From Mesodorylaimus sp. YZB2_4 (lineage: Eukaryota; Nematoda; Enoplea; Dorylaimida; Dorylaimidae), in NCBI GenBank assembly GCA_030248295.1, contig JASANH010000846.1, forward strand, positions 186,001 to 250,000: DNA of 64,000 bases. Reading direction: 5' to 3'. Shown piece by piece: positions 1-64,000 of this stretch (its first letter is position 1; every line of letters starts with the position of its first letter). Under the pieces are notes generated by a model. It was not told where the DNA came from and did not search any database. It worked only from the letters and a program-made list of their open reading frames with translations. A program made the position numbers and the translations under genes.

Positions 1-1590
1 GTCGAATCCTCTACGCATGGCGCCGACCCGCTACCACTGATCAGGTTGAACAAGAACGGCAGTATGACATCGTGGAAGCGTTGCGAAAGCTGATGGGTCA
101 ATTGCAATCCACACGGAAGCAGTACGCAAGTCCGCGCGAGCTAGTTCAGACGGTTGGTATGGACGTGACGAGGCAACACGACGTTCAAGAGTTCTCGATG
201 CTGTTTCTCGAAGGGGTCGACAAAGTAATCGCCGAACGAAAGGGCGAAGAGAAACTGCAAGGCCTGTTCACCGGACGATGCCAGTCGATTGTCACGTAAG
301 CCAATCACGGTTTTATCAGCAGAGTTTCTGTGTGATTCTTGCTCAGGTGTCGTACATGCAAAGGGGAATCGAAGAGTGAAGAAAAACATTCTGGCTTCGG
401 ACTGCAGACGAACGAGATCGCGACTGTCAACGACAGCCTAAAGAAGTACTTTGCTGTAAGTCGGTTCGTTAGACACACTGTACTGTGCGGGATTTTGCGA
501 TTTGTTTGTTGCCAATATAGGCCGAACAGATTGACGATTACGCCTGCGAACGCTGCTCTCAACGCCGAACAGCTGACAAGCGCCTCCAAGTGATCGATCT
601 GCCGCGATTCCTCAACTTGCACCTGCATCGATACTTTTACGACAGGTAACGAAAGATGCGGTCATTCATACATCGGTAACGAAAGCATCGCTCCAGGGCT
701 ACACAAGAGCGTAAAAAGCTGGATCATGCTGTATCGTGTTCTTCCGTTCTGGACCTGCGCCCTTTTTTAACCAAAGAGCTCGAGCAAGAATGGGGCGAGC
801 AAGGGTGCTGCTACAATATGACCGCTATTCTCATCCACCGAGGCCGTGATTATGGTCACTACTTCGCCCGCATACGTGTCCCGCCGGACGGTCAATGGTA
901 CACCTTTGACGACGACGTTGTGTCCCGCTTCGAGTTCACTGAAAGTGAGTTGGTAGAGTGGAGCAGCATAAAGCAGCAGATGCTTCAGTAATTTTCTGGC
1001 AGACAACGTCGATGACGCCAAGGGCGCTTACCTGCTGGTCTACGAGAGGCAGCGAGATGTTGAGCACAATCCGACGATCCCGGCGATCCCAGATGGTATC
1101 GATCTTCGTGAAACCGACTCTGGAGCCGATGTGCCTGCTCCGCTGCAAGACGGAAGCAAAACCGTGGAAGATGATCGTGCACATAGTTTTCTGATGACTT
1201 TGAAAGTTCGTGCCAGTAAGTTTTTCTTCCATTTGCTCTAACGTTCTTTCAACTCCCTCCCACCAGGCTCTCGCATCGTGTGGCTTCCGACCGATTGGCT
1301 GCGTGGGGTTGTTCAGGTCGTGAGGAGCGGCAGCTTGGCGGTCGACGTGGTGCCTGGGCCCGACATGTCCCCTTACATGTGCCCTCATCACCGATTGCAA
1401 AGCGTACAAGGACTGAAAGCTGTCGATTTTCTCAAAGCTACCGCAACGCTGAAAGCTTTCGGAGTAAAACCAGAACCGCGACGCTTGGACGGGTTAGCTA
1501 TACTGTAAGTTCAGAATTCCTAGTGTTTTTCTAACACCTCTTTTGTACAGGACGTCGTACTGCCCGTCGTGCACGAAACTGCTCGCCTAA
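1..1590 (+). CDS. USP48-like ubiquitin carboxyl-terminal hydrolase, 3' part
   Basis: C19-family deubiquitinase; it would cleave ubiquitin from substrates, and USP48 relatives act mainly in the nucleus. The gene enters the window mid-exon, so the catalytic Cys box lies upstream. Exons read 1-295, 347-455, 521-645, 697-944, 1003-1215, 1267-1504 and 1551-1590 (TAA), with all phases agreeing. Visible USP landmarks are the QHDVQEFSMLFLE helix, two zinc-finger CxxC pairs (CRTC, CERC), the catalytic His in DYGHYFARI and the WYTFDDD box. After the protease core, residues from IVWLPTDWL resemble a DUSP domain and the protein ends soon after a CPSC motif. Human USP48 continues with more DUSP and ubiquitin-like domains, so this form looks short at the C terminus. 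Family assignment is good; orthology to USP48 specifically is inferred from the helix, the spacing and the following DUSP-like block. Confidence 0.85.
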
Positions 1591-3463
1591 ACGTCAAGTA
1601 GGACTTGAATCGGTGATGGTGCAATGTGATGAAAGAGTGCCATTAAAAAGATTTTCTGTGAGACAATGCTGTAAGATTAGGAAGCAATCATTTTTGTGCG
1701 ACCAGACTCACTATCAGATTCTGTTTGTGCACTCGAGGGAGAGGAGCACGTGTGCTCAATATGATTTCCCCAGTCGCGATTCGAACGCTCGCTGGGAAGG
1801 TTACACCTCTGCGCTACTACCTTCCGTGTATCGGGTAGAAAAGAACCTGTGCCTATGGGGGCAAGTCGTCAATAGCAAAGAGCAGTGACTTTTGTCCATG
1901 GGGAAGCTTGTGAATTTGGCAGCTAAATTCACGGATCAGGCTTCTGGCTAGCCTTCGTTGACTGGTCCATACGTTTTTCACACGAGGAGACCCTCCCCCT
2001 GCCAAAAGAAAAATTGATGTCTCTGACGCTCCTACAACTAGGGGGTCTCCCCGAATCGTTTTTGAGACCATTCCCCCCCCCCCCCCCCCTTAGTACCTTC
2101 TCCAGTTCAGGGAGTTCTTGCACAGAACATGGTGGCGGGCGACATGGTCATAAATTCGTACTTGGTACGCAGTGTGCACAGCTCTTTTTGAGGAACGCTT
2201 ATCAAGTCTAGGCAGGCTTTACTCGTCGCAATCCTTGATCTCCAGTTTTATCGTGCTGTCATTTCATCGCCATTTTACTAGCGTTGTGCTGTGTTGGGGC
2301 AGGGTCCGCTTTTCGGCATTTCCGTGGTCTGTTGCGTCTCGTAGATTCATGTTCACAATCTTTATGTCTTCATAGTCACAGCCATATTTTGCTTATCGCC
2401 GAAGGAAAAAGGTACATGCACTCTTAGGGCGAGAGGCACAATGCCAGGTGACATAGCGAGCGACAGGTCTTGTCTGATCGTGAGAGTGTCCAACCATCGT
2501 TTTCATGGTCTGCCAAGCGGTCTGTTTCTTCTGGGGCTTAATTCCATCGCTGTAAGGAGCTGAATCTGGGTCTCTGCGCATCACTTACCCATTCCATCTC
2601 ACAATCAGTCGCGATTTCATGGTCTTATCGTCTCAGTACCTTCCGTATATCCGTGATCATTACATGGTCCATCCTTGTCAAGCCGAGTGTGCATCGGAGC
2701 ATTTTCAGAGCAGTGGGGAAATTATGGACACCCACTTCGAGAACTGAATGCATCGGACACTCCAGCTGCACATCAAACTAAACTATTTTCGTCTTTGTGC
2801 GTATAACAGTTCCACCTATCGCACATCTCGGGTGCACCATGCGACCTGAGGGCGTACCAGATACCTAAATTCGAATATGAATATAAAGGATGTGGCTCCT
2901 AGCACTATTACCCCCACTGCTCACGTAGGGTTCCACTGCCAGATTCGCAGTGCTTGTGTCGGGGCTCTCTGTAACAAATTCACCCTGGCAGCAACGCCCT
3001 GGAAATGGCTAACCGCATATTTGAAGCTGGAACCAGGTTAACATGGATCATAGTTCCTTCGGGGCTCTCTGATTCCGAGTGGGAAGAAAAACCAGAAGGC
3101 TGTCGAAAACTGGTTGGGAGGGCTCGAAGCAAGGCAACAAGAAAAGAGACAAACCAGAAACCAGGCGGGCATCCATCCCGATAACGAGCAGTGCATTCGT
3201 CATATTTTTACCCTAGCGAACGGCTGCATTATTATTTGTCGACGTCCAGTCCGAGAACATGGCCTTTCCAACACCTGGTAGGTATTGTCCCTGTTTGACA
3301 CGCTGTGGGTCTAGGTCGGAACACCGAAAGGCTCAAATAGGGTCTAGCCCGACTTACTGGGGGGGGGGGGGGCCCCCACCCGCCCCACCAACAGCCGCCC
3401 GAAAAAAAACATCCTACTCTCCTACTCAGCTGTCGGTGTCATTTAGTCGGCAACAGGCCTAAA
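1591..3463. other. Intergenic, no gene seen
   Basis: I see no supported coding exon. The stretch holds a run of 17 C at 2073-2089, a run of 14 G at 3359-3372 followed by C-rich sequence, and a weak tRNA-like patch at 1771-1823 on the minus strand. Short open frames here have no recognisable motif and no splice context. Confidence 0.6.
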
Positions 3464-6398
3464 ATGTTCCTTTTTCATGATTCAGCTGCATCTACGGATT
3501 TTGATTCTGATTCGAAAGCGTCGGATGTGTTGGACGATTCCGCTCGTGATATTGCTCGGATCACGGAGCAGCAAGCACGTCACGTAAGTTCATAGTCTCC
3601 CTTGGTTTTCTTGGTTCTACTTCCTCATTCATGCTAATTTTGCTGAAAATCTTGTCCTTTCGTTCCCAACCCCATTCCTTTAAGATTTTAGCCCAGCTAT
3701 GTTACATGTTTGCTTGTGAGTGATCTTGCCCTCATATGCACTCTTATAGGGAGTCTCAGGTGAGGAGAAACTGTGGCTGGAGGACGGGGGAATCATAGGA
3801 CAAGAGTGGGGTGAAATTATCCTCGGGTGTACTGTAAAAATGAGCTGGTTTTTATTTTGTTTCCTTTTTTTCACGTGAAGCCTTTTTTCAGAAAAGTTAC
3901 CACAGCCCTGTTTCCATGGAGTTGGCGGAAGATGGTAAAGCTGTGATGTCTTGTCTCTTCCTCTCTTCCTTCACAAAACGATAACTTGGGTATATACAAC
4001 TGGGGTTTTACTTCCAGAGGACGATAAATCTGATAGCTCGGATGATGAGTCGCTTCTTTCGGCTTCCGAAACAAAACGTCAACAAGACTTGAGACGCCCG
4101 GTGAGTCTATTTTTCTGCGTCCTTAAAACGTGCTCATCTGAAACCGTTATTTTTGTTAGAAAAATTACCAGAGCCCCGTTTCAATGGTATTTAGCAAAAG
4201 CGAAGAAGAGCCGAGTGGTAAGGCTTGCAGTATATATGCATATTCGCTTTGCCTGTGGTTCAGTGACATCTACCCTTTATAGATCGAGCTCGATCTATAA
4301 GGTTAGCATGATGCACAACGCGTAATGTATAAGGTACAGTAGTTATAATGCAGTCGAAAATTCGTTGCTGGCATATGTTGCACAACTAGGTATTTGAAAA
4401 CAATTTTAGTGTTATGCTGCATGATACTAAAATTGTTTTCATACGTAGGAACAGAGACATGAAAGTCTTTTCATTTTTCGCTATATCCTCTAGCTGCTCA
4501 AGCCCAAGGCCTTGACTCAAAGGTGGACGCTCAAGTCGCTGCACCATTCTGGCTCACGCGTATTCTAATGGTACAGATTAAAACTTTGGGTCCATCTAAC
4601 ACAAAAACGGCCCGATATAATTCGATTAAATTATTTCTATCTTGTTCAGCTCTTCACGCTCTAAAAGATGGTTCTAGTTCGGTTTCTAAACAACCGACTC
4701 GTCGCGAGCAAAACCTTCCCTCACAACCGTCCTATCCTTCCCACTCAAAATTGCACCTTTCCATATTTCAAGATCTGCATGATTAAACCTTTTCAAACAC
4801 GTATTCTTGTGCCTCTAAAAGATGCCATCATTCTTTTGTTATCTTTAGAAACAGAGCTCGTCTCAACCGTGTCGCTGCTTTCAAAATCCAAGATCAAAAA
4901 CCAACAGATTTTAGGTCGTCAAGTGAGTAAAAGCGCTAGATTATTAACTTTTTTTAAATCACCAATTCAGAAGGGATACGCGAGCCCGACCAACAATTCG
5001 CTTGGGGCTCCAACGGATAAGGACAATTTTCCGGAGGAAGTCGAAAATGAATGTGGTCCATCGGTGCGCCGTCTGACGCTGTTGCAAAATCAAGAATATT
5101 CGGCAGTTCTGCGCGATTTGGGCAATACAATCGATCAAAGCAGCATAAAATCCAATTTTGCCAAGAATTCGGCAGGGTCAGAAATCTCTGCCAGTCGTGG
5201 AAAGAATGCTGGTCCGAGTGGGAAGGTAAACAGCTGATACTTTCTAGTTTTTTAAATAAAATAAGTGCTTTTCTATTCTAGAAATCGCTGGTTGTAAACA
5301 ATGGATTGGAAATATCAGCAATTGTGGACACGGGCAGAAAGAGAAAACGCCACATCGTGTTATCAGACGATTCGGATACGGAAGATTTGCGGACTATGGG
5401 ACTGCCTCTGGCCATTAAAAGTATGTGAGTAACCCCAAAGAAATAGTCCCCAAACTAAATTGACTTATTTCAGGATGGAAACCAATCGGTTCTTCGACAC
5501 CTCTATCGTCGAAACGCCCGTCGGGTGCTGTCACATCAGTCGAGAATGAAGGCGTGGCCGCAGCTGCATTCCAATTTCATCCAGCAAGTAAGTCAATAAT
5601 TCCATTATGATCAGCATCCGAAACCAGGGGTTCCTTACGTGACCCGCCCCCGAGGAGCCGAAATTTACTGATCCTCCACGCCTCTCTGCCTAGTAGTTGC
5701 AACCACTGTCAAACTATGTGGGCCCTGTAATCGCCCCCCCCCCCCATATCGACTGCCGTATTAAGTGAGTGAGTTCTTGGCAAGAGACGTTGGTGGCATG
5801 GGTTTACTTGTAAGAACCATCTATGTGCTGTAGAACTAGTTTATACTGTAGTCAGAAAAGTAACATTTAAAAATGGCTGCGAAATTAGCGTACGTGGAAA
5901 TTAAGCCCTACTTGCCTCGTCGAAGCTAGTCCCCGTTGTGCTCTCGGGACCCCCCACCCTGAAACTTGTTTAGTGCCCCCTTTGCTTGGGCATTGGTTTC
6001 GTATGCTAATCGTTAGTACTAGACCATCTGATTTTGTTTACATCAATGCGATTACTTGGATTTTTCCAGGCAATGGCCAATCTGAACATGACAACGATGA
6101 TGATGAAAATATGACGCTTATCGGAGAAGGCCAGGGTGAGACCAATCATGTCCAAGATTCGCCATCTGGAGGAGCTGTCCCAGAAGAAGAATCCATGCTA
6201 CCGGAAGCTACCGCTACTCCTGCCGGTCAATCAGCTTCAATGACTAATTTGGCAGTCGAGCCCGAACCAGTGGCAGAACCAATGGTTGCTGGTTTTGCGC
6301 CACCAGCACCAACTGCTGGTCGTCGGTATCCACTTCGTAATCGCAAGCCGGCTGTGATATGTAGATTGTGCGGCGTTTTGGGAATTCATCAAGGCTGA
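3464..6398 (+). CDS. Unrecognised acidic, low-complexity, probably nuclear protein with repeated exon modules
   Basis: I do not recognise this protein. Supported exons are 3464-3583 (ATG start), 3892-3934, 4018-4100, 4160-4217, 4849-4922, 4971-5225, 5282-5420, 5474-5587 and 6070-6398 (TGA). Their phases are compatible, but the exons between 4218 and 4848 are uncertain; 4494 and 4641 are possible extra acceptors. The product is rich in D, E and S, with basic patches (GRKRKRH, GRRYPLRNRKP), and looks disordered. Three exon junctions repeat one pattern: an acidic exon ending QQ...R, then an exon starting K-x-Y-x-S-P (KSYHSPVSM, KNYQSPVSM, KGYASPTNN). Intron 4218-4493 carries a perfect palindrome and a hairpin. 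Near the end, a different frame (FWEFIKADDEHG) stays open past the TGA, so the C terminus could be missed by splicing or a frameshift. A chromatin role is only a guess from composition. Confidence 0.6.
4277..4300. repeat. 24-bp perfect palindrome in an intron
   Basis: The 12-base half-site TTATAGATCGAG is followed directly by its exact reverse complement. It lies in the intron at 4218-4493, about 95 bases before a separate hairpin. Confidence 0.85.
4395..4441. repeat. 16-bp perfect stem hairpin in the same intron
   Basis: TGAAAACAATTTTAGT (4395-4410) is followed after a 15-base loop by its exact reverse complement (4426-4441). It could be a small inverted-repeat element end or an RNA hairpin; nothing distinguishes these in sequence. 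Confidence 0.85.
5734..5745. repeat. C12 homopolymer (one of six long C/G runs)
   Basis: Other runs are at 2073-2089 (C17), 3359-3372 (G14), 16604-16616 (C13), 43345-43363 (C19) and 46454-46465 (C12). All lie in introns or between genes. Confidence 0.9.
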
Positions 6399-7809
6399 CG
6401 ATGAGCATGGTATTCGCCCTGCTTCGGACTTGCTATTTTGTCATCGCAAATACGCGCAATATTTTTTTTGGATCATACTCATCCAAATTTAAATTTTAGA
6501 ATAGGCTTTTTAAATTTTTTTTCGTAGCCTGCTAGCAGTGTCATGGCCTTTTTTTATTTATTTTTTATAATCGATTTCGAATTTTTTGGCTAACGAAAGG
6601 GCCTTTTTTGTGTGACCTGTACCTGTATATATAACAGGGCTGATATGATGGGGATTGCAGTGATTCTAGTAAAACAGCTCGGACTGCAGTTTTTGATGGC
6701 TTATGGCTGCATCGGCTGCCACTCTCGGCCTGGCATTGGCGAGAAGAGTGGAAGAAAAGACATAAGGAGGTCCAGTCAATGATCGTCAACCTCGGCAGCC
6801 GCAGCAGCTAGCCTGAAACGGCTTCGATGCAGTCGGTCACTGTGAACGTGTGAAGAAAACGAGAAATGATGAGTGACGGCGAGGTGATGCGGTTCTGTGG
6901 TGGTAGTGGTTCGCTTTGTCATGAGAATGTCACGTCGAGAAGTGTGTGTCAGTAAAACGTGCGAAGGGTCTACCAATCCGCTACTAAGCTACTCATTACC
7001 GGCTATGGAGGTCGGTTTGGAACGGCTGAACGGCAAATCTTGCACGGGTGGGCCACTGGGTACCGTCAATCAGGAACTTGTCCTCGAACACAGCCGGGAA
7101 GGTCGGAAGCCTCCGCTCATTATTACCTCTGTCGCTGGTGCTGGCGCAGGATGTACTCAGCGGAGGTTCTCCTTGTGGATAAGCACAGTACCTAGGTCAG
7201 ACGATGCCATGCATATTGGTCGCGAACCATGCGATCCGTATTGACGTTTCCGTACGTACGAACAGGGATACGAACGGTAAAATTGATCTTTGCTTAGTTG
7301 GTCTTTGCCGTATTGGTCATCGAAGTTTAACTTTCCACGAGTACATATGTGCCATATCCCACCGGGCGTTTTCGACACCCGTCTTCTCGTCCTTCGTCCG
7401 TCTCCTCGCCCTCCCTGACCGTTGCTCTTGGTGCAATAGCTTATGGACAGTTACCACACACTTACAATATAGTCTATCCGCGTGAGACCCTTGAAACGAC
7501 CTAAAATCGTGATCGAACAATATTCGTACCGTTTTTGACAGGTTCGGCTCGGAATGACGTAAACGACACTACGTTTGGGGGCTTGACAGCTCGGCAAAGA
7601 TCTGTTTTACCATTCGTATCCCTGCTTCTACGTGTAAACGTTACCAGTGCCGCTGGTTGCATGGTAACAGTGAGATGAGCCAACGGTACCATCCTTGCTA
7701 GATGGATAGTTCCATTCGGGTATATTCGACACCACTCCAATTCGTAATCGTAAGTTAATAATTCTCTATAGCGTATAGAGGAGCTACCTGCCAGAGTAAC
7801 GGCTCAAAC
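6399..7809. other. Intergenic with an inverted-repeat element
   Basis: AT-rich 3' flank of the preceding gene up to about 6600, then sequence without a credible exon. The only structure I find is the inverted repeat annotated at 7244-7641. Confidence 0.6.
7244..7641. mobile_element. Foldback/MITE-like inverted repeat
   Basis: A left arm of about 50 bases (7244-7293) matches the reverse complement of a right arm (7594-7641) across a spacer of about 300 bases. The core CAGGGATACGAA-GGTAAAA is shared with few mismatches, and both arms end near a GATCTTTGC motif. No transposase frame lies inside. The structure is directly visible; calling it a transposon is inference, since I cannot verify target-site duplications. 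Confidence 0.55.
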
Positions 7810-10800
7810 ATGACCGAGCTTGAAGAGATGATTCAAGAAGCTTTGACTTTTGGCGATTTTGTGACGTTCTTCTGTGAAGAAAAGAGAGGATATATTTACA
7901 GCCATCTGTCCAGGTAAAGGAGTTCTGTCTTATCATACGGAAGTCTCTGGCATCTTTACGACTCATCCTAGCTCGGTGCATGCCGAATTGGTTGTGCAAA
8001 AAAACCAAGCTGGAGAGGCGAAGGCGCAGCACGCATCCAATGTCCATGGTAATCGAGCTTTTGGTAACTCGGAAATGCTCGTTTTCGAGTCGAGTGCTCT
8101 TTCAGCTCTTACTTTCCAAATTTGCGCTCCAAATCGGTACAAATCCAACAAAGCCTTATCTCTGTGCAAACAAGCCCTCGATCAGAACCCTACTGACTTG
8201 CAACTGCAATGGAAACATCTGGCGGCTCAAGTAAGACAACATACCTGTAGGTCTATCGAAGGACACTAAAGTCAGAAGAGAAGTTTTAGAAAGCGGCCGA
8301 ACAGGAAAATGAAGAAAATAACTTGGAGCAGGCCAGACGATTCGGAAAGAAGCTTATGTATGGACAAATCATTCAAGTAAGTGCATCATATTTAAACAAG
8401 ATTTTGACTTGTGACTGATGGCAGTGCTTACTTGCAGCTCAAGCACAAATTCACAAATAAGTTCATTCGAGTGAACACAAAACAGACGGCGGCCATCGAG
8501 ACCAGTAACATGTTGGTAAGTCGGTGCCTTATTCTGTATTGAGCCAGAGTTGAGGGTGCTATCGTGCTTCAGGTTGAATTAACACCATCCACATCCAAAA
8601 ACGCCTTCTTTCGGGTCATGCCACGTTATAAGGTCAAGACAGAGGGCGAAGTGGTAAGTGCAGCCGAACCGATGGCATATGTATCTATGCGTGTCGCATG
8701 GCGATTAACTTCGAGCAGGTGACCATCGGAGATCAAGTAGCTCTGGAGAGTGTAAAGTGCCCCGGCCAGTTTCTGCACTGCAGTCGAGACATCCTGAATG
8801 ACACGAGTCCCTATGCGGGAAGGTACGTGGACTAGGTTATCTTAGTCACCTGGGATGAAATTCAATATCACTATCGCTTAGCTACGAGATCAACCTGTCA
8901 GTCAGACCATCCGGGTTTACGGTTTATCGATTCAGTAAAGCCATTAACCGACAGAAAGAAAAGAATAAGATTTCAGTAAGTCCCGGTTTACAAGCCACGA
9001 AATCAGCTCTGCAAACTCTGGCTATAGGCTGGCGACTTCGTCCGGTTATACCACAAGGAACTGGAGGCATACCTTGTGGCCGAGCCCGTGTTTCGAAAAG
9101 ATTGGGGAGAAGAAAGTGAGCATTCATATTTTTAAATTTTAGAGCATTTAGCCGTTTTATGGTTCGTTCCAGCTATGAAGCACAATTACGTGGCTGGAAA
9201 ATTTCCAACGGAACTTTTTGACCAGCTGGTTCACTGTAAGAGAAACAGTCCCTCTGGCCTTTCTTTTTGATAGTTGCTCTGTTTTAGTGCACCTCCGAGT
9301 TCGTCCCGTTGACTTGGCAGTTCCCAAAACGCTAGAGCCATCAAGTTCGGCCGTCACATTCTGGCAACTCGAAAAGGAGAAATCCTTGATCGATGGCAGT
9401 GCTGTTGAATGGGAAGATCAATGCCGTTTGCGTCATGTTACCAGCCGCCTGTACCTCGTAGTTGACAATAACTTTCGAGTCGGCCTGAGCAACAATTCTG
9501 CCGACCCTCACACTGTGTTCCGGATTCATCCTGTGGTCAAGGTAAGCCTACTGTAATCCGAGAACATGATGCTTTTATGACTTTCAAGAACATGAAATTA
9601 CATTCTGCCATAATCATAGGGTCTGCAAGCCTTGGAGTCGGATTCTTATATTCGGCTTCAGCACGTGGTCAGTGGGCGATGGCTTCACGGAGATGGTGGT
9701 ATAGATTTGAACGGTTATATAAAAACGAGTGAATTATAATCTTCGTTAAGCGATAGCTTTTATTACAGTTTCGACCTTCGGAGCGGACAAACAACTTGGC
9801 CCTAGCGACTCCATGGAAACATTAAACTGGAGCACGGCGATGCTGAAAGATGTGAGTGCATTGAATCCTCTTCGATAAGGGACCAAGACCAGTGCTCACA
9901 TTGCAGATAAAAACGTCTGAAGCAATGAACTACGACGATGCATTCACCATGCAAAAAGTGGACGAAGAGATAGTCAATGCTGCCAACTATGTGGCTGGCT
10001 TCGTTCCATTCCTGCACCTACTTTTGAGAGATGCGAGTGCTAAGGTTCAGTCACACCTCGTACCAACTATTCGCTTTTTTCTTTGACATGAACTAATTTT
10101 AGAAAACTAAGGATGCTCTGGCGACACCGAGAGCAATGCTCAGAATAACAACAGTAATAGTCTTTTCTTCAAGCAATGCTGGATCGCAGGATTGCATTTT
10201 TATGCAGGCGCTCAACGAACTGACAGAATTCTTGTACATCGACGGCATTCACTCCAAATTTCGGCAAAAACTTCTTCGAAATTTCTTGGTATGCCAAGTA
10301 AGGTTTGCCTCTCTAAATACCGCAATCTTAAATAAGTCTTGCGTTGCAGGTACTTGATTTGATCATGGCATTCCTGAAGTGTCCCTTCGAAGGCGGAGAC
10401 GACACCGAGTATGCTGTTGTCCGTACACTTGCATATCTGTACCGCACAGTCGTTTTGTTGCAGTCCCTTTCTGCCGATACGCGCTAAATGCTACGATATG
10501 CTGGACAAATATCTGAAAGGCGACAGTCGCAAAAACGAGCTGTATCTGGCAAGACACGTTGAATTTTATATGAGGCAGATTACAGTTCCAGTATGTCACT
10601 GATTTTCTGCCTATGACCACTCTATTCACTAACATTCTAGGGCCCGATTGGTTGCACGGCAGTTGTGATGCTGACTGAAATGTTCCGCGATAATCAAAAA
10701 TTGATTGATCGTGTCACTAAAGATCATATGAAAATGTTCTGTGATTTTCTAACAGCTGAAAAGGTGCTTACAATTCTTTTTTAAACCCTGTTGGTCCAAA

Positions 10801-13800
10801 CCTACGCTACTTTTAGAATTATCGATACCTTGATCTCTTGATGGTCCTTTGCTGCTGTGATGGCTTGGCGTTGCCCGAGAACCAGAACTATATAGCCAAC
10901 GAGGTTCTGGTCAAATCTGCGCGAAACGATTCGGTATGAGCAACAGGTACGAGAAAAAAACGAGATGATCGGAGGTACTAATTTCTTTCAGCATTCTGTC
11001 TATTACACTGAACTTGGGAATGAAATTGGAAAAACGAAGAATATCGTTTACATATCCAGTAATAAGCAGGAATGGCAGCCACTCTATGAATTCGCTACAC
11101 AGGTAATGTACATTCATATATGATGGATATGCTTCTCATGAAGCAATCAGTAGTGTTGGACGTTGCACGGTGCAGTGGTACCTACTGTCGTTGGAGGACC
11201 GCCTTGTACAGTAATAGGAGTGGATATTCTTGTCTGAACCTATCTGATCAGAGGTTCAGGGAACCGGCCCGCCTCTCTAGTTCCTGTTGCCTTTAACCGT
11301 CCTCTGGCAAGTCCTAGTTGGTCCTAGGACGTGCCAAGGATTTTAACCAATGAAAAACTCACCAACGCACTCTTTAATAAATTCAGCCAAAGCAAAGGGT
11401 AACATTTAGAACTTGTGATCAGATTTTTAAATTTATAGAAGCAAGGAACGGATCAATACAAATTTTTTCTTCGGCAGTTGGACTTGTTCAGCTGCTTGTG
11501 CTTCGTAAGTCCAACTTGGGCAGGTACAGTAGTCCTCTCTGAGTCACGCCGTTTGACGTCTCGTTCAGGGCCGCAATGAAAATACAATCAGTATGATCAC
11601 ACTGGACCTGAAATACATGTGCTGGCAGGAGGCTTTCGTTTGTTTGTCCGATGATCGTATACCAGACGAGTTACGTGCACTGTACTGCAGGCTTATTCTG
11701 GGTATGTACGGTAGTTCGCATGTGGCTAACTAAAAGTAGTGTCCGAGCACCTACTTGATTCTGCATCTTTACTAGAACTGTTCGTGGACGTTAGAACAAA
11801 CTACTCTCTCTTGGATCGCCAGGATCTAGTATTTGATTACAAGGATGTGCCCCTGCCGGGTCAGACAAGAAGAATGCGAGAACACAGTGTTCTGGTATGT
11901 ACAGCGCCCGTCCTTTTCTGATAGCACTGCACTGACGATAACACACACTTTAGGAGGAGGCAGTACCACTGGCGTTTATCCGAGACCTAAAAACTTTCCT
12001 GAATGGGTTTCTGGACGCCAATGCCTCCATGACGGCATCCACCATTAGCCGAAACAAGCTGATCGAGCAAGTCTTAGTCCTGATCTATAACTTGGCCAAG
12101 TTCGGTTACTACGGAGACGCAGATGACATTAGACGACTTCTGGAGCCGTTGCTGCGGCTTGTGGACGGGAGAAATGATTTGCCGTTTCCGATCACCAATC
12201 TTGAAGGTGGGTAAGGTCTACTGTAGTGTAGGCGCATAGGAGTAGTGTGTTAGGTACCGCATAAAAGGGTAGAGTGCAGTGTGGTGATATGACTTTGGGC
12301 CACGTAAGGATGTCAGGGTGTTCATTTTCAGCTCATTCACGCGACATAGCACAAATGATCGAGGCCTACAGAACGACGAATCGGTTTCAACAAAACGTCC
12401 ACACTATTGCCTTGGTCAATGCAAAATATGGGTAGGTACCTGGCTGGTCCACACTCAACTCCAGCTAATAATGCCCCTTTTAGCGCTCTAAAAACGCTAG
12501 ACTTGTTTTTCAATTTGCGTTTTAACACAAGATTGACGGTAAGCGGCAAAGCTTCCAGTTGCCTGCAGTAGCATGGCAACTTTTTCAATTTTAGCGATTC
12601 CTAAGCGAATTCAAATTCACACTCACTGCAGACATAGACAAAAATAGGAACCCGCCTGATTTGGCTCCTTTTCTGTACTCGAATTTTTCAATCGATGAGA
12701 ATCCATCGTGAGTTTTTAAATTTTCACAGTTTTTTCGCGCTTGTTTTTCCAAAAATTCCGTTTTCCACGCAGGCTACATTTCAAAGCGGTGAAAACCATG
12801 TACGACATATTCCACGAATCGTCCTACTTCAAGGCCGAGTTTGTGGATGTGATGATGGTGAGTACGGTACTCGTGAGCAGTGAAGGGACCCTGGATTAAC
12901 CGAGCAAAAGCCAATTGCAGGACCTGTGCAATTATCAATACGACATCATTGTGACAACTGCCATGGCTCTGATAAATCGATATTATTCTGCTCACGAAAA
13001 TACCTTTTCCCTGGCTCAACAAACTCTGATCGTTGTCACAGAGAATTCGTGCACAGTTCAGTACAAAATAAGACAGCGATTGCCCTATTTGAAACTATTT
13101 TCGATGAATCTCAAGCTCCCGCCTGAAATCGTGACCAAGGTGAAAACTGTGCTGGAGGATTTCAGGGAGTAAGAACGACTTTGTCTACGTTTTCAATCAG
13201 TTGATGGAATCTGTGGTTTCAGCATGTGCTACTTGCCCGAAAGCAAAGACACAGCGCACAAGATCAACCAAGATATTTTGTACAACCATGGTGAGCGACA
13301 TGATTCTCACAAGTTTGAATAGCAAAACACAATTCTGCATTTTAGGTGTCTTAGTGGACGTGTTTGAGATTTTGTCCCAGAAACTTGATCCTGGTCTGTC
13401 CAGTCAATACGATGAAATGAAAGAAGTATTTCGCGCCAGTTTCGAATTGCTAATAGCCATGGCTAAAGATAATCCGACCGTGTCCTTGCACCTGTTTGAT
13501 CGATTGGATGACCTGCTCAAAGTGGATGTGGCCATAGACGAGTTGGCTGAACTGTACGCGCAGGTGAGACTTTGACGAGCAAGAAATCATGCTGTGTATT
13601 CGAGCAAACTAGGGACATTTCAGGTGTTTCGAGGCAACACTCTTTTGTGTCTTCGGGTGACCCAACAACAAATCGAAGACGCAGTATTCCTGCTGGCACG
13701 AACCCACAATCCGGTTCTGGTTCGGTTTCTCTATTGCCTTGTTCTGGTAGCAGAGCTGCCCCTGAAGCGCAATCAGAACATAGTGGTCAAAGCCTTGCTG

Positions 13801-16800
13801 CAACACCGCCGAAGTGTCAGCCCTTTGACTGACACAAGTAGAGAAGAGCGACTGAGGCTGCTTAGCTTAAACGAAACATTGAGCATAGAAAGCGCAAAAA
13901 CACAAATCTACTTGAGCAGCATTGTTCATTTGCTCTCCTGGTGTGCATTCGGAGGCAATCCGACCGTCGAGTCGATATGCCAGTGCATGATGACAGTGGA
14001 CGAACTGCTAAGCATCATGAACTTGCCTTGCCTCTGTGCCGGCCTGCGTTCCCCCTTCGTGCACATGTTTTACAACGTCTACATGACTTCGACATCAGAA
14101 ATCGCCACTGCCGAAATGAAAGATCTGCCTCAAGAACAGATCTGGAATTTTTTGTCTGGGGTGGCCAATGATCTTGCATTGTGTGTTCGAAAAGTGCATC
14201 CCCAAAAACCTCGAAAGATTGCCATTCTTCTGCGACACCGACCAAGGACTGTGCACTGCCGAAGAGACGATGAAGAACACGAGATGAAAGAACTGTTGCA
14301 CTATCTCTTCGATTCAGCCCTTCCCACAGTGTCGGCTTTCTTTAAGCAGCATTATGTCGAAACACCAAGGCCGCCATCAGGATCCCAATCGCGAGATGAC
14401 GATGTTTTGGACAAATTATGCAAGAACTTGAACGAGTTTGCACCTCTCGTGCATCCTTGCATCAGCCACGACCGACACTTGCAGGTACTCATGGCCACAT
14501 TTCAAAGCCTATCCAGTATTGGCCGAGGGTACGGTCTGAAAATGCCCGAAATCCTATTGCAAGGGCTGGCTGATCCTTTCGCCAAGATGAAGCTCCGCTA
14601 CAAGCAATACTACTCTGAAGAGGAAGATATCAACGAAAAACTGAGAATATTTTCGCGCAACATCAGCCAAGCTTATGGTGGGCCGAATACAGTCCGCCAG
14701 CAAATCAATTTTCCCCGTGACACGCTGTACAACAGCCTCGATAATGAGATAGCATTGCCTCTGGCAAAGGAGTTTCAAAGTCTCGTCGAATGTTTTGACA
14801 ACGAGGAGGAGCAAACTGCAGCTAAAAGATACGAAAATGCTACAAAAATTCTAAGACAATTGAAACAATCGATGAGTCTGACCAAACTGTCGGAAAGAAG
14901 AAAGCTGGACCAGGTAGCCCTGGATATCAAGTGTCTGAAAGTGCTGCGGGCACTAATTTATAACGAAATCGTCAAACTACCATCACCAAGCGATAAGAAC
15001 GCTTACGAGAAACAGTTGGCCGACGTGTGCAGCGTGCAAGAAGCCCTGGTGGATTTCGATCTCGTGCCCAGCGTTTTGCCACATTTGGTACGGCCAAGCG
15101 ACGAATTGGCCAAAGAGATCTTCGCTCTGTTGAGCGTCGTGCTATACAATGGCAATGCCCATGTCCAGACGAAGTTCATGGAGTACTTTCGACAAACCCG
15201 AGAAGAACGTTTCTTCTTCTGCGTCAACTCCCGCCTTCAGATATCGGCCAATGCCATCAAGGAACGGAGAACACTCATGTCCCAACACAAAGCTATGGTC
15301 AGTGAACAAATGGAAACATTGGGCTATTGGAAACCACTCCTGGACGCCTCGTCAGAGTCAAGATCTAGTTATACGCCAGACAGGAGTACAAGAGCAGCCC
15401 GCGATGCCAAAAAGGGGTTCAAGAAAGTCTTGGAGGCACCAGCATTGGTTCAGCAAGCGATCAAGTCAATGTGGCAAGGAACAGGAAATAACAAGGTCAA
15501 ACCCGAAGAACCAGAGGCTGTAGTTGAGGGAACAGTGAAGGTAAGCTGCGAGGTTGCTGACATATTTCTCTATGGCCGAACGAAGTCATCTCCGCAGTTC
15601 AGCCAGGTGAGGAAAGACTGGATGCTACGTACAGACTTTTGGCAGGGAGGGGCGAATGCCACAGAAACGGAATAGGGGATCAGATAGAGACGAAACAGAC
15701 AGAAAAACCATCATCAAATTATCATCTTTGTCTACCTGCCGCAAAAAATCAGATTTTTTCGTTCTACAGGCGAACAGAAAAAATAATAAATTTCGCAAAC
15801 CCGCTGTGGTCGTCAATGATCATGCAGCGAGTTCAAGTAACCCCGCGTTTGATGAAACGGGCGATCTTTTCGAATACAAGGACAACGAGTACTTGGGACT
15901 GGTCCTGCAGACCTTGGCCTTATTGTGCGATGGCAAATGTACCGAAGTTCAAAACTATCTTCGCGACCAGCACGACAACATTCGATCAGTGAACATTGTC
16001 AGCGAGACGGCAAGACTTTTGGAACTGCTCTACACTAATGTAAACCACAGGACAATCGATTTGACCACACAGGTTTTCAACACACTTTTCAAAATGGCAA
16101 TGGGAAACGCGAAGAATCAAGTGTGCATATTCGAGCAGAAATTGACCGACTATGTCAACTACATATTAAGAAATGACACCTTCCCTGGATGCACGACAAA
16201 ACAGATTTATTCACTAAAGTTGTCCATCGGAAAGTTGCTGAAAGAGATCATCGAAGAGAACTCGTAAGTAACCCTCAGGATTAATGACGATGAGTCCATC
16301 CCATCAGCGCCCTGCAGGACGTGCATGCAGCAGCCACAGCATCATGCCTCTTCAATAGTACTGAAGAATTAGGATCACATGTGGCAATCGAAAAGTGTAC
16401 AGTTGAGTCATGTTCATGTTCATGTTCATGTTTTACCACATCACCAAACGCTTATGCGCACTCGAGGGTGAAGGGACACATTTTACACGGAATGAGTCTT
16501 CCGATGAGCTTTGAACCAGCAGATGGATGCGTGAAGCTCAGGGCAAGTTAGTGCATCACATCCCGGTTTTATAATAGTCTTTTCACGGATAGATCACCAA
16601 TTGCCCCCCCCCCCCCGAACTCAAGCGGGAGCCAATTGGCAAGCTTTATGCAACGCTAAATTAGGATTCACCAACTCTATATCATCGAAGAAAACTCGTA
16701 CGTGCAGTAGTGCCGCTGTTAGCGAAAATAACTTTTGATGCAGGAGTAAGGTTAAGCAGCGGAGGTATATTATGTAGCACCTGTTCCGTGCCGGTCCCAG

Positions 16801-19314
16801 ACAATCGTTAGAGGAATCCGATTTTAGGGCCAGCTGTCACGAGAAACTGGTGGCAGCCGCCCTCAGCAATGAAGACTTAGCCAAAACGGTTGCTACTTGC
16901 CATCATTTTCTGACAACCTCGGTCCCACTTAGCGAACACGATTACCATCTCATAAGTGAAACTGGATTTCAATACAGCATAATTTTGTCACGCATAATCG
17001 ACTTGGTACCCATGCCAAGCGCCAATGGAGGCACCGATAACAGCACGTTCATCGATTCCACATCGTTCACAGAGACCACTGCTTGGAAATACTTTTTTGG
17101 GAACATTGATAAGATCGAGATTCTGAAAGACAACAGATTGCACAGGGCCTATTTCAGAGTCGTATCTCGCGACATCCTGCGGAAAACGGTGAAAGAACGT
17201 CTGAAATGGGAAGTGAACAGATCAAGTCCATCCAATAAGCTGCAAGATTTCATCAGCTGGTATGGCGATATCCGTCGAGATATTCGATACCAAAGGAGAA
17301 TCAACGCGTTTACACTGACGAGATTTTTGGTCAAGCACTGGCGAATCTTCAATTTGGTCTTGCTACTTTTGACTTTCGCCATAAATTTGGGCATCTTGGC
17401 CACATGGCGTGCTCCTGAATATGACGACATTTTCTTCAATTATTCTGTTGCAGATGGCCATTTTCTTGAAAAGCCTGATCCCGTTTTTGATGTGGTTTCT
17501 CAAGGTCTGTCTGAACCTCTGTGTCCCATATATACAAGACTAAAAGCACATATTTCCAGGGCTCGGTATCGCGCACAATGTCCTTGCTGTATGCATTTTT
17601 CTCAGTTATCTATTGTCACACAAGTTAGCATTTCCAACGCTTCGGCAAGTCATACGGTTTTATAAAAAGTAAGCGCTGCTCTAATCCTACTCGCAATGCG
17701 TGAGGAGAGATATTTTATGCTCAGGAAAAAGAAGCCTGACGGTCTCAGCGGAGAAGAAGGCAAGCAATTCTCGAGATTTGAAGTCCAATTTTTCAGTTTC
17801 ACCACTTTGTATTACATGGTAAGCTAAATTCACGTGGTTATGAAAACATAAGTTTCTAATCTCTCTCTCGCATACTGTAGGTATTTCTTGGCACATCTAT
17901 TCTTGGCACAACTGCATCCCCAGCCTTCTTCGCTTTCCATTTACTTCAAATAACCGACAATAATCAGATACTAGGTCGAATAATCAAGGCAGTTACCCAA
18001 AATGGTAAACGGATTTTTCCAATGCTTTTAGTTGAATAGCATTTTTGACATTATTGTAGGCCGTTCATTGCTGTGGGTAGTTTTCCTGTCGCTGATCATC
18101 TTCTATATTTTCGCCTTGATCGCATTCCTGTTCTTTCGGGACATCTTCGATGAGGACATCATGTGGTGCCACACGCTCTACGAATGCTTTGTCACCGTGA
18201 TAAGAGATGGATTAGTGCTGCAGTTGGCCCAAGTATGCTTCTGCATGGACCAACATGTTCAGACCCACATCGATTTTTCGGCTCTAGGTCTTCTATCTCA
18301 AGCCAACTAGCAATCATTATAATTTCCAAACGTACCAGTTGAAAGCAATTTACGACCTTACTTTTTTCGCTTTGATTACTACCATCGGCCTCAGCATTAT
18401 TCTTGGTATCATTGTGGATACCTTCTCGGAGTTAAGGAGTGCAAAAGTAAATCAAGGAGTTCCAATGTCACAGTTTCTATGTTATTACCCTGTTTAGTGG
18501 CAAATTGAGAATGACATGGAGAAGTTTTGTTTCGTTTGCGGTAACAGCTGTCACGATTTCGAACACCATGGTCACGTAAGTCTGAGCATTTTAAGAACTG
18601 TAGTTCTGATATCACTGACACTCTCTCTTGTGACCCAGGGTTTCACTCAACATGTGGAAGAAGAGCACAACATGTGGTCATACTTGTTATTTTTCATTTA
18701 CTTGGATGACACGCCGAAGACCAACATGAGCTCACTAGAACTTTACGTGTATAATAAAGTAAGATTCCCTATCTACCCAAAATCAATAGTGTGGATGGGC
18801 CAGTAAAACAGAAGTCTTAGCCAGGGGTGCCGTTTTGAGCAATCAAGACTAAGCGGATAAAAAAAGGAGTTGCACCTTTTCAGCTGAAGGAAGAAAAGAC
18901 AGACTTCTTCCCGTTAGGCAGAGCTCTGACGCTTAGCCAATGGGAGCAGGAGAACACAGATACGCGGTTGGAGATTTTGTTGGAGCAAGTGAACACTTTG
19001 GTCAACCGGATGAGACGAGATGTGAGTCGAGTATGTCCTGTGCATAAACTCGGTCGTCGTCCTGACCTCGAGTACTCGTCGTATTTTAGGATTTAGTGAA
19101 AGCACGCGAAGCTGAGCGTCTACGCCAACAAGAATGGGAAGAAACTTATGGAGTCAGAGAAAGGCCATCTGTAAAGCGACAGATTACTGTGGAAGCTGCA
19201 CCTGCACCTGCACCTGCAAGAAAGTCTCATTCTGATCTTGAACCTAAGATCGACACCGCGCACTTATCTGGGTTGTTCAGCAGGGGTGAGGAAAGGAAAA
19301 ACAATGGGGACTGA
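7810..19314 (+). CDS. IP3 receptor-like intracellular channel, paralog A (44 exons, 2,629 aa)
   Basis: ER cation-channel family that normally opens on IP3 and Ca2+. The ATG at 7810 begins MTELEEMIQ. Exons join in phase to 7,890 coding bases ending TGA; the largest exon is 13624-15540. N-terminal suppressor and MIR/beta-trefoil region: exons 7810-9851. Alpha-helical core: GDSRKNELYLA keeps the R568-K569 pair, and FRQKLLRNF keeps K508/R511 (mouse IP3R1 numbering), but Tyr567 is Ser and the TTGR loop is replaced by VRPV. C terminus: six-TM-type channel block (exons 17305-18446) with ITDNNQILGRIIKAVTQNG before TM5, the inner-helix end GIIVDTFSELRS, then a C2H2 linker (CFVC...QHVEEEHNMW). The selectivity filter GGGVGD is absent; the pore reads RDGLVLQLAQ-VFYLKP across the junction 18232/18288. 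Length is close to the usual ~2,700 aa. Family assignment is firm; IP3 gating and Ca2+ conduction are in doubt. Confidence 0.9.
11245..11350 (-). mobile_element. Internally deleted copy of a dispersed repeat, in IP3R-A intron 21
   Basis: On the minus strand it has both ends of the family seen at 25776-26095, 43955-44290 and 46140-46375: a CCTAGGACCAACTAGGAC-like start and a CGGTTCCCTGAAC end, with the middle missing. It sits in the longer-than-usual intron 11103-11438. Confidence 0.55.
16264..16827. other. Long IP3R-A intron with a degenerate copy of the preceding exon end
   Basis: This 564-base intron contains a TTCATG hexamer repeat (about 16409-16434), a C13 run, and at about 16680-16706 a near copy of the upstream exon end plus donor (ATCATCGAAGAAAACTC then GTACGT). 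Short blocks at its start and middle also match the equivalent intron of paralog B (30152-30557). Confidence 0.55.
18060..18446 (+). other. IP3R-A pore exons 39-40: TM5, pore loop without canonical filter, TM6
   Basis: Exon 18060-18232 encodes RSLLWVVFLSLIIFYIFAL (TM5), a short acidic luminal turn and CHTLYECFVTVIRDGLVLQLAQ. A 55-base intron follows (donor CAA|GTATGC, acceptor CTCTAG). Exon 18288-18446 continues VFYLKPTSNHYNF...IYDLTFFALITTIG and TM6 into DTFSELRSAK. Alignment by eye to vertebrate IP3R places VLQLAQ where GGGVGD should be. The large glycosylated luminal loop of vertebrates is also missing. Reading on through the intron gives a stop at 18308. Confidence 0.8.
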
Positions 19315-20095
19315 ACCGTTTAATGAGGTAATGTTTTGTTGCACAAACTTTTGCGGGTAGTCTGTTACCTCCAGTCCCTCCATGAAGAGTTGGTACCTTC
19401 CTGAAATCGAGGATCCTCATTGAACCTGTAATGGCATAGATATTACAGATATCATGACTATTGCTTGTTTTATGTGTGCTTTGTCTCCGCTTGTGTGTGC
19501 CGTGCAGGTTTGGTAACATATTTCAGATCCCCGTATTTGAGAGCAAAAATATAATAAAGTGGGCATGGAGGTGATAAGTCACACGGCTGCTCATTACGGA
19601 ACAGAACATCGTTGCCTGCTGCACTTGTCTGTCATGGATACCACATACTTCTATCGTTCGCTCCACAATAATGCATACTTGCTGATACAGGTAACTATCG
19701 ACAAGGGAAGATAGAGGATAGGGAAGACAAGGGAAGAGAGGAAAATATCAGAGCGCTCCTTATCCATTTTCGTCCATTTCCTCTGCACTATCTGAGGGCA
19801 AATTTTGTAAGCAGATTAGCTGGGGAAGGCATGACATGGAAACAATATACATTGTTGGGTTGGTTACTTGGCAAGGGCTTGTTTTACCTTGGCGTCAGCC
19901 ATTAAGTGGCACCAGTTCAGCTCGTCGCGTGGTGACAACGGATATAGATTTTTGGAACCCCGCATGAGCAAGCGTGGGGAGCAGCTCCAGTATGGTCATT
20001 CTAGCTTCAGGGTCTTGGCTCTGATGACTCTTGTAAGGAAGATAGATCTGCCAGCAACAGGTTTACTTGCGACAGAGTGGTGAAGAAGGTAAAAC
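19315..20095. other. Spacer between the two IP3R paralogs
   Basis: About 780 bases separate paralog A's TGA from paralog B's ATG. An AATAAA at 19553-19558 is a likely poly(A) signal for A. The rest (to 20095) must hold B's promoter and 5' UTR; no TATA or known element is convincing. Confidence 0.6.
19553..19558 (+). terminator. Likely poly(A) signal of IP3R-A
   Basis: Canonical AATAAA about 240 bases after the stop codon, in an AT-rich context and upstream of the next gene on the same strand. Confidence 0.5.
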
Positions 20096-23000
20096 ATGAC
20101 AGAACTTGAAGAAGTCACCCACGAAGCATTATCTTTCGGCGATTTCGTGTGTTTCTTTTGTGAGGAGAAGCACGGGTATATCAACAGCCACTTGTCGAGG
20201 TGAGGGACATAAAGACACCAAGCGGCCTGCTCAGGTACCTCTCCTTTTTCAGTTCTGTTCACGCCGAGCTGGTGGTAAAGAATGGACAAAATGCGGATCC
20301 GAAGATTCAAACTGCATCCAATGTTCACGGTATGTGTTACCCCATAAGCAAATTTTCCTAGGGTAACCCGTCCCATTGCAGCGCTCACTTTCCAAATCTG
20401 CGTTCCAAACCGATACAAATCTAACAAGGCTCTCTGTCGTTGCAAGCAAAGTTTGGATCGCTGTCCATCCGACTTGGAACTACAATGGCAGTACCAAGCA
20501 GCTCAGGTAGACACTTATAAGACCGCCTAGCAGCGTCGGATACGTTAGATAAGAAATTCCAGAAAGTGGCGGAACAAGAAAACGAAGAAAATAGCTTGGA
20601 ACAGGCAAGACAGACGGGCAAGCAACTTTTGTACGGACAGATAATTCAGGTATGGCTTGCAGTGTCTGTTATCGGGATACAAATATGCGAGTACCTTCTT
20701 TGTCAGCTGAAACACAAGTTCACGAACAAATTCATTCGTGTGAACACGAAGCAGACAGCAGCTACCGAAACGAGTAATATGCTGGTGAGGAATAGTCAGT
20801 ACTTGTTGAGCTAACAAAAGGAAGACTCATGTGGTCCTAGATTGAACTTGCACAATCCACGTCCAAAAACGCATTTTTTCGAATCATGCCACGTTACAAA
20901 GTAAAGACAGAAGGCGAAGTGGTACGTTGCACATCACTGCACAGACCATATAACTTTCTGTACTCCAATTCTGATCAGGTGACTATTGGCGATCAAGTCT
21001 CTCTGGAAAGCGTAAAGTGCCCAGGTCAGTACTTGCATTGCAGCCGGGACAGAATACACGATCATAGCCCGTACGAGGGCAGGTGAGCAACCGTGCTTAA
21101 CCTGGTTATCACGTGCTTTAGTGGTGCCGATCTCTTATACTGTAGCTACGAGATCAACCTGTCCGTTAGGCCATCTGGGTTCACAATCTATCGGTTTAGT
21201 AAAGCTTTAGCCAACCGCCAGAAAGAAAAAAGCAAGATCTTGGTAACATAGCTTTATTTTGTACTCGACGCAAACATTTTGAGGCAGCCTGGTTTCAGGC
21301 GGGAGATTATGTTCGTTTGTATCACAAGGAATTAGAGGCGTACATTGTGGCTGAATCCGTGTTTCGAAAGGAGTGGGGGGAAGAAAGTAAGGCTGACATA
21401 CTTACTTGGCAAGCATTTTGGGGGCGGCTTGGTACATTTGAGAGCCCTCTTTTAGCATTGAAGAAATACTACGCGGCTGGGAAGTTTCCCACAGAACTGT
21501 CGGATCAACTAGTGCATTGTAAGATCAGTCCTTCAGCTTCGGCTCTTGACGCTTTTTGTGCAATGTTGTTGTCGCAGTGCATCTACGCGTGCGCCCAATG
21601 GACCTAGCCATCGCGAAAACCTTGGAGCCATCAAGCTCTGCCATCACATTTTGGCAACTCGAAAAGGAGAAATCTTTGATCGATGGCAGTGCTGTTGAAT
21701 GGGAAGATCAATGCCGTTTGCGTCACGTCACAAGCCGCCTGTACCTCGTAGTTGATGAAAATTTTCACGTCGGCCTAAGCAACAACGCTGCTGACCCCCG
21801 AACGGTGTTTCGAATCCACCCCGTGATCAAGGTGAGCCTACTGTGCACGTTAAGCACTGAAGGCTGTTGTAAATTATTGGTCTCACAGCCGAGCATCTTG
21901 TCATACAGGCGCTCCAAGCCCTAGAATCGGATTCGTACGTTCGGCTTCAACATGTAGTCAGTGGGCGATGGTTGCACGGAGACAGTGGTACACAATGAAT
22001 ATACCTTTGTTCAACATTTGAAAAAAGACATCAGTTTTAGCCGAGGCCTTCTTGGGGGATGATGAATTGGGCCCTAGCGATTCCATGGCAACATTGAATT
22101 GGAGCACAGCATTATTAAAAGAGGTAGTTAGGATAATTATTGAACCGACAAAGCAAAAAGCAGAACTTTTTCGATTGCAGGTAACAACAACTGAAACAAT
22201 GAACTACGATGACGCATTCAGCATACAAAAGGTGGATGAAGAGAAAGTTATCGATGCCAACTACGTGGCTGGGTTTGTTCCATTCCTTCATCTGCTTTTG
22301 AGAGACGCCAGCGCAAAGGCAAGTTTAACAGGGGGCGTGAGGACCAGTTTTATGTTTTTAAAATAGTTATTTTGGTGTTTCAGAGAGCTAAAGACGCACT
22401 GGCAAATCCTAGGGCGATGCTCAAGATCACTACAGTAAGCTGCACCTAAAGCTATGCATGCTCTGGCCCATATTGTATACTCTACATGTCTCAGGCACTC
22501 AACGAACTGACTGAATTCTTGTACATCGATGGTGTGCCCTCAAAGTTCCGACAAAAGCTTCTTCGAAACTTTCTGGTATGCCTTTGGTGTTTCTTGGCTT
22601 CCACCCCCACAAGATAAGCTAATATGTGCAGGTTCTTGATTTGGTCATGGCTTTCCTGAAGTGCCCATTCGAAGGAGAGGGTGGTATCGAGTATGTCATG
22701 CCAGATTCAAAGTCAGGAAACGTGCTGCAAGAACATTTCTATTTAGTCCCTTCCTCCCAATTCGGGCAAAATGCTACGATCTTCTTCACCAGTACTTGCA
22801 AGGCGATAGTCGGAAAAACGAACTTTATCTGGCCAAGCACGCAGAGTTTTACATGACTCAGATCAGTGTCCCGGTGTGTCCTCATACCATTGGTAGCTAT
22901 AGATCCTGCAACAAAAGTGTATCTTGCAGGGCCCTATTGGTTGTACGGCGGCAGTGATGCTGACCGAAATGTTCCGTGATAACAGAAAATTGATTGATCG

Positions 23001-26000
23001 CGTTACCAAAGCACATATCAAGACCTTCTGTGACCTGCTGACCACTGAAAAGGTGTCACAACAGTGTCCACACAGGGTCAGCCAAACCGAACGTTTATGG
23101 GTTTTAGAACTACCGATACCTTGATCTTCTGATGGTCGTCTGCTGGTGCAATGGGCTGGCTATTCCCGAAAATCAGAATTACATAGCGGAAGAAATCTTA
23201 GTCAAATCAGCGCAACAGAAGTTGGTACATGGTCGTAGTCATATTGTGAATGAGTCAGGACCCATTTGATAATATGTCTTTTTAGCAAGCCATTTATTAC
23301 ACCGACCTGGGGCAAGAAATTGGGAAGACTAAAAATGTGGCTTATATATCGACTGATAAAAGAGATTGGCAACCATTATTTGAGTTTGCAACGCAGGTAA
23401 GCCACCTATTGTACCTGCCTGGTAAGGTATTAGTATGCTGTGGAGACATGTTTGTTTTTCGAATATAGCGCGAGAAAGGCGATATTCCCGCGTAGTAGGT
23501 ACCGTATATTGTGGCGACACTATACTGTTTGTGGGTCGGGTCGGGCCGGTCTTCTCCAAACAATTGTTGCCACAATAATTGGAACAATTGTCCTTGAAAA
23601 TCTCCATATGGATCTGCGGAAAGTACAACTTGGAGTCCGTTAGCGGATCCATTACTATCCAATGAAATCCTCTTGAATCAATAGTGGATCCACTTGGACC
23701 AAGTGAACAAAGCATAGTCATTGTGATGCACTAAGCTGCAAATGCTCGCTCGGAAAGTGTATAGGCAACAACAAAAGACCAAGCGTAGATTTCGTGTGGA
23801 TACGCGGATCCTCAGAGGGCGTGCATTTTTTCTACTCCCAATATCCACATGGATATGCGGATCAGTCATCTGGGAAGGACAGCACAGACTACGCAAGACT
23901 AGCTTGCGTACTTGATGGTCACTAGCATTTCGGGTTTTGGCGCTTTTGTTCACTGTAAAGCTCTTGGAATCTGATTATTCTTGTTGACCAGTTGTAGCAC
24001 ACCCGAAACTTTGTTAGTGGAAAAGATTGATCAAAATCGCTCAGCACTGTCGGTCAGAGCACAATGCTTCGTTACTGCCGACTCCAAGGCCAAAACTGAT
24101 CACCAAGGGGACTGTTTTTCTCTGAAATTCCCTGACTTGTCTTCTTCATTGGGGAATTACAGTAGGAAGCATGGTGTCCCCGAAAAATCTATGATGTCTT
24201 CACGACATACCTTGATAGCGTCTCCCGAAACATCGAGGTGTCTCCACAACATAATAATACCTCTCTCCTGTCTGCAAGAAGGCCACAAAAGCACGCTGAA
24301 GTAGCAATGCTGCACTGACAAGAGCTGAAGCAAGCGCTGCATGAACCGAATAACCCAGTCTTTCTGGCCGCAACTTTCAGGAAAAGAAGGATGACAAGGA
24401 AGATAAAGACGAATCGCCGGCTGGTACTCGTATAGTCCAGGCTCGAAAAGTGCGCTGGTGGATGGTGTCTTGTCTCGTTGCCTCTTCGTGTTTTCTGTCT
24501 CTTCTGGCTTTCTCGTAGACTCGTAGAACCCACCTCTGCAGCAGCCTGATAGCCATACTATCCATCTTTCTTCTGCTTTTCACTTACCCCGCGTGATTTG
24601 CATGGGCCGCCCCGCCAGTGGTCACTTAGCAGGAAGTGCCTCCTTTATCATGGCTTATTGTTGATGGAAAATAATTGCGCTTACTGGATTTGCCCTTCTA
24701 GCAAAACGAAACGGACCATTACAAATTCTTTCTCCGACAACTGGATCTATTCAGCTGCTTGTGCTTCGTAAGTAATAATAAATAGCATGTCAGGCTTGCG
24801 GGTGCCCAGTGTCATGACATCGCAGCAGCCTCTGCACTTGTCTTTCAGGGACGCAATGAATACACGATCAATATGATTACTGTAGACTTGAAATATATGA
24901 GTTGGCAAGAAGCCTTCATTTGTTTCTCTGATGAACGTATCCCTGATGAGTTGAGGGCGGTGTTCTGCAGACTGGTACTCGGTACGGATGACCCTTTTTT
25001 GGTCAGACTAATGTACTGTATATACTGTATGTGCAATAAGAAACAAGAGCATATTTCAGAACTGTTTGTGGATGTTGGCACTAATTACTCTCTCCTGGAG
25101 CGCCAGGATCTGGTTTTCGACTACAAAGACATACCGTTGCCCGGCCAGATAAAACGAAGCCGGGAAAACAGTATACTGGTATAGTACCAATCGTTATGGC
25201 ATGGTACACTGTGTACATATGCTATTGCTTCAGGAACAAGCGATGCCATTGCCATTTATCCAAGAGCTAAAAGCGTACTTGAACAACTTTTTGGGCGCCA
25301 ATGCATCCATGACAGCATCAACCATCAGCCGAAACAAGCTGATCGAGCAAGTCTTGGTGCTGATCTATAACTTGGCCAAGTTCGGGTATTACGGGGACGC
25401 GGATGACATTAGGCGGCTTTTGGAACCGCTGCTGAGTCTGGTTGATGGCAGAAATGACCTGCCGTTTCCTGTCAAGAATAATGAAAGTACGTTTATTGCT
25501 TCTTGATTCAGAAATTCGGTTATTGAAACTGGTGCTTGAAGCTTCCTAATCAGCAAATAGAAGGGAAGTAAGAATGTACTGTACAAGAGGATATTCTTGC
25601 AAGCTACTGCCTGCGTCGTTTGAGTCACTCAAAAAGATAAGCTACAAGTTACCGCACCCCTTTTTCCGAGGTGAATGGTGCTGATAAGCTTCCATAAGCC
25701 GCAGGAAATGAATAAGGTCGATCACCTCTTGCCTAACATCCGACTTGCAGTCATGATTCACAGCATTTGAAATCCTTGAGCCGTCCTAGGGTGAACTAGG
25801 ACTACCTAGAGGAAAGTTCATGCCGCAGGAACGATCCCACGCAGTCAAAGACTTCCCATATTGTTTATGCCCCAAACCATGCAGGAGAACTCGCAATTTA
25901 TAGAGCAGCCGCACGTTTCAGCCGTCAGTGAGGGTGCCTAGGTGCAATTCCAAATAAGGAGCTCGGGACCTGTTACCGTCCGATACCTGCAAACCAAACC

Positions 26001-29000
26001 AGCCACGACCTCGAGCGAGATTTCGATCTTGCGTCAGCCTGACTTAATTGGGAGAGGCACCAGCTCCCTGACCAAGCACTGACAGGTGCGGATAAGATAT
26101 CCACGTCAATAAAATACACATTCGCATTTTCAGTTCACTCCCAAGATGTGGCCCAAATGATCGAATCGTATCGAAAGACGAAACGCTTTCAGCAGAATTT
26201 GCATACCACCGCTTTGGTCAATGCCAAATACGGGTAAGCGTTTTTGCGATTCACGACTAGCTCACAAAAAAGGATCACTTATTTCAGAGCGCTGAAGACA
26301 CTCGACCTGTTCTTCAACTTGCGCTTCAGCACAAGATTAGCAGTAAGTCGATTGAGTAGGAAGCAACTTCAAGGAAAACTAGCGAAGCCAATTTTTTTAG
26401 CGGTTTCTTAGCGAGTTTAAATACACGCTGTTTGCGGAGATGGACAAGAGTCGGAATCCACCAGATTTGGCTCCTTTCCTGTACTCGAATTTTTCACTCG
26501 ATGACAATCCATCGTAAGTATGTTGGGTCCTCGGAGTCTATGACCGAACCTAAGTCTTCCCGTCATGCAGCTTACATTTGAAAGCAGTAAAGACAATGGC
26601 CGACATATTTCATGAGTCCTCCTATTTCAAAGTCGAATTTGTAGATGTTATGATGGTGAGGAAGAGATTTCCAGTGACCCCTAGCCTAATCGATCATCGA
26701 TTCTAGGACCTGTGCAATTATCAATACGACGTCATTGTGACCACCGCCATGGCCCTGATCAATCGATACTATTCCGCCCATGAAAATAACTTTTCTTTGG
26801 CCCAACAAACTTTGTTCGTAATCACGGAGAATTCATGCGTTGTGCAAGCCAAGATTCGACAACGATTGCCAGTATTGAAACTCCTGTCAATGAACCACAA
26901 GCCAACGCGCGAGGTTGCCACCAAAGTGAAAAAAATACTGCAAGATTTCAAAGCGTAAGTTCGGTTTTGAGTAGATTTTCCAGCACACATGGGTTTTCTG
27001 TTCCAGGATGTGTTATGTTCCAGACAGCAGAGACGCGTCGCATAAAATCAATCAAGACATACTGTACAACCATGGTAAGATTTTTGTTTCCATTTCACAA
27101 CAGCATTTTGTATCTGTCCTCTTTGTGTATAGGTATCCTCACCGATATATTCGACATTTTGTCTCGAAAACTAGACCCAAGTTTGACTGAACAATACGAT
27201 GAGATGAAGGACGTATTTAGGGTCAGTTTTGAACTGCTGATTGCCATGGCCAAAGACAACCCAACTGCGTCTCAGCGCCTTTTCGATCGACTGGACGATC
27301 TTATCAAAGTTGAGGGCGCTGTGGATGAGCTAGCCGAGCTCTACGCGCAAGTAAGGCATTGACAGGATCTTAACAATGATTTCGAGGCGGTTGACGATGC
27401 GCTACCGTTTCTACTGTAGGTGTTTCGAGGCAACACTCTTTTGTGTCTTCGAGTGACACAACAACAAATCGAAGAAGCAGTATTCCTACTGGCACGAACC
27501 CACAATCCGGTTTTGGTTCGGTTTCTCTATTGCCTTGTTCTGGTGGGAGAGCTGCCTCTGAAGCGCAATCAGAACATAGTGGTCAAAGCCTTGCTGCAGC
27601 ACCGCCGAAGTGTCAGCCCGTTGACTGACACAAGTAGAGAAGAGCGACTGAAGTTGCTCAGTGCCGACGAAACACAAAGCCCTGAAAAAGCCAGAAAGCA
27701 GATTTATTTGAGCAGCATTGTTCAATTGCTTTCGTGGTGCGCATATGGAGATAACCGGACAGTCGAATCGATCTGTCAGTGTATGATGACAGTCGATGAA
27801 CTTCTCACAATCATGACATTGCCCAACTTGTGTCCCGGACTTCGTTCACCATTTGTCCACATGTTCTATCATATCTACATGACTTCAACATCCGAAATTG
27901 CAGTTGCAGAAATGAAAGATCTTCCTCAAGAGCAGATTTGGGAGTTCATGGCAAGTGTGGCCAAGGAACTGGATTCTTGCGTCCAAAATATCCAGAAGGA
28001 TACCCGTATGGCGGCTAGTCTCTTAAGACGCCGTCCCAGGGCTGTGCACCGGCAACGATCAGATGCAGAACACGAATTCAAAGAGTCAATGCACTATATT
28101 TTCGATTCAGCCCTTCCCACGGTATCGGCCTTCTTCAAGCAGCACTATGTCGAGCCATCTAGATCGCCTTCTGAATCGCAGTCGAGGGAGAGCAGCATCT
28201 TGGAGCAGCTGTGCCACGCGTTAAACAATTTCGCTCCGCTTACTTATCCGTGCATCACCCGTGATCGGCATTTGCAACTTCTTATATCGACTTTTCAAAG
28301 TTTGTCCAACGTTGGAAAACCATTCGGACTAAAGATGCCAGAAGTTCTAATGCAGGGCCTGCCAGATCCATTTGGTGAAATCAAACTTCGTTACAAACAG
28401 TACTACGCTGAGGAGGAAGAGGTCAATGAAAAATTACGCATCTTCTCAAAAAATGTGAGTCTAGGTTACGGTGGTCCGGACACGGTGCGACAGCAAATCA
28501 ACTTTCCACGTGACACACCGTACAACAGTCCTGAAGAAGAGATAGCACTGCCTTTAGGAAAGGAATTCCAGAGCCTGGTCTCGTGTTTTATTAAGGCCGA
28601 TGAACGACAAGGATCAAAGCGGTATGAGAATGTCGCCAAGATCCTACGACAGTTGAAACAATCGCTGAGTCTGACCAAACTGTCGGAAAGAAGAAAGCTG
28701 GACCAGGTAGCCCTGGATATCAAGTGTCTGAAAGTGCTGCGGGCACTAATTTATAACGAAATCGCCAAACTACCATCCCCAAGCGATAAGAACGCTTACG
28801 AGAAACAGTTGGCCGACGTGTGCAGCGTGCAAGAAGCCCTGGTGGATTTCGATCTCGTGCCCAGTGTTCTGCCACATTTGGTTCGGCCAAGCGACGAATT
28901 GGCCAAAGAGATCTTCGCTCTGTTGAGCGTCGTGCTATACAATGGCAATGCCCATGTCCAGACGAAGTTCATGGAGTACTTTCGACAGACCCGAGAAGAA

Positions 29001-32000
29001 AGCTTTTTCTTCTGTGTCAACTCACGCCTTCAAATATCGGCCAACGCCATTAAGGAAAGGAGGACGCTCATGTCCCAACACAAGGCCATGGTAAACGAAC
29101 TGATGGAAACTATGGGTTATTGGAAGCCGCTCATGGAGGCTACGTTGGCTTCGAAAAGACCCAGCATGGCGTCGAAGAAAAGTACAAAGTCATCAGGTGC
29201 GTTGGAGAAGACTTCAAAGAAAGCCTCGGGAGTGGTGGGCATACTGCAATATGCAATGAAGACCATGGTCGGAAACAAAGTCAGACCCGAAGATAGTGTG
29301 GGGACAAAGGTCAACAAAAAGGTAAGCAAAATGTTTCATTTTTGATCGGCGGTCAGTCAAGGAGACGAGACTTAAATCTTCAAGGTGGACGTACATTTTT
29401 TACCACTTTTTGAGCAATGTTAGCAACACGAAGAGCATAATCATCAAATTAGTATTTTCCATTTACGCCCAGAAAGAGCTCTCGCGATTAGACACAAAAT
29501 CAACTAATCATGACTGATTTCAGCCTAGAATAAACCCTGTGCCTTCACTGTCAACTAAACCCAAGGGGGACATACTCTAGAGAGATACAATGAAGTAAAC
29601 ATGGATATTACAATGGTGGATTTAAACAGAGAAACAAAACTTTGTTTTTTGTAGAACGAAGGTAAAAAGTTTTCAAATTCGCACCCATCGGCTGTAGTCG
29701 TTAGTGAACACCCACCAGCGAGCAAAGTAGTTTTCTTCGAGGATATGGGCGATCTGTTCGAGTACAAGGACAATGGTTATTTGGATTTGGTCCTGCACAC
29801 CTTGGCTTTAATGTGCGACGGCAAGTGCAGCGAGTTGCAAAACTATCTTCGTGACCAAGAGGACAATATTCGATCAGTAAACATCGTCAGTGAGACTGCC
29901 CGTCTCCTGGAATTGCTCTATTCCAACATCAATCACAGGACCATCGACTTAACCACGCAGTTATTCAACGCTCTTATCGAAGTAACCTTGGGCAATCAAA
30001 GGAACCAGGTGTGCATATTTGAGCAGAAGGTGACCGACTATGTCAACTACATATTGAGAAATGACACCTTCCCTGGATGCACGACAAAACAGATTTATTC
30101 ACTGAAGTTGTCCATCGGAAAGCTGCTGAAAGAGATTATCGAAGAGAACTCGTAAGTAACCCTTAGGAATACAGTATCTGACGATGAGCCCATCCCTTTA
30201 TTGTCGTGTTGAACGTGCGGGCAGCAGCCACAGCCTAGAAATGGTGCAATGAAGAATACTAGCAGACCGTGCGACCATTTACCAGCAGAGCAACTTTTAG
30301 TAAAACTTACTGAATTGGATTAAGGGACGAAGTTGATGTTTCGGATCTCGGTTAGTTTTGTCGTAATCTTCTCAAGGACAGTTCCCGTACCGCGATTATA
30401 GCCCTTTAATTAGCTAGACTAGCGAGACCCTCAGCAAGCTTTATGCAAGAGGAAGTGAGGGTGCGCCAACTCTAGTGTCCTAACTCAAAGTTTGGGTCCT
30501 TACGCCGTTGGTGCTGTAACTGTTGGATTATGCAATCGGCCAAGATTGCTTTTTCAGGGCTAATGGGCATGAGAAGCTAGTTGCCGCCGCTCTCAGCAAC
30601 GAAGACCTATCCAAAACCGTCACCACATCTCATCAGCTGCTGACGGCATCGGCGGGCCTCAATGCCTCTGACGAGCACCTCGTTACCGAAACCGGCTATC
30701 AATACAGCATGATCTTGGCGCGAATCATGGATCTGGTTCCAGTCTCCACTGCACACGGCGGCAACGGCGCCCACGACAGCAACACGTTTATTGACACTAC
30801 GTCATTCACTGAGACCGCGGCATGGAAATTCTTTTTCTGCAACATTGAAAAGATCGAGATTCTGAAAGACAACAGATTGCACAGGGCCTATTTCAGAGTC
30901 GTATCTCGTGACATCCTGCGAAAAACGGTGAAAGAACGTCTGAAATGGGAAGTGAACAGATCAAGTCCATCCAATAAGCTGCAAGATTTCATCAGCTGGT
31001 ACGGTGATATTCGTCGAGATATTCGATACCAAAGGAGAATTAACGCCTTCCGAGCGACTAGATTCTTGATCCAGCATTGGCGATTCCTGAACTTGGCTCT
31101 ACTGCTTTTGACTTTCGCCATCAATTTAGGAATCTTGGCCACATGGCGTGCTCCAGAATATGACGACAGCTCCTTTAACTACTCCGTGGCGGAAGGTCGG
31201 TTTTTCGAGAAGCCAGACCCCTTGTTTGATAAAGTGGCCCAAGGTGAGAGATGCCAAATCTGGTTGCTGGTGCTATTGGCTAACGCGTGGTCTCCTTCAG
31301 GGCTTGGAATAGCTCACAATGTCCTTGCCGTTTGCATTTTCCTCAGTTACGTTCTTTCTCATAAGTTGGCGTTCCCGACTATCCCCGCGGCTCTTCAGTG
31401 TTTAAAAAAGTAAGCTTTGGCACTCCTGATGCCGTAATAATCAATGTGAAGTTTGCCCAGATTACGCAGAAAAAAGAAACTTAACCAAGAATCAGATCCA
31501 ATCACCGCCAACGAAAGCAAGCAAATATCAAGGTTCGAGGTTCGTTTTTTCAGCTTCACCACGATCTACTACGCAGTGAGTGCATGTCGGAGTCCCCATC
31601 CATGTCTCGCACTAATCCGGATATGTTTTATTACAGGTGTTTCTTTGCACGTCTGTCCTGGGTACTGTCGTGTCACCCGCATTTTTTGCTTTTCACCTTC
31701 TGCAGATTACGGACAGCAATCAGATTCTGGGTCGTATTATCAAAGCAGTGACACAAAACGGTAAGCCTCTTCCAATATAGACGTCTGGACTTCTTGGGTT
31801 GCAGACTGTCATGGTAATTTTCAGGTCGTTCATTGCTGTGGGTGGTTTTCCTGTCGCTGATCATCTTCTATATTTTCGCCTTGATCGCATTCCTGTTCTT
31901 TCGGGACATCTTCGATGAGGACATCATGTGGTGCCACACGCTCTACGAATGCTTTGTCACCGTGATAAGAGATGGATTAGTGCTGCAGTTGGCCCAAGTA

Positions 32001-33005
32001 TGCTTCTGCATGGACCAACATGTTCAGACCCACATCGATTTTTCGGCTCTAGGTCTTCTATCTCAAGCCAACTAGCAATCATTATAATTTCCAAACGTAC
32101 CAGTTGAAAGCAATTTACGACCTTACTTTTTTCGCTTTGATCACTACCATCGGCCTCAGCATTATTCTTGGTATCATTGTGGATACCTTCTCGGAGTTGA
32201 GGAGTGCAAAAGTAAATCAAGGAGTTGAATTTCAACCGTTTCCTTCAGACCTGTTTATACACCATAATTCTGTTTAGTGGCAAATCGAGAATGATATGGA
32301 GAAGTTTTGTTTCATCTGTGGAAAAAGCTGCCACGACTTCGAGCATCACGGCCATGTGAGTCACTGGTCATTGGCTGACGGCGGGGTTCATTCAGGGATA
32401 GCAACAGCAGCTTCTTATCTCGCAGGGATTCACACACCATGTGGAAGAGGAGCATAACATGTGGGCGTATTTGTACTTCTTTATTTACCTGGATGGCACT
32501 CCCAAGAACAACCTGAGTTCGCTAGAGCTGTATGTGTACAACAAGGTGAGAGTGGATAGATTTCGTGGCAGGCAATCGCTGAATTAACTTTCTCTGTGTT
32601 AAGCTGGAAGAAGAGAAGATAGATTTCTTCCCACTTGGCAGGGCTCTGACCCTGAGTCTATGGGAGCAGGAAAATACAGACTCAAGGTTGGAAATTTTGT
32701 TAGAGCACGTGAACGCGCTGGTGAACAGGATGAAACGAGAAGTACGTTCACTATGTAGAATTTTTAAAGATGGACTAGACTCCCTTTTTGTATAGGACCT
32801 GCTGAAGGCGCGAGAAGCGGAACGCTTGCGTCAACAAGAATGGGAAGAGCTTCATGGGGTCCGAGATCGACCACCATCAGATAAGCACCATATGAGTGTG
32901 GATGCGAAAAGAGATTACCTGAATCACGGGTCTGTAATGGACACTGCCCGTTTATCAGACTTGTTCAACGAACAAAAGAAAAGCATGGACAACCAAAACC
33001 ATTAG
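20096..33005 (+). CDS. IP3 receptor-like intracellular channel, paralog B (44 exons, 2,628 aa)
   Basis: Tandem paralog of the gene at 7810-19314. Every one of its 44 exons has a counterpart with the same phase; only a few differ in length, by multiples of three. The ATG at 20096 begins MTELEEVTH and the TAG is at 33003-33005. The largest exon is 27420-29321. The same changes are present: VRPM in place of the TTGR loop (exon 21578-21831), GDSRKN keeping the Arg-Lys pair, and the identical filterless pore RDGLVLQLAQ-VFYLKP (exons 31825-31997 and 32053-32211). The C2H2 linker is CFICGKSCHDF...HVEEEHNMW. Introns are longer than in A: 23397-24701, 25487-26133, 29322-29654, 30152-30557. The donor of intron 14 is GC (AAG|GCAAGT at 22316-22324). 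Coding similarity is a mosaic of near-identical and diverged blocks. An intact frame over 2,600 codons argues against a pseudogene. Confidence 0.9.
23397..24701. other. 1.3-kb IP3R-B intron, probable insertion sequence
   Basis: The equivalent intron in A is 336 bases. This one holds three variants of a TGGATAYGCGGATC-like word (about 23607, 23798, 23850) and several GGATCC sites. Open frames inside have no recognisable motif. I see no transposase or reverse transcriptase. Confidence 0.5.
25776..26095 (+). mobile_element. Dispersed repeat copy in IP3R-B intron 25
   Basis: It matches 43955-44290 and, reversed, 46140-46375. Shared landmarks in order are CCTAGGG...CTAG, CCGCAGGAAC, CACGCAGTC, GCAGCCGCACGT, a CCAAACCAG/CCACGACCTCGA segment and a terminal CTCCCTGA. 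It has no coding capacity, so it is probably a non-autonomous element of about 330 bp. Its location explains why intron 25487-26133 is long. Confidence 0.6.
29322..30557. other. Two longer IP3R-B introns flanking exon 29655-30151
   Basis: Introns 29322-29654 and 30152-30557 contain no extra exon I can support. The second shares short blocks with paralog A's intron at 16264-16827 (for example GACGATGAG-CCATCCC, GCAGCAGCCACAGC and AGCAAGCTTTATGCAA-like words), so part of it descends from the ancestral intron. Confidence 0.5.
31825..32226 (+). other. IP3R-B pore segment, gene-converted with paralog A
   Basis: From about 31828 to 32226 the sequence differs from 18063-18461 at only three bases. 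The 55-base intron is identical, and so are 15 bases of the next intron; both sequences then diverge abruptly. Neighbouring introns are unalignable by eye. Confidence 0.85.
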
Positions 33006-34199
33006 TAAGGCACATAGTTATGGCATATCATTATTAGGCTTGTGCATGTACTCTATGGTAATGTCATTATGGCTGTAAAACTCTTATATTTCTCTGAAGC
33101 ACTACTTTTACCCTGCGTACCAGATGCCAAGCTGTTATGATTCTCCGGGCTTGCAATAATTTGCAACAAATTTTGCGAGTTTTATGTTTCACTAATTACA
33201 CAAAGCTATTAAATTCAGCGAGATTATTCAGTGAATCTGTCTGTATACACTTGCATTTTTCTGCAGAAAACGATCACTACCCAACGTTGCCTGATTCACG
33301 CATTTTAGGCAGAAACATATTGCTTTGACTCCTTGAACATCAGATTTGTGAGCATCGTGTCGTTTTGACATCTTGTGACTGCCAAGCTGAAAAAACATGT
33401 TTATACAGTATTCGCCAGATCACCAAACGTGGGCATGCGCGTTCCAAGCACATCATAGTACCCAGTATGATATTTACAGGAAGAATCAATCACATGAGTC
33501 GTTTGGCCGTCAGCTGTCACGTGGGGCTGTTTCATACAAACAAACGTCGTTGGCCAACGACGTTATAAGATGTCTTGGGCCAACGACGTTCTAAGATCCG
33601 CATCGCTTCTTTTCCGTTTTTCAGAGTCAAGTTGCCAATGTTGCTCCCCAGATTGCTCAATCGCCGTGGCGGAGCGCCGCAGTGCTCGCTGATCTGAAGG
33701 ACAGATCGACTACTCTCGGTCATCAGGAGACTAAGGTGAACTACAGAGTGCTGTGCTTGAAGCGAAAGGGAGCAAACGGGATCGCTCATTCGTGTGGACA
33801 ATTCTACGTTGGAGGCAGGAGAAAAGCAGATAATTCTAAGCCCCATACCTGCATAATACACCCAGCTTTGGGAAAGGACAAAAACCTGTGGAACAGTGAC
33901 ATCCTCAACACAGATGGCCAGCTAGGCCAGCTTAATAGCAGCTTGTTAGGCAGCAATAGCCTCACTCTCGTTGCTAATTGCTTCAGTTCTTGTAACCTGC
34001 CGCTGTTTTCTAGAGATAGTATATAATACCACTTTGCTGTTTTGTTCGGCTTTCGTGCAACCTTAACAGTCAGATCTAGTCGAGCTGACATCGAGCATTG
34101 GTGGTGTCTGATGGGAGCACACAAAATTGCATTTTACGGTCATGAGGCACCAGCCAACAGAGCACAGTATCACTGGATCACAGACATCACACAGCATCT
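33006..34199. other. Intergenic region with a 22-bp palindrome
   Basis: It lies between the stop of IP3R-B and the stop of the minus-strand kinase. I see no credible exon; overlapping frames around 33680-34120 lack motifs and splice context. It contains the palindrome at 33543-33564. Confidence 0.55.
33543..33597. repeat. Perfect 22-bp palindrome plus direct repeat of its right half
   Basis: AACGTCGTTGG joined to its exact complement (33543-33564), then a second GGCCAACGACGTT-TAAGAT unit at 33578-33597, spaced about 26 bases from the first. It could be a binding site or the end of an eroded element. Confidence 0.75.
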
Positions 34200-35747
34200 T
34201 CACGGCAGGTTCAGCCCAGTGTGGTAGTTCTTGAGTACGACGACCAGCTCGCTCATTGTGGGTCGGTCTTGCGCTTTCTTCAGGCATCGTATGGCCAGGT
34301 CTCCAATCTCCTTTGGCATCCCAGTCGGCAACGGCAGCCGGACACCGCTCTTCAACTGTTCAAGCATTTCCTTCAGCTTCGTGCCTTTCTGCAGGTAGTG
34401 CACTTCGTACGGATTCTTGCCTTTGTTGTAGACCTATAAGACCGACAGACGATTAGGCCTATGAAACGACTGAGCGTGATTTGTCTCACCTCATGCATCA
34501 GGATGCCGAAGCTCCAGACGTCCGACGCTGATGTCCATTCGCGCGCTTCCAATGCGTCAGGTGCGGTGCTGTAGACGGGCAGACGGCGTTTGGTGGCAAG
34601 TTCGTAGTGGTCAGGGGCCAGGCGGGACAGTCCGAAGTCGCCAATCTTGACCGTGAATTTCTTGTCCCCTTTCACAACCAAGCAGTTCCGGCTCGCAATG
34701 TCTCTGCAAATAGGAAACGCGAATCAGCACTTTCGGCGAGACCGAGAGGCACTCACCTGTGGATAATGTCGTGCTTGTGCAGATACTCGATTCCTTTGGC
34801 CGAGTCCACCAACGACCGAACCCGTCCCCGATCTTCCAACAAGCTCTTCTCCAGCAGCTTGTCCAAGGACCCGACTGAAAAGAAAACAGCGTCCGGCCCG
34901 CCAACACGACAGAAGAGCCGACTTACAGTTGCAGTACTCCAAGACGATGAGCAGTCGGGGGACCTCGTTCGGATGCTGCGCCCACAGGCTGAGTCCCTTC
35001 AGTCGGACGACGTTTTCGTGATCCAGCAGCGTCATCAACTTGGCCTCGGCCATGCACTCGGCTTTGTCTTTGTCGCTGGCGGCACCGCTCAGGATCTTGA
35101 CGGCGACGATATCGTGTTCTGGCAGCAACTCAGCCTTCCACACTTCACCGAAGTTGCCCTGAAAGAAAGGCACTGCCGAAACGGGACAGCCATGTTACTG
35201 AACTGCTTACCCTGCCGAGCTGATCTTTGAAGTTCACCCGCGATCCATCGATCATCCTGAACGTGTTGTAGATCGGAGTCAGGAGCCTTGCGCCTGTACG
35301 CAGCGATAGCATTTCGCCCGTTTCGTAGTAGTGATTGATGAGCGCTTCCAACGTCGGAAACACTTTTTTCTCGATGTGGTAGATCTAACGATAAGAGGGG
35401 ATCTCTATGATGCGGCGTGCCTAATCCTAAGTAGGTAGCTCACACAAACGGTTTTCACTCGCCTACCTTTTCAGTCATGCTGAACTTGAAGTGGTGGATC
35501 TTGTTCTTTTCGTCGCCGCCAACGCTGAGCACACGACCGCCGACACCTCGACGCAACAGGAAGTCGCCTGGCTTTTTGAGCAGCTGCGAAAGGAATTCGC
35601 GGTGCAAGTTCTGCTGATAAAACAGCTTGGGGAAGTCGAGTTTTCCCTTCTAAAAGAAGCGAAAAACCCGTCGCATGGTCAATCTAGAAAAACATCATGA
35701 CTTACCCGTCCGCTACTCGTACCACTGCTCCTGCTTTTCTTCGACAT
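34200..35747 (-). CDS. Short SH2-tyrosine kinase, Fer/Fps-like (398 aa)
   Basis: Cytoplasmic protein tyrosine kinase: SH2 domain, then kinase domain, with no F-BAR region, the layout of the expanded nematode Fer-like group. Seven exons on the minus strand: 35747-35706 (ATG), 35649-35467, 35384-35211, 35158-34927, 34874-34757, 34703-34490 and 34433-34200 (TGA), 1,197 bases in total. The SH2 part has FYQQNLHREFLSQLLKKPG and the phosphotyrosine-binding Arg in DFLLRR. The kinase part has the GRGNFGEVW loop, AVKIL lysine, YCNFGSL hinge, catalytic HRDIASRN, DFGLSR, and DVWSFGILMHE. The usual WTAPE is STAPD: the Glu is replaced by Asp and the Trp by Ser. Catalytic residues are intact, so activity is expected. 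Substrate unknown. Its start faces the TTBK-like gene 262 bases away. Confidence 0.88.
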
Positions 35748-36009
35748 CTTTTAATCTCTGCGGGAACGAACCGACTGCCTCGCACCCGGAACGACGATGA
35801 CAGTGACGGCGAACCCACGTGGCAGCGGAAGATCGTGGCCGCTTCTGATTGGTCTCCCTGAAGTGGTCGATTGCAATACGCCCCTTCCTTTACACTTCCA
35901 ACCAGCTTTGCTTCAGCTTGCTGTAGTGGACAAAGTGCTGGCGCTGGTCGACGGGTCGGTTCGTGATCATCTTCGCTGAGGTCGTGGGAACTACGAATAG
36001 ACAAGGACC
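35748..36009. promoter_or_regulatory. Divergent promoter region between two kinase genes
   Basis: 262 bases lie between the start codons of the minus-strand SH2 kinase and the plus-strand TTBK-like kinase, so both must be driven from here or from sites overlapping the 5' UTRs. No TATA box is evident. Co-regulation is inferred from geometry only. Confidence 0.5.
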
Positions 36010-37181
36010 ATGCACGCACCTCGCCCGAAAGAAGTCAGGGATCCGAGTCGGCAGATCAAACTGGGTGAAATCGTCGGTGGCCGATGGGAAATTGTTCGAG
36101 TGCTGGGCGAGGGCGGGTTCGGAGCCGTCTACGAAGTCCGAGACGTGAAATCCAGTGGGAAGGGGGAGGTCGGAAGGACATATGCGATGAAGGTAAGGGT
36201 ATGGCCGGGATGGCAGTCGGGGAAGAGGTCTGACTGGCTTTGCAGGTTGAAGCAACGCAGGCGCCAAAACACGACCAAGTCCTGAAGATGGACGTGAATA
36301 TTCTGCGCCGAATGACGGGCAAAAATTCAAAGCATTTTGTCTCGTTGGTCAGCGTTGGAAAGAACGATCGGGTACACTTCATGGTGACAAGCCTGGTCGG
36401 CCCGAGTATCCACGAGTTGAAGAAAGAACGACGCGGAGGCAAATTCACACCTCGGACAGTTGCGCACATCGCCTTCAACTCGCTCGAGGCGTTGAGAGAA
36501 ATGCACGACATCGGGTGAGCACGGTCCCACTGTCGACCTGTAGCTCGCAGTTCAGTCTCCTGGTTTCAGGTACTTGCATCGCGATATCAAACCGGCGAAC
36601 TTGGCCATCGGGCGACCTCCGAGCTCGCGAGAACTGTTCTTGCTCGACTTTGGTCTCTGTCGTCAATACAGGCACGAGGACGGACGGTTGAGGCGACCAC
36701 GCGACCGAGCAGGCTTCCGGGGAACGATGCGGTACGCTCCATTGGCTTGCCACAGAAGTGTGGAGTCGTCGCGGGCCGATGATCTGTGGAACTGGCTGTA
36801 CGTCATGATCGAGTTGACCGTTGGCCGGCTGCCTTGGGACTCCGAGATCGCTAGGGTGAGCGTGCCCCCTTCGTGGGTGGACGTGTGCAACCAAATGACT
36901 TGTTTCAGACGCGCGATTTCCCACTGAAAGAAGCAATAAAACGAGTCGGCGCCGTGAAGGACATCATGAACAGGACACCCACGGACTTGATGGACCGATG
37001 CCCGATCGAATTCATGACATTGCACGAGCACATCTCCTCGCTCGATTTCATTAGCAGCCCCGACTACGAGCTGTTGCTGATGGCCTTGAGGAAGATGGAA
37101 GAACGACGGCGACAGCCGGACAAGGATGGCGAATTGCTCGATTGGGAAGGGCACATTCGGAAATCTCGCCATGGGTCGTGA
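36010..37181 (+). CDS. Tau-tubulin kinase-like (CK1 superfamily) protein kinase (336 aa)
   Basis: Ser/Thr kinase of the TTBK/Asator branch of the CK1 group, a family greatly expanded in nematodes and often germline-expressed there. Exons are 36010-36192 (ATG), 36246-36514, 36570-36855 and 36909-37181 (TGA), 1,011 bases in total. Residues: GRWEIVRVLGEGGFGAVYEV (glycine loop), YAMK with Lys61, YLHRDIKPANLAIG with catalytic Asp156, LLDFGLCRQY with Asp177 (DFG), and a RGTMRYAPLACH segment in place of the APE region, typical for this branch, then DDLWNWLYVMIEL. The chain ends shortly after the kinase C-lobe; no tail domain is seen. All catalytic residues are present. Substrate cannot be told from sequence. 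Confidence 0.87.
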
Positions 37182-37284
37182 TGTTTGTGATCGGAATGAT
37201 GTTTGGAGGAATCTGCTTTGTCTGTGGCACTGATTGGTCATCAACGTTCTATCTCTTCCTGTTCTATCTATCGCTGCAAATGAG

Positions 37285-37735
37285 TCAGGCTGCGTGTCAT
37301 TTACACACGGATCTGCATGCATTGACACTCGTCTACGTCATTCAAGCCGAGGCCATCCCACCCAGACTCGAAAGGATACCAGAGAACCATAAATTTCCAC
37401 GCGACCGCAGGCTGAGACCAGTAATATTCAGATGAATGCGACTTTGCCTGAAGCCAGCTGGAAGGACGTGAGCCGAGGAAACGGCAAGGGTCGACCGTAC
37501 CGACTTTTTTGGCCGTACCCATACCGTACATTCCGTACAGAATGACACGCTGCGTGTCATTCTCACAGATCTGCATGAATTGACGCTCGTTCACGTCATT
37601 CAAGCCAAGGCCACCCAGACTCGAAAGGATACCTGGGAACCATAAATTTCCGCGCGATCGCAGACTGATCGTGAGAGTCAGGCAAATGCGGCTTTGCCTG
37701 GAGCCAGCTGGAACGACGTGAAACGACTGGAAAAG
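37285..37735. repeat. Direct duplication of a ~190-bp unit
   Basis: Unit 1 (about 37285-37475) and unit 2 (about 37548-37735) share GCTGCGTGTCATT, GATCTGCATG-ATTGAC, CACCCAGACTCGAAAGG, AACCATAAATTTCC and CTTTGCCTG-AGCCAGCTGGAA in the same order, with small indels. Short frames across them are shadows. Confidence 0.75.
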
Positions 37736-37764
37736 ACACAACAATCATAAGAAGGTCGGTCACA

Positions 37765-37885
37765 GCAACGCTTTTCAATCGCCTACGTTTGCAAACGTGC
37801 TGAACTTCAAGGGATATATGAAGTGATGTATGTATCTCGTTCTATTCACCGCCGACGCTGAGCACACGACCAAGCTGGTGTCGAT
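37765..37885 (-). pseudogene. Degenerate fragment of an SH2-kinase exon
   Basis: It resembles 35452-35540, the end of exon 2 of the SH2 kinase on the same strand. Shared words are TCGCCTAC, GTGCTGAACTT-AAG, TCGTTCT and CGCCGACGCTGAGCACACGACC-like sequence. Indels destroy the frame and no other exon of the gene is nearby. It is probably the relic of a tandem or dispersed paralog. Confidence 0.55.
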
Positions 37886-38270
37886 ATCCCTCGCACACAC
37901 AGCAACCAACAACAATGCTCCAGTTGCTGGTGATCGTAGCAGGCCAGGCAGAGTCGATCGCCCATGCGCAGACTAATTAACACGGCCCTGACATTGAAGT
38001 CACACGTTCCTTGAAAGATCATTAGTTGGCTTCAATCATTTTTTTGGGATGTGTGGTGAAGTTGGTTTTTGGTTGATGGTTCACCTGTCTAGGGGTAGGG
38101 ATTGCTGTCAACTACACCACACCAATTAGTGCTTACCCAAAGTACGGCGATGATAGGGCGTAAATCGGCGATACGAGCTTCGGAAAGGAAGACGGGCCAT
38201 CAGTGACTTTTACTTTCACAATCAAGAACGTCCGACTCGCAAGAAAATACACGCCCTTATATACCTTCAG

Positions 38271-38413
38271 AAAATGCACCTAGCCTAGCCAGAAAACAGG
38301 TATGTCCGATAATTTGGATCTATGCAAAACAGGCAAATGCACAGGGCCTAGCCCGAGAACAGGTACGTCTGATAATTTAGAGATATGCAAACCAGGGAAA
38401 TGCACAGGGCCTG
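38271..38413. repeat. Tandem repeat, unit ~63 bp, about 2.2 copies
   Basis: Copies begin at 38271, 38335 and 38398 (partial). The unit runs AAATGCAC-GGCCTAGCC, GAGAACAGGTAYGTC, GATAATTT and ATATGCAAA. No coding meaning is apparent. Confidence 0.75.
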
Positions 38414-38685
38414 GAGAAGGCGACTTGTTCTTGCAGAATAGGAAAGGGTCCAAACTGATCTCATGCGCCTAGGCATCTCCAAGACAGGTTGAAAGGTCAG
38501 TCCAGGACAAGAACTATATCACTGCTATTGGTCTTGACCCGAACTGTTGATTGTCGATAGATTGAGCGGGAAATCAAATATACTTCGTCACAGATGGTCT
38601 CAGCGAGTTGTAATTGGTGATTGCTCTTCAGATTGAGTGCTAGTTCCAAGCGGCGTTCCACAGTGTACTCGGCCCAGCACTCTTT

Positions 38686-39010
38686 GTGATGTATTTGGAC
38701 GCGTTATTAGAGCGGTTTTTGGACAGTTTTCTTAATTTCCTGCTCCAGGCGTATGCGGATACTGGTCTTTTCCTACCAGTGACGTCGATTACAGAAGCTC
38801 AGCATCTGGCACAACCTGCTATTAACTTCATCTCAGACTGGATCGATTCTACTGGTCTAACTTTCGAAACTGCCAAATCGCAAGTGATTTTGTTTCGATA
38901 TGGTCATTCGAAAATCGATCCACTGCCTAATTTCCAAATGTGCGGCTAAGCTTTAACCTGGCGCTCTGAGGTAAAATATCTGGGGATTTTGTTCATGTCG
39001 GATATGAAAT
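38686..39010 (+). pseudogene. Non-LTR retrotransposon reverse transcriptase remnant
   Basis: The frame at 38686-38949 contains QAYADTGLFLPV, then a helix with ISDWIDSTGLTFETAKSQVILF, the layout of the RT palm of non-LTR elements (YADD box, then the W-x-L-x-F-x-x-K-S region). After an in-frame stop, the expected KYLGILF segment follows in another frame near 38970. The box reads YADT, so the catalytic Asp pair is broken, and stops and frameshifts show it is dead. Clade (Jockey-, CR1- or I-like) cannot be decided from this much. Confidence 0.75.
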
Positions 39011-39355
39011 TTAGTGAACATAGGGTATATGTGGCATAGTGAGTCGATGCAATGCTATGATTGGTGCACTTCGGAGGAACTTGGGAGACATGCTTTTGTG
39101 AATGTTTCTGATCAACTTGACATGTTTGTGTGCAACTCGCTTAGCCGGGCAGCATGCTAGGCAATGTATTTATATGTGTAGTGCTTTGATTTTTTACCCG
39201 CCAATTATTCGCCTTGTTTGATACATACTGTGCACGCGAGGTTTATGCAGCACTTCTATCGAAGTGAATCCTCTGCAGAGCATTGTTGAAAGTAATAGTT
39301 ACTGACAATAAGCAGGGACAAAAGCAGATCATTTGGGCTTGGCACATATCTAAGC
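39011..39355. other. Spacer between retroelement remnant and carrier gene
   Basis: I see no further coding signal. It probably contains the 3' flank of the carrier gene (read on the minus strand) and more eroded retroelement. Confidence 0.45.
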
Positions 39356-40976
39356 TCATGACTTCATGGTCGTCCTAGCGTAGGTCATAACATGAATTGT
39401 CTGTTCGTAAACCAAGAACAAGCAAGCGCAGGCTGGGAATCCTCGCAGGGCGGCCACGTGCCATCCTTTGGCGAACGCAGTCACTCCTCCTCTCATATAA
39501 GTTTGCCTGGCACAATGCCATACTCCATGGTACTTTGGATTGGTCGGATGGTCGGCTTGCAATCGAGACTTGAGCACGTCCAGGGGCAGAATACTCCACC
39601 AGCACGATACCCCCGCCAGACCACCTGCCAGCATGGGCGCCCAGATTTGTCGAACAGTCTCACTCTTGGTCGAAGACACGAATCGACGATGGGCCAGCTC
39701 ATAGACTGGCACATAGAAGCAGAACCCGATGACGTCCCTCAGCAGCATAGTCAGGCCACCTCGGTAGAAACCGCGTACTCCGACTTCATGCAATGTTTGG
39801 CGAATGCAGTCGATCGGGCCAGACAGAAGTCGTGTGTTGGCGACTGGCTGGAACGATGGTCGAGTGAGATTCTCTGAAAAAAGGCAGGGCAGGATCTTAG
39901 CCTTCATCCCAGGGCCTCATCAAAACGACCGTCATCCGGTTGTCAGAAAGTGTTATTGTCGCAAAAACCATGCTGGAATGGAGGATAGCTAGAATAGCGC
40001 CAACAAGGTGTGAATTTAAAGCACCCCAAAGCATCCCGGCCTTGCCCTTGCATGAATAGCTCTCACAGACAAACGAACCAGCTCATACTGGAGACATCGG
40101 CTACACACTGACCGCACTGGCGACCCATCCCATCCCCAACATGCTTGTACTCGTACCTCGTTGCACCTGCAGCCTGATCTTCACGACCTCGATCGGGCAG
40201 CTCGGAATCCATTGCAATGTCGCACCCACCACGCTGGCCAACAGAAGCTACAAGGTGGCCACATAACCATTTCGAACAGGGGCTGATACCATCCAAACCG
40301 TCCTTACCACTCCGAGAGGGTTCTCCTTCCTCTGTTCCTGCTTGCTCCTCTCATAGCCACCACGACTCCGCCAGCGCTCAGTCCCTGCCAAGGACGAACT
40401 GTAGCCGAGGAAGAAGGTGGAGTGGAGGAAGCCCGCCATGACCAACGGGGCCCCCATGCCCTTGTAGAAACCACGGATCGACTCCTCGCGCATCGTCCGA
40501 GACACGCATTGCACAGCGCCCTTGTACCCGTCCAATGATTGCAATCGAACCTGATAATCACACGTCAACCACACTCATTTGGGAACTCGAATCCTGATCT
40601 CACCTTAACCGTGTCCAGCGGATGACTAACCAAGAGACCAGTGAAACCTGCAACGTTGAAACAGTGCAAGTCTGGATGGAGCTTGCGCATGGCAACGTCA
40701 CCCGTCAGGGTGATGTTTCAGCCCTCGTTCGGTTATCCTCGTGTAACCCTGGTGCCTGGTTGGCCATGGCGAGTGGGAGAGAATCCTCGATCTCCCCTTG
40801 CTGGGAAACACCCCCTCGCGTTGTTTTAGCTGAGAACCGCAGGTACAGTCGCAAGCTTGCCTTGCTCCAGTCCGAGTATTTGTCCCCTCCCTCCACGCCC
40901 TGTTGCCCCATACTGTAGTCCACTTACCAGAAGTCCAACCAGCAACAAAATCCGTCAGCACATCTCCAGCCGCCAT
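39356..40976 (-). CDS. Mitochondrial carrier, SLC25A45/47/48-like (314 aa)
   Basis: Inner-membrane solute carrier with three tandem repeats. Exons on the minus strand: 40976-40928 (ATG), 40647-40604, 40550-40308, 40247-40157 and 39873-39356 (TGA), 945 bases in total. The start MAAGDVLTDFVAGWTSGF leads into the three signature motifs, PLDTVK, PIEVVK and PLDVLK, one per repeat. GFYKGM, GFYRGG and AFAKGW fill the matching downstream positions. The opening FVAGWTSG...HPLDTVKVRLQ is closest, from memory, to the SLC25A45/48 branch, whose substrates are amino-acid-like or carnitine-related compounds; substrate here is unknown. It lies 302 bases downstream of TFIIB on the same strand, so an operon is possible but not shown. 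Confidence 0.87.
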
Positions 40977-41278
40977 TCTCCTTCAAACACAAGACTACAT
41001 ACCACTTTCGGTAATCCACCAATGGTTCATGTTGAGTCCAAACCTTCGACAGCACTGCCCCAATCCAAAGTTCAAACAAATTTATTCCATCTCGAGTCGC
41101 TTACACTTTGCCTGTTTACAATACATCTCAGAAAGTCCTATTCTACATATTCGATCACAATCAACAAAAAAATCAAAAGAAAGAAATCTACAGTCAATAA
41201 ATGTGCACTTTTTGGACACAGTTGAATCGTCGATGAATATTTCCCACATGGTGCTTCCGAATCTCAAAAACAACAATT
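40977..41278. other. TFIIB-carrier intergenic spacer
   Basis: It contains a minus-strand AATAAA (plus-strand TTTATT at 41081-41086), a probable poly(A) signal for TFIIB, about 195 bases beyond its stop. The carrier's promoter or trans-splice site would lie between there and 40976. Confidence 0.5.
41081..41086 (-). terminator. Likely poly(A) signal of TFIIB
   Basis: AATAAA on the minus strand in an AT-rich 3' flank, the only canonical hexamer on that strand that I see between the TFIIB stop and the carrier start. Confidence 0.45.
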
Positions 41279-43130
41279 CTAGGACGCTGGCAAATCAGGA
41301 ATACGATTATAAAAGCGATAATCGCTGGGAAACAAGTCCAACGCTTTCGGATACATCAGCTTATACGATTGACGAATGGTCACTTCAGCCACGCCCGCCA
41401 CGTCCCCTATTTCTAAAACAGACAAAATATACTGTTTCATATTCAAAGAAAAACATAGTAAGGATGTTCAGGCACCCAAATCACCTTTTCTTACCTTTAG
41501 AACTGCGCTTCTCATCCGAGGCTTGGCTAGCCATATAAATGGTCGCAGCAGCGATTGAGATCGGACTTCGTCTAAAATAAACGGAATGCTCGCAAAAAAT
41601 ATTTTAAAAAACTAAGCTTTCCCTAAGAACTCATGTTTTCGTAATTCGGCGAAAACCAGAGGATTCCAAGAAAAAGTGCGTTTCTTACCCGGCGACCAAC
41701 TGCTCTTCTACAGCTTTCCGAGCGATCTGCGCGGCCGCAGTCTGAATGTACGCTGGCAACGAGAGATTTCCGCAGAATCGAGACTAACACATAAAAAAGG
41801 TTTGGTTGAACCTGAGAAAACCAAAGATACTGAAATGACTCACCATGTAGTCGGCGGAGGTAATCAATTCTAGATTAGTCTCTAATGTTTTCAAGATTAA
41901 TTTGAAACAGCGACCGATTTCTTTCTGTCCGACACGCGATACAGCGCAAATTTCTAAGAGAATTGCGCAGACTGCGAATCTGTTGAATATATTGTCAGAT
42001 CTAGCTTACCCTTAAACGTGCGAGGCACTCCTTCTTTTCGGCACGCAATATACAAGCAAGCGGCGGCTACGGCTTCCGAATTCTTGCCTTACAACTGCTT
42101 ACTTTCCAATACTTTCGTGTACAACAAGTCCGCTTGATCCTAAAGAATAAACTTGAATTCGGAGAAAAAACTTTTACTACAGCACGAACATACTTTGATC
42201 GACTTGGCCAAGTGAATACGCTCGAACATTTCTCCGATAACTTTGAAAGCGGAAATCAATTGACGATCGGAGCTGGTAATCTAAAATCGGCACTTCACCG
42301 AAGTAAAAGATTCTACCACAGCATTGAGCGCGCCCATACCTGTTTACGCTGCAAATTGGCCGATTCCGAATCGCCCTCACCAGCTCCAACGGCGATAGTA
42401 GTCGACAAATTCGATCCCGATAGCAAAGCATTTTCTGGGGCACCAACACGGCTAGGGTCTTTCGAATTTTTCTCGTTATTAAACGAACGCCATTCGCTAC
42501 TAACATCGACCAACCTGAAACGAGAGACAGGGTAAAGTACCCTGATTACGAACACTTAAAGCCGTCAATTGACGTCTCTCATTGGAAATAAGAAAGATGT
42601 AGTTTTTATAGGGTTACAGTATGTTGACGTCGTCCTCAAAGAAATCGATAAATCTTGATCGATCTGAATCAATCTGAATCAATCGATTTCGATCGGTATA
42701 ATTCCGCGAGCTTTTCCGCAAACTGAGTTTAAAATCCCGTAACTAAATAGGGTTTTTCATATTGGCGCCGTCTGCAGACTCAAACTTAACTGTAAGACTC
42801 GCGGGAAAGATTTTTGTGAGACTGGCCTCAGGTGTTCGGAATCAGGGTACTTTACCCTACGTCACAGAATTACAACAGGAGATCTATATAGGCCTATACA
42901 TTATGAAGAACAGTGGCAATGCCATTTAGGTGCCTACAGTAGCTTATAGGACGCGGGACCGAGTTAACGAGCAAGTATACCACCTGTGACTGTCCGAAAA
43001 GAAATCATTCACGCCTGCATACATACCTGTCCCCGACCACCGAACCGCACTCCGGACATATCAAATCTCCAGCACGATGATCCTCGATCAGATGAGCGGA
43101 CGGATGAGCGGGACAACGTAAATCGCTCAT
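41279..43130 (-). CDS. GTF2B: Transcription initiation factor IIB, with an in-frame TAA
   Basis: General RNA polymerase II factor that bridges TBP-DNA and the polymerase. Exons on the minus strand: 43130-43027 (ATG), 42514-42340, 42280-42194, 42139-42010, 41953-41844, 41783-41689, 41571-41495 and 41412-41279 (TAG), 912 bases, 303 codons, all phases agreeing. Zinc ribbon: C6-x2-H9 and C25-x2-C28 ([10 protein letters not shown]). B-reader and linker: [18 protein letters not shown]. Cyclin repeat 1: [17 protein letters not shown] and [10 protein letters not shown]. Cyclin repeat 2: [27 protein letters not shown] and [14 protein letters not shown]. Length and order match the family. Codon 139 (42091-42089) is TAA where relatives have Lys (in SLKG). 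The remainder is under obvious constraint, so a base-call error, a rare allele or readthrough are all open. Confidence 0.9.
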
Positions 43131-45462
43131 TTTTCTCGAATTCACCTGAAATACAACTTCCGCGCAGCCACAGACACGACGACAATCGAATCGAAAGAGC
43201 GAGCGAGACCCTAGCGACTAAACCCAAGGAGTTGGACCTTTATACCGGACTTATAGGTGCAACTCCTTGCTAAACTGGTGTCACGCATGTTTTTATCCCC
43301 CTGCTGTACCTATCCCCCCCGCAGATCTATGTCGAATTTAATTTCCCCCCCCCCCCCCCCCCCAGTGCATTTCATGTTCTGCCCCCCTTTCGGGCGGCAC
43401 GTTTCTGCGCGCACACGAACACAATGGACTAACAGCGACACACACAGCCTTTTCCAACCGCAATTGGGCGGGAATTCAAATTACGAATTACCATTTCTTT
43501 CATATTGCATGCGAATGCGTACGAGTTAGCGCCGTAATTTACCAAGCAATTTACTTTCATGACTTTCCACTCATTAAATTCGACCAGAGCACAGGAGAAA
43601 GGCTTCTGTCGAGCCAATCATAAGTATTCCTAACTTATAGCTATTACAAACTAGCGTCAGGTACAATATATTGTATATCGCTTGTAAGCCATATTCTAGT
43701 ATAATTGTGAAACAAAAATGAGCTATCCCCACTGAGCTATCCGCCCAAGCCACACTCTCAAGAATTTTAGGGGCCTTTTAAGCGGTGCTCGTGTAACCAA
43801 GCCTGGCAGGCGTCGAGGGGTGGTAGCTGACCGAAGTCAGCGGAACAAAAACTCCGGCTGGAGCAGCAAGTCACGCGAGAAACATCAACCCGAGAGATTG
43901 ACGTCTCCCAGCCAGGCGAGATATCCTGTTCGTGACGCCAATGTAATCCTTGGCTCGCCCTAGGGCTATCTAGAGCTGACCAGAGGATGGCTCAAGCCAC
44001 AGGAACAGTTGCACGCAGTCTGCGGACACCTCGTTTTACAGTTCATTAGCCCACACCACAAGGGGCGTGTAGACTCACAATTCGGGGAGCAGCCGCACGT
44101 GACCAGCCGTTCAGAGGGGCTGACGGGCCTGAGCCCGAAGTGCTCATAGAGCAGGTCCAGACCAGGAACTCTAGACTATTTCTCTACCGAGGCCTGCAAC
44201 CAAACCAGTCACTCGACCTCGATCTCACTCTGGGTCTCGTGCTGGCCCTGACTCAGGAGAAAGGGACTGGTTCCCTGAACCAGCGCGCCAATAGGCCAGA
44301 GGGCGTACATAGTGTGTACATTCATAGCCCATGCCTATCACACTCGTACAGTCACAAAACCACCAAGAAGTGCCCATCTTGACGACAGTCCATAGAATAG
44401 TAGAAGAGACTGTCGACGGGCTGGTCAATAGAGCTAACAACGAGTTAAAGCGAGCTCGGCTGAAAAACCTGATTTTAACTCTTTGACTACGCCACAAAAA
44501 GCGGGTACGGCATCGCCTAGCCTGTGTCTTATCGTTTTTGAGTGTCCACACAAACAGCTTGGAATGTCCTGTCTTTACAATTTCTTGTCCTGTCTTTCCC
44601 CTTTTCTGTGATGTCCAAATAGAAACAGCTGGTGTATGCTCCTGCTTTCTCTGCAGACCCTTGCTGATACTTGATGCTTGATGCCTTCTGGGTGCGTGAT
44701 GTATTCTTCACTTCGGTCAGCATCCGCTGGGCATTGCTGCAATGCTCTCGCAGCAGTGAAGGGGGCAGCAGTGAAGGGGTCATAAGGGGATTTAGACTCC
44801 GCCTCCTCCACTGATCAATTTCCCATCGATCGGACCCGATCAGACAATCACCGAGCGCCATTCCATTCACCCATTCCGGATCGGACCAGTTGGGGAGCGA
44901 GGGCTCCCCCTAGCGGGAGAATCGCCCTGGAAGGCGTCCTCCCATAGATAGACTGACCGTTGGGCACCACCTTATTTTTCTGACAGGGAATACTGCATTC
45001 TCGACACTCCTCACTGGCCTCGCAGCCTACTACGTACGGTACATTCCCGCCACTTAACACTGCCCTTGCTGCACTTTTAACACTTTACACTGTCTCGCGG
45101 CCATACATATAAGCGCGCTGCTGGCCGTGCCTCGTCATTCCGATTGACTACTCGTTCGCGAATGATGGTCTTGGCTGCACAAATGTGGGTCTCGTTGCCC
45201 ACGCCTGTCAGTCCGTTGCCATCGCCATTGAGCCAGTTGCCAGCGAATGTGGGTCTTGTTGCCCACGCCGGCTGGTCTCGTTGCAGTCGCCCACGAATGT
45301 TGGTGTTGACCAACGCCAGATGGGTCTGTGTATCGGAATGGCTGCGATGTGACGACCTCCCCGTGGTGCAGCTGGAAACTGGTCTCCTGATCAGGCCAAC
45401 GTCACGCAAGAAAGAAGAATCGACGAAGCGGCAATCGGATCGAAAGTCGAATACAACGGGCG
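43131..45462. other. Gene-free, repeat-bearing region upstream of TFIIB
   Basis: It contains the TFIIB promoter side, a C19 run (43345-43363), a dispersed repeat copy and a 24-base direct repeat (45182-45205 and 45246-45269, AATGTGGGTC-TTGCCCACGCC-like). No exon is supported until the small candidate gene at 45463. Confidence 0.55.
43955..44290 (+). mobile_element. Dispersed repeat copy, most complete
   Basis: It shares ordered blocks with 25776-26095 (same orientation) and 46140-46375 (opposite orientation): CCTAGGGCTATCTAGAG, GCCACAGGAACAG, GCACGCAGTCTG, CACAATTCGGGGAGCAGCC, ACCAAACCAGTC and a GGTTCCCTGAACC end. It encodes no protein. Confidence 0.6.
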
Positions 45463-45720
45463 ATGGACGAGACCAGGGGTAAGCGTGATTTATTCAGCAG
45501 ACTGACCTCTAGTGCCTTAACTTTTAGGCCCGACTTACGATGCGAGTGGCACATGGCTGGATGAAGATGGTCTCGTTGGATTGATCTCCAATGTGGTGGT
45601 CGAAAATGAAGGATTCGGTGAGGTAAGTTTAATCTCTTCCGCTCCCTTGTCGCTCCTAACTTGTAGCTTGCTTTTCAGGTATCGAAGCTCAAGTCCGAAC
45701 TCATTGGTGCGCCACGATGA
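45463..45720 (+). CDS. Possible three-exon small protein (50 aa), unrecognised
   Basis: Exons 45463-45478 (ATG GAC GAG), 45528-45622 and 45679-45720 (TGA) join in phase (1, then 0) through good GT-AG introns of 49 and 56 bases, the size usual in this window. The product begins MDETRGPTYDASGTWLDEDG and is acidic with a hydrophobic middle (LVGLISNVVV). I recognise no domain. Splice context is the main support; the ATG choice is weak and the gene could extend upstream. It could also be chance. Confidence 0.35.
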
Positions 45721-48700
45721 GAACCTGAGCAGTCAAGCAGCGAATACTCGCACGCACAAGACTGAATCTACAGTACATGGCCAAACGAAACGATGGATCG
45801 AGCTCCAACTCTGACGTCGACCATTGGGCATCATGGACGAAGTTGCGATCGTAGGTGTGATCTCAGAGTGATCTCGATCGTGGCAACATGATTTATGACG
45901 TGGCATTGCTTGTATTGGTCGTTGCCGTGTACGGTGTTGGGTTCCTAGGAGAAGGGTGGGTCATGGGAGCGAAGAGAAAACGATTCTGTGCCTAGAGAAG
46001 AGTGCTACCTCAGAAACGGGCAGGGGCCCAGTGCCTACCCTTCCGAGCGAAAAACCAAGGCAATCGCGGCTGTTGACGGTTTAAAGGAATCCTGGCTCTC
46101 TCCAGTCAGTTGTCGATGAACATCGGGTGGCGCGATGTACTGTACTGTTCAGGGAGCCGGTCCGCCTCTCCCAAGTCAGGGCCAGTACGAGGCCGAGTGA
46201 CTGATATGATTGCAGGCATCGGTAGAGAACAAATATAGACTTCATGGTTCGAACTTGCTCTATAAGCACTTCGGGTTCAGGTCCGTCAGAACCCCTTTGA
46301 CGGCCGGCACGTGCGGCTGCTCCCCGAATTGTGAGTCTACACGGCCCTTGTGATGTGGTGGCAATAAACTATAATTTTAGTCTTTGTTTGGGGGTGGGGG
46401 TGGTTTGAGAGGAAGGGTTCAGTGTCCTGGGTGCCCCAACAGGGGGATATTAACCCCCCCCCCCCGGCCCATACTTGACTCGCTTTCTAAAAAAAACAGT
46501 TCTGTCGAGTGTGGCGATTTGCAGCGGGGCGTACATCGTTCCACAGAATCAAAAACTTTTTTAAAATTGGCCTAGCTGCAACCGGTCATGAGATATTCAT
46601 GCGGTTTCACCCCATTGCACATTGCGAGCAGATTTATCACAGTCAAAATGCACATCGTGAGCATGGTCAGACTTGTCACTGTCTTGTTTCCTGGGATTCC
46701 AAACCTTGTCCTGTGACGTAGAGGCGGGCTGTTTGGTCGTGTCTCTTTGTCCTCAGCCGCTTCTGCTTGGGCAATGACCTGTATTCTTTCTCGAGCTGTT
46801 TCTGCCGCGTTTCGTCTCGGGCGCACTTAATCATAGGTTTGCGAGGTCTGTTCCACTGCAATTGCAGGCGTTTGATTCGCCATAACTAGGACTGTCATCC
46901 AGAGACCTTCCATCGCCCTACTCGTTTATCGCATTCCTATTCTCGGATTGATGATGAGAAAGTGAGCTGGCGTCAACCAACGAGGTGGTCACCTCAAAAC
47001 AAGAGTGACCAGGTGACCATGTCCGAAGGAGGACAGGACTGGGCAGTCCAGCTGACCAGACAGACTGACCAAGTGACCTCTGCCCGCTGGTGGTCAAGAT
47101 GAGGCAACTCCAGATGGACGAGTGACCAGTGAGTGACCACCCTTATACATACTACTACAATCAAAAAGACATTTGCACGCCTTGGCTTCATATGCCTCCC
47201 TTTTGATAAAGAGTGGTCCTAAATAATCCAGACACATTTAGGAAAATGGCACTGACTCTGTGACTTCCGATTGAGGCAACGACGGCACTCTTGGATGGAG
47301 CTGCATATGGCCCCCCTTCAACTCGTTTGCACTTCTTGCATGCCCGAAGTTGCTGATACACGATTGATCGTCATGCTGGTATCCAATATTTGTGCCGAAG
47401 TTGGGACATAGTGTATCTCAACGCTTGGGTTCCTTATTATCAAGAAGTCAAAAATTTTCAGGACTTTAGGCCATCGCTTATTAGTCAGCCAGACATCTCT
47501 GATATTTTGCAGAAAGCTTTTTTTTGCACCCAGGAACAATCAACAAATTACGATTTTCTCTTTCGTAAAGTTCGACTTGACGGTTGGCTATGCTCCGTTG
47601 TGTGTGAGTCATCCATGCTTTCTCTGGTCTCAAAAAATAATAAAGAGAAGATAAGATGACTTGTAACTCCAACTATGAGCAAAAAAAGAGGCATCAAAGC
47701 AAAATATTGATCTCATCTCATTCATTACACTATAGAAAAACGCGGTAGTTCGTTATTTGCCTGTATTTATTGCAGAAACCACAGAATGTCGGATCGAATG
47801 GTTCAGATCGGATGATCCAATCCGAATTTTCGGATGGTGATTTTTCGGATCAGATATCGTCGGATGGGACGGATGGGATCCAATCCGATCCGGCCGTAAA
47901 CCGCGACACACTTTCTGGGGAGGGGGTATTTGCACCCTTGCACCCCCCTTAGTGCGCCTGCTATGTGCACATTTGTTTTGCAACCGGTTAGAATTTTTGG
48001 TTTTTGTTTCTCTTCTTTTCTCGGGGCAGAGGACCTTTATTGTGAACGAGGAATATGGGCGCTGGCTTAGATTTTGTTCTACAGTTGGAGATGAAATGTC
48101 GGGTATGATAGAGGCATAAAAAAAATAATTTTCCCGTTTCCTTTGCTGCCTAAGTATCTAGTCACACGTTTGAAAGACCTGTGCATTTGGTTGAGAAAGT
48201 TTCTGACTATGAAATAGTCATCGTGTTAGATAGATCTTACGAGTTATCTCAGGCGCGGGGTGTCACGTTCCGTTGGAATTTTTTGTTTTTAGAGGATTTG
48301 AAGGTGTATGGTAGTCACTTAATTTTCTCTGTTTATCTATCTTCTGTATGTCGGGGCATGCGGTGCTTCGGACTAAACTAGTTTGTAACAAAGACGAAAA
48401 ACGGTCTCATTATTTCCAAAAAAGTCTGTTACGACAGACGAAAAACTTTTATACCAGCCACTGCACACATTGGAATCAGGTCTTTGGATAGATGGTCTAC
48501 TCGGCCACACGAACAGAGGACCTCAAATGCTGCCCATTGCACAGTGTGTAATCACTGGCACACAGATGCTTGCCGATGTCAGCATCGAATCCAGCATGCT
48601 TGAGTGCTGTGCACTGCTGCTGTTTGAACTCCCCAAAGGGTACCAGCATTCCACGCGAGCAGTCTGACCTAAAGATCTAGCGCTGCGTGTGAAGCAGTAT

Positions 48701-51700
48701 GGGTTCTCGTAATGCTAGCCACTTCCTACAATCTTTCCTCCCCTTCCTCCAACTTTACATTAGGTTCATGCTCATGCTTTACCGCATCAGCAATGTAGCG
48801 AATCGACTGAAACGAATCGAAGGTGTAATACAACAATGTTAGTCAAATTTATGGGGCCTTTAAATATTTTTTTCTGAAAAGTGTACTTAATGAATGTCAA
48901 TGGAGAGGCTGTCTGGATAGATAGATCAATCGCCACATTGTTTGTCCTTTGGGTCAGACATCACTAAGATGGTTTTCTGCTCCCCAAAGGATTCTTGCGA
49001 AAATTTGTAACGAGCTAGGAAGACATATTCGTTTCCTGTAAAACATTGGTTCAACATTTTTTGAGACAGCAGTCAGAGCGCTGTTTTTCTTCATCTGTTA
49101 TTAGAGGTCGTTGAAACTATTTCATATTGCCAACCAATGTTCTGTTTGCTACAGGAGATCTTGGAATGTCCAGAAAAAATGAATTGGCTTCTTGATCGAG
49201 AGCAGCGTCTGCTTTTTCATATGGAATTCGAATGAAAAACTTGGGTCATCGTCCAAGGGAGCAGTATAGTGCAAGCAGATGGGCAGTCAGGGAGCATAGC
49301 TCGGTCTGTACGACTAACTCTCTCTAATGCGTAGTGCCGAGTCTCGACATAAACATGGAGCTGTGAGTAATCCAGAAAAGTTTAGAAAGAATAATAAGTC
49401 GTTCTGTTTGAAGTAAAAATTTCGCAAGGTGCAACCTTTCAGTCAGTGTAGTAGGCCTTTGAGGATTCTCGTACTTGTACCGATGACCAGCTACTTATGT
49501 TGGGCAATAAATCTATTTTGTCCACGTGTTCCAGTGCATTGTGTTCGATTCCTAAACATCGACCAGCGACCGCTATCCATCATTTTTATACGACCTCCAG
49601 GCCTGCGTTGGAGAATGAACGAGGCCAGCTGCCCTCGACAAAGAAGTCTATTGGCATGATTATCGTCTTACAGTTCAAGTGTCACTTGAACGAAAAATTT
49701 TGGAACCTTGTCGCCCGTGGTGAAACGGAAATTGACTGCGTATGCTCTGGCCGCGTGCTCCTGGTCCGGCACTGCGTATCCTTTTGTACATGAGCAAAAA
49801 GGGAGCACGCGCAGATAGAGGAGGTTAGGTGAGTAACAAAATTGGCCACATCGGTACTCCATTAGGTTCAATCACCCTCTTCCGATTCACAGAGCGCGAC
49901 AAAACGATGAACAATAGATGAAGGTAAGGTCTAGTTGGAAAAACGGACGCACGGCCACCGTTCGAGCGTCGAATGGCAGCTGTTGTTTTGATACGGTAAA
50001 ATAGCTTAAAAGAATGGGCGAGGGAACCCTGACGAGGGGCTTTTGTTGTAACCGCGCCCTTATGATCCGCTTCCATAATTAGCACATGGGGGACTAATAA
50101 ATGTTTGCTTTTGTCGAGCGCCGTTCTAACGAGCTAAGTGGGCCGATTTGGGGCGACCCCGTCGGCTTTTGTTCTTCCCTAAGGAATCCTGTTACCGCAG
50201 TGGGAGGCCGAGCATTAGACCGGCAGTCTGCTCGTCACGCATCAGGCCTTTGCGTCCATGCGCGTCCGTCTTGACCAAATTGACTGAACAGGCGTTTCGA
50301 GTTACTTATCTCTGTCGGACCAAAGATGGACGATGGCCGGCCATATATTGGTCCAGGCTCGTCCACTCGGTCTATATGGTCACTTTATGACTGACCCTAA
50401 TCTACCATCCTCGTCTTTCTCGATTTGATTGCCCAAATGAGAAGAGCGAAAAGAAACCGGTTTCGAAAACTTCATCAATCATACATCGCCATATTGGGTT
50501 AAAGGTAATCGACGTTCCCCACATTGGCCGTCTCCGTATCTGCGCCCATTGTCACTTACCTGGCCGCTTCGCGTGCGGTCCATGTTTCCCTCGCTCTCTC
50601 ATTCCTATGCGCCTTTTTCCTTTTGCAGACTAAGCTTACAAACGTCCAGTTTTTAGTGGCCCTGGTTCGGTTTGCTCTACCACATACTGTATGGTTCTTG
50701 CTTCGCCAGAGACATCAATCAGCTAGCCTCGTTAGCAGTTAGTCAGCTTTTTATAGGCTTTTCTGGAAATGATGATCATAGTTAAGGTATGGACAATGAT
50801 TAATGGCCAACTTTCGTGTTCTTTCCTCTCGCTACCATACATTCAATGTTGTAATGTCTTCTACTTTCGAATGCTTTTATTCGTATGCACGATTTGTTGG
50901 TGGTGAGCTCGATACATCTTTGGTCAGGTACTGGTATCTCTTTCTCGTTATCCTATTCATCACATTGTCGGTGGCCATTTTGGTTTCTATTTTGTCTGCC
51001 CGATGCCATGACGGATCGTTTTGGTGACCGTTGACGTGTCCGTGCGAAACTCGGAGTTCGAGATGGTGGACGAAGGCGAAGGCGGCTAAAGGTAAAAACG
51101 AGTAGGATGGCTGGAGGCATTGGGAACGAGGGGTATCTACAATACCATCTATAGATTAGACTGACACTCACGCGTCCTTCTTTGACTGGTCGGCGCCGTC
51201 TACGTTTACGTTTGTGTCAGACCGTGTTGGCAGTTTTGCACCATACGAAGGCCTCCCACGAGTCGCACCGTTTTCGGTATGGTTCTGAAATGAGTATGCA
51301 TCGCCATGTCTAATGGGATTATCGTTCAAACTGATACCACTTCAGCTTTTGTTATGTCTGACTTTGGCCCCTCTCAATACGAAGGATGTTCCACCAAGTC
51401 GAAGAAAGTTAAATTTTTTGAGTGATGAGCCAATAGCTGTCTATGCTGGTGCTTTGCTTAGTCCGCTTCTCGTTATCATTTGATTACGGCTAATATGCTG
51501 TACTTAAACAGTTTTGAAGTCTCAATGGGGTAACCAGGAGACGTCGGCTTTAGCTCTGAATACCGATTCGAAGGGTTTGTCGGTCGATTAGAAGTCGAGA
51601 AGTTATTTCTTTAAGCAATGAATGCCTTTGATTGAATGATAGCCCGCTGGTCTCACTTCTGCAAAGAAGCTAGCTATGAATACCGACTAGCTCGTAAAAG

Positions 51701-54700
51701 TCGCTGCCTGGTCAACAACCGAAAGTAACTTCCCGTAGAGGCGGTTCGTAGAGAGGCAGTTGGAGATTAGGTCTTTCGATATTATATCATTTAGGATCGC
51801 GTATTCGCGGCGAACCACTTCTTCGAGACGATGGTCAGTGGTCAGTTATTGTTTCGGCGAGGGACAGTAAGTGCATATCGGCTCATCGGGTGCAGTTACG
51901 ATCAAATGGAAAAGGATTGAAGGCCAGTCTCCTCGACGACGCTTTGTCCGGCTATAAAACGGCTTGGTCGATGGCCATCTGCGACTGAGAATGTAAATAC
52001 ATAAAAGTGCATATACTTTCGCTCTCGGCTCAGCAGACTGAGGGCGGGGCGAGGACGGGAGGATTGACCGTCACTGCTTGCGCTATCCGGCCACAAAATC
52101 GACGTTTGGATAAAATTTCGCGTTTTAGAAATTCAATTTACCGTCTTAATGGCGAATGCTCGCCCGGCTTTCCCAAGACGCCTTCGGTGTCGAGCGGTGA
52201 GGATTTGCTGGGTTTCAACGTGCTCAGCATGCCGATCTGCTGTTGTCGCCATTCGGACCACTCTTTTCGGCTGTCGTCGCATATTTTGCACCTCATTCCA
52301 AACGAAACGGAGACGAAAGAAAGAATAGCCATAGCTGTACGAGTCTTGGCTGAATGCTTGTTTTTGTTCATTTTCTCGCCCATTCTCTCTCATTCCCTCA
52401 TCTCCTAAGATAACGAACAGCTTCGAAGAAACCCTATGTTTTTCATTTACAGTCTTGGAACGTTGGGGAAAGTCGTGGGAGGAGAGGACTTTTAATTATC
52501 AATAGCTTAGATGGCCTGTAAGCGGGCGGGCAGCCCCTTCGAAGCCGAGTAGGCAGGCATTGTATTCGTTGGCTATTGGTGGTTTGCACTCGGTTGGTGG
52601 TCTCGTAGCAGTCACTGCTTGTTGTCCTTTGTTTGCCAACTGCGCTCTTTTGTGCTCTGTGCTCATCGAATAGATAAAGCCGAGGCGCTATGCACTTGGT
52701 CATGTCCGACAAACTTGCTTACATTTGGGTGCCTTCGATTGCGCCTGTGAAAGGAAGCCGTTGAAAAGGCCCCCTAGTTTACCAACGAAACATTGCTGTC
52801 GAATCGGTTTTCGTGTTTCCTTCGCAAGCGTGGCTTCTGTTCTGCGCGACAATGAAATGAGTCGAGTGTTTGCTCGAATTCAATTTGGCGTAGGCGCTAG
52901 AAGCTAGTCTTCCATCTTCACTGGCATAACGTAACCTTTCCCCATGTTTCGCTCGTGCGCTAACCAGAGTGGGGTTGTGTGGAGAAGGTCTGTGCTCACA
53001 CTCGCTACTCCAAGGGCTATTTGGTAAACATAAGAGCTTTTTGTGCAGCCTTAGCTTTTTGCTGGCTCTCGTCGTACAGTACTGTTGAACTGTAGCCAAC
53101 AGTTATACATTATGCACAGTCACTGCTAGCTTCTCCCGACCTCTTTCGCTGGTTGGATACAGTTACTGCCGAGTCATATCGTTTTGCAAAGTGGGTGTAC
53201 GAGCATGGCTTACAAGATTTATGGACGGCTAAGGGGGTAGCTAACGCGTTGCATCATTATTTCCACTCTGGCCCGATCCATCTCGACTGCAGTCTCCTAA
53301 TGCATTCTTGACGTGAGATTTTTCAAAACGGCTTTGCAAGGTAATCATTGAGTGTGGGAGGTGATGGCATGGCCAATACGGACCGACATGTTATCTATGG
53401 ATTACGTACGTTGAGTCAGAGGACGCGTCCATCTGCTGTAACATTGCTGCGTCTGTAGACGGACAGCATACGGGCTTGTGTATGGTTCCCTGTTTGGACT
53501 AAATTCGGTCTTATCGCTCAAGAGCCGCTTTTTTCGATGCGCTTGGCCATTTATAGTTTGTCCTATTCTTAACGGGTCTACGGTGCCAGGCTTTGTGATG
53601 TGCCGTCGCAATAATGTGAGTTTGTCGAACAAATTTTTCTTCCCTTCGTCATTTATTTTCGGCCCGTCTGTCAGCCATTTGAGAGAAGACGTAGGTCGGT
53701 GTGTATGGAACTCGAAAAATGGCCGTAAATTTGAGTGTATTCTCATGAGAATAGTGACGTTTTTTTGAAAGTCGTTGATTGAAGAAGAGTTCCCGACTCG
53801 CCTTGTCAACCGTCTAAATCGGGCTGAGCGACTAGTAAAGTGAGTTTTCAAACTTCTTCGGAAATTGTCAACACGTTATGGCTAGTTTTGAATTGTGTAC
53901 GCCTGCCGTATGTTGCCCGTTTCTTCATCTCTTTGTCAGAGCGCCTCGATTTAAATTCTCGATTTGACCATGCCTTATTTGGAAGGACAGGGGGTCGGCT
54001 GGCTAATGCAATGCGTTTATGGCGGACTGACCAGTGTCCATCTACGGGCTATATGCAAAGGCAATCGTGTGTTATTATGAGGCAGTCGGGCTGGGGCGCG
54101 GTTGAACGAGATACAATGTGGCCAATAGTTTTTACTAGCAATAGAAAAAGGCACGAATCTGGGTTAAAACGACCATGAAACCCTTCGCTATTGGTCGTTT
54201 TTCCAAGGGAATGGCCTGCGAGGCGAGGACGAGACGATGAGAGCGAATAGACTCGACACTCCTTATATGGCTCGCTCGACGGGATACGTGTAGTGTCCCA
54301 TTCTCCCAGTAAGGTACACAGGTCTCTTCTTCACCCCGCTCGTGCGTTTTGATTTCAGCAGCCCTTTTTTCATCTTTAACGCACCAGAGTAGACGAGTAT
54401 CCTTGAACCACGAGTTTTTGCCCCGAAATTGAAACCGGTACGCGGCTCGTATTTGCGGCCACTTCGCCGGGAAAGTGTTTAGCGAGAAAAGTTTTTCTTT
54501 CTCCTAATCGGAAAAATTGAACAATTATTTTGAATTATGATTTGCGAACAGTCCATGGATTTTTGACACGGTTCCCAATCTTGGTGTTGGTCGGTCAAGC
54601 TTGATTAGCCGAACATGGATGGATTAGTCACGCATTGCTATTTACGATTGGGATAGTGGTCCCTCCCTGTCTGACCGTGTATGGGTGAGAGGTGCGACTT

Positions 54701-55136
54701 TATGAACGGGTGGGGTCGGCGGATTAGCCTTGATTTTGGCGCGTTTACTTAGCCTTGCTTTGCGAAATTCTCTCGCGTCTGCTGTCTCGCAAAGCAGCCT
54801 TATTTGGATGCCTTGCTTGCCGAGATGGTAGTCACTTTGTCTTGGCCCGGATTCCTTTATGGCGTGCATTATGCCTACCTACGGGGGCCCTACTTAGCTA
54901 TTATTTATCCAGTGCTCATTGGAGTCCCTCATAGGCGATTAGTCCAAGATGAGGTGGCCACCCCGCGCGCCGAGCGTAGCTTTCGTCACCTTGACCATGC
55001 CCATTTTCGGCATTGTTTCAGAGAACAGGAACGAAACGAGCACGACATCTGCCATCGATCGCATTGGCCTCCGATGCCAGTGGTCGTAGACGGAAGCCAG
55101 TGACCAAAGTCTTATTTTGACCAGTTCTCAACGGCC
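45721..55136. other. Long region without supported genes
   Basis: It has a dispersed repeat copy (46140-46375), a C12 run, a cluster of GTGACCA words around 46985-47145, a patch of repeated CGGATC/CGGATG words near 47790-47900, and several open frames of 60-130 codons (for example at 50803-51027 and 52007-52408). Those frames have no homology I can recall and no consistent splice partners. From about 50 kb on it resembles the large latrophilin introns, so it may be that gene's upstream regulatory region or hold untranslated first exons. Confidence 0.5.
46140..46375 (-). mobile_element. Dispersed repeat copy, 5'-truncated, reversed
   Basis: Read on the minus strand it matches the second half of 43955-44290: CACAAGGGCCGTGTAGACTCACAATTCGGGGAGC, GCAGCCGCACGTG, TGCTTATAGAGCA, then GGCGGACCGGCTCCCTGAAC. 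Together with 11245-11350 and 25776-26095 it defines a four-copy family in the window. Confidence 0.6.
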
Positions 55137-55239
55137 ATGATGAGCAAAGACAGTTTCGGGTTGTCGACTTTTTCGAGATGGACATTAGTCTTTATTTTGA
55201 TTTCGATTTTGACCGTGTGGACGTGTTCGGGTCGGACAG
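55137..55239 (+). other. Latrophilin start exon with signal peptide
   Basis: ATG ATG at 55137/55140 opens a 34-codon exon: a charged start, then the hydrophobic run [15 protein letters not shown] and SGRT, a good signal peptide. It ends with ACAG|GTAAGG in phase 1, exactly what the lectin exon at 57375 needs. An alternative start at 57269 would give a poorer hydrophobic leader and ignores the splice acceptor at 57373-57374. Confidence 0.75.
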
Positions 55240-58200
55240 GTAAGGCTCTTACACTGTTCAGCATATGACTTATGGTTAGAGCATTAGGTTGCATCAGAGA
55301 GCACTGATCCAAATTACGAGGCAGCTGTACTGCCAGCCATCCTAAGCTCGAAAGGGCGCATTCATTTTGATCATTAGACCTAATTGCATGGCCATGCTCA
55401 TTGTATAGAAAACGAGGAGCCGAAGAGCCGAAGTGGGAACAGCTTTTTCGACATTCATTGAAGGGCCATTGTTTTTTAATCATTGGGTTAGGAAGGCGCC
55501 GTTCGACTTATCATTCACGAGCCATGCTAGCTTGCTCGTCTCGGGGCCTAAGGGTCGTGTCCTTATAAGGAAAGGGCGGAAATCGCATTTGGTGATGTAA
55601 TATATTATTGGGGCGATGTGTTGGGGCTTTTGACTCATCACTGACGGATATGTGGAATGGTCCTATCCGAGCCTTGGTCGTCTAGGATCGAGGCAACACG
55701 CGTCTGGCTCTAAGTACCTTATTTGGCTTCTAGCTGAAAATAATTAGCTTTACTCGTCAAAGCCATTCGGTCGCTTTTCATCTGCGCCAAGAGCCAGGCG
55801 ACAGTGTTGTTTCCGTTCTTATTCGAAGGCCGTTTTCACCATTTCCATCCGATGCCAGTGCAATTTGTCGAAGATCTAGCTGACGATTGCGTTTCGTCGC
55901 CTCGTTCGGTCATCTTTCTTCGACCGTGTCCGTGATGGGTTTGGAAAGCCCCGAGGCTAGTCGAGTGAGAATAATGCATTGGGTTTATGTTTAGAAATAG
56001 AAACAGCATCGTACGCGAGAACACGGTCTTCGCTTTGGGAAGATATAAAATTGAAAAGGAGGGTTTGTTGGGGAATAGGGTGACGGGAAATGGATTGTGC
56101 TTTGGAGGGTGATAATTAGAAATGCGCACGAATTCGCGTTTATGACAAACTCTCGGTGCCAACCTGAAGACCGGATGGTATCGGCTGGCTTTAATTTCCC
56201 TTCGGGCCGTAGCTTCTTGTCGCAGGTGATCGCCCCTAGGTCTCGTCTCATGACCACTTATCCGTAAATGCCACGCTCTTATCGTTGCTTGTTGTGAAAT
56301 TTGAACCTTTTCCATCCGATCGTCTCCTGCGAGCACAAGAATTCCTCGCAATCCGTTCCCCCTATCCTCGTCGAGAACAACAAGACGGAAGCTTCATTCG
56401 CTAAATGCATCCGACGGACACACGCAATAGGACCGGGTAAACAAACACGAGAGTGGACAGTGGTCTGCTGGAATCCATTCGGTCATATTGACTAAGACGT
56501 CTTGTTTTGCAAGCTGCTTTTAGCTTCCGCTTCTATTTGCTTTTTCTGTTCGCAATAGTGGCGGCTCGGAAACAGGCTTTGATCACGAAATGGTAAATGA
56601 GACAGCCAAAACAAACTGGAAGCAAGCATACAAACATGACGCATTCCGGTGCTATGCGAGTGTTGGGGACGAGCAGAAGGCACACTGTGATATAGCAATT
56701 AGGGACATGCACATGCGTTATGAATAAGGAAGATATCAAGTTACAGCCATTTACGCCTGTCGGCATACCGTTTTTGGCCATTAGACCACACGATTTGTGC
56801 CTGGCTCTTTGTCTTATTTACATAATGAATGAGACTGGCGCATGTCTTTATGATCCGATTATGCTAACTGAATTTCCGCTTCTATTTCTGTTCCTTGTGA
56901 GAAAAGCGAATACTGTATTGAATAAATTTGATATGCCTTCGGTGTGGGTCAGCTAGATCCGGTCGGAGGCAAAGTGGCCTAGCCCACGGTCAAAAAGGAC
57001 ACGAGACGGGTTCGCAGATGCGTGCGACGGTGTGTTGATTTAGGATGGAGGTCGACAATAATCACATTTGTTTCTGCCGACGTTTCCCGTCTATTTTAAA
57101 GAAATACTCAAGCAATGGGGTCCCAGTGTGTGAACCAACTGGGCAAAATAAATACACCGGGCTTCTTGCTGGTCAACAAAGTTCGAGTGCAAACACTGGG
57201 CGTCTCGAGGTCTAGCTGACTAGGTTCCCAGCTTCAAAAAAACGGATAGTGTACAAACTACAGTAAGGATGAGGGCAGAGGAAAGATACTGTAATCGGTT
57301 TGCGCAGGTGCAAGTCGCACGAATAAACTTTCGGGGCATTGTTTTTGCTAACATCTGCGTCTTTGTTTTTTTAGTGAGAAAAATTAGAAACAATAAGCCT
57401 CACACGAAGATCGCATGCGAAGGTGAAATATTGAACATCACGTGTCCGCATGGTTATGTCATTAATATTATATTGGCCAATTATGGACGATTTTCTGTTC
57501 ATGAATGCAACGAACGAGCCGAGATGTGGGTCGGTGTACAATGCATGTACCCGTTATCGACGCGAGTTATGCAGGAACGGTAAGTTGAGAACCTTGAGGA
57601 GTGTTAGGAGGGAGTACAAAGGCGAGATGGGGTTTATTACCTTTTACGGACGTAAATTTGCGGCGTGAAGTGGTTTTATGAGCAGTGTCCCACAGGAGGA
57701 CCTTGGCCCGTATTACCTTGATCCACGTTAATGACCGATGTGAATGAAGCGCTCTTGCGTTGTCACTACATGAAATGGCCATTGGAGCGGTCATTTCCTG
57801 CTGTATTCGGCTTTGCCAACGTGGGTTTTGTAGTCGAAAATCATGTGCCTTAGGGATGCTTAGGGCAGTAAAGAAGTCGGCGTGTTGTCAGCAGCAGTAA
57901 TTAGGATTGTTGTGTCTGGCCCGCACGACCTAGGGGGTGGGTTGTTGTCGTTTTTGGTCATGCCTGGCCTTTTCGGCTACCCTCTCCCTCTCCATTCGAG
58001 ACCGCATTTCCGAAATCATCAACGCCAGCAATGATGAATTGGTGCTAATCGAGGGGCCAACAGCAGCTTGGCTGTCCGCAAAGCCGATGGCTTGCCACCG
58101 ACTTTGGCGTCGTTTGTTAATAATTGACTGGCGTCGTAAAAATGACTGAAACCGGTAGTGGAGGGAGCACGAGTCGTAAAAGGATCAAGCAAATATGGAG

Positions 58201-61200
58201 AGAAAGTGCTCGTAAACTGGGCGCATAAAACTCGAAAGCGCATTTCCTGTTCAAAATCTTTGTTAGACATGCCGGTTTTTTACGTTCTCGTCGAAATGTC
58301 CTTGAACAAGGGTTGCACATATGCCCATATCATCGTGTAGTACACGGCTTTGAAACCCATATCCTGTCGTTAAGGGGTTGATTCTTGTCTTCGGTTCGTA
58401 ACCAGTGGTGTAATAAAGGGGCGGGTGAGAGTGAACGCCCGATTTAGGTCTTAGGGTAGTGTATAATTCAGAGGTGGAATAAAATTCGGTTTATCGGCTA
58501 ATCAAGGGTCGACAGAAGAATAGAGGAGAACAAAAAATCCTTTTCTACGTACAGGATGTCCCGCTGTTTTTGGTCACCTGTTGAGCGGTCGTCGAAATCG
58601 GAAGGGAGGTTTTCCAGGGCCAACGAGGACGAAAGAATGAAAATTTTCCACTTCTTTGCGCACTAACAAATCGCTGGCCAAGGAAATGAGGCTCTTTTCT
58701 GGGATTAGCAGATTTACTAAATGGACGTGGCGTCGATGACGGTTTGGAACAAGCGATTTTGAGTATCGATAAAACGCGCCAATGATCATCCTCCTGACGA
58801 GGCTTTGTCTCGGCTTTGGTCACCTTCGTTGGCCATCTGCTAAACCTGGCCATTCTTGCCGCGCGAGGCACATTTTGTCTAATTTTTTACGCTAAAAATC
58901 ATCTCCGTTTCCAGTTCATTGACTCTTTCGCTGTCCAAATTCCGTCTGCCTACAGTAGGAAGGGGTTTCGAGAAAGACAAGGTCGTCATGTCTTCAAGAA
59001 AGCGGCACAGATGGCTTTAAAGGTGGGACGGTCGTGGTCGTGGCCATTCGATGCGTATGTGCCTACGGGATGGTCGGGACGCGTTATGGCGTAATGGAAC
59101 CAGGGTCAACTTGGTGGGAGAGTGGGAATAGGCAAGATGGGGCAAGGTGATTGTTCCTGGCTCGGTTCATTCGTTTTCCCATTATGACGCAACTTATTTG
59201 GTCTTTGTTCTTTCAAGGATGCTGCCTTTGACATCGGTGCTTTATGACCCTAGGAAATTGGCCATATGCCATGCGTCGATGCACAGTGATTGCATAATTA
59301 GGGATATGTGAAGAAAAGCGAACAGAAGTGCAGTTGGCGGAGAAAGGCAGAGCGAAGGTGGTCTACAACGGGTGCTAGGCAAGGCTAACTTTGCTCAGGT
59401 CGTGTCCATTAGGAAGCCTATATGATGACTCGAATGAGGAAATTGGATTTGAGCATTTGCCAGCCAGATAGGCGATGTTTGGAGACATGCGAGTGAATAG
59501 CTGTCAAAAGCTGTCTGTCGTTATTTATTCAATTTCTCATGCATACACAGGAAATTATCGTCCATTTGGCCGTATACGGGCATGCAAGAAGGGACATCGA
59601 CCAATGCCGTCGAGAAAATAAGATGGTCTCGTAATCTGATGTCTTATCTAGACGAGTAGTTTTGACAGTACCAAATTAGCGTGTCCGACATTGTGTGCGT
59701 GTGTCAATCAAAGGGGATGGCAAAAAATGTGCGTTTCTCTTGTCGCCACACGAACGGGTCTCGGAGACAATGGGCTGGGCGGGTCGGTCAACCAAATAGG
59801 AAATTGGCGGACAGTGCCAGTCGTGAAATGATGATGTCTACTGTTGCCCTTCTGTCGCGTCTGGAAAAAGAAAAATGGCTGGAATTGGTGGTGTCAAAAA
59901 TGGAGAAAACGGGCGCGCCTTTGCCATATTTCCCTGGGGATGAGACGGCGGATGATAAGATTTGATTAGAGGAAACGTGGCCAGGGCGTGACTCGGATTC
60001 ATAATCGGGTATTCGTGTAGTCGTAGGTTTAATTAGGATGGATGAACGCTTCGGGGCCGCGAACGGACACATGGTCGTGTATGCAAATATGTTCGGGTCT
60101 CGTTCGTCATCATTAAACTAGACACCGCATCAAAAATTATGCCACGTCAATTCGGGTGATTTGCGGCATCCTTTTGGAAGAAAATGAGAACAGATGTTTG
60201 ATGAATGAGGCGTAACGGTATTCGGGACCTGGGTGGGTGGGAGGCGGTGTGTGGCCATATTGGGTCCAGGTGCATGACTTTGATTACTGTAGTCTGCGCC
60301 TGATTACATTACAGTACGCATTTTTCCCTATCCAATACAGCTGTCAGCACAAGCAGTCGTGTCGTGTGCCAGCCGACGACGAGACATTCGAGGACGAATG
60401 TCCAGAGACGTACAAATATTTAGAGGCGACCTATGAATGCCAGCTCAGAACACCGGCTACTGCTCATACAAAAGCACAATCGTTGACAGAGAGTACAAGA
60501 TTAACGACCACGCCGGTGCCGGAAAGAGCCGAGCTTCTAGACCTCGAAGGTAGATCAAAGGGCGTTGCAACCCGGCACATGGTCTATGTCGTGTGGTGTG
60601 TCGTCCGAGCTTGGTTGCGGTCGTCCAGTCGAAATTGGTGCAGGGCATCCCATCTGTGTGCACATTACCCCATGTAACCCGTAACAGCACAGCAGAATAG
60701 TTGGTGGCAGTTAAAATACATTTAGTTAATTTTGTGTTACTTGCACCCCCACTCGTTCATGTCACCTTGTTGTGTCTCGATGCAGATGTGGCAATCGGAG
60801 CATTTGCTCGGTGGAAGCCGAGAACGACGTGTTCGGAGATACGTGCCCGAATGTTGGAAAATATTTGGATGTGAAATATGAATGTGTTCCGTTATCGAAT
60901 ACGAGCACTCTAGAGCCTGCATTGTTCACCGAATCGCTGTCAGGTGTGTTTTGGTTGCCCCGTTCAGTTTTTGCTTGCTGCATGTTTGGGTTGTGGACAT
61001 TGCACTAGCATGTGGAGAGTTTGGCTCCTACTGAAGTCGTGGCGTGATACTGAGGGCCTTGTCGTTTTAGATGCATCGCAATCTTCCTCATCTGTAGAAA
61101 TGATTAGCTCTACTGAAAGTGCAATTGCTACGACGTCCGTCCAGTCAGTCTTTGTTCAACAAGTTGTGGCGAAACCGTCGTTTTGTCCCGAAGTCGAGAT

Positions 61201-64000
61201 GAGGGGACTGAAATGGCCGGCGACACGTGTCAATAATCCTGCCAAATTACCGTGCCCAAATAATGCTGATGGTAAGGCAGAGTGAACTTATGAAATAAGG
61301 ACGGTATGACGTGAAGTCTGTTATAGCTTACGCGCAATGGTGGTGCTCTGCGGAAGGAGAGTGGATGTTCGAGAACCCGGATCTCAGTCGGTGCGTGTCT
61401 ACCTGGGCTCGCCAGCTGGACAGCCAATCGAAATCTGTAAGTTTAGAGGAAATTTGATCACAGAAGAGTATATGTACACATTTGTCACATATGTATTTTA
61501 GATTGATAACAAAGAAGCCGCCAAGACGGTGGCGAGGAATCTTCAAGCGGATACTCGAGCTAATAGGCTTTACGGAGGTGACACGAGCACGTCCGTCGAC
61601 GTCATGTACCAACTGTCGAACACAGCAAACACTTTGACTCAAACGGGAGACTCGACTGAGAAGAAGAAAGACTTTTTGGTGGAACTTAATCAAGTAAGGA
61701 AGGGTTCATTTGACTTGGAGAGGTTGTTTCACAGAGTTTGTTTCAGTACCTGGTTGAAACGGGAAGTAATTTATTGCAAGAGGAACGACGTAGTTCGTGG
61801 CTCGATTTGCCACCTCCTAATCAAACTGCCACCGCTGACCGATTGGTGACAACCATCGAGAGCATGGCTGTTATGACTGCCAAACAATTGGATGCTCCTA
61901 CTTCCAGTGCCAGTATCTTGGTGTCACCGAAAATAAGTGAGTGCTGGGCTCATTGGGTTGATTAGGTCGGGACTTGTTTTTCAGTTTTGGGGATGTGACT
62001 GATGCTGCTCTCCTAATCACTCAATTGTGTTCGGCGCGCCCTATTCTTTTTCATGGCTGATACATTTCAATCTTGTTTTCAGCTGTGGAAGTCAGCCGTG
62101 TCCAAATCCAAGAATATGTGCAATTTCCGGCGCGTAGTTTGTACGAAAACCGTCTGGATAACATTCAGATACCACGTGCTGCATTGGAAAAAAGTGGACA
62201 CCAAACAGGCGAATGGTCCAAGGTGACTTTCGTCTCCTACGATTCCTTATTAGGCGATTACATGCGCCCTGAAGCAGCAATTGTGACGGATGAGAATGGT
62301 GTGGAGACAATCGTTGAGAGGCGCATCGTGTCGATGTTGATGTCCGCCAGTATCGTCAAGTGGAAGGACGAAGATAGCGGATCGATGAATGGGCAGCAAG
62401 ATGTGGCAAATGTGGGTCACCTGACCAAGCCAGTCTTCTTGACGTTTGGTTTGAAGAAAGTGGAAGAGAATATGTCCAATGCTGTTTGCGTGTATTGGAG
62501 AACGAGTGAACGAAAGTGGTCGACGGATGGATGCTCAGTGAGACGACAAAACGATACTCACGTTTCTTGCTCGTGCAATCACTTGACCACGTTCGCTGTG
62601 CTGATGGATGTGCGAGGAGTGCGGATCGATCCGGTGCATCAGCTGGCATTATCGTTCATCACCTGCGTTGGCTGCATCATTTCCATCTGCTGTTGTGCCA
62701 TCGCTATTGTTGCATTTTGCTGCTTTAGGTAAGTTGGATTTTGTTGCTTGCTGCCATCGAATTAGCTGGCGACACTGCGCCTAGATAGCTGTAACTTGCT
62801 GACGAACCCAGTCCGCTTTAGTCATGATTCAATTCGGTTTATGAGTGATTAGTGTGGTGACTGCTGGAGTCAATGTATAGAGTATCACAATGAAGAGTAT
62901 CGGGTTTCGTTTCAGTGGCAATCATTATACCGATCGGACCACAATCCATAAAAATCTATGTTTCTGCTTGATGGTGGCCGAGGCGATATTCTTATTTGGC
63001 ATTGCTCAAACACAATATCGTCTGGCCTGCAGTATCATCGCTGGATTTTTGCATTATTTCTTCTTGGCGGCATTTGCATGGATGCTTTTGGAAGGATTCC
63101 AATTATATTCACTTCTAATCGAAGTGTTCGAGTCGGAGCGCAGTCGCAAACCATACTTTTACTTGTTTGGCTATGGTATGCCGGCAGTCATCGTAGGAAT
63201 TTCGGTCTTGATCGATTATACGAGTTATGGAACGAGACGGCACTGTTGGCTGAACACGGACAATTATTTCGTGTTCAGTTTCGTGGGCCCGGTTGCTGTC
63301 GTGTTGACAGTAAGTATCTGAATTTCTAAGAGTTACAGGATGCTTATGACCACGTTTGGTTTCAGGCCAACGTCATATTCTTGGTTATGGCACTTGTGGT
63401 CATGTGTCGTCACGCTGCATTTGTCTCGGGACATCGTCATGACTCCGACAAGTCGACCATCGAGAATGTGGCCGTTTGGTTGAGAGGAGCAACTATCCTG
63501 GTTGTCTTGCTGGGACTAACTTGGGCATTGGGATTGTTGTACATAAGCGAATCGACCTTGGTTATGGCTTACATATTTACGGCCCTGAATTCTCTACAAG
63601 GATGCTTTATTTTCGTTTTTCACGTCTTGTTGAACGAGAAGGTATTTTAGTAGTGAGGTTTTAATATCTAGAAAACACTTATCTGAGAGAAGATATCCTT
63701 TTTTTAGATGAGGAAAGAGTGGAATAAGTGGCTGCTTCGTCGAAGAGGCCGAACACCGGCTTGGATTCGATCGCCTGCTGCCACAGCGGATTATAAGCCA
63801 GCCAAAGCTCATATGGATGAGCCTCTACCTATGTTGATCAGTGTGGCGAGGACGGGTGACAGCGAAACGCTGCAGACTCCCTTGGCAGCTTCGTCGGGAT
63901 CTGAAGAGCCTTCAGTAAGTGACATTAGTTAGTCTAAAGATAGATTGACCTAGCGTTCAACACCAGAGCATAGACTGGTCTGCAGTGGATTGGGGATATA
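55137..64000 (+). CDS. Latrophilin-type adhesion GPCR (LAT/ADGRL), 3' end beyond window
   Basis: Cell-surface adhesion receptor; relatives bind teneurins and FLRT-type ligands and steer tissue polarity and synapses. Exons: 55137-55239 (signal peptide), 57375-57579, then 60341-60549 or 60786-60943, 61071-61271, 61327-61436, 61502-61693, 61747-61936, 62083-62728, 62916-63309, 63366-63641, 63708-63914 and 63986 onward. Domains in order: signal peptide, SUEL/RBL lectin ([16 protein letters not shown]), Ser/Thr linker, hormone-receptor motif ([21 protein letters not shown]), GAIN ([12 protein letters not shown]), GPS with cleavage site HLTTF, then TM helices ([27 protein letters not shown]). No olfactomedin domain, as in invertebrate LAT-1. 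The cytoplasmic tail starts at [12 protein letters not shown]. Two introns exceed 2 kb, unlike the rest of the window. Phase agrees throughout. Confidence 0.9.
55240..57374. other. Latrophilin intron 1 (2.1 kb)
   Basis: No extra exon is supported. The largest frame (55836-56351, minus) has no domain. The length contrasts with the 50-90 base introns elsewhere and makes this a candidate for regulatory elements. Confidence 0.5.
57580..60340. other. Latrophilin intron 2 (2.8 kb)
   Basis: It precedes the two alternative lectin exons. I find no recognisable exon or transposon protein. Its size and position upstream of a mutually exclusive pair make it a plausible site for splicing-control sequences. 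Confidence 0.5.
60341..60549 (+). other. Alternative lectin exon A
   Basis: 209 bases, phase 2 in and phase 1 out. It encodes the second half of the SUEL lectin fold ([33 protein letters not shown]) and a Thr-rich linker ending [10 protein letters not shown]. Donor GAAG|GTAGAT. Joining it to exon B would break the frame. Confidence 0.8.
60786..60943 (+). other. Alternative lectin exon B
   Basis: 158 bases, phase 2 in and phase 1 out. It encodes the same lectin half with a different sequence ([33 protein letters not shown]) and a shorter linker. Donor TCAG|GTGTGT. All structural cysteines are present in both exons, so both look functional. Confidence 0.8.

Follow-up and report, generated by a model that had tools for sequence, protein, structure and literature searches.

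The window, a 64,000-nucleotide stretch of contig C58 (186001-250000) from the dorylaimid nematode Mesodorylaimus sp., contains two tandem forward-strand genes for large proteins related to IP3 receptors (IP3Rs), here named paralogs A and B (Table 1). The end of a ubiquitin carboxyl-terminal hydrolase (UCH) gene lies upstream of A. The window also holds a mitochondrial carrier exon and, together on one strand, exons for a SUEL lectin and a GPS/GAIN domain, which presumably belong to a latrophilin-like adhesion GPCR.

Table 1. Features of the window, numbered from its first nucleotide.
Feature	Position	Strand	Basis or remark
UCH gene end	within about 777-1215	+	E 1.1e-9, peptide of an early model
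Paralog A	7810-19314	+	gene models; 43 exons, ATG 7810, TGA 19312-19314
GDFVRLYHKELEAY in A	9031-9072	+	R241 kept, K249 to A; same in B at 21302
VHLRVRPVDL in A, at the RTTGR loop	9287-9316	+	R265 kept; T266 to V, T267 to R, G268 to P, R269 to V; weakly scored alignment
SKFRQKLLR in A	10253-10279	+	R504 to K; K508, R511 kept; weakly scored alignment
KGDSRKNE in A	10516-10539	+	Y567 to S; R568, K569 kept; weakly scored alignment
RIH_assoc exon of A	15770-16263	+	Pfam, alignment; holds Ca2+-sensor positions
Exon of A: S5, short luminal link, pore helix CHTLYECFVTVIRDGL, start of the replaced filter	18060-18232	+
VLQLAQ codons of A, in place of the GGG(V/I)GD filter	18215-18232	+	sequence and alignment
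Intron of A at the filter position	18233-18287	+	55 bases, GT..AG
Exon of A: VFYLKPTSNHYNF at its start, S6 inner helix	18288-18446	+	sequence and alignment
Linker zinc finger of A, CFVCG...FTQHVEEEHNMW	18498-18758	+	two exons, 18498-18575 and 18639-18758
Paralog B, tandem copy	20096-33005	+	gene models; 3' exons less settled than those of A
Pore exons of B	31825-31997 and 32053-32211	+	by analogy with A
Intron of B at the filter position	31998-32052
Gene-conversion tract	A 18060-18461, B 31825-32226	+	402 columns, 4 mismatches, intron included
Mitochondrial carrier exon	39359-39916	-	PF00153, E 1.4e-30
SUEL lectin exon and GPS/GAIN exon	60216-62729	+

Paralog A is predicted to encode between 2,533 amino acids, in the 43-exon model obtained by conservation-guided splicing, and 2,632 amino acids in another automatic run. 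An AATAAA poly(A) signal follows its stop codon at 19553. Exon borders in the region from about 8.2 to 11.6 kb are uncertain, as are at least two small exons, and the 43-exon model omits open-reading stretches at about 9028-9100 and 10350-10408. All models are stop-free by construction, because the gene finder avoids stops. Long single exons are nevertheless open in both genes (13624-15540 in A, 639 codons; 27456-29318 in B, 621 codons). The pore exons of A were set by hand; automatic modelling placed the splice sites here wrongly, as the intron at this site, which was converted between the two copies, resembles conserved sequence.

Pfam searches with spliced pieces of the A model revealed an N-terminal IP3R domain (Ins145_P3_rec, PF08709, E 1.8e-17), a RIH_assoc domain (E 4.1e-20) and an S5-P-S6 channel domain (Ion_trans, E 5.6e-9), the last of which is also recovered by alignment to IP3R3. 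A MIR domain (PF02815, E 1.2e-5) scores 25.8 bits, barely above the cut-off of 25.6, and RIH (PF01365, E 0.032) falls below its cut-off. No Pfam family matched within the 639-residue exon at 13624-15540. The zinc finger of A retains its C..C..H..H pattern. A 640-residue C-terminal query of A returned 51 distinct sequences from a structure database at E ≤0.001, all of them IP3Rs or RyRs. The best match is IP3R3 (E 2e-35) over a stretch that spans the pore, S6 and the zinc finger, with RyRs close behind from about 1e-30. With an approximate N-terminal query (nine residues wrong elsewhere), phmmer matched IP3R1 at E 3.7e-14 and the best RyR at E 0.047. These results support the first-pass annotation, which had described A as an IP3R-like protein.

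Assignment of A to the RyRs was ruled out by this IP3R-type N-terminus (4e-14 versus 0.047) and by a length far below the roughly 5,000 amino acids of RyRs. In a five-row tree of the 128-column pore core, the branch of A carries about 5 changes per column and the fork leaves A unplaced. A genome-wide search for Ins145_P3_rec had pointed to the absence of this domain from A and B, since its three matches fell only in the two canonical receptor loci described below. The spliced A model does contain the domain, and A was probably missed through exon fragmentation. In the corresponding search for Ion_trans, neither A nor B appeared among the 137 matches listed, with 150 of 208 candidates scored.

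In the pore of A, the luminal link between S5 and the pore helix is very short (FFRDIFDEDIMW). The first pore exon ends ...MWCHTLYECFVTVIRDGL VLQLAQ, the second encodes VFYLKPTSNHYNFQTYQLKAIYDLTFFALITTIGLSIILGIIVDTFSELRSAK, and S6 ends in IIVDTFSELRSAK. S5 and a conserved pore helix are therefore followed by VLQLAQ|VFYLKP where GGGVGD is expected, and then by S6. In the alignment this replacement loop stands opposite the GGGIGE and GGGVGD filters of IP3Rs, and it contains neither a glycine nor an acidic residue, so that A has no GGG(V/I)GD selectivity filter. A GG dipeptide is absent from all six frames of 18060-18446. The segment from the pore helix to S6 was also read unspliced and with 28 splice choices that are in-frame and stop-free and keep S6 (GT-AG, GC-AG or AT-AC introns of at least 30 bases). 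None of these 29 reads contains GG, and the unspliced read contains stops. Together with neighbouring introns of 51-55 bases, this result leads us to reject, on the genomic sequence, a hidden filter exon or an alternative splice among the choices listed. The coordinates, peptides and 55-base intron reported in the first-pass annotation match the sequence on re-reading. Its statements that the glycine filter is missing and that the intron leaves no room for a filter exon are borne out, and the alternative splice restoring a glycine run, which it had proposed to look for, is not found among these choices. In both A and B, though not in the canonical IP3R of this genome, the filter site is interrupted by an intron. 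The filter codons could have disappeared through the gain of this intron or through a shift of a splice border.

The same annotation had considered the rest of a 2,629-residue receptor to be intact. The length holds approximately, but both the luminal S5-P loop and a portion of the IP3 site have gone. IP3R3 has 55 residues (2397-2451) between the aligned stretches where A has 2, so that almost nothing is left of the luminal turret. In the N-terminal region, both copies have lost K249, which we take to be an IP3-site residue, using site numbering that is in part also our assumption. In a weakly scored alignment A and B have RVRPV or RVRPM in place of the RTTGR loop, with T267 replaced by R and R269 by V or M. 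According to passages of PMC9663519, IP3R1 holds the 4-phosphate of IP3 with T267, R269 and S274, the 5-phosphate with K508, R511, Y567 and K569, and the 1-phosphate with R504 and R568. In A and B the binding set is incomplete, as T267, R269, Y567 and R504 are changed (S274 lies outside the comparison), whereas the phosphate-1 and phosphate-5 contacts K508, R511, R568 and K569 are kept.

Positions of the Ca2+ sensor were compared by a correspondence of IP3R1 and IP3R3 numbering that we assume to be correct. On this basis E1978 is D in both copies, E2042 is K in A and E in B, and the position of T2654 holds T in A and N in B. At the gate of A, F2586 is replaced by L and I2590 by V. The reference residues for IP3R1, as given in parts of PMC9663519, are E1978, E2042, Q2045, N1981, N1971 and the main chain of T2654 for the sensor, F2586 and I2590 for the gate, and G2546-V2552 for the filter.

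Excluding the pore tract, the alignment of A and B spans 9,175 bases and shows 74.6% identity. For a codon comparison, windows with less than 60% identity were dropped, which kept 1,682 of 2,382 aligned codons. The 1,591 codons outside the conversion tract give pS 0.636, pN 0.077 and dN/dS 0.058, a ratio that does not extend to the filter codons, since the models used were mis-spliced there. Across bins, pS ranges from 0.41 (14.6-15.6 kb) to above 0.75 locally within the N-terminal half. The ratio is approximate: pN is reduced by the exclusion of low-identity windows and pS by the conversion patches, and some pieces of the models are mis-spliced. Even so, the ratio is far below 1. Low dN/dS combined with high pS (0.64) indicates that selection has maintained both proteins; A and B are old duplicates under purifying selection.

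Against this background of divergence, the pore stands out as the largest and freshest conversion tract seen in the pair, with a longest identical run of 297 bases. Smaller patches with identical runs of 23-104 bases occur at about 9362-9465, 13618-13855, 14873-15194, 16143-16275 and 17111-17301, compared with a background identity of about 75%. Together with the pore tract, these patches seem to reflect repeated gene conversion between A and B. Since conversion has homogenised the tract, the two pores count as one observation, and the pore of B provides no independent confirmation of the missing filter in A. The filterless pore may be a recent acquisition in one of the two genes.

The first-pass annotation had also proposed a search for a further, canonical IP3R gene, and one exists in the 145-Mb assembly. 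The assembly has 133 matches to the nematode cuticle collagen domain, as fits a nematode; a search for the arthropod-type cuticle family gave 0 matches, but it gave none in control genomes either and so carries little weight. A genome search with RIH_assoc identified four places: A, B and single loci on contigs C71 and C56. The C71 locus is an ordinary IP3R (C-terminus versus ITPR2, E 1.9e-149) with the filter GGGIGE, and the C56 locus is an ordinary RyR (E 7.5e-55 to RyR3) with the filter GGGIGD. The stretch of the canonical IP3R that matches the pore of A, CETLRMCILTSIRDGFMSGGGIGEVLRK, is intronless. In its filter, at about 3127-3110 on the minus strand of C71 (L016), E replaces the usual final D. 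Its IP3 site keeps K249, R265, T267, R269, R504, K508, R511, Y567 and R568; V stands in place of T266, K in place of G268 and R in place of K569, so that the RTTGR loop reads RVTKR. Two six-frame protein searches of the genome with exon pieces of A (nine and eight matches) returned only A, B and one weak match to the C71 receptor, and no third copy of the subfamily. The presence of one canonical IP3R and one RyR indicates that Ca2+ release is covered in this genome; passages of PMC7016793 name one IP3R (itr-1) and one RyR (unc-68) in C. elegans.

How might these proteins work? We regard A and B as a divergent IP3R subfamily that keeps the IP3R-type architecture (N-terminal IP3R domain, MIR, RIH_assoc, S5-P-S6 and zinc finger) but no longer has the glycine filter, the larger part of the luminal S5-P turret or the 4-phosphate contacts to IP3. 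These losses, the presence of a normal IP3R and RyR, and the low dN/dS argue that the proteins are kept, though not as IP3-gated Ca2+ channels; most likely, A and B would no longer serve in IP3-gated Ca2+ release. The reading that we prefer, with about even confidence, is that they are non-conducting IP3R-like proteins of the ER membrane, presumably tetrameric, which may act as a scaffold, a tether or a regulatory partner. The first-pass annotation had offered altered permeation, a non-conducting scaffold or a regulatory subunit, and had noted neither the conversion tract nor the altered IP3 pocket and turret. The changes at the IP3 site and the turret, combined with purifying selection, favor a non-conducting role, and pore-dead IP3R mutants and MCUb may be counted as precedents. 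Other observations weigh against it. Passages of PMC9663519 describe the IP3R1 filter as wide (7.5-10.7 Å), and parts of PMC7399828 describe IP3R/RyR filters as poorly discriminating, with one position tolerating a change from V to A; given filters this wide and tolerant, ions might get through even a loop that has no glycine. The conserved pore helix and S6 would fit a working pore equally well. The retained K508, R511, R568 and K569 also count against this reading, as does the fact that the canonical IP3R itself departs from RTTGR (RVTKR, with K569 changed to R).

A conducting pore of other selectivity is thus a serious rival, even if we consider it on the whole unlikely. The pore helix and the loop LVLQLAQVFYL could form a wide path with less or different selectivity, gated by Ca2+ or a ligand other than IP3. 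The conserved pore helix, S6 and zinc finger, the low dN/dS and the acidic residues of B (D and E) at the two Ca2+-sensor positions examined all agree with this idea, and passages of PMC3213138 call the CRC-VI proteins of Paramecium release channels despite their dissimilar filters. What speaks against it is a replacement loop devoid of glycine and acidic residues, the loss of the turret and the lysine at one sensor position of A. Moreover, the D2550A mutation of IP3R1 abolishes release according to parts of PMC6700175, and sections of PMC8301844 state that mutagenesis in the filter region impairs conductance in mammals. We give less credence to a dominant-negative subunit, in which A or B would join canonical IP3R tetramers and block or tune their current in the manner of MCUb; this idea overlaps with the regulatory version of our preferred reading. 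Co-assembly of this kind is possible, as A belongs to the same family, has a recognisable C-terminal region and has a precedent in MCUb (passages of PMC10107711). It is less favoured, because identities to the canonical IP3R of 29% over 275 C-terminal residues and 34% over the pore module are low for co-assembly.

That a normal filter is concealed in one or both copies, by a splice that went unrecognised, a chimeric assembly or a wrongly collapsed repeat, appears very unlikely. The 297 identical bases are a typical place for an assembler error, and the pore exons were drawn by hand from genomic sequence alone. On the other hand, the tract contains four mismatches and is bordered on both sides by diverged flanks, none of the 29 reads shows GG, the neighbouring introns measure 51-55 bases, and the two protein searches found no third copy. 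Least probable is that A and B are decaying pseudogenes. Several functional residues are lost, and the stop-free model is in part a product of the gene finder, but the long single exons are open, dN/dS is about 0.06 in the presence of much synonymous change, and a poly(A) signal follows the stop of A.

Returning to the non-conducting reading, we advance a broader proposal somewhat more tentatively: a natural animal IP3R subfamily may have given up conduction and IP3 gating and have been selected for a task independent of channel activity, gene conversion having made the pore exons of the tandem copies alike. Portions of PMC3213138 and PMC7399828 describe the filter as conserved among animal IP3Rs and RyRs, and portions of PMC8301844 do the same for insects. 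Titles, opening lines of abstracts and passages from the open-licence literature yielded no filterless animal IP3R. If the proposal is correct, A and B would be natural "pseudochannels", in which IP3R architecture functions without Ca2+ flux. A selected filterless pair beside a normal IP3R and RyR would provide a natural test of which IP3R functions depend on flux; until now this question has been addressed using pore-dead mutants (as described in parts of PMC6700175). The pair would also illustrate how filter, turret and part of the ligand site can disappear from an IP3R whose remaining parts are still constrained.

Comparison with known systems places A closest to the animal IP3Rs (ITPR1-3; ITR-1 in nematodes), with which it shares Ins145_P3_rec, MIR, RIH_assoc, Ion_trans, the zinc finger and a length of about 2,600 amino acids. 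In contrast to these receptors, A is without GGG(V/I)GD, has almost no turret and has replacements at the 4-phosphate contacts. Over 275 C-terminal residues A is 29% identical to the canonical IP3R of its own genome and 29-31% identical to IP3Rs, whereas that canonical receptor and IP3R2 share 57% over 331. Within the 128 columns of the pore module the identity is 34% to the own IP3R and 38% to IP3R2, which argues that the fold is kept and the filter replaced. The RyRs resemble A in the S5-P-S6 core, at about 30% identity, and in the shortness of the S5-P link, but their chains of about 5,000 amino acids are unlike A, and the RyR of this genome keeps GGGIGD.

Beyond the animal receptors, the CRC-VI channels of Paramecium are likewise IP3R/RyR homologs with practically no similarity in the filter, and excerpts of PMC3213138 show that its authors still call them release channels. 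They belong to a ciliate expansion and are likened to A by description only. The pore-dead mutants IP3R1 D2550A and IP3R2 GS3, which according to passages of PMC6700175 still support ER-mitochondria contacts without Ca2+ flux, are whole receptors without a working pore. They are made in the laboratory, whereas A and B are natural and are changed in the IP3 pocket as well. MCUb, a paralog of MCU that inhibits MCU (parts of PMC10107711), exemplifies an inhibitory paralog of a Ca2+-channel subunit, in a family unrelated to A and B.
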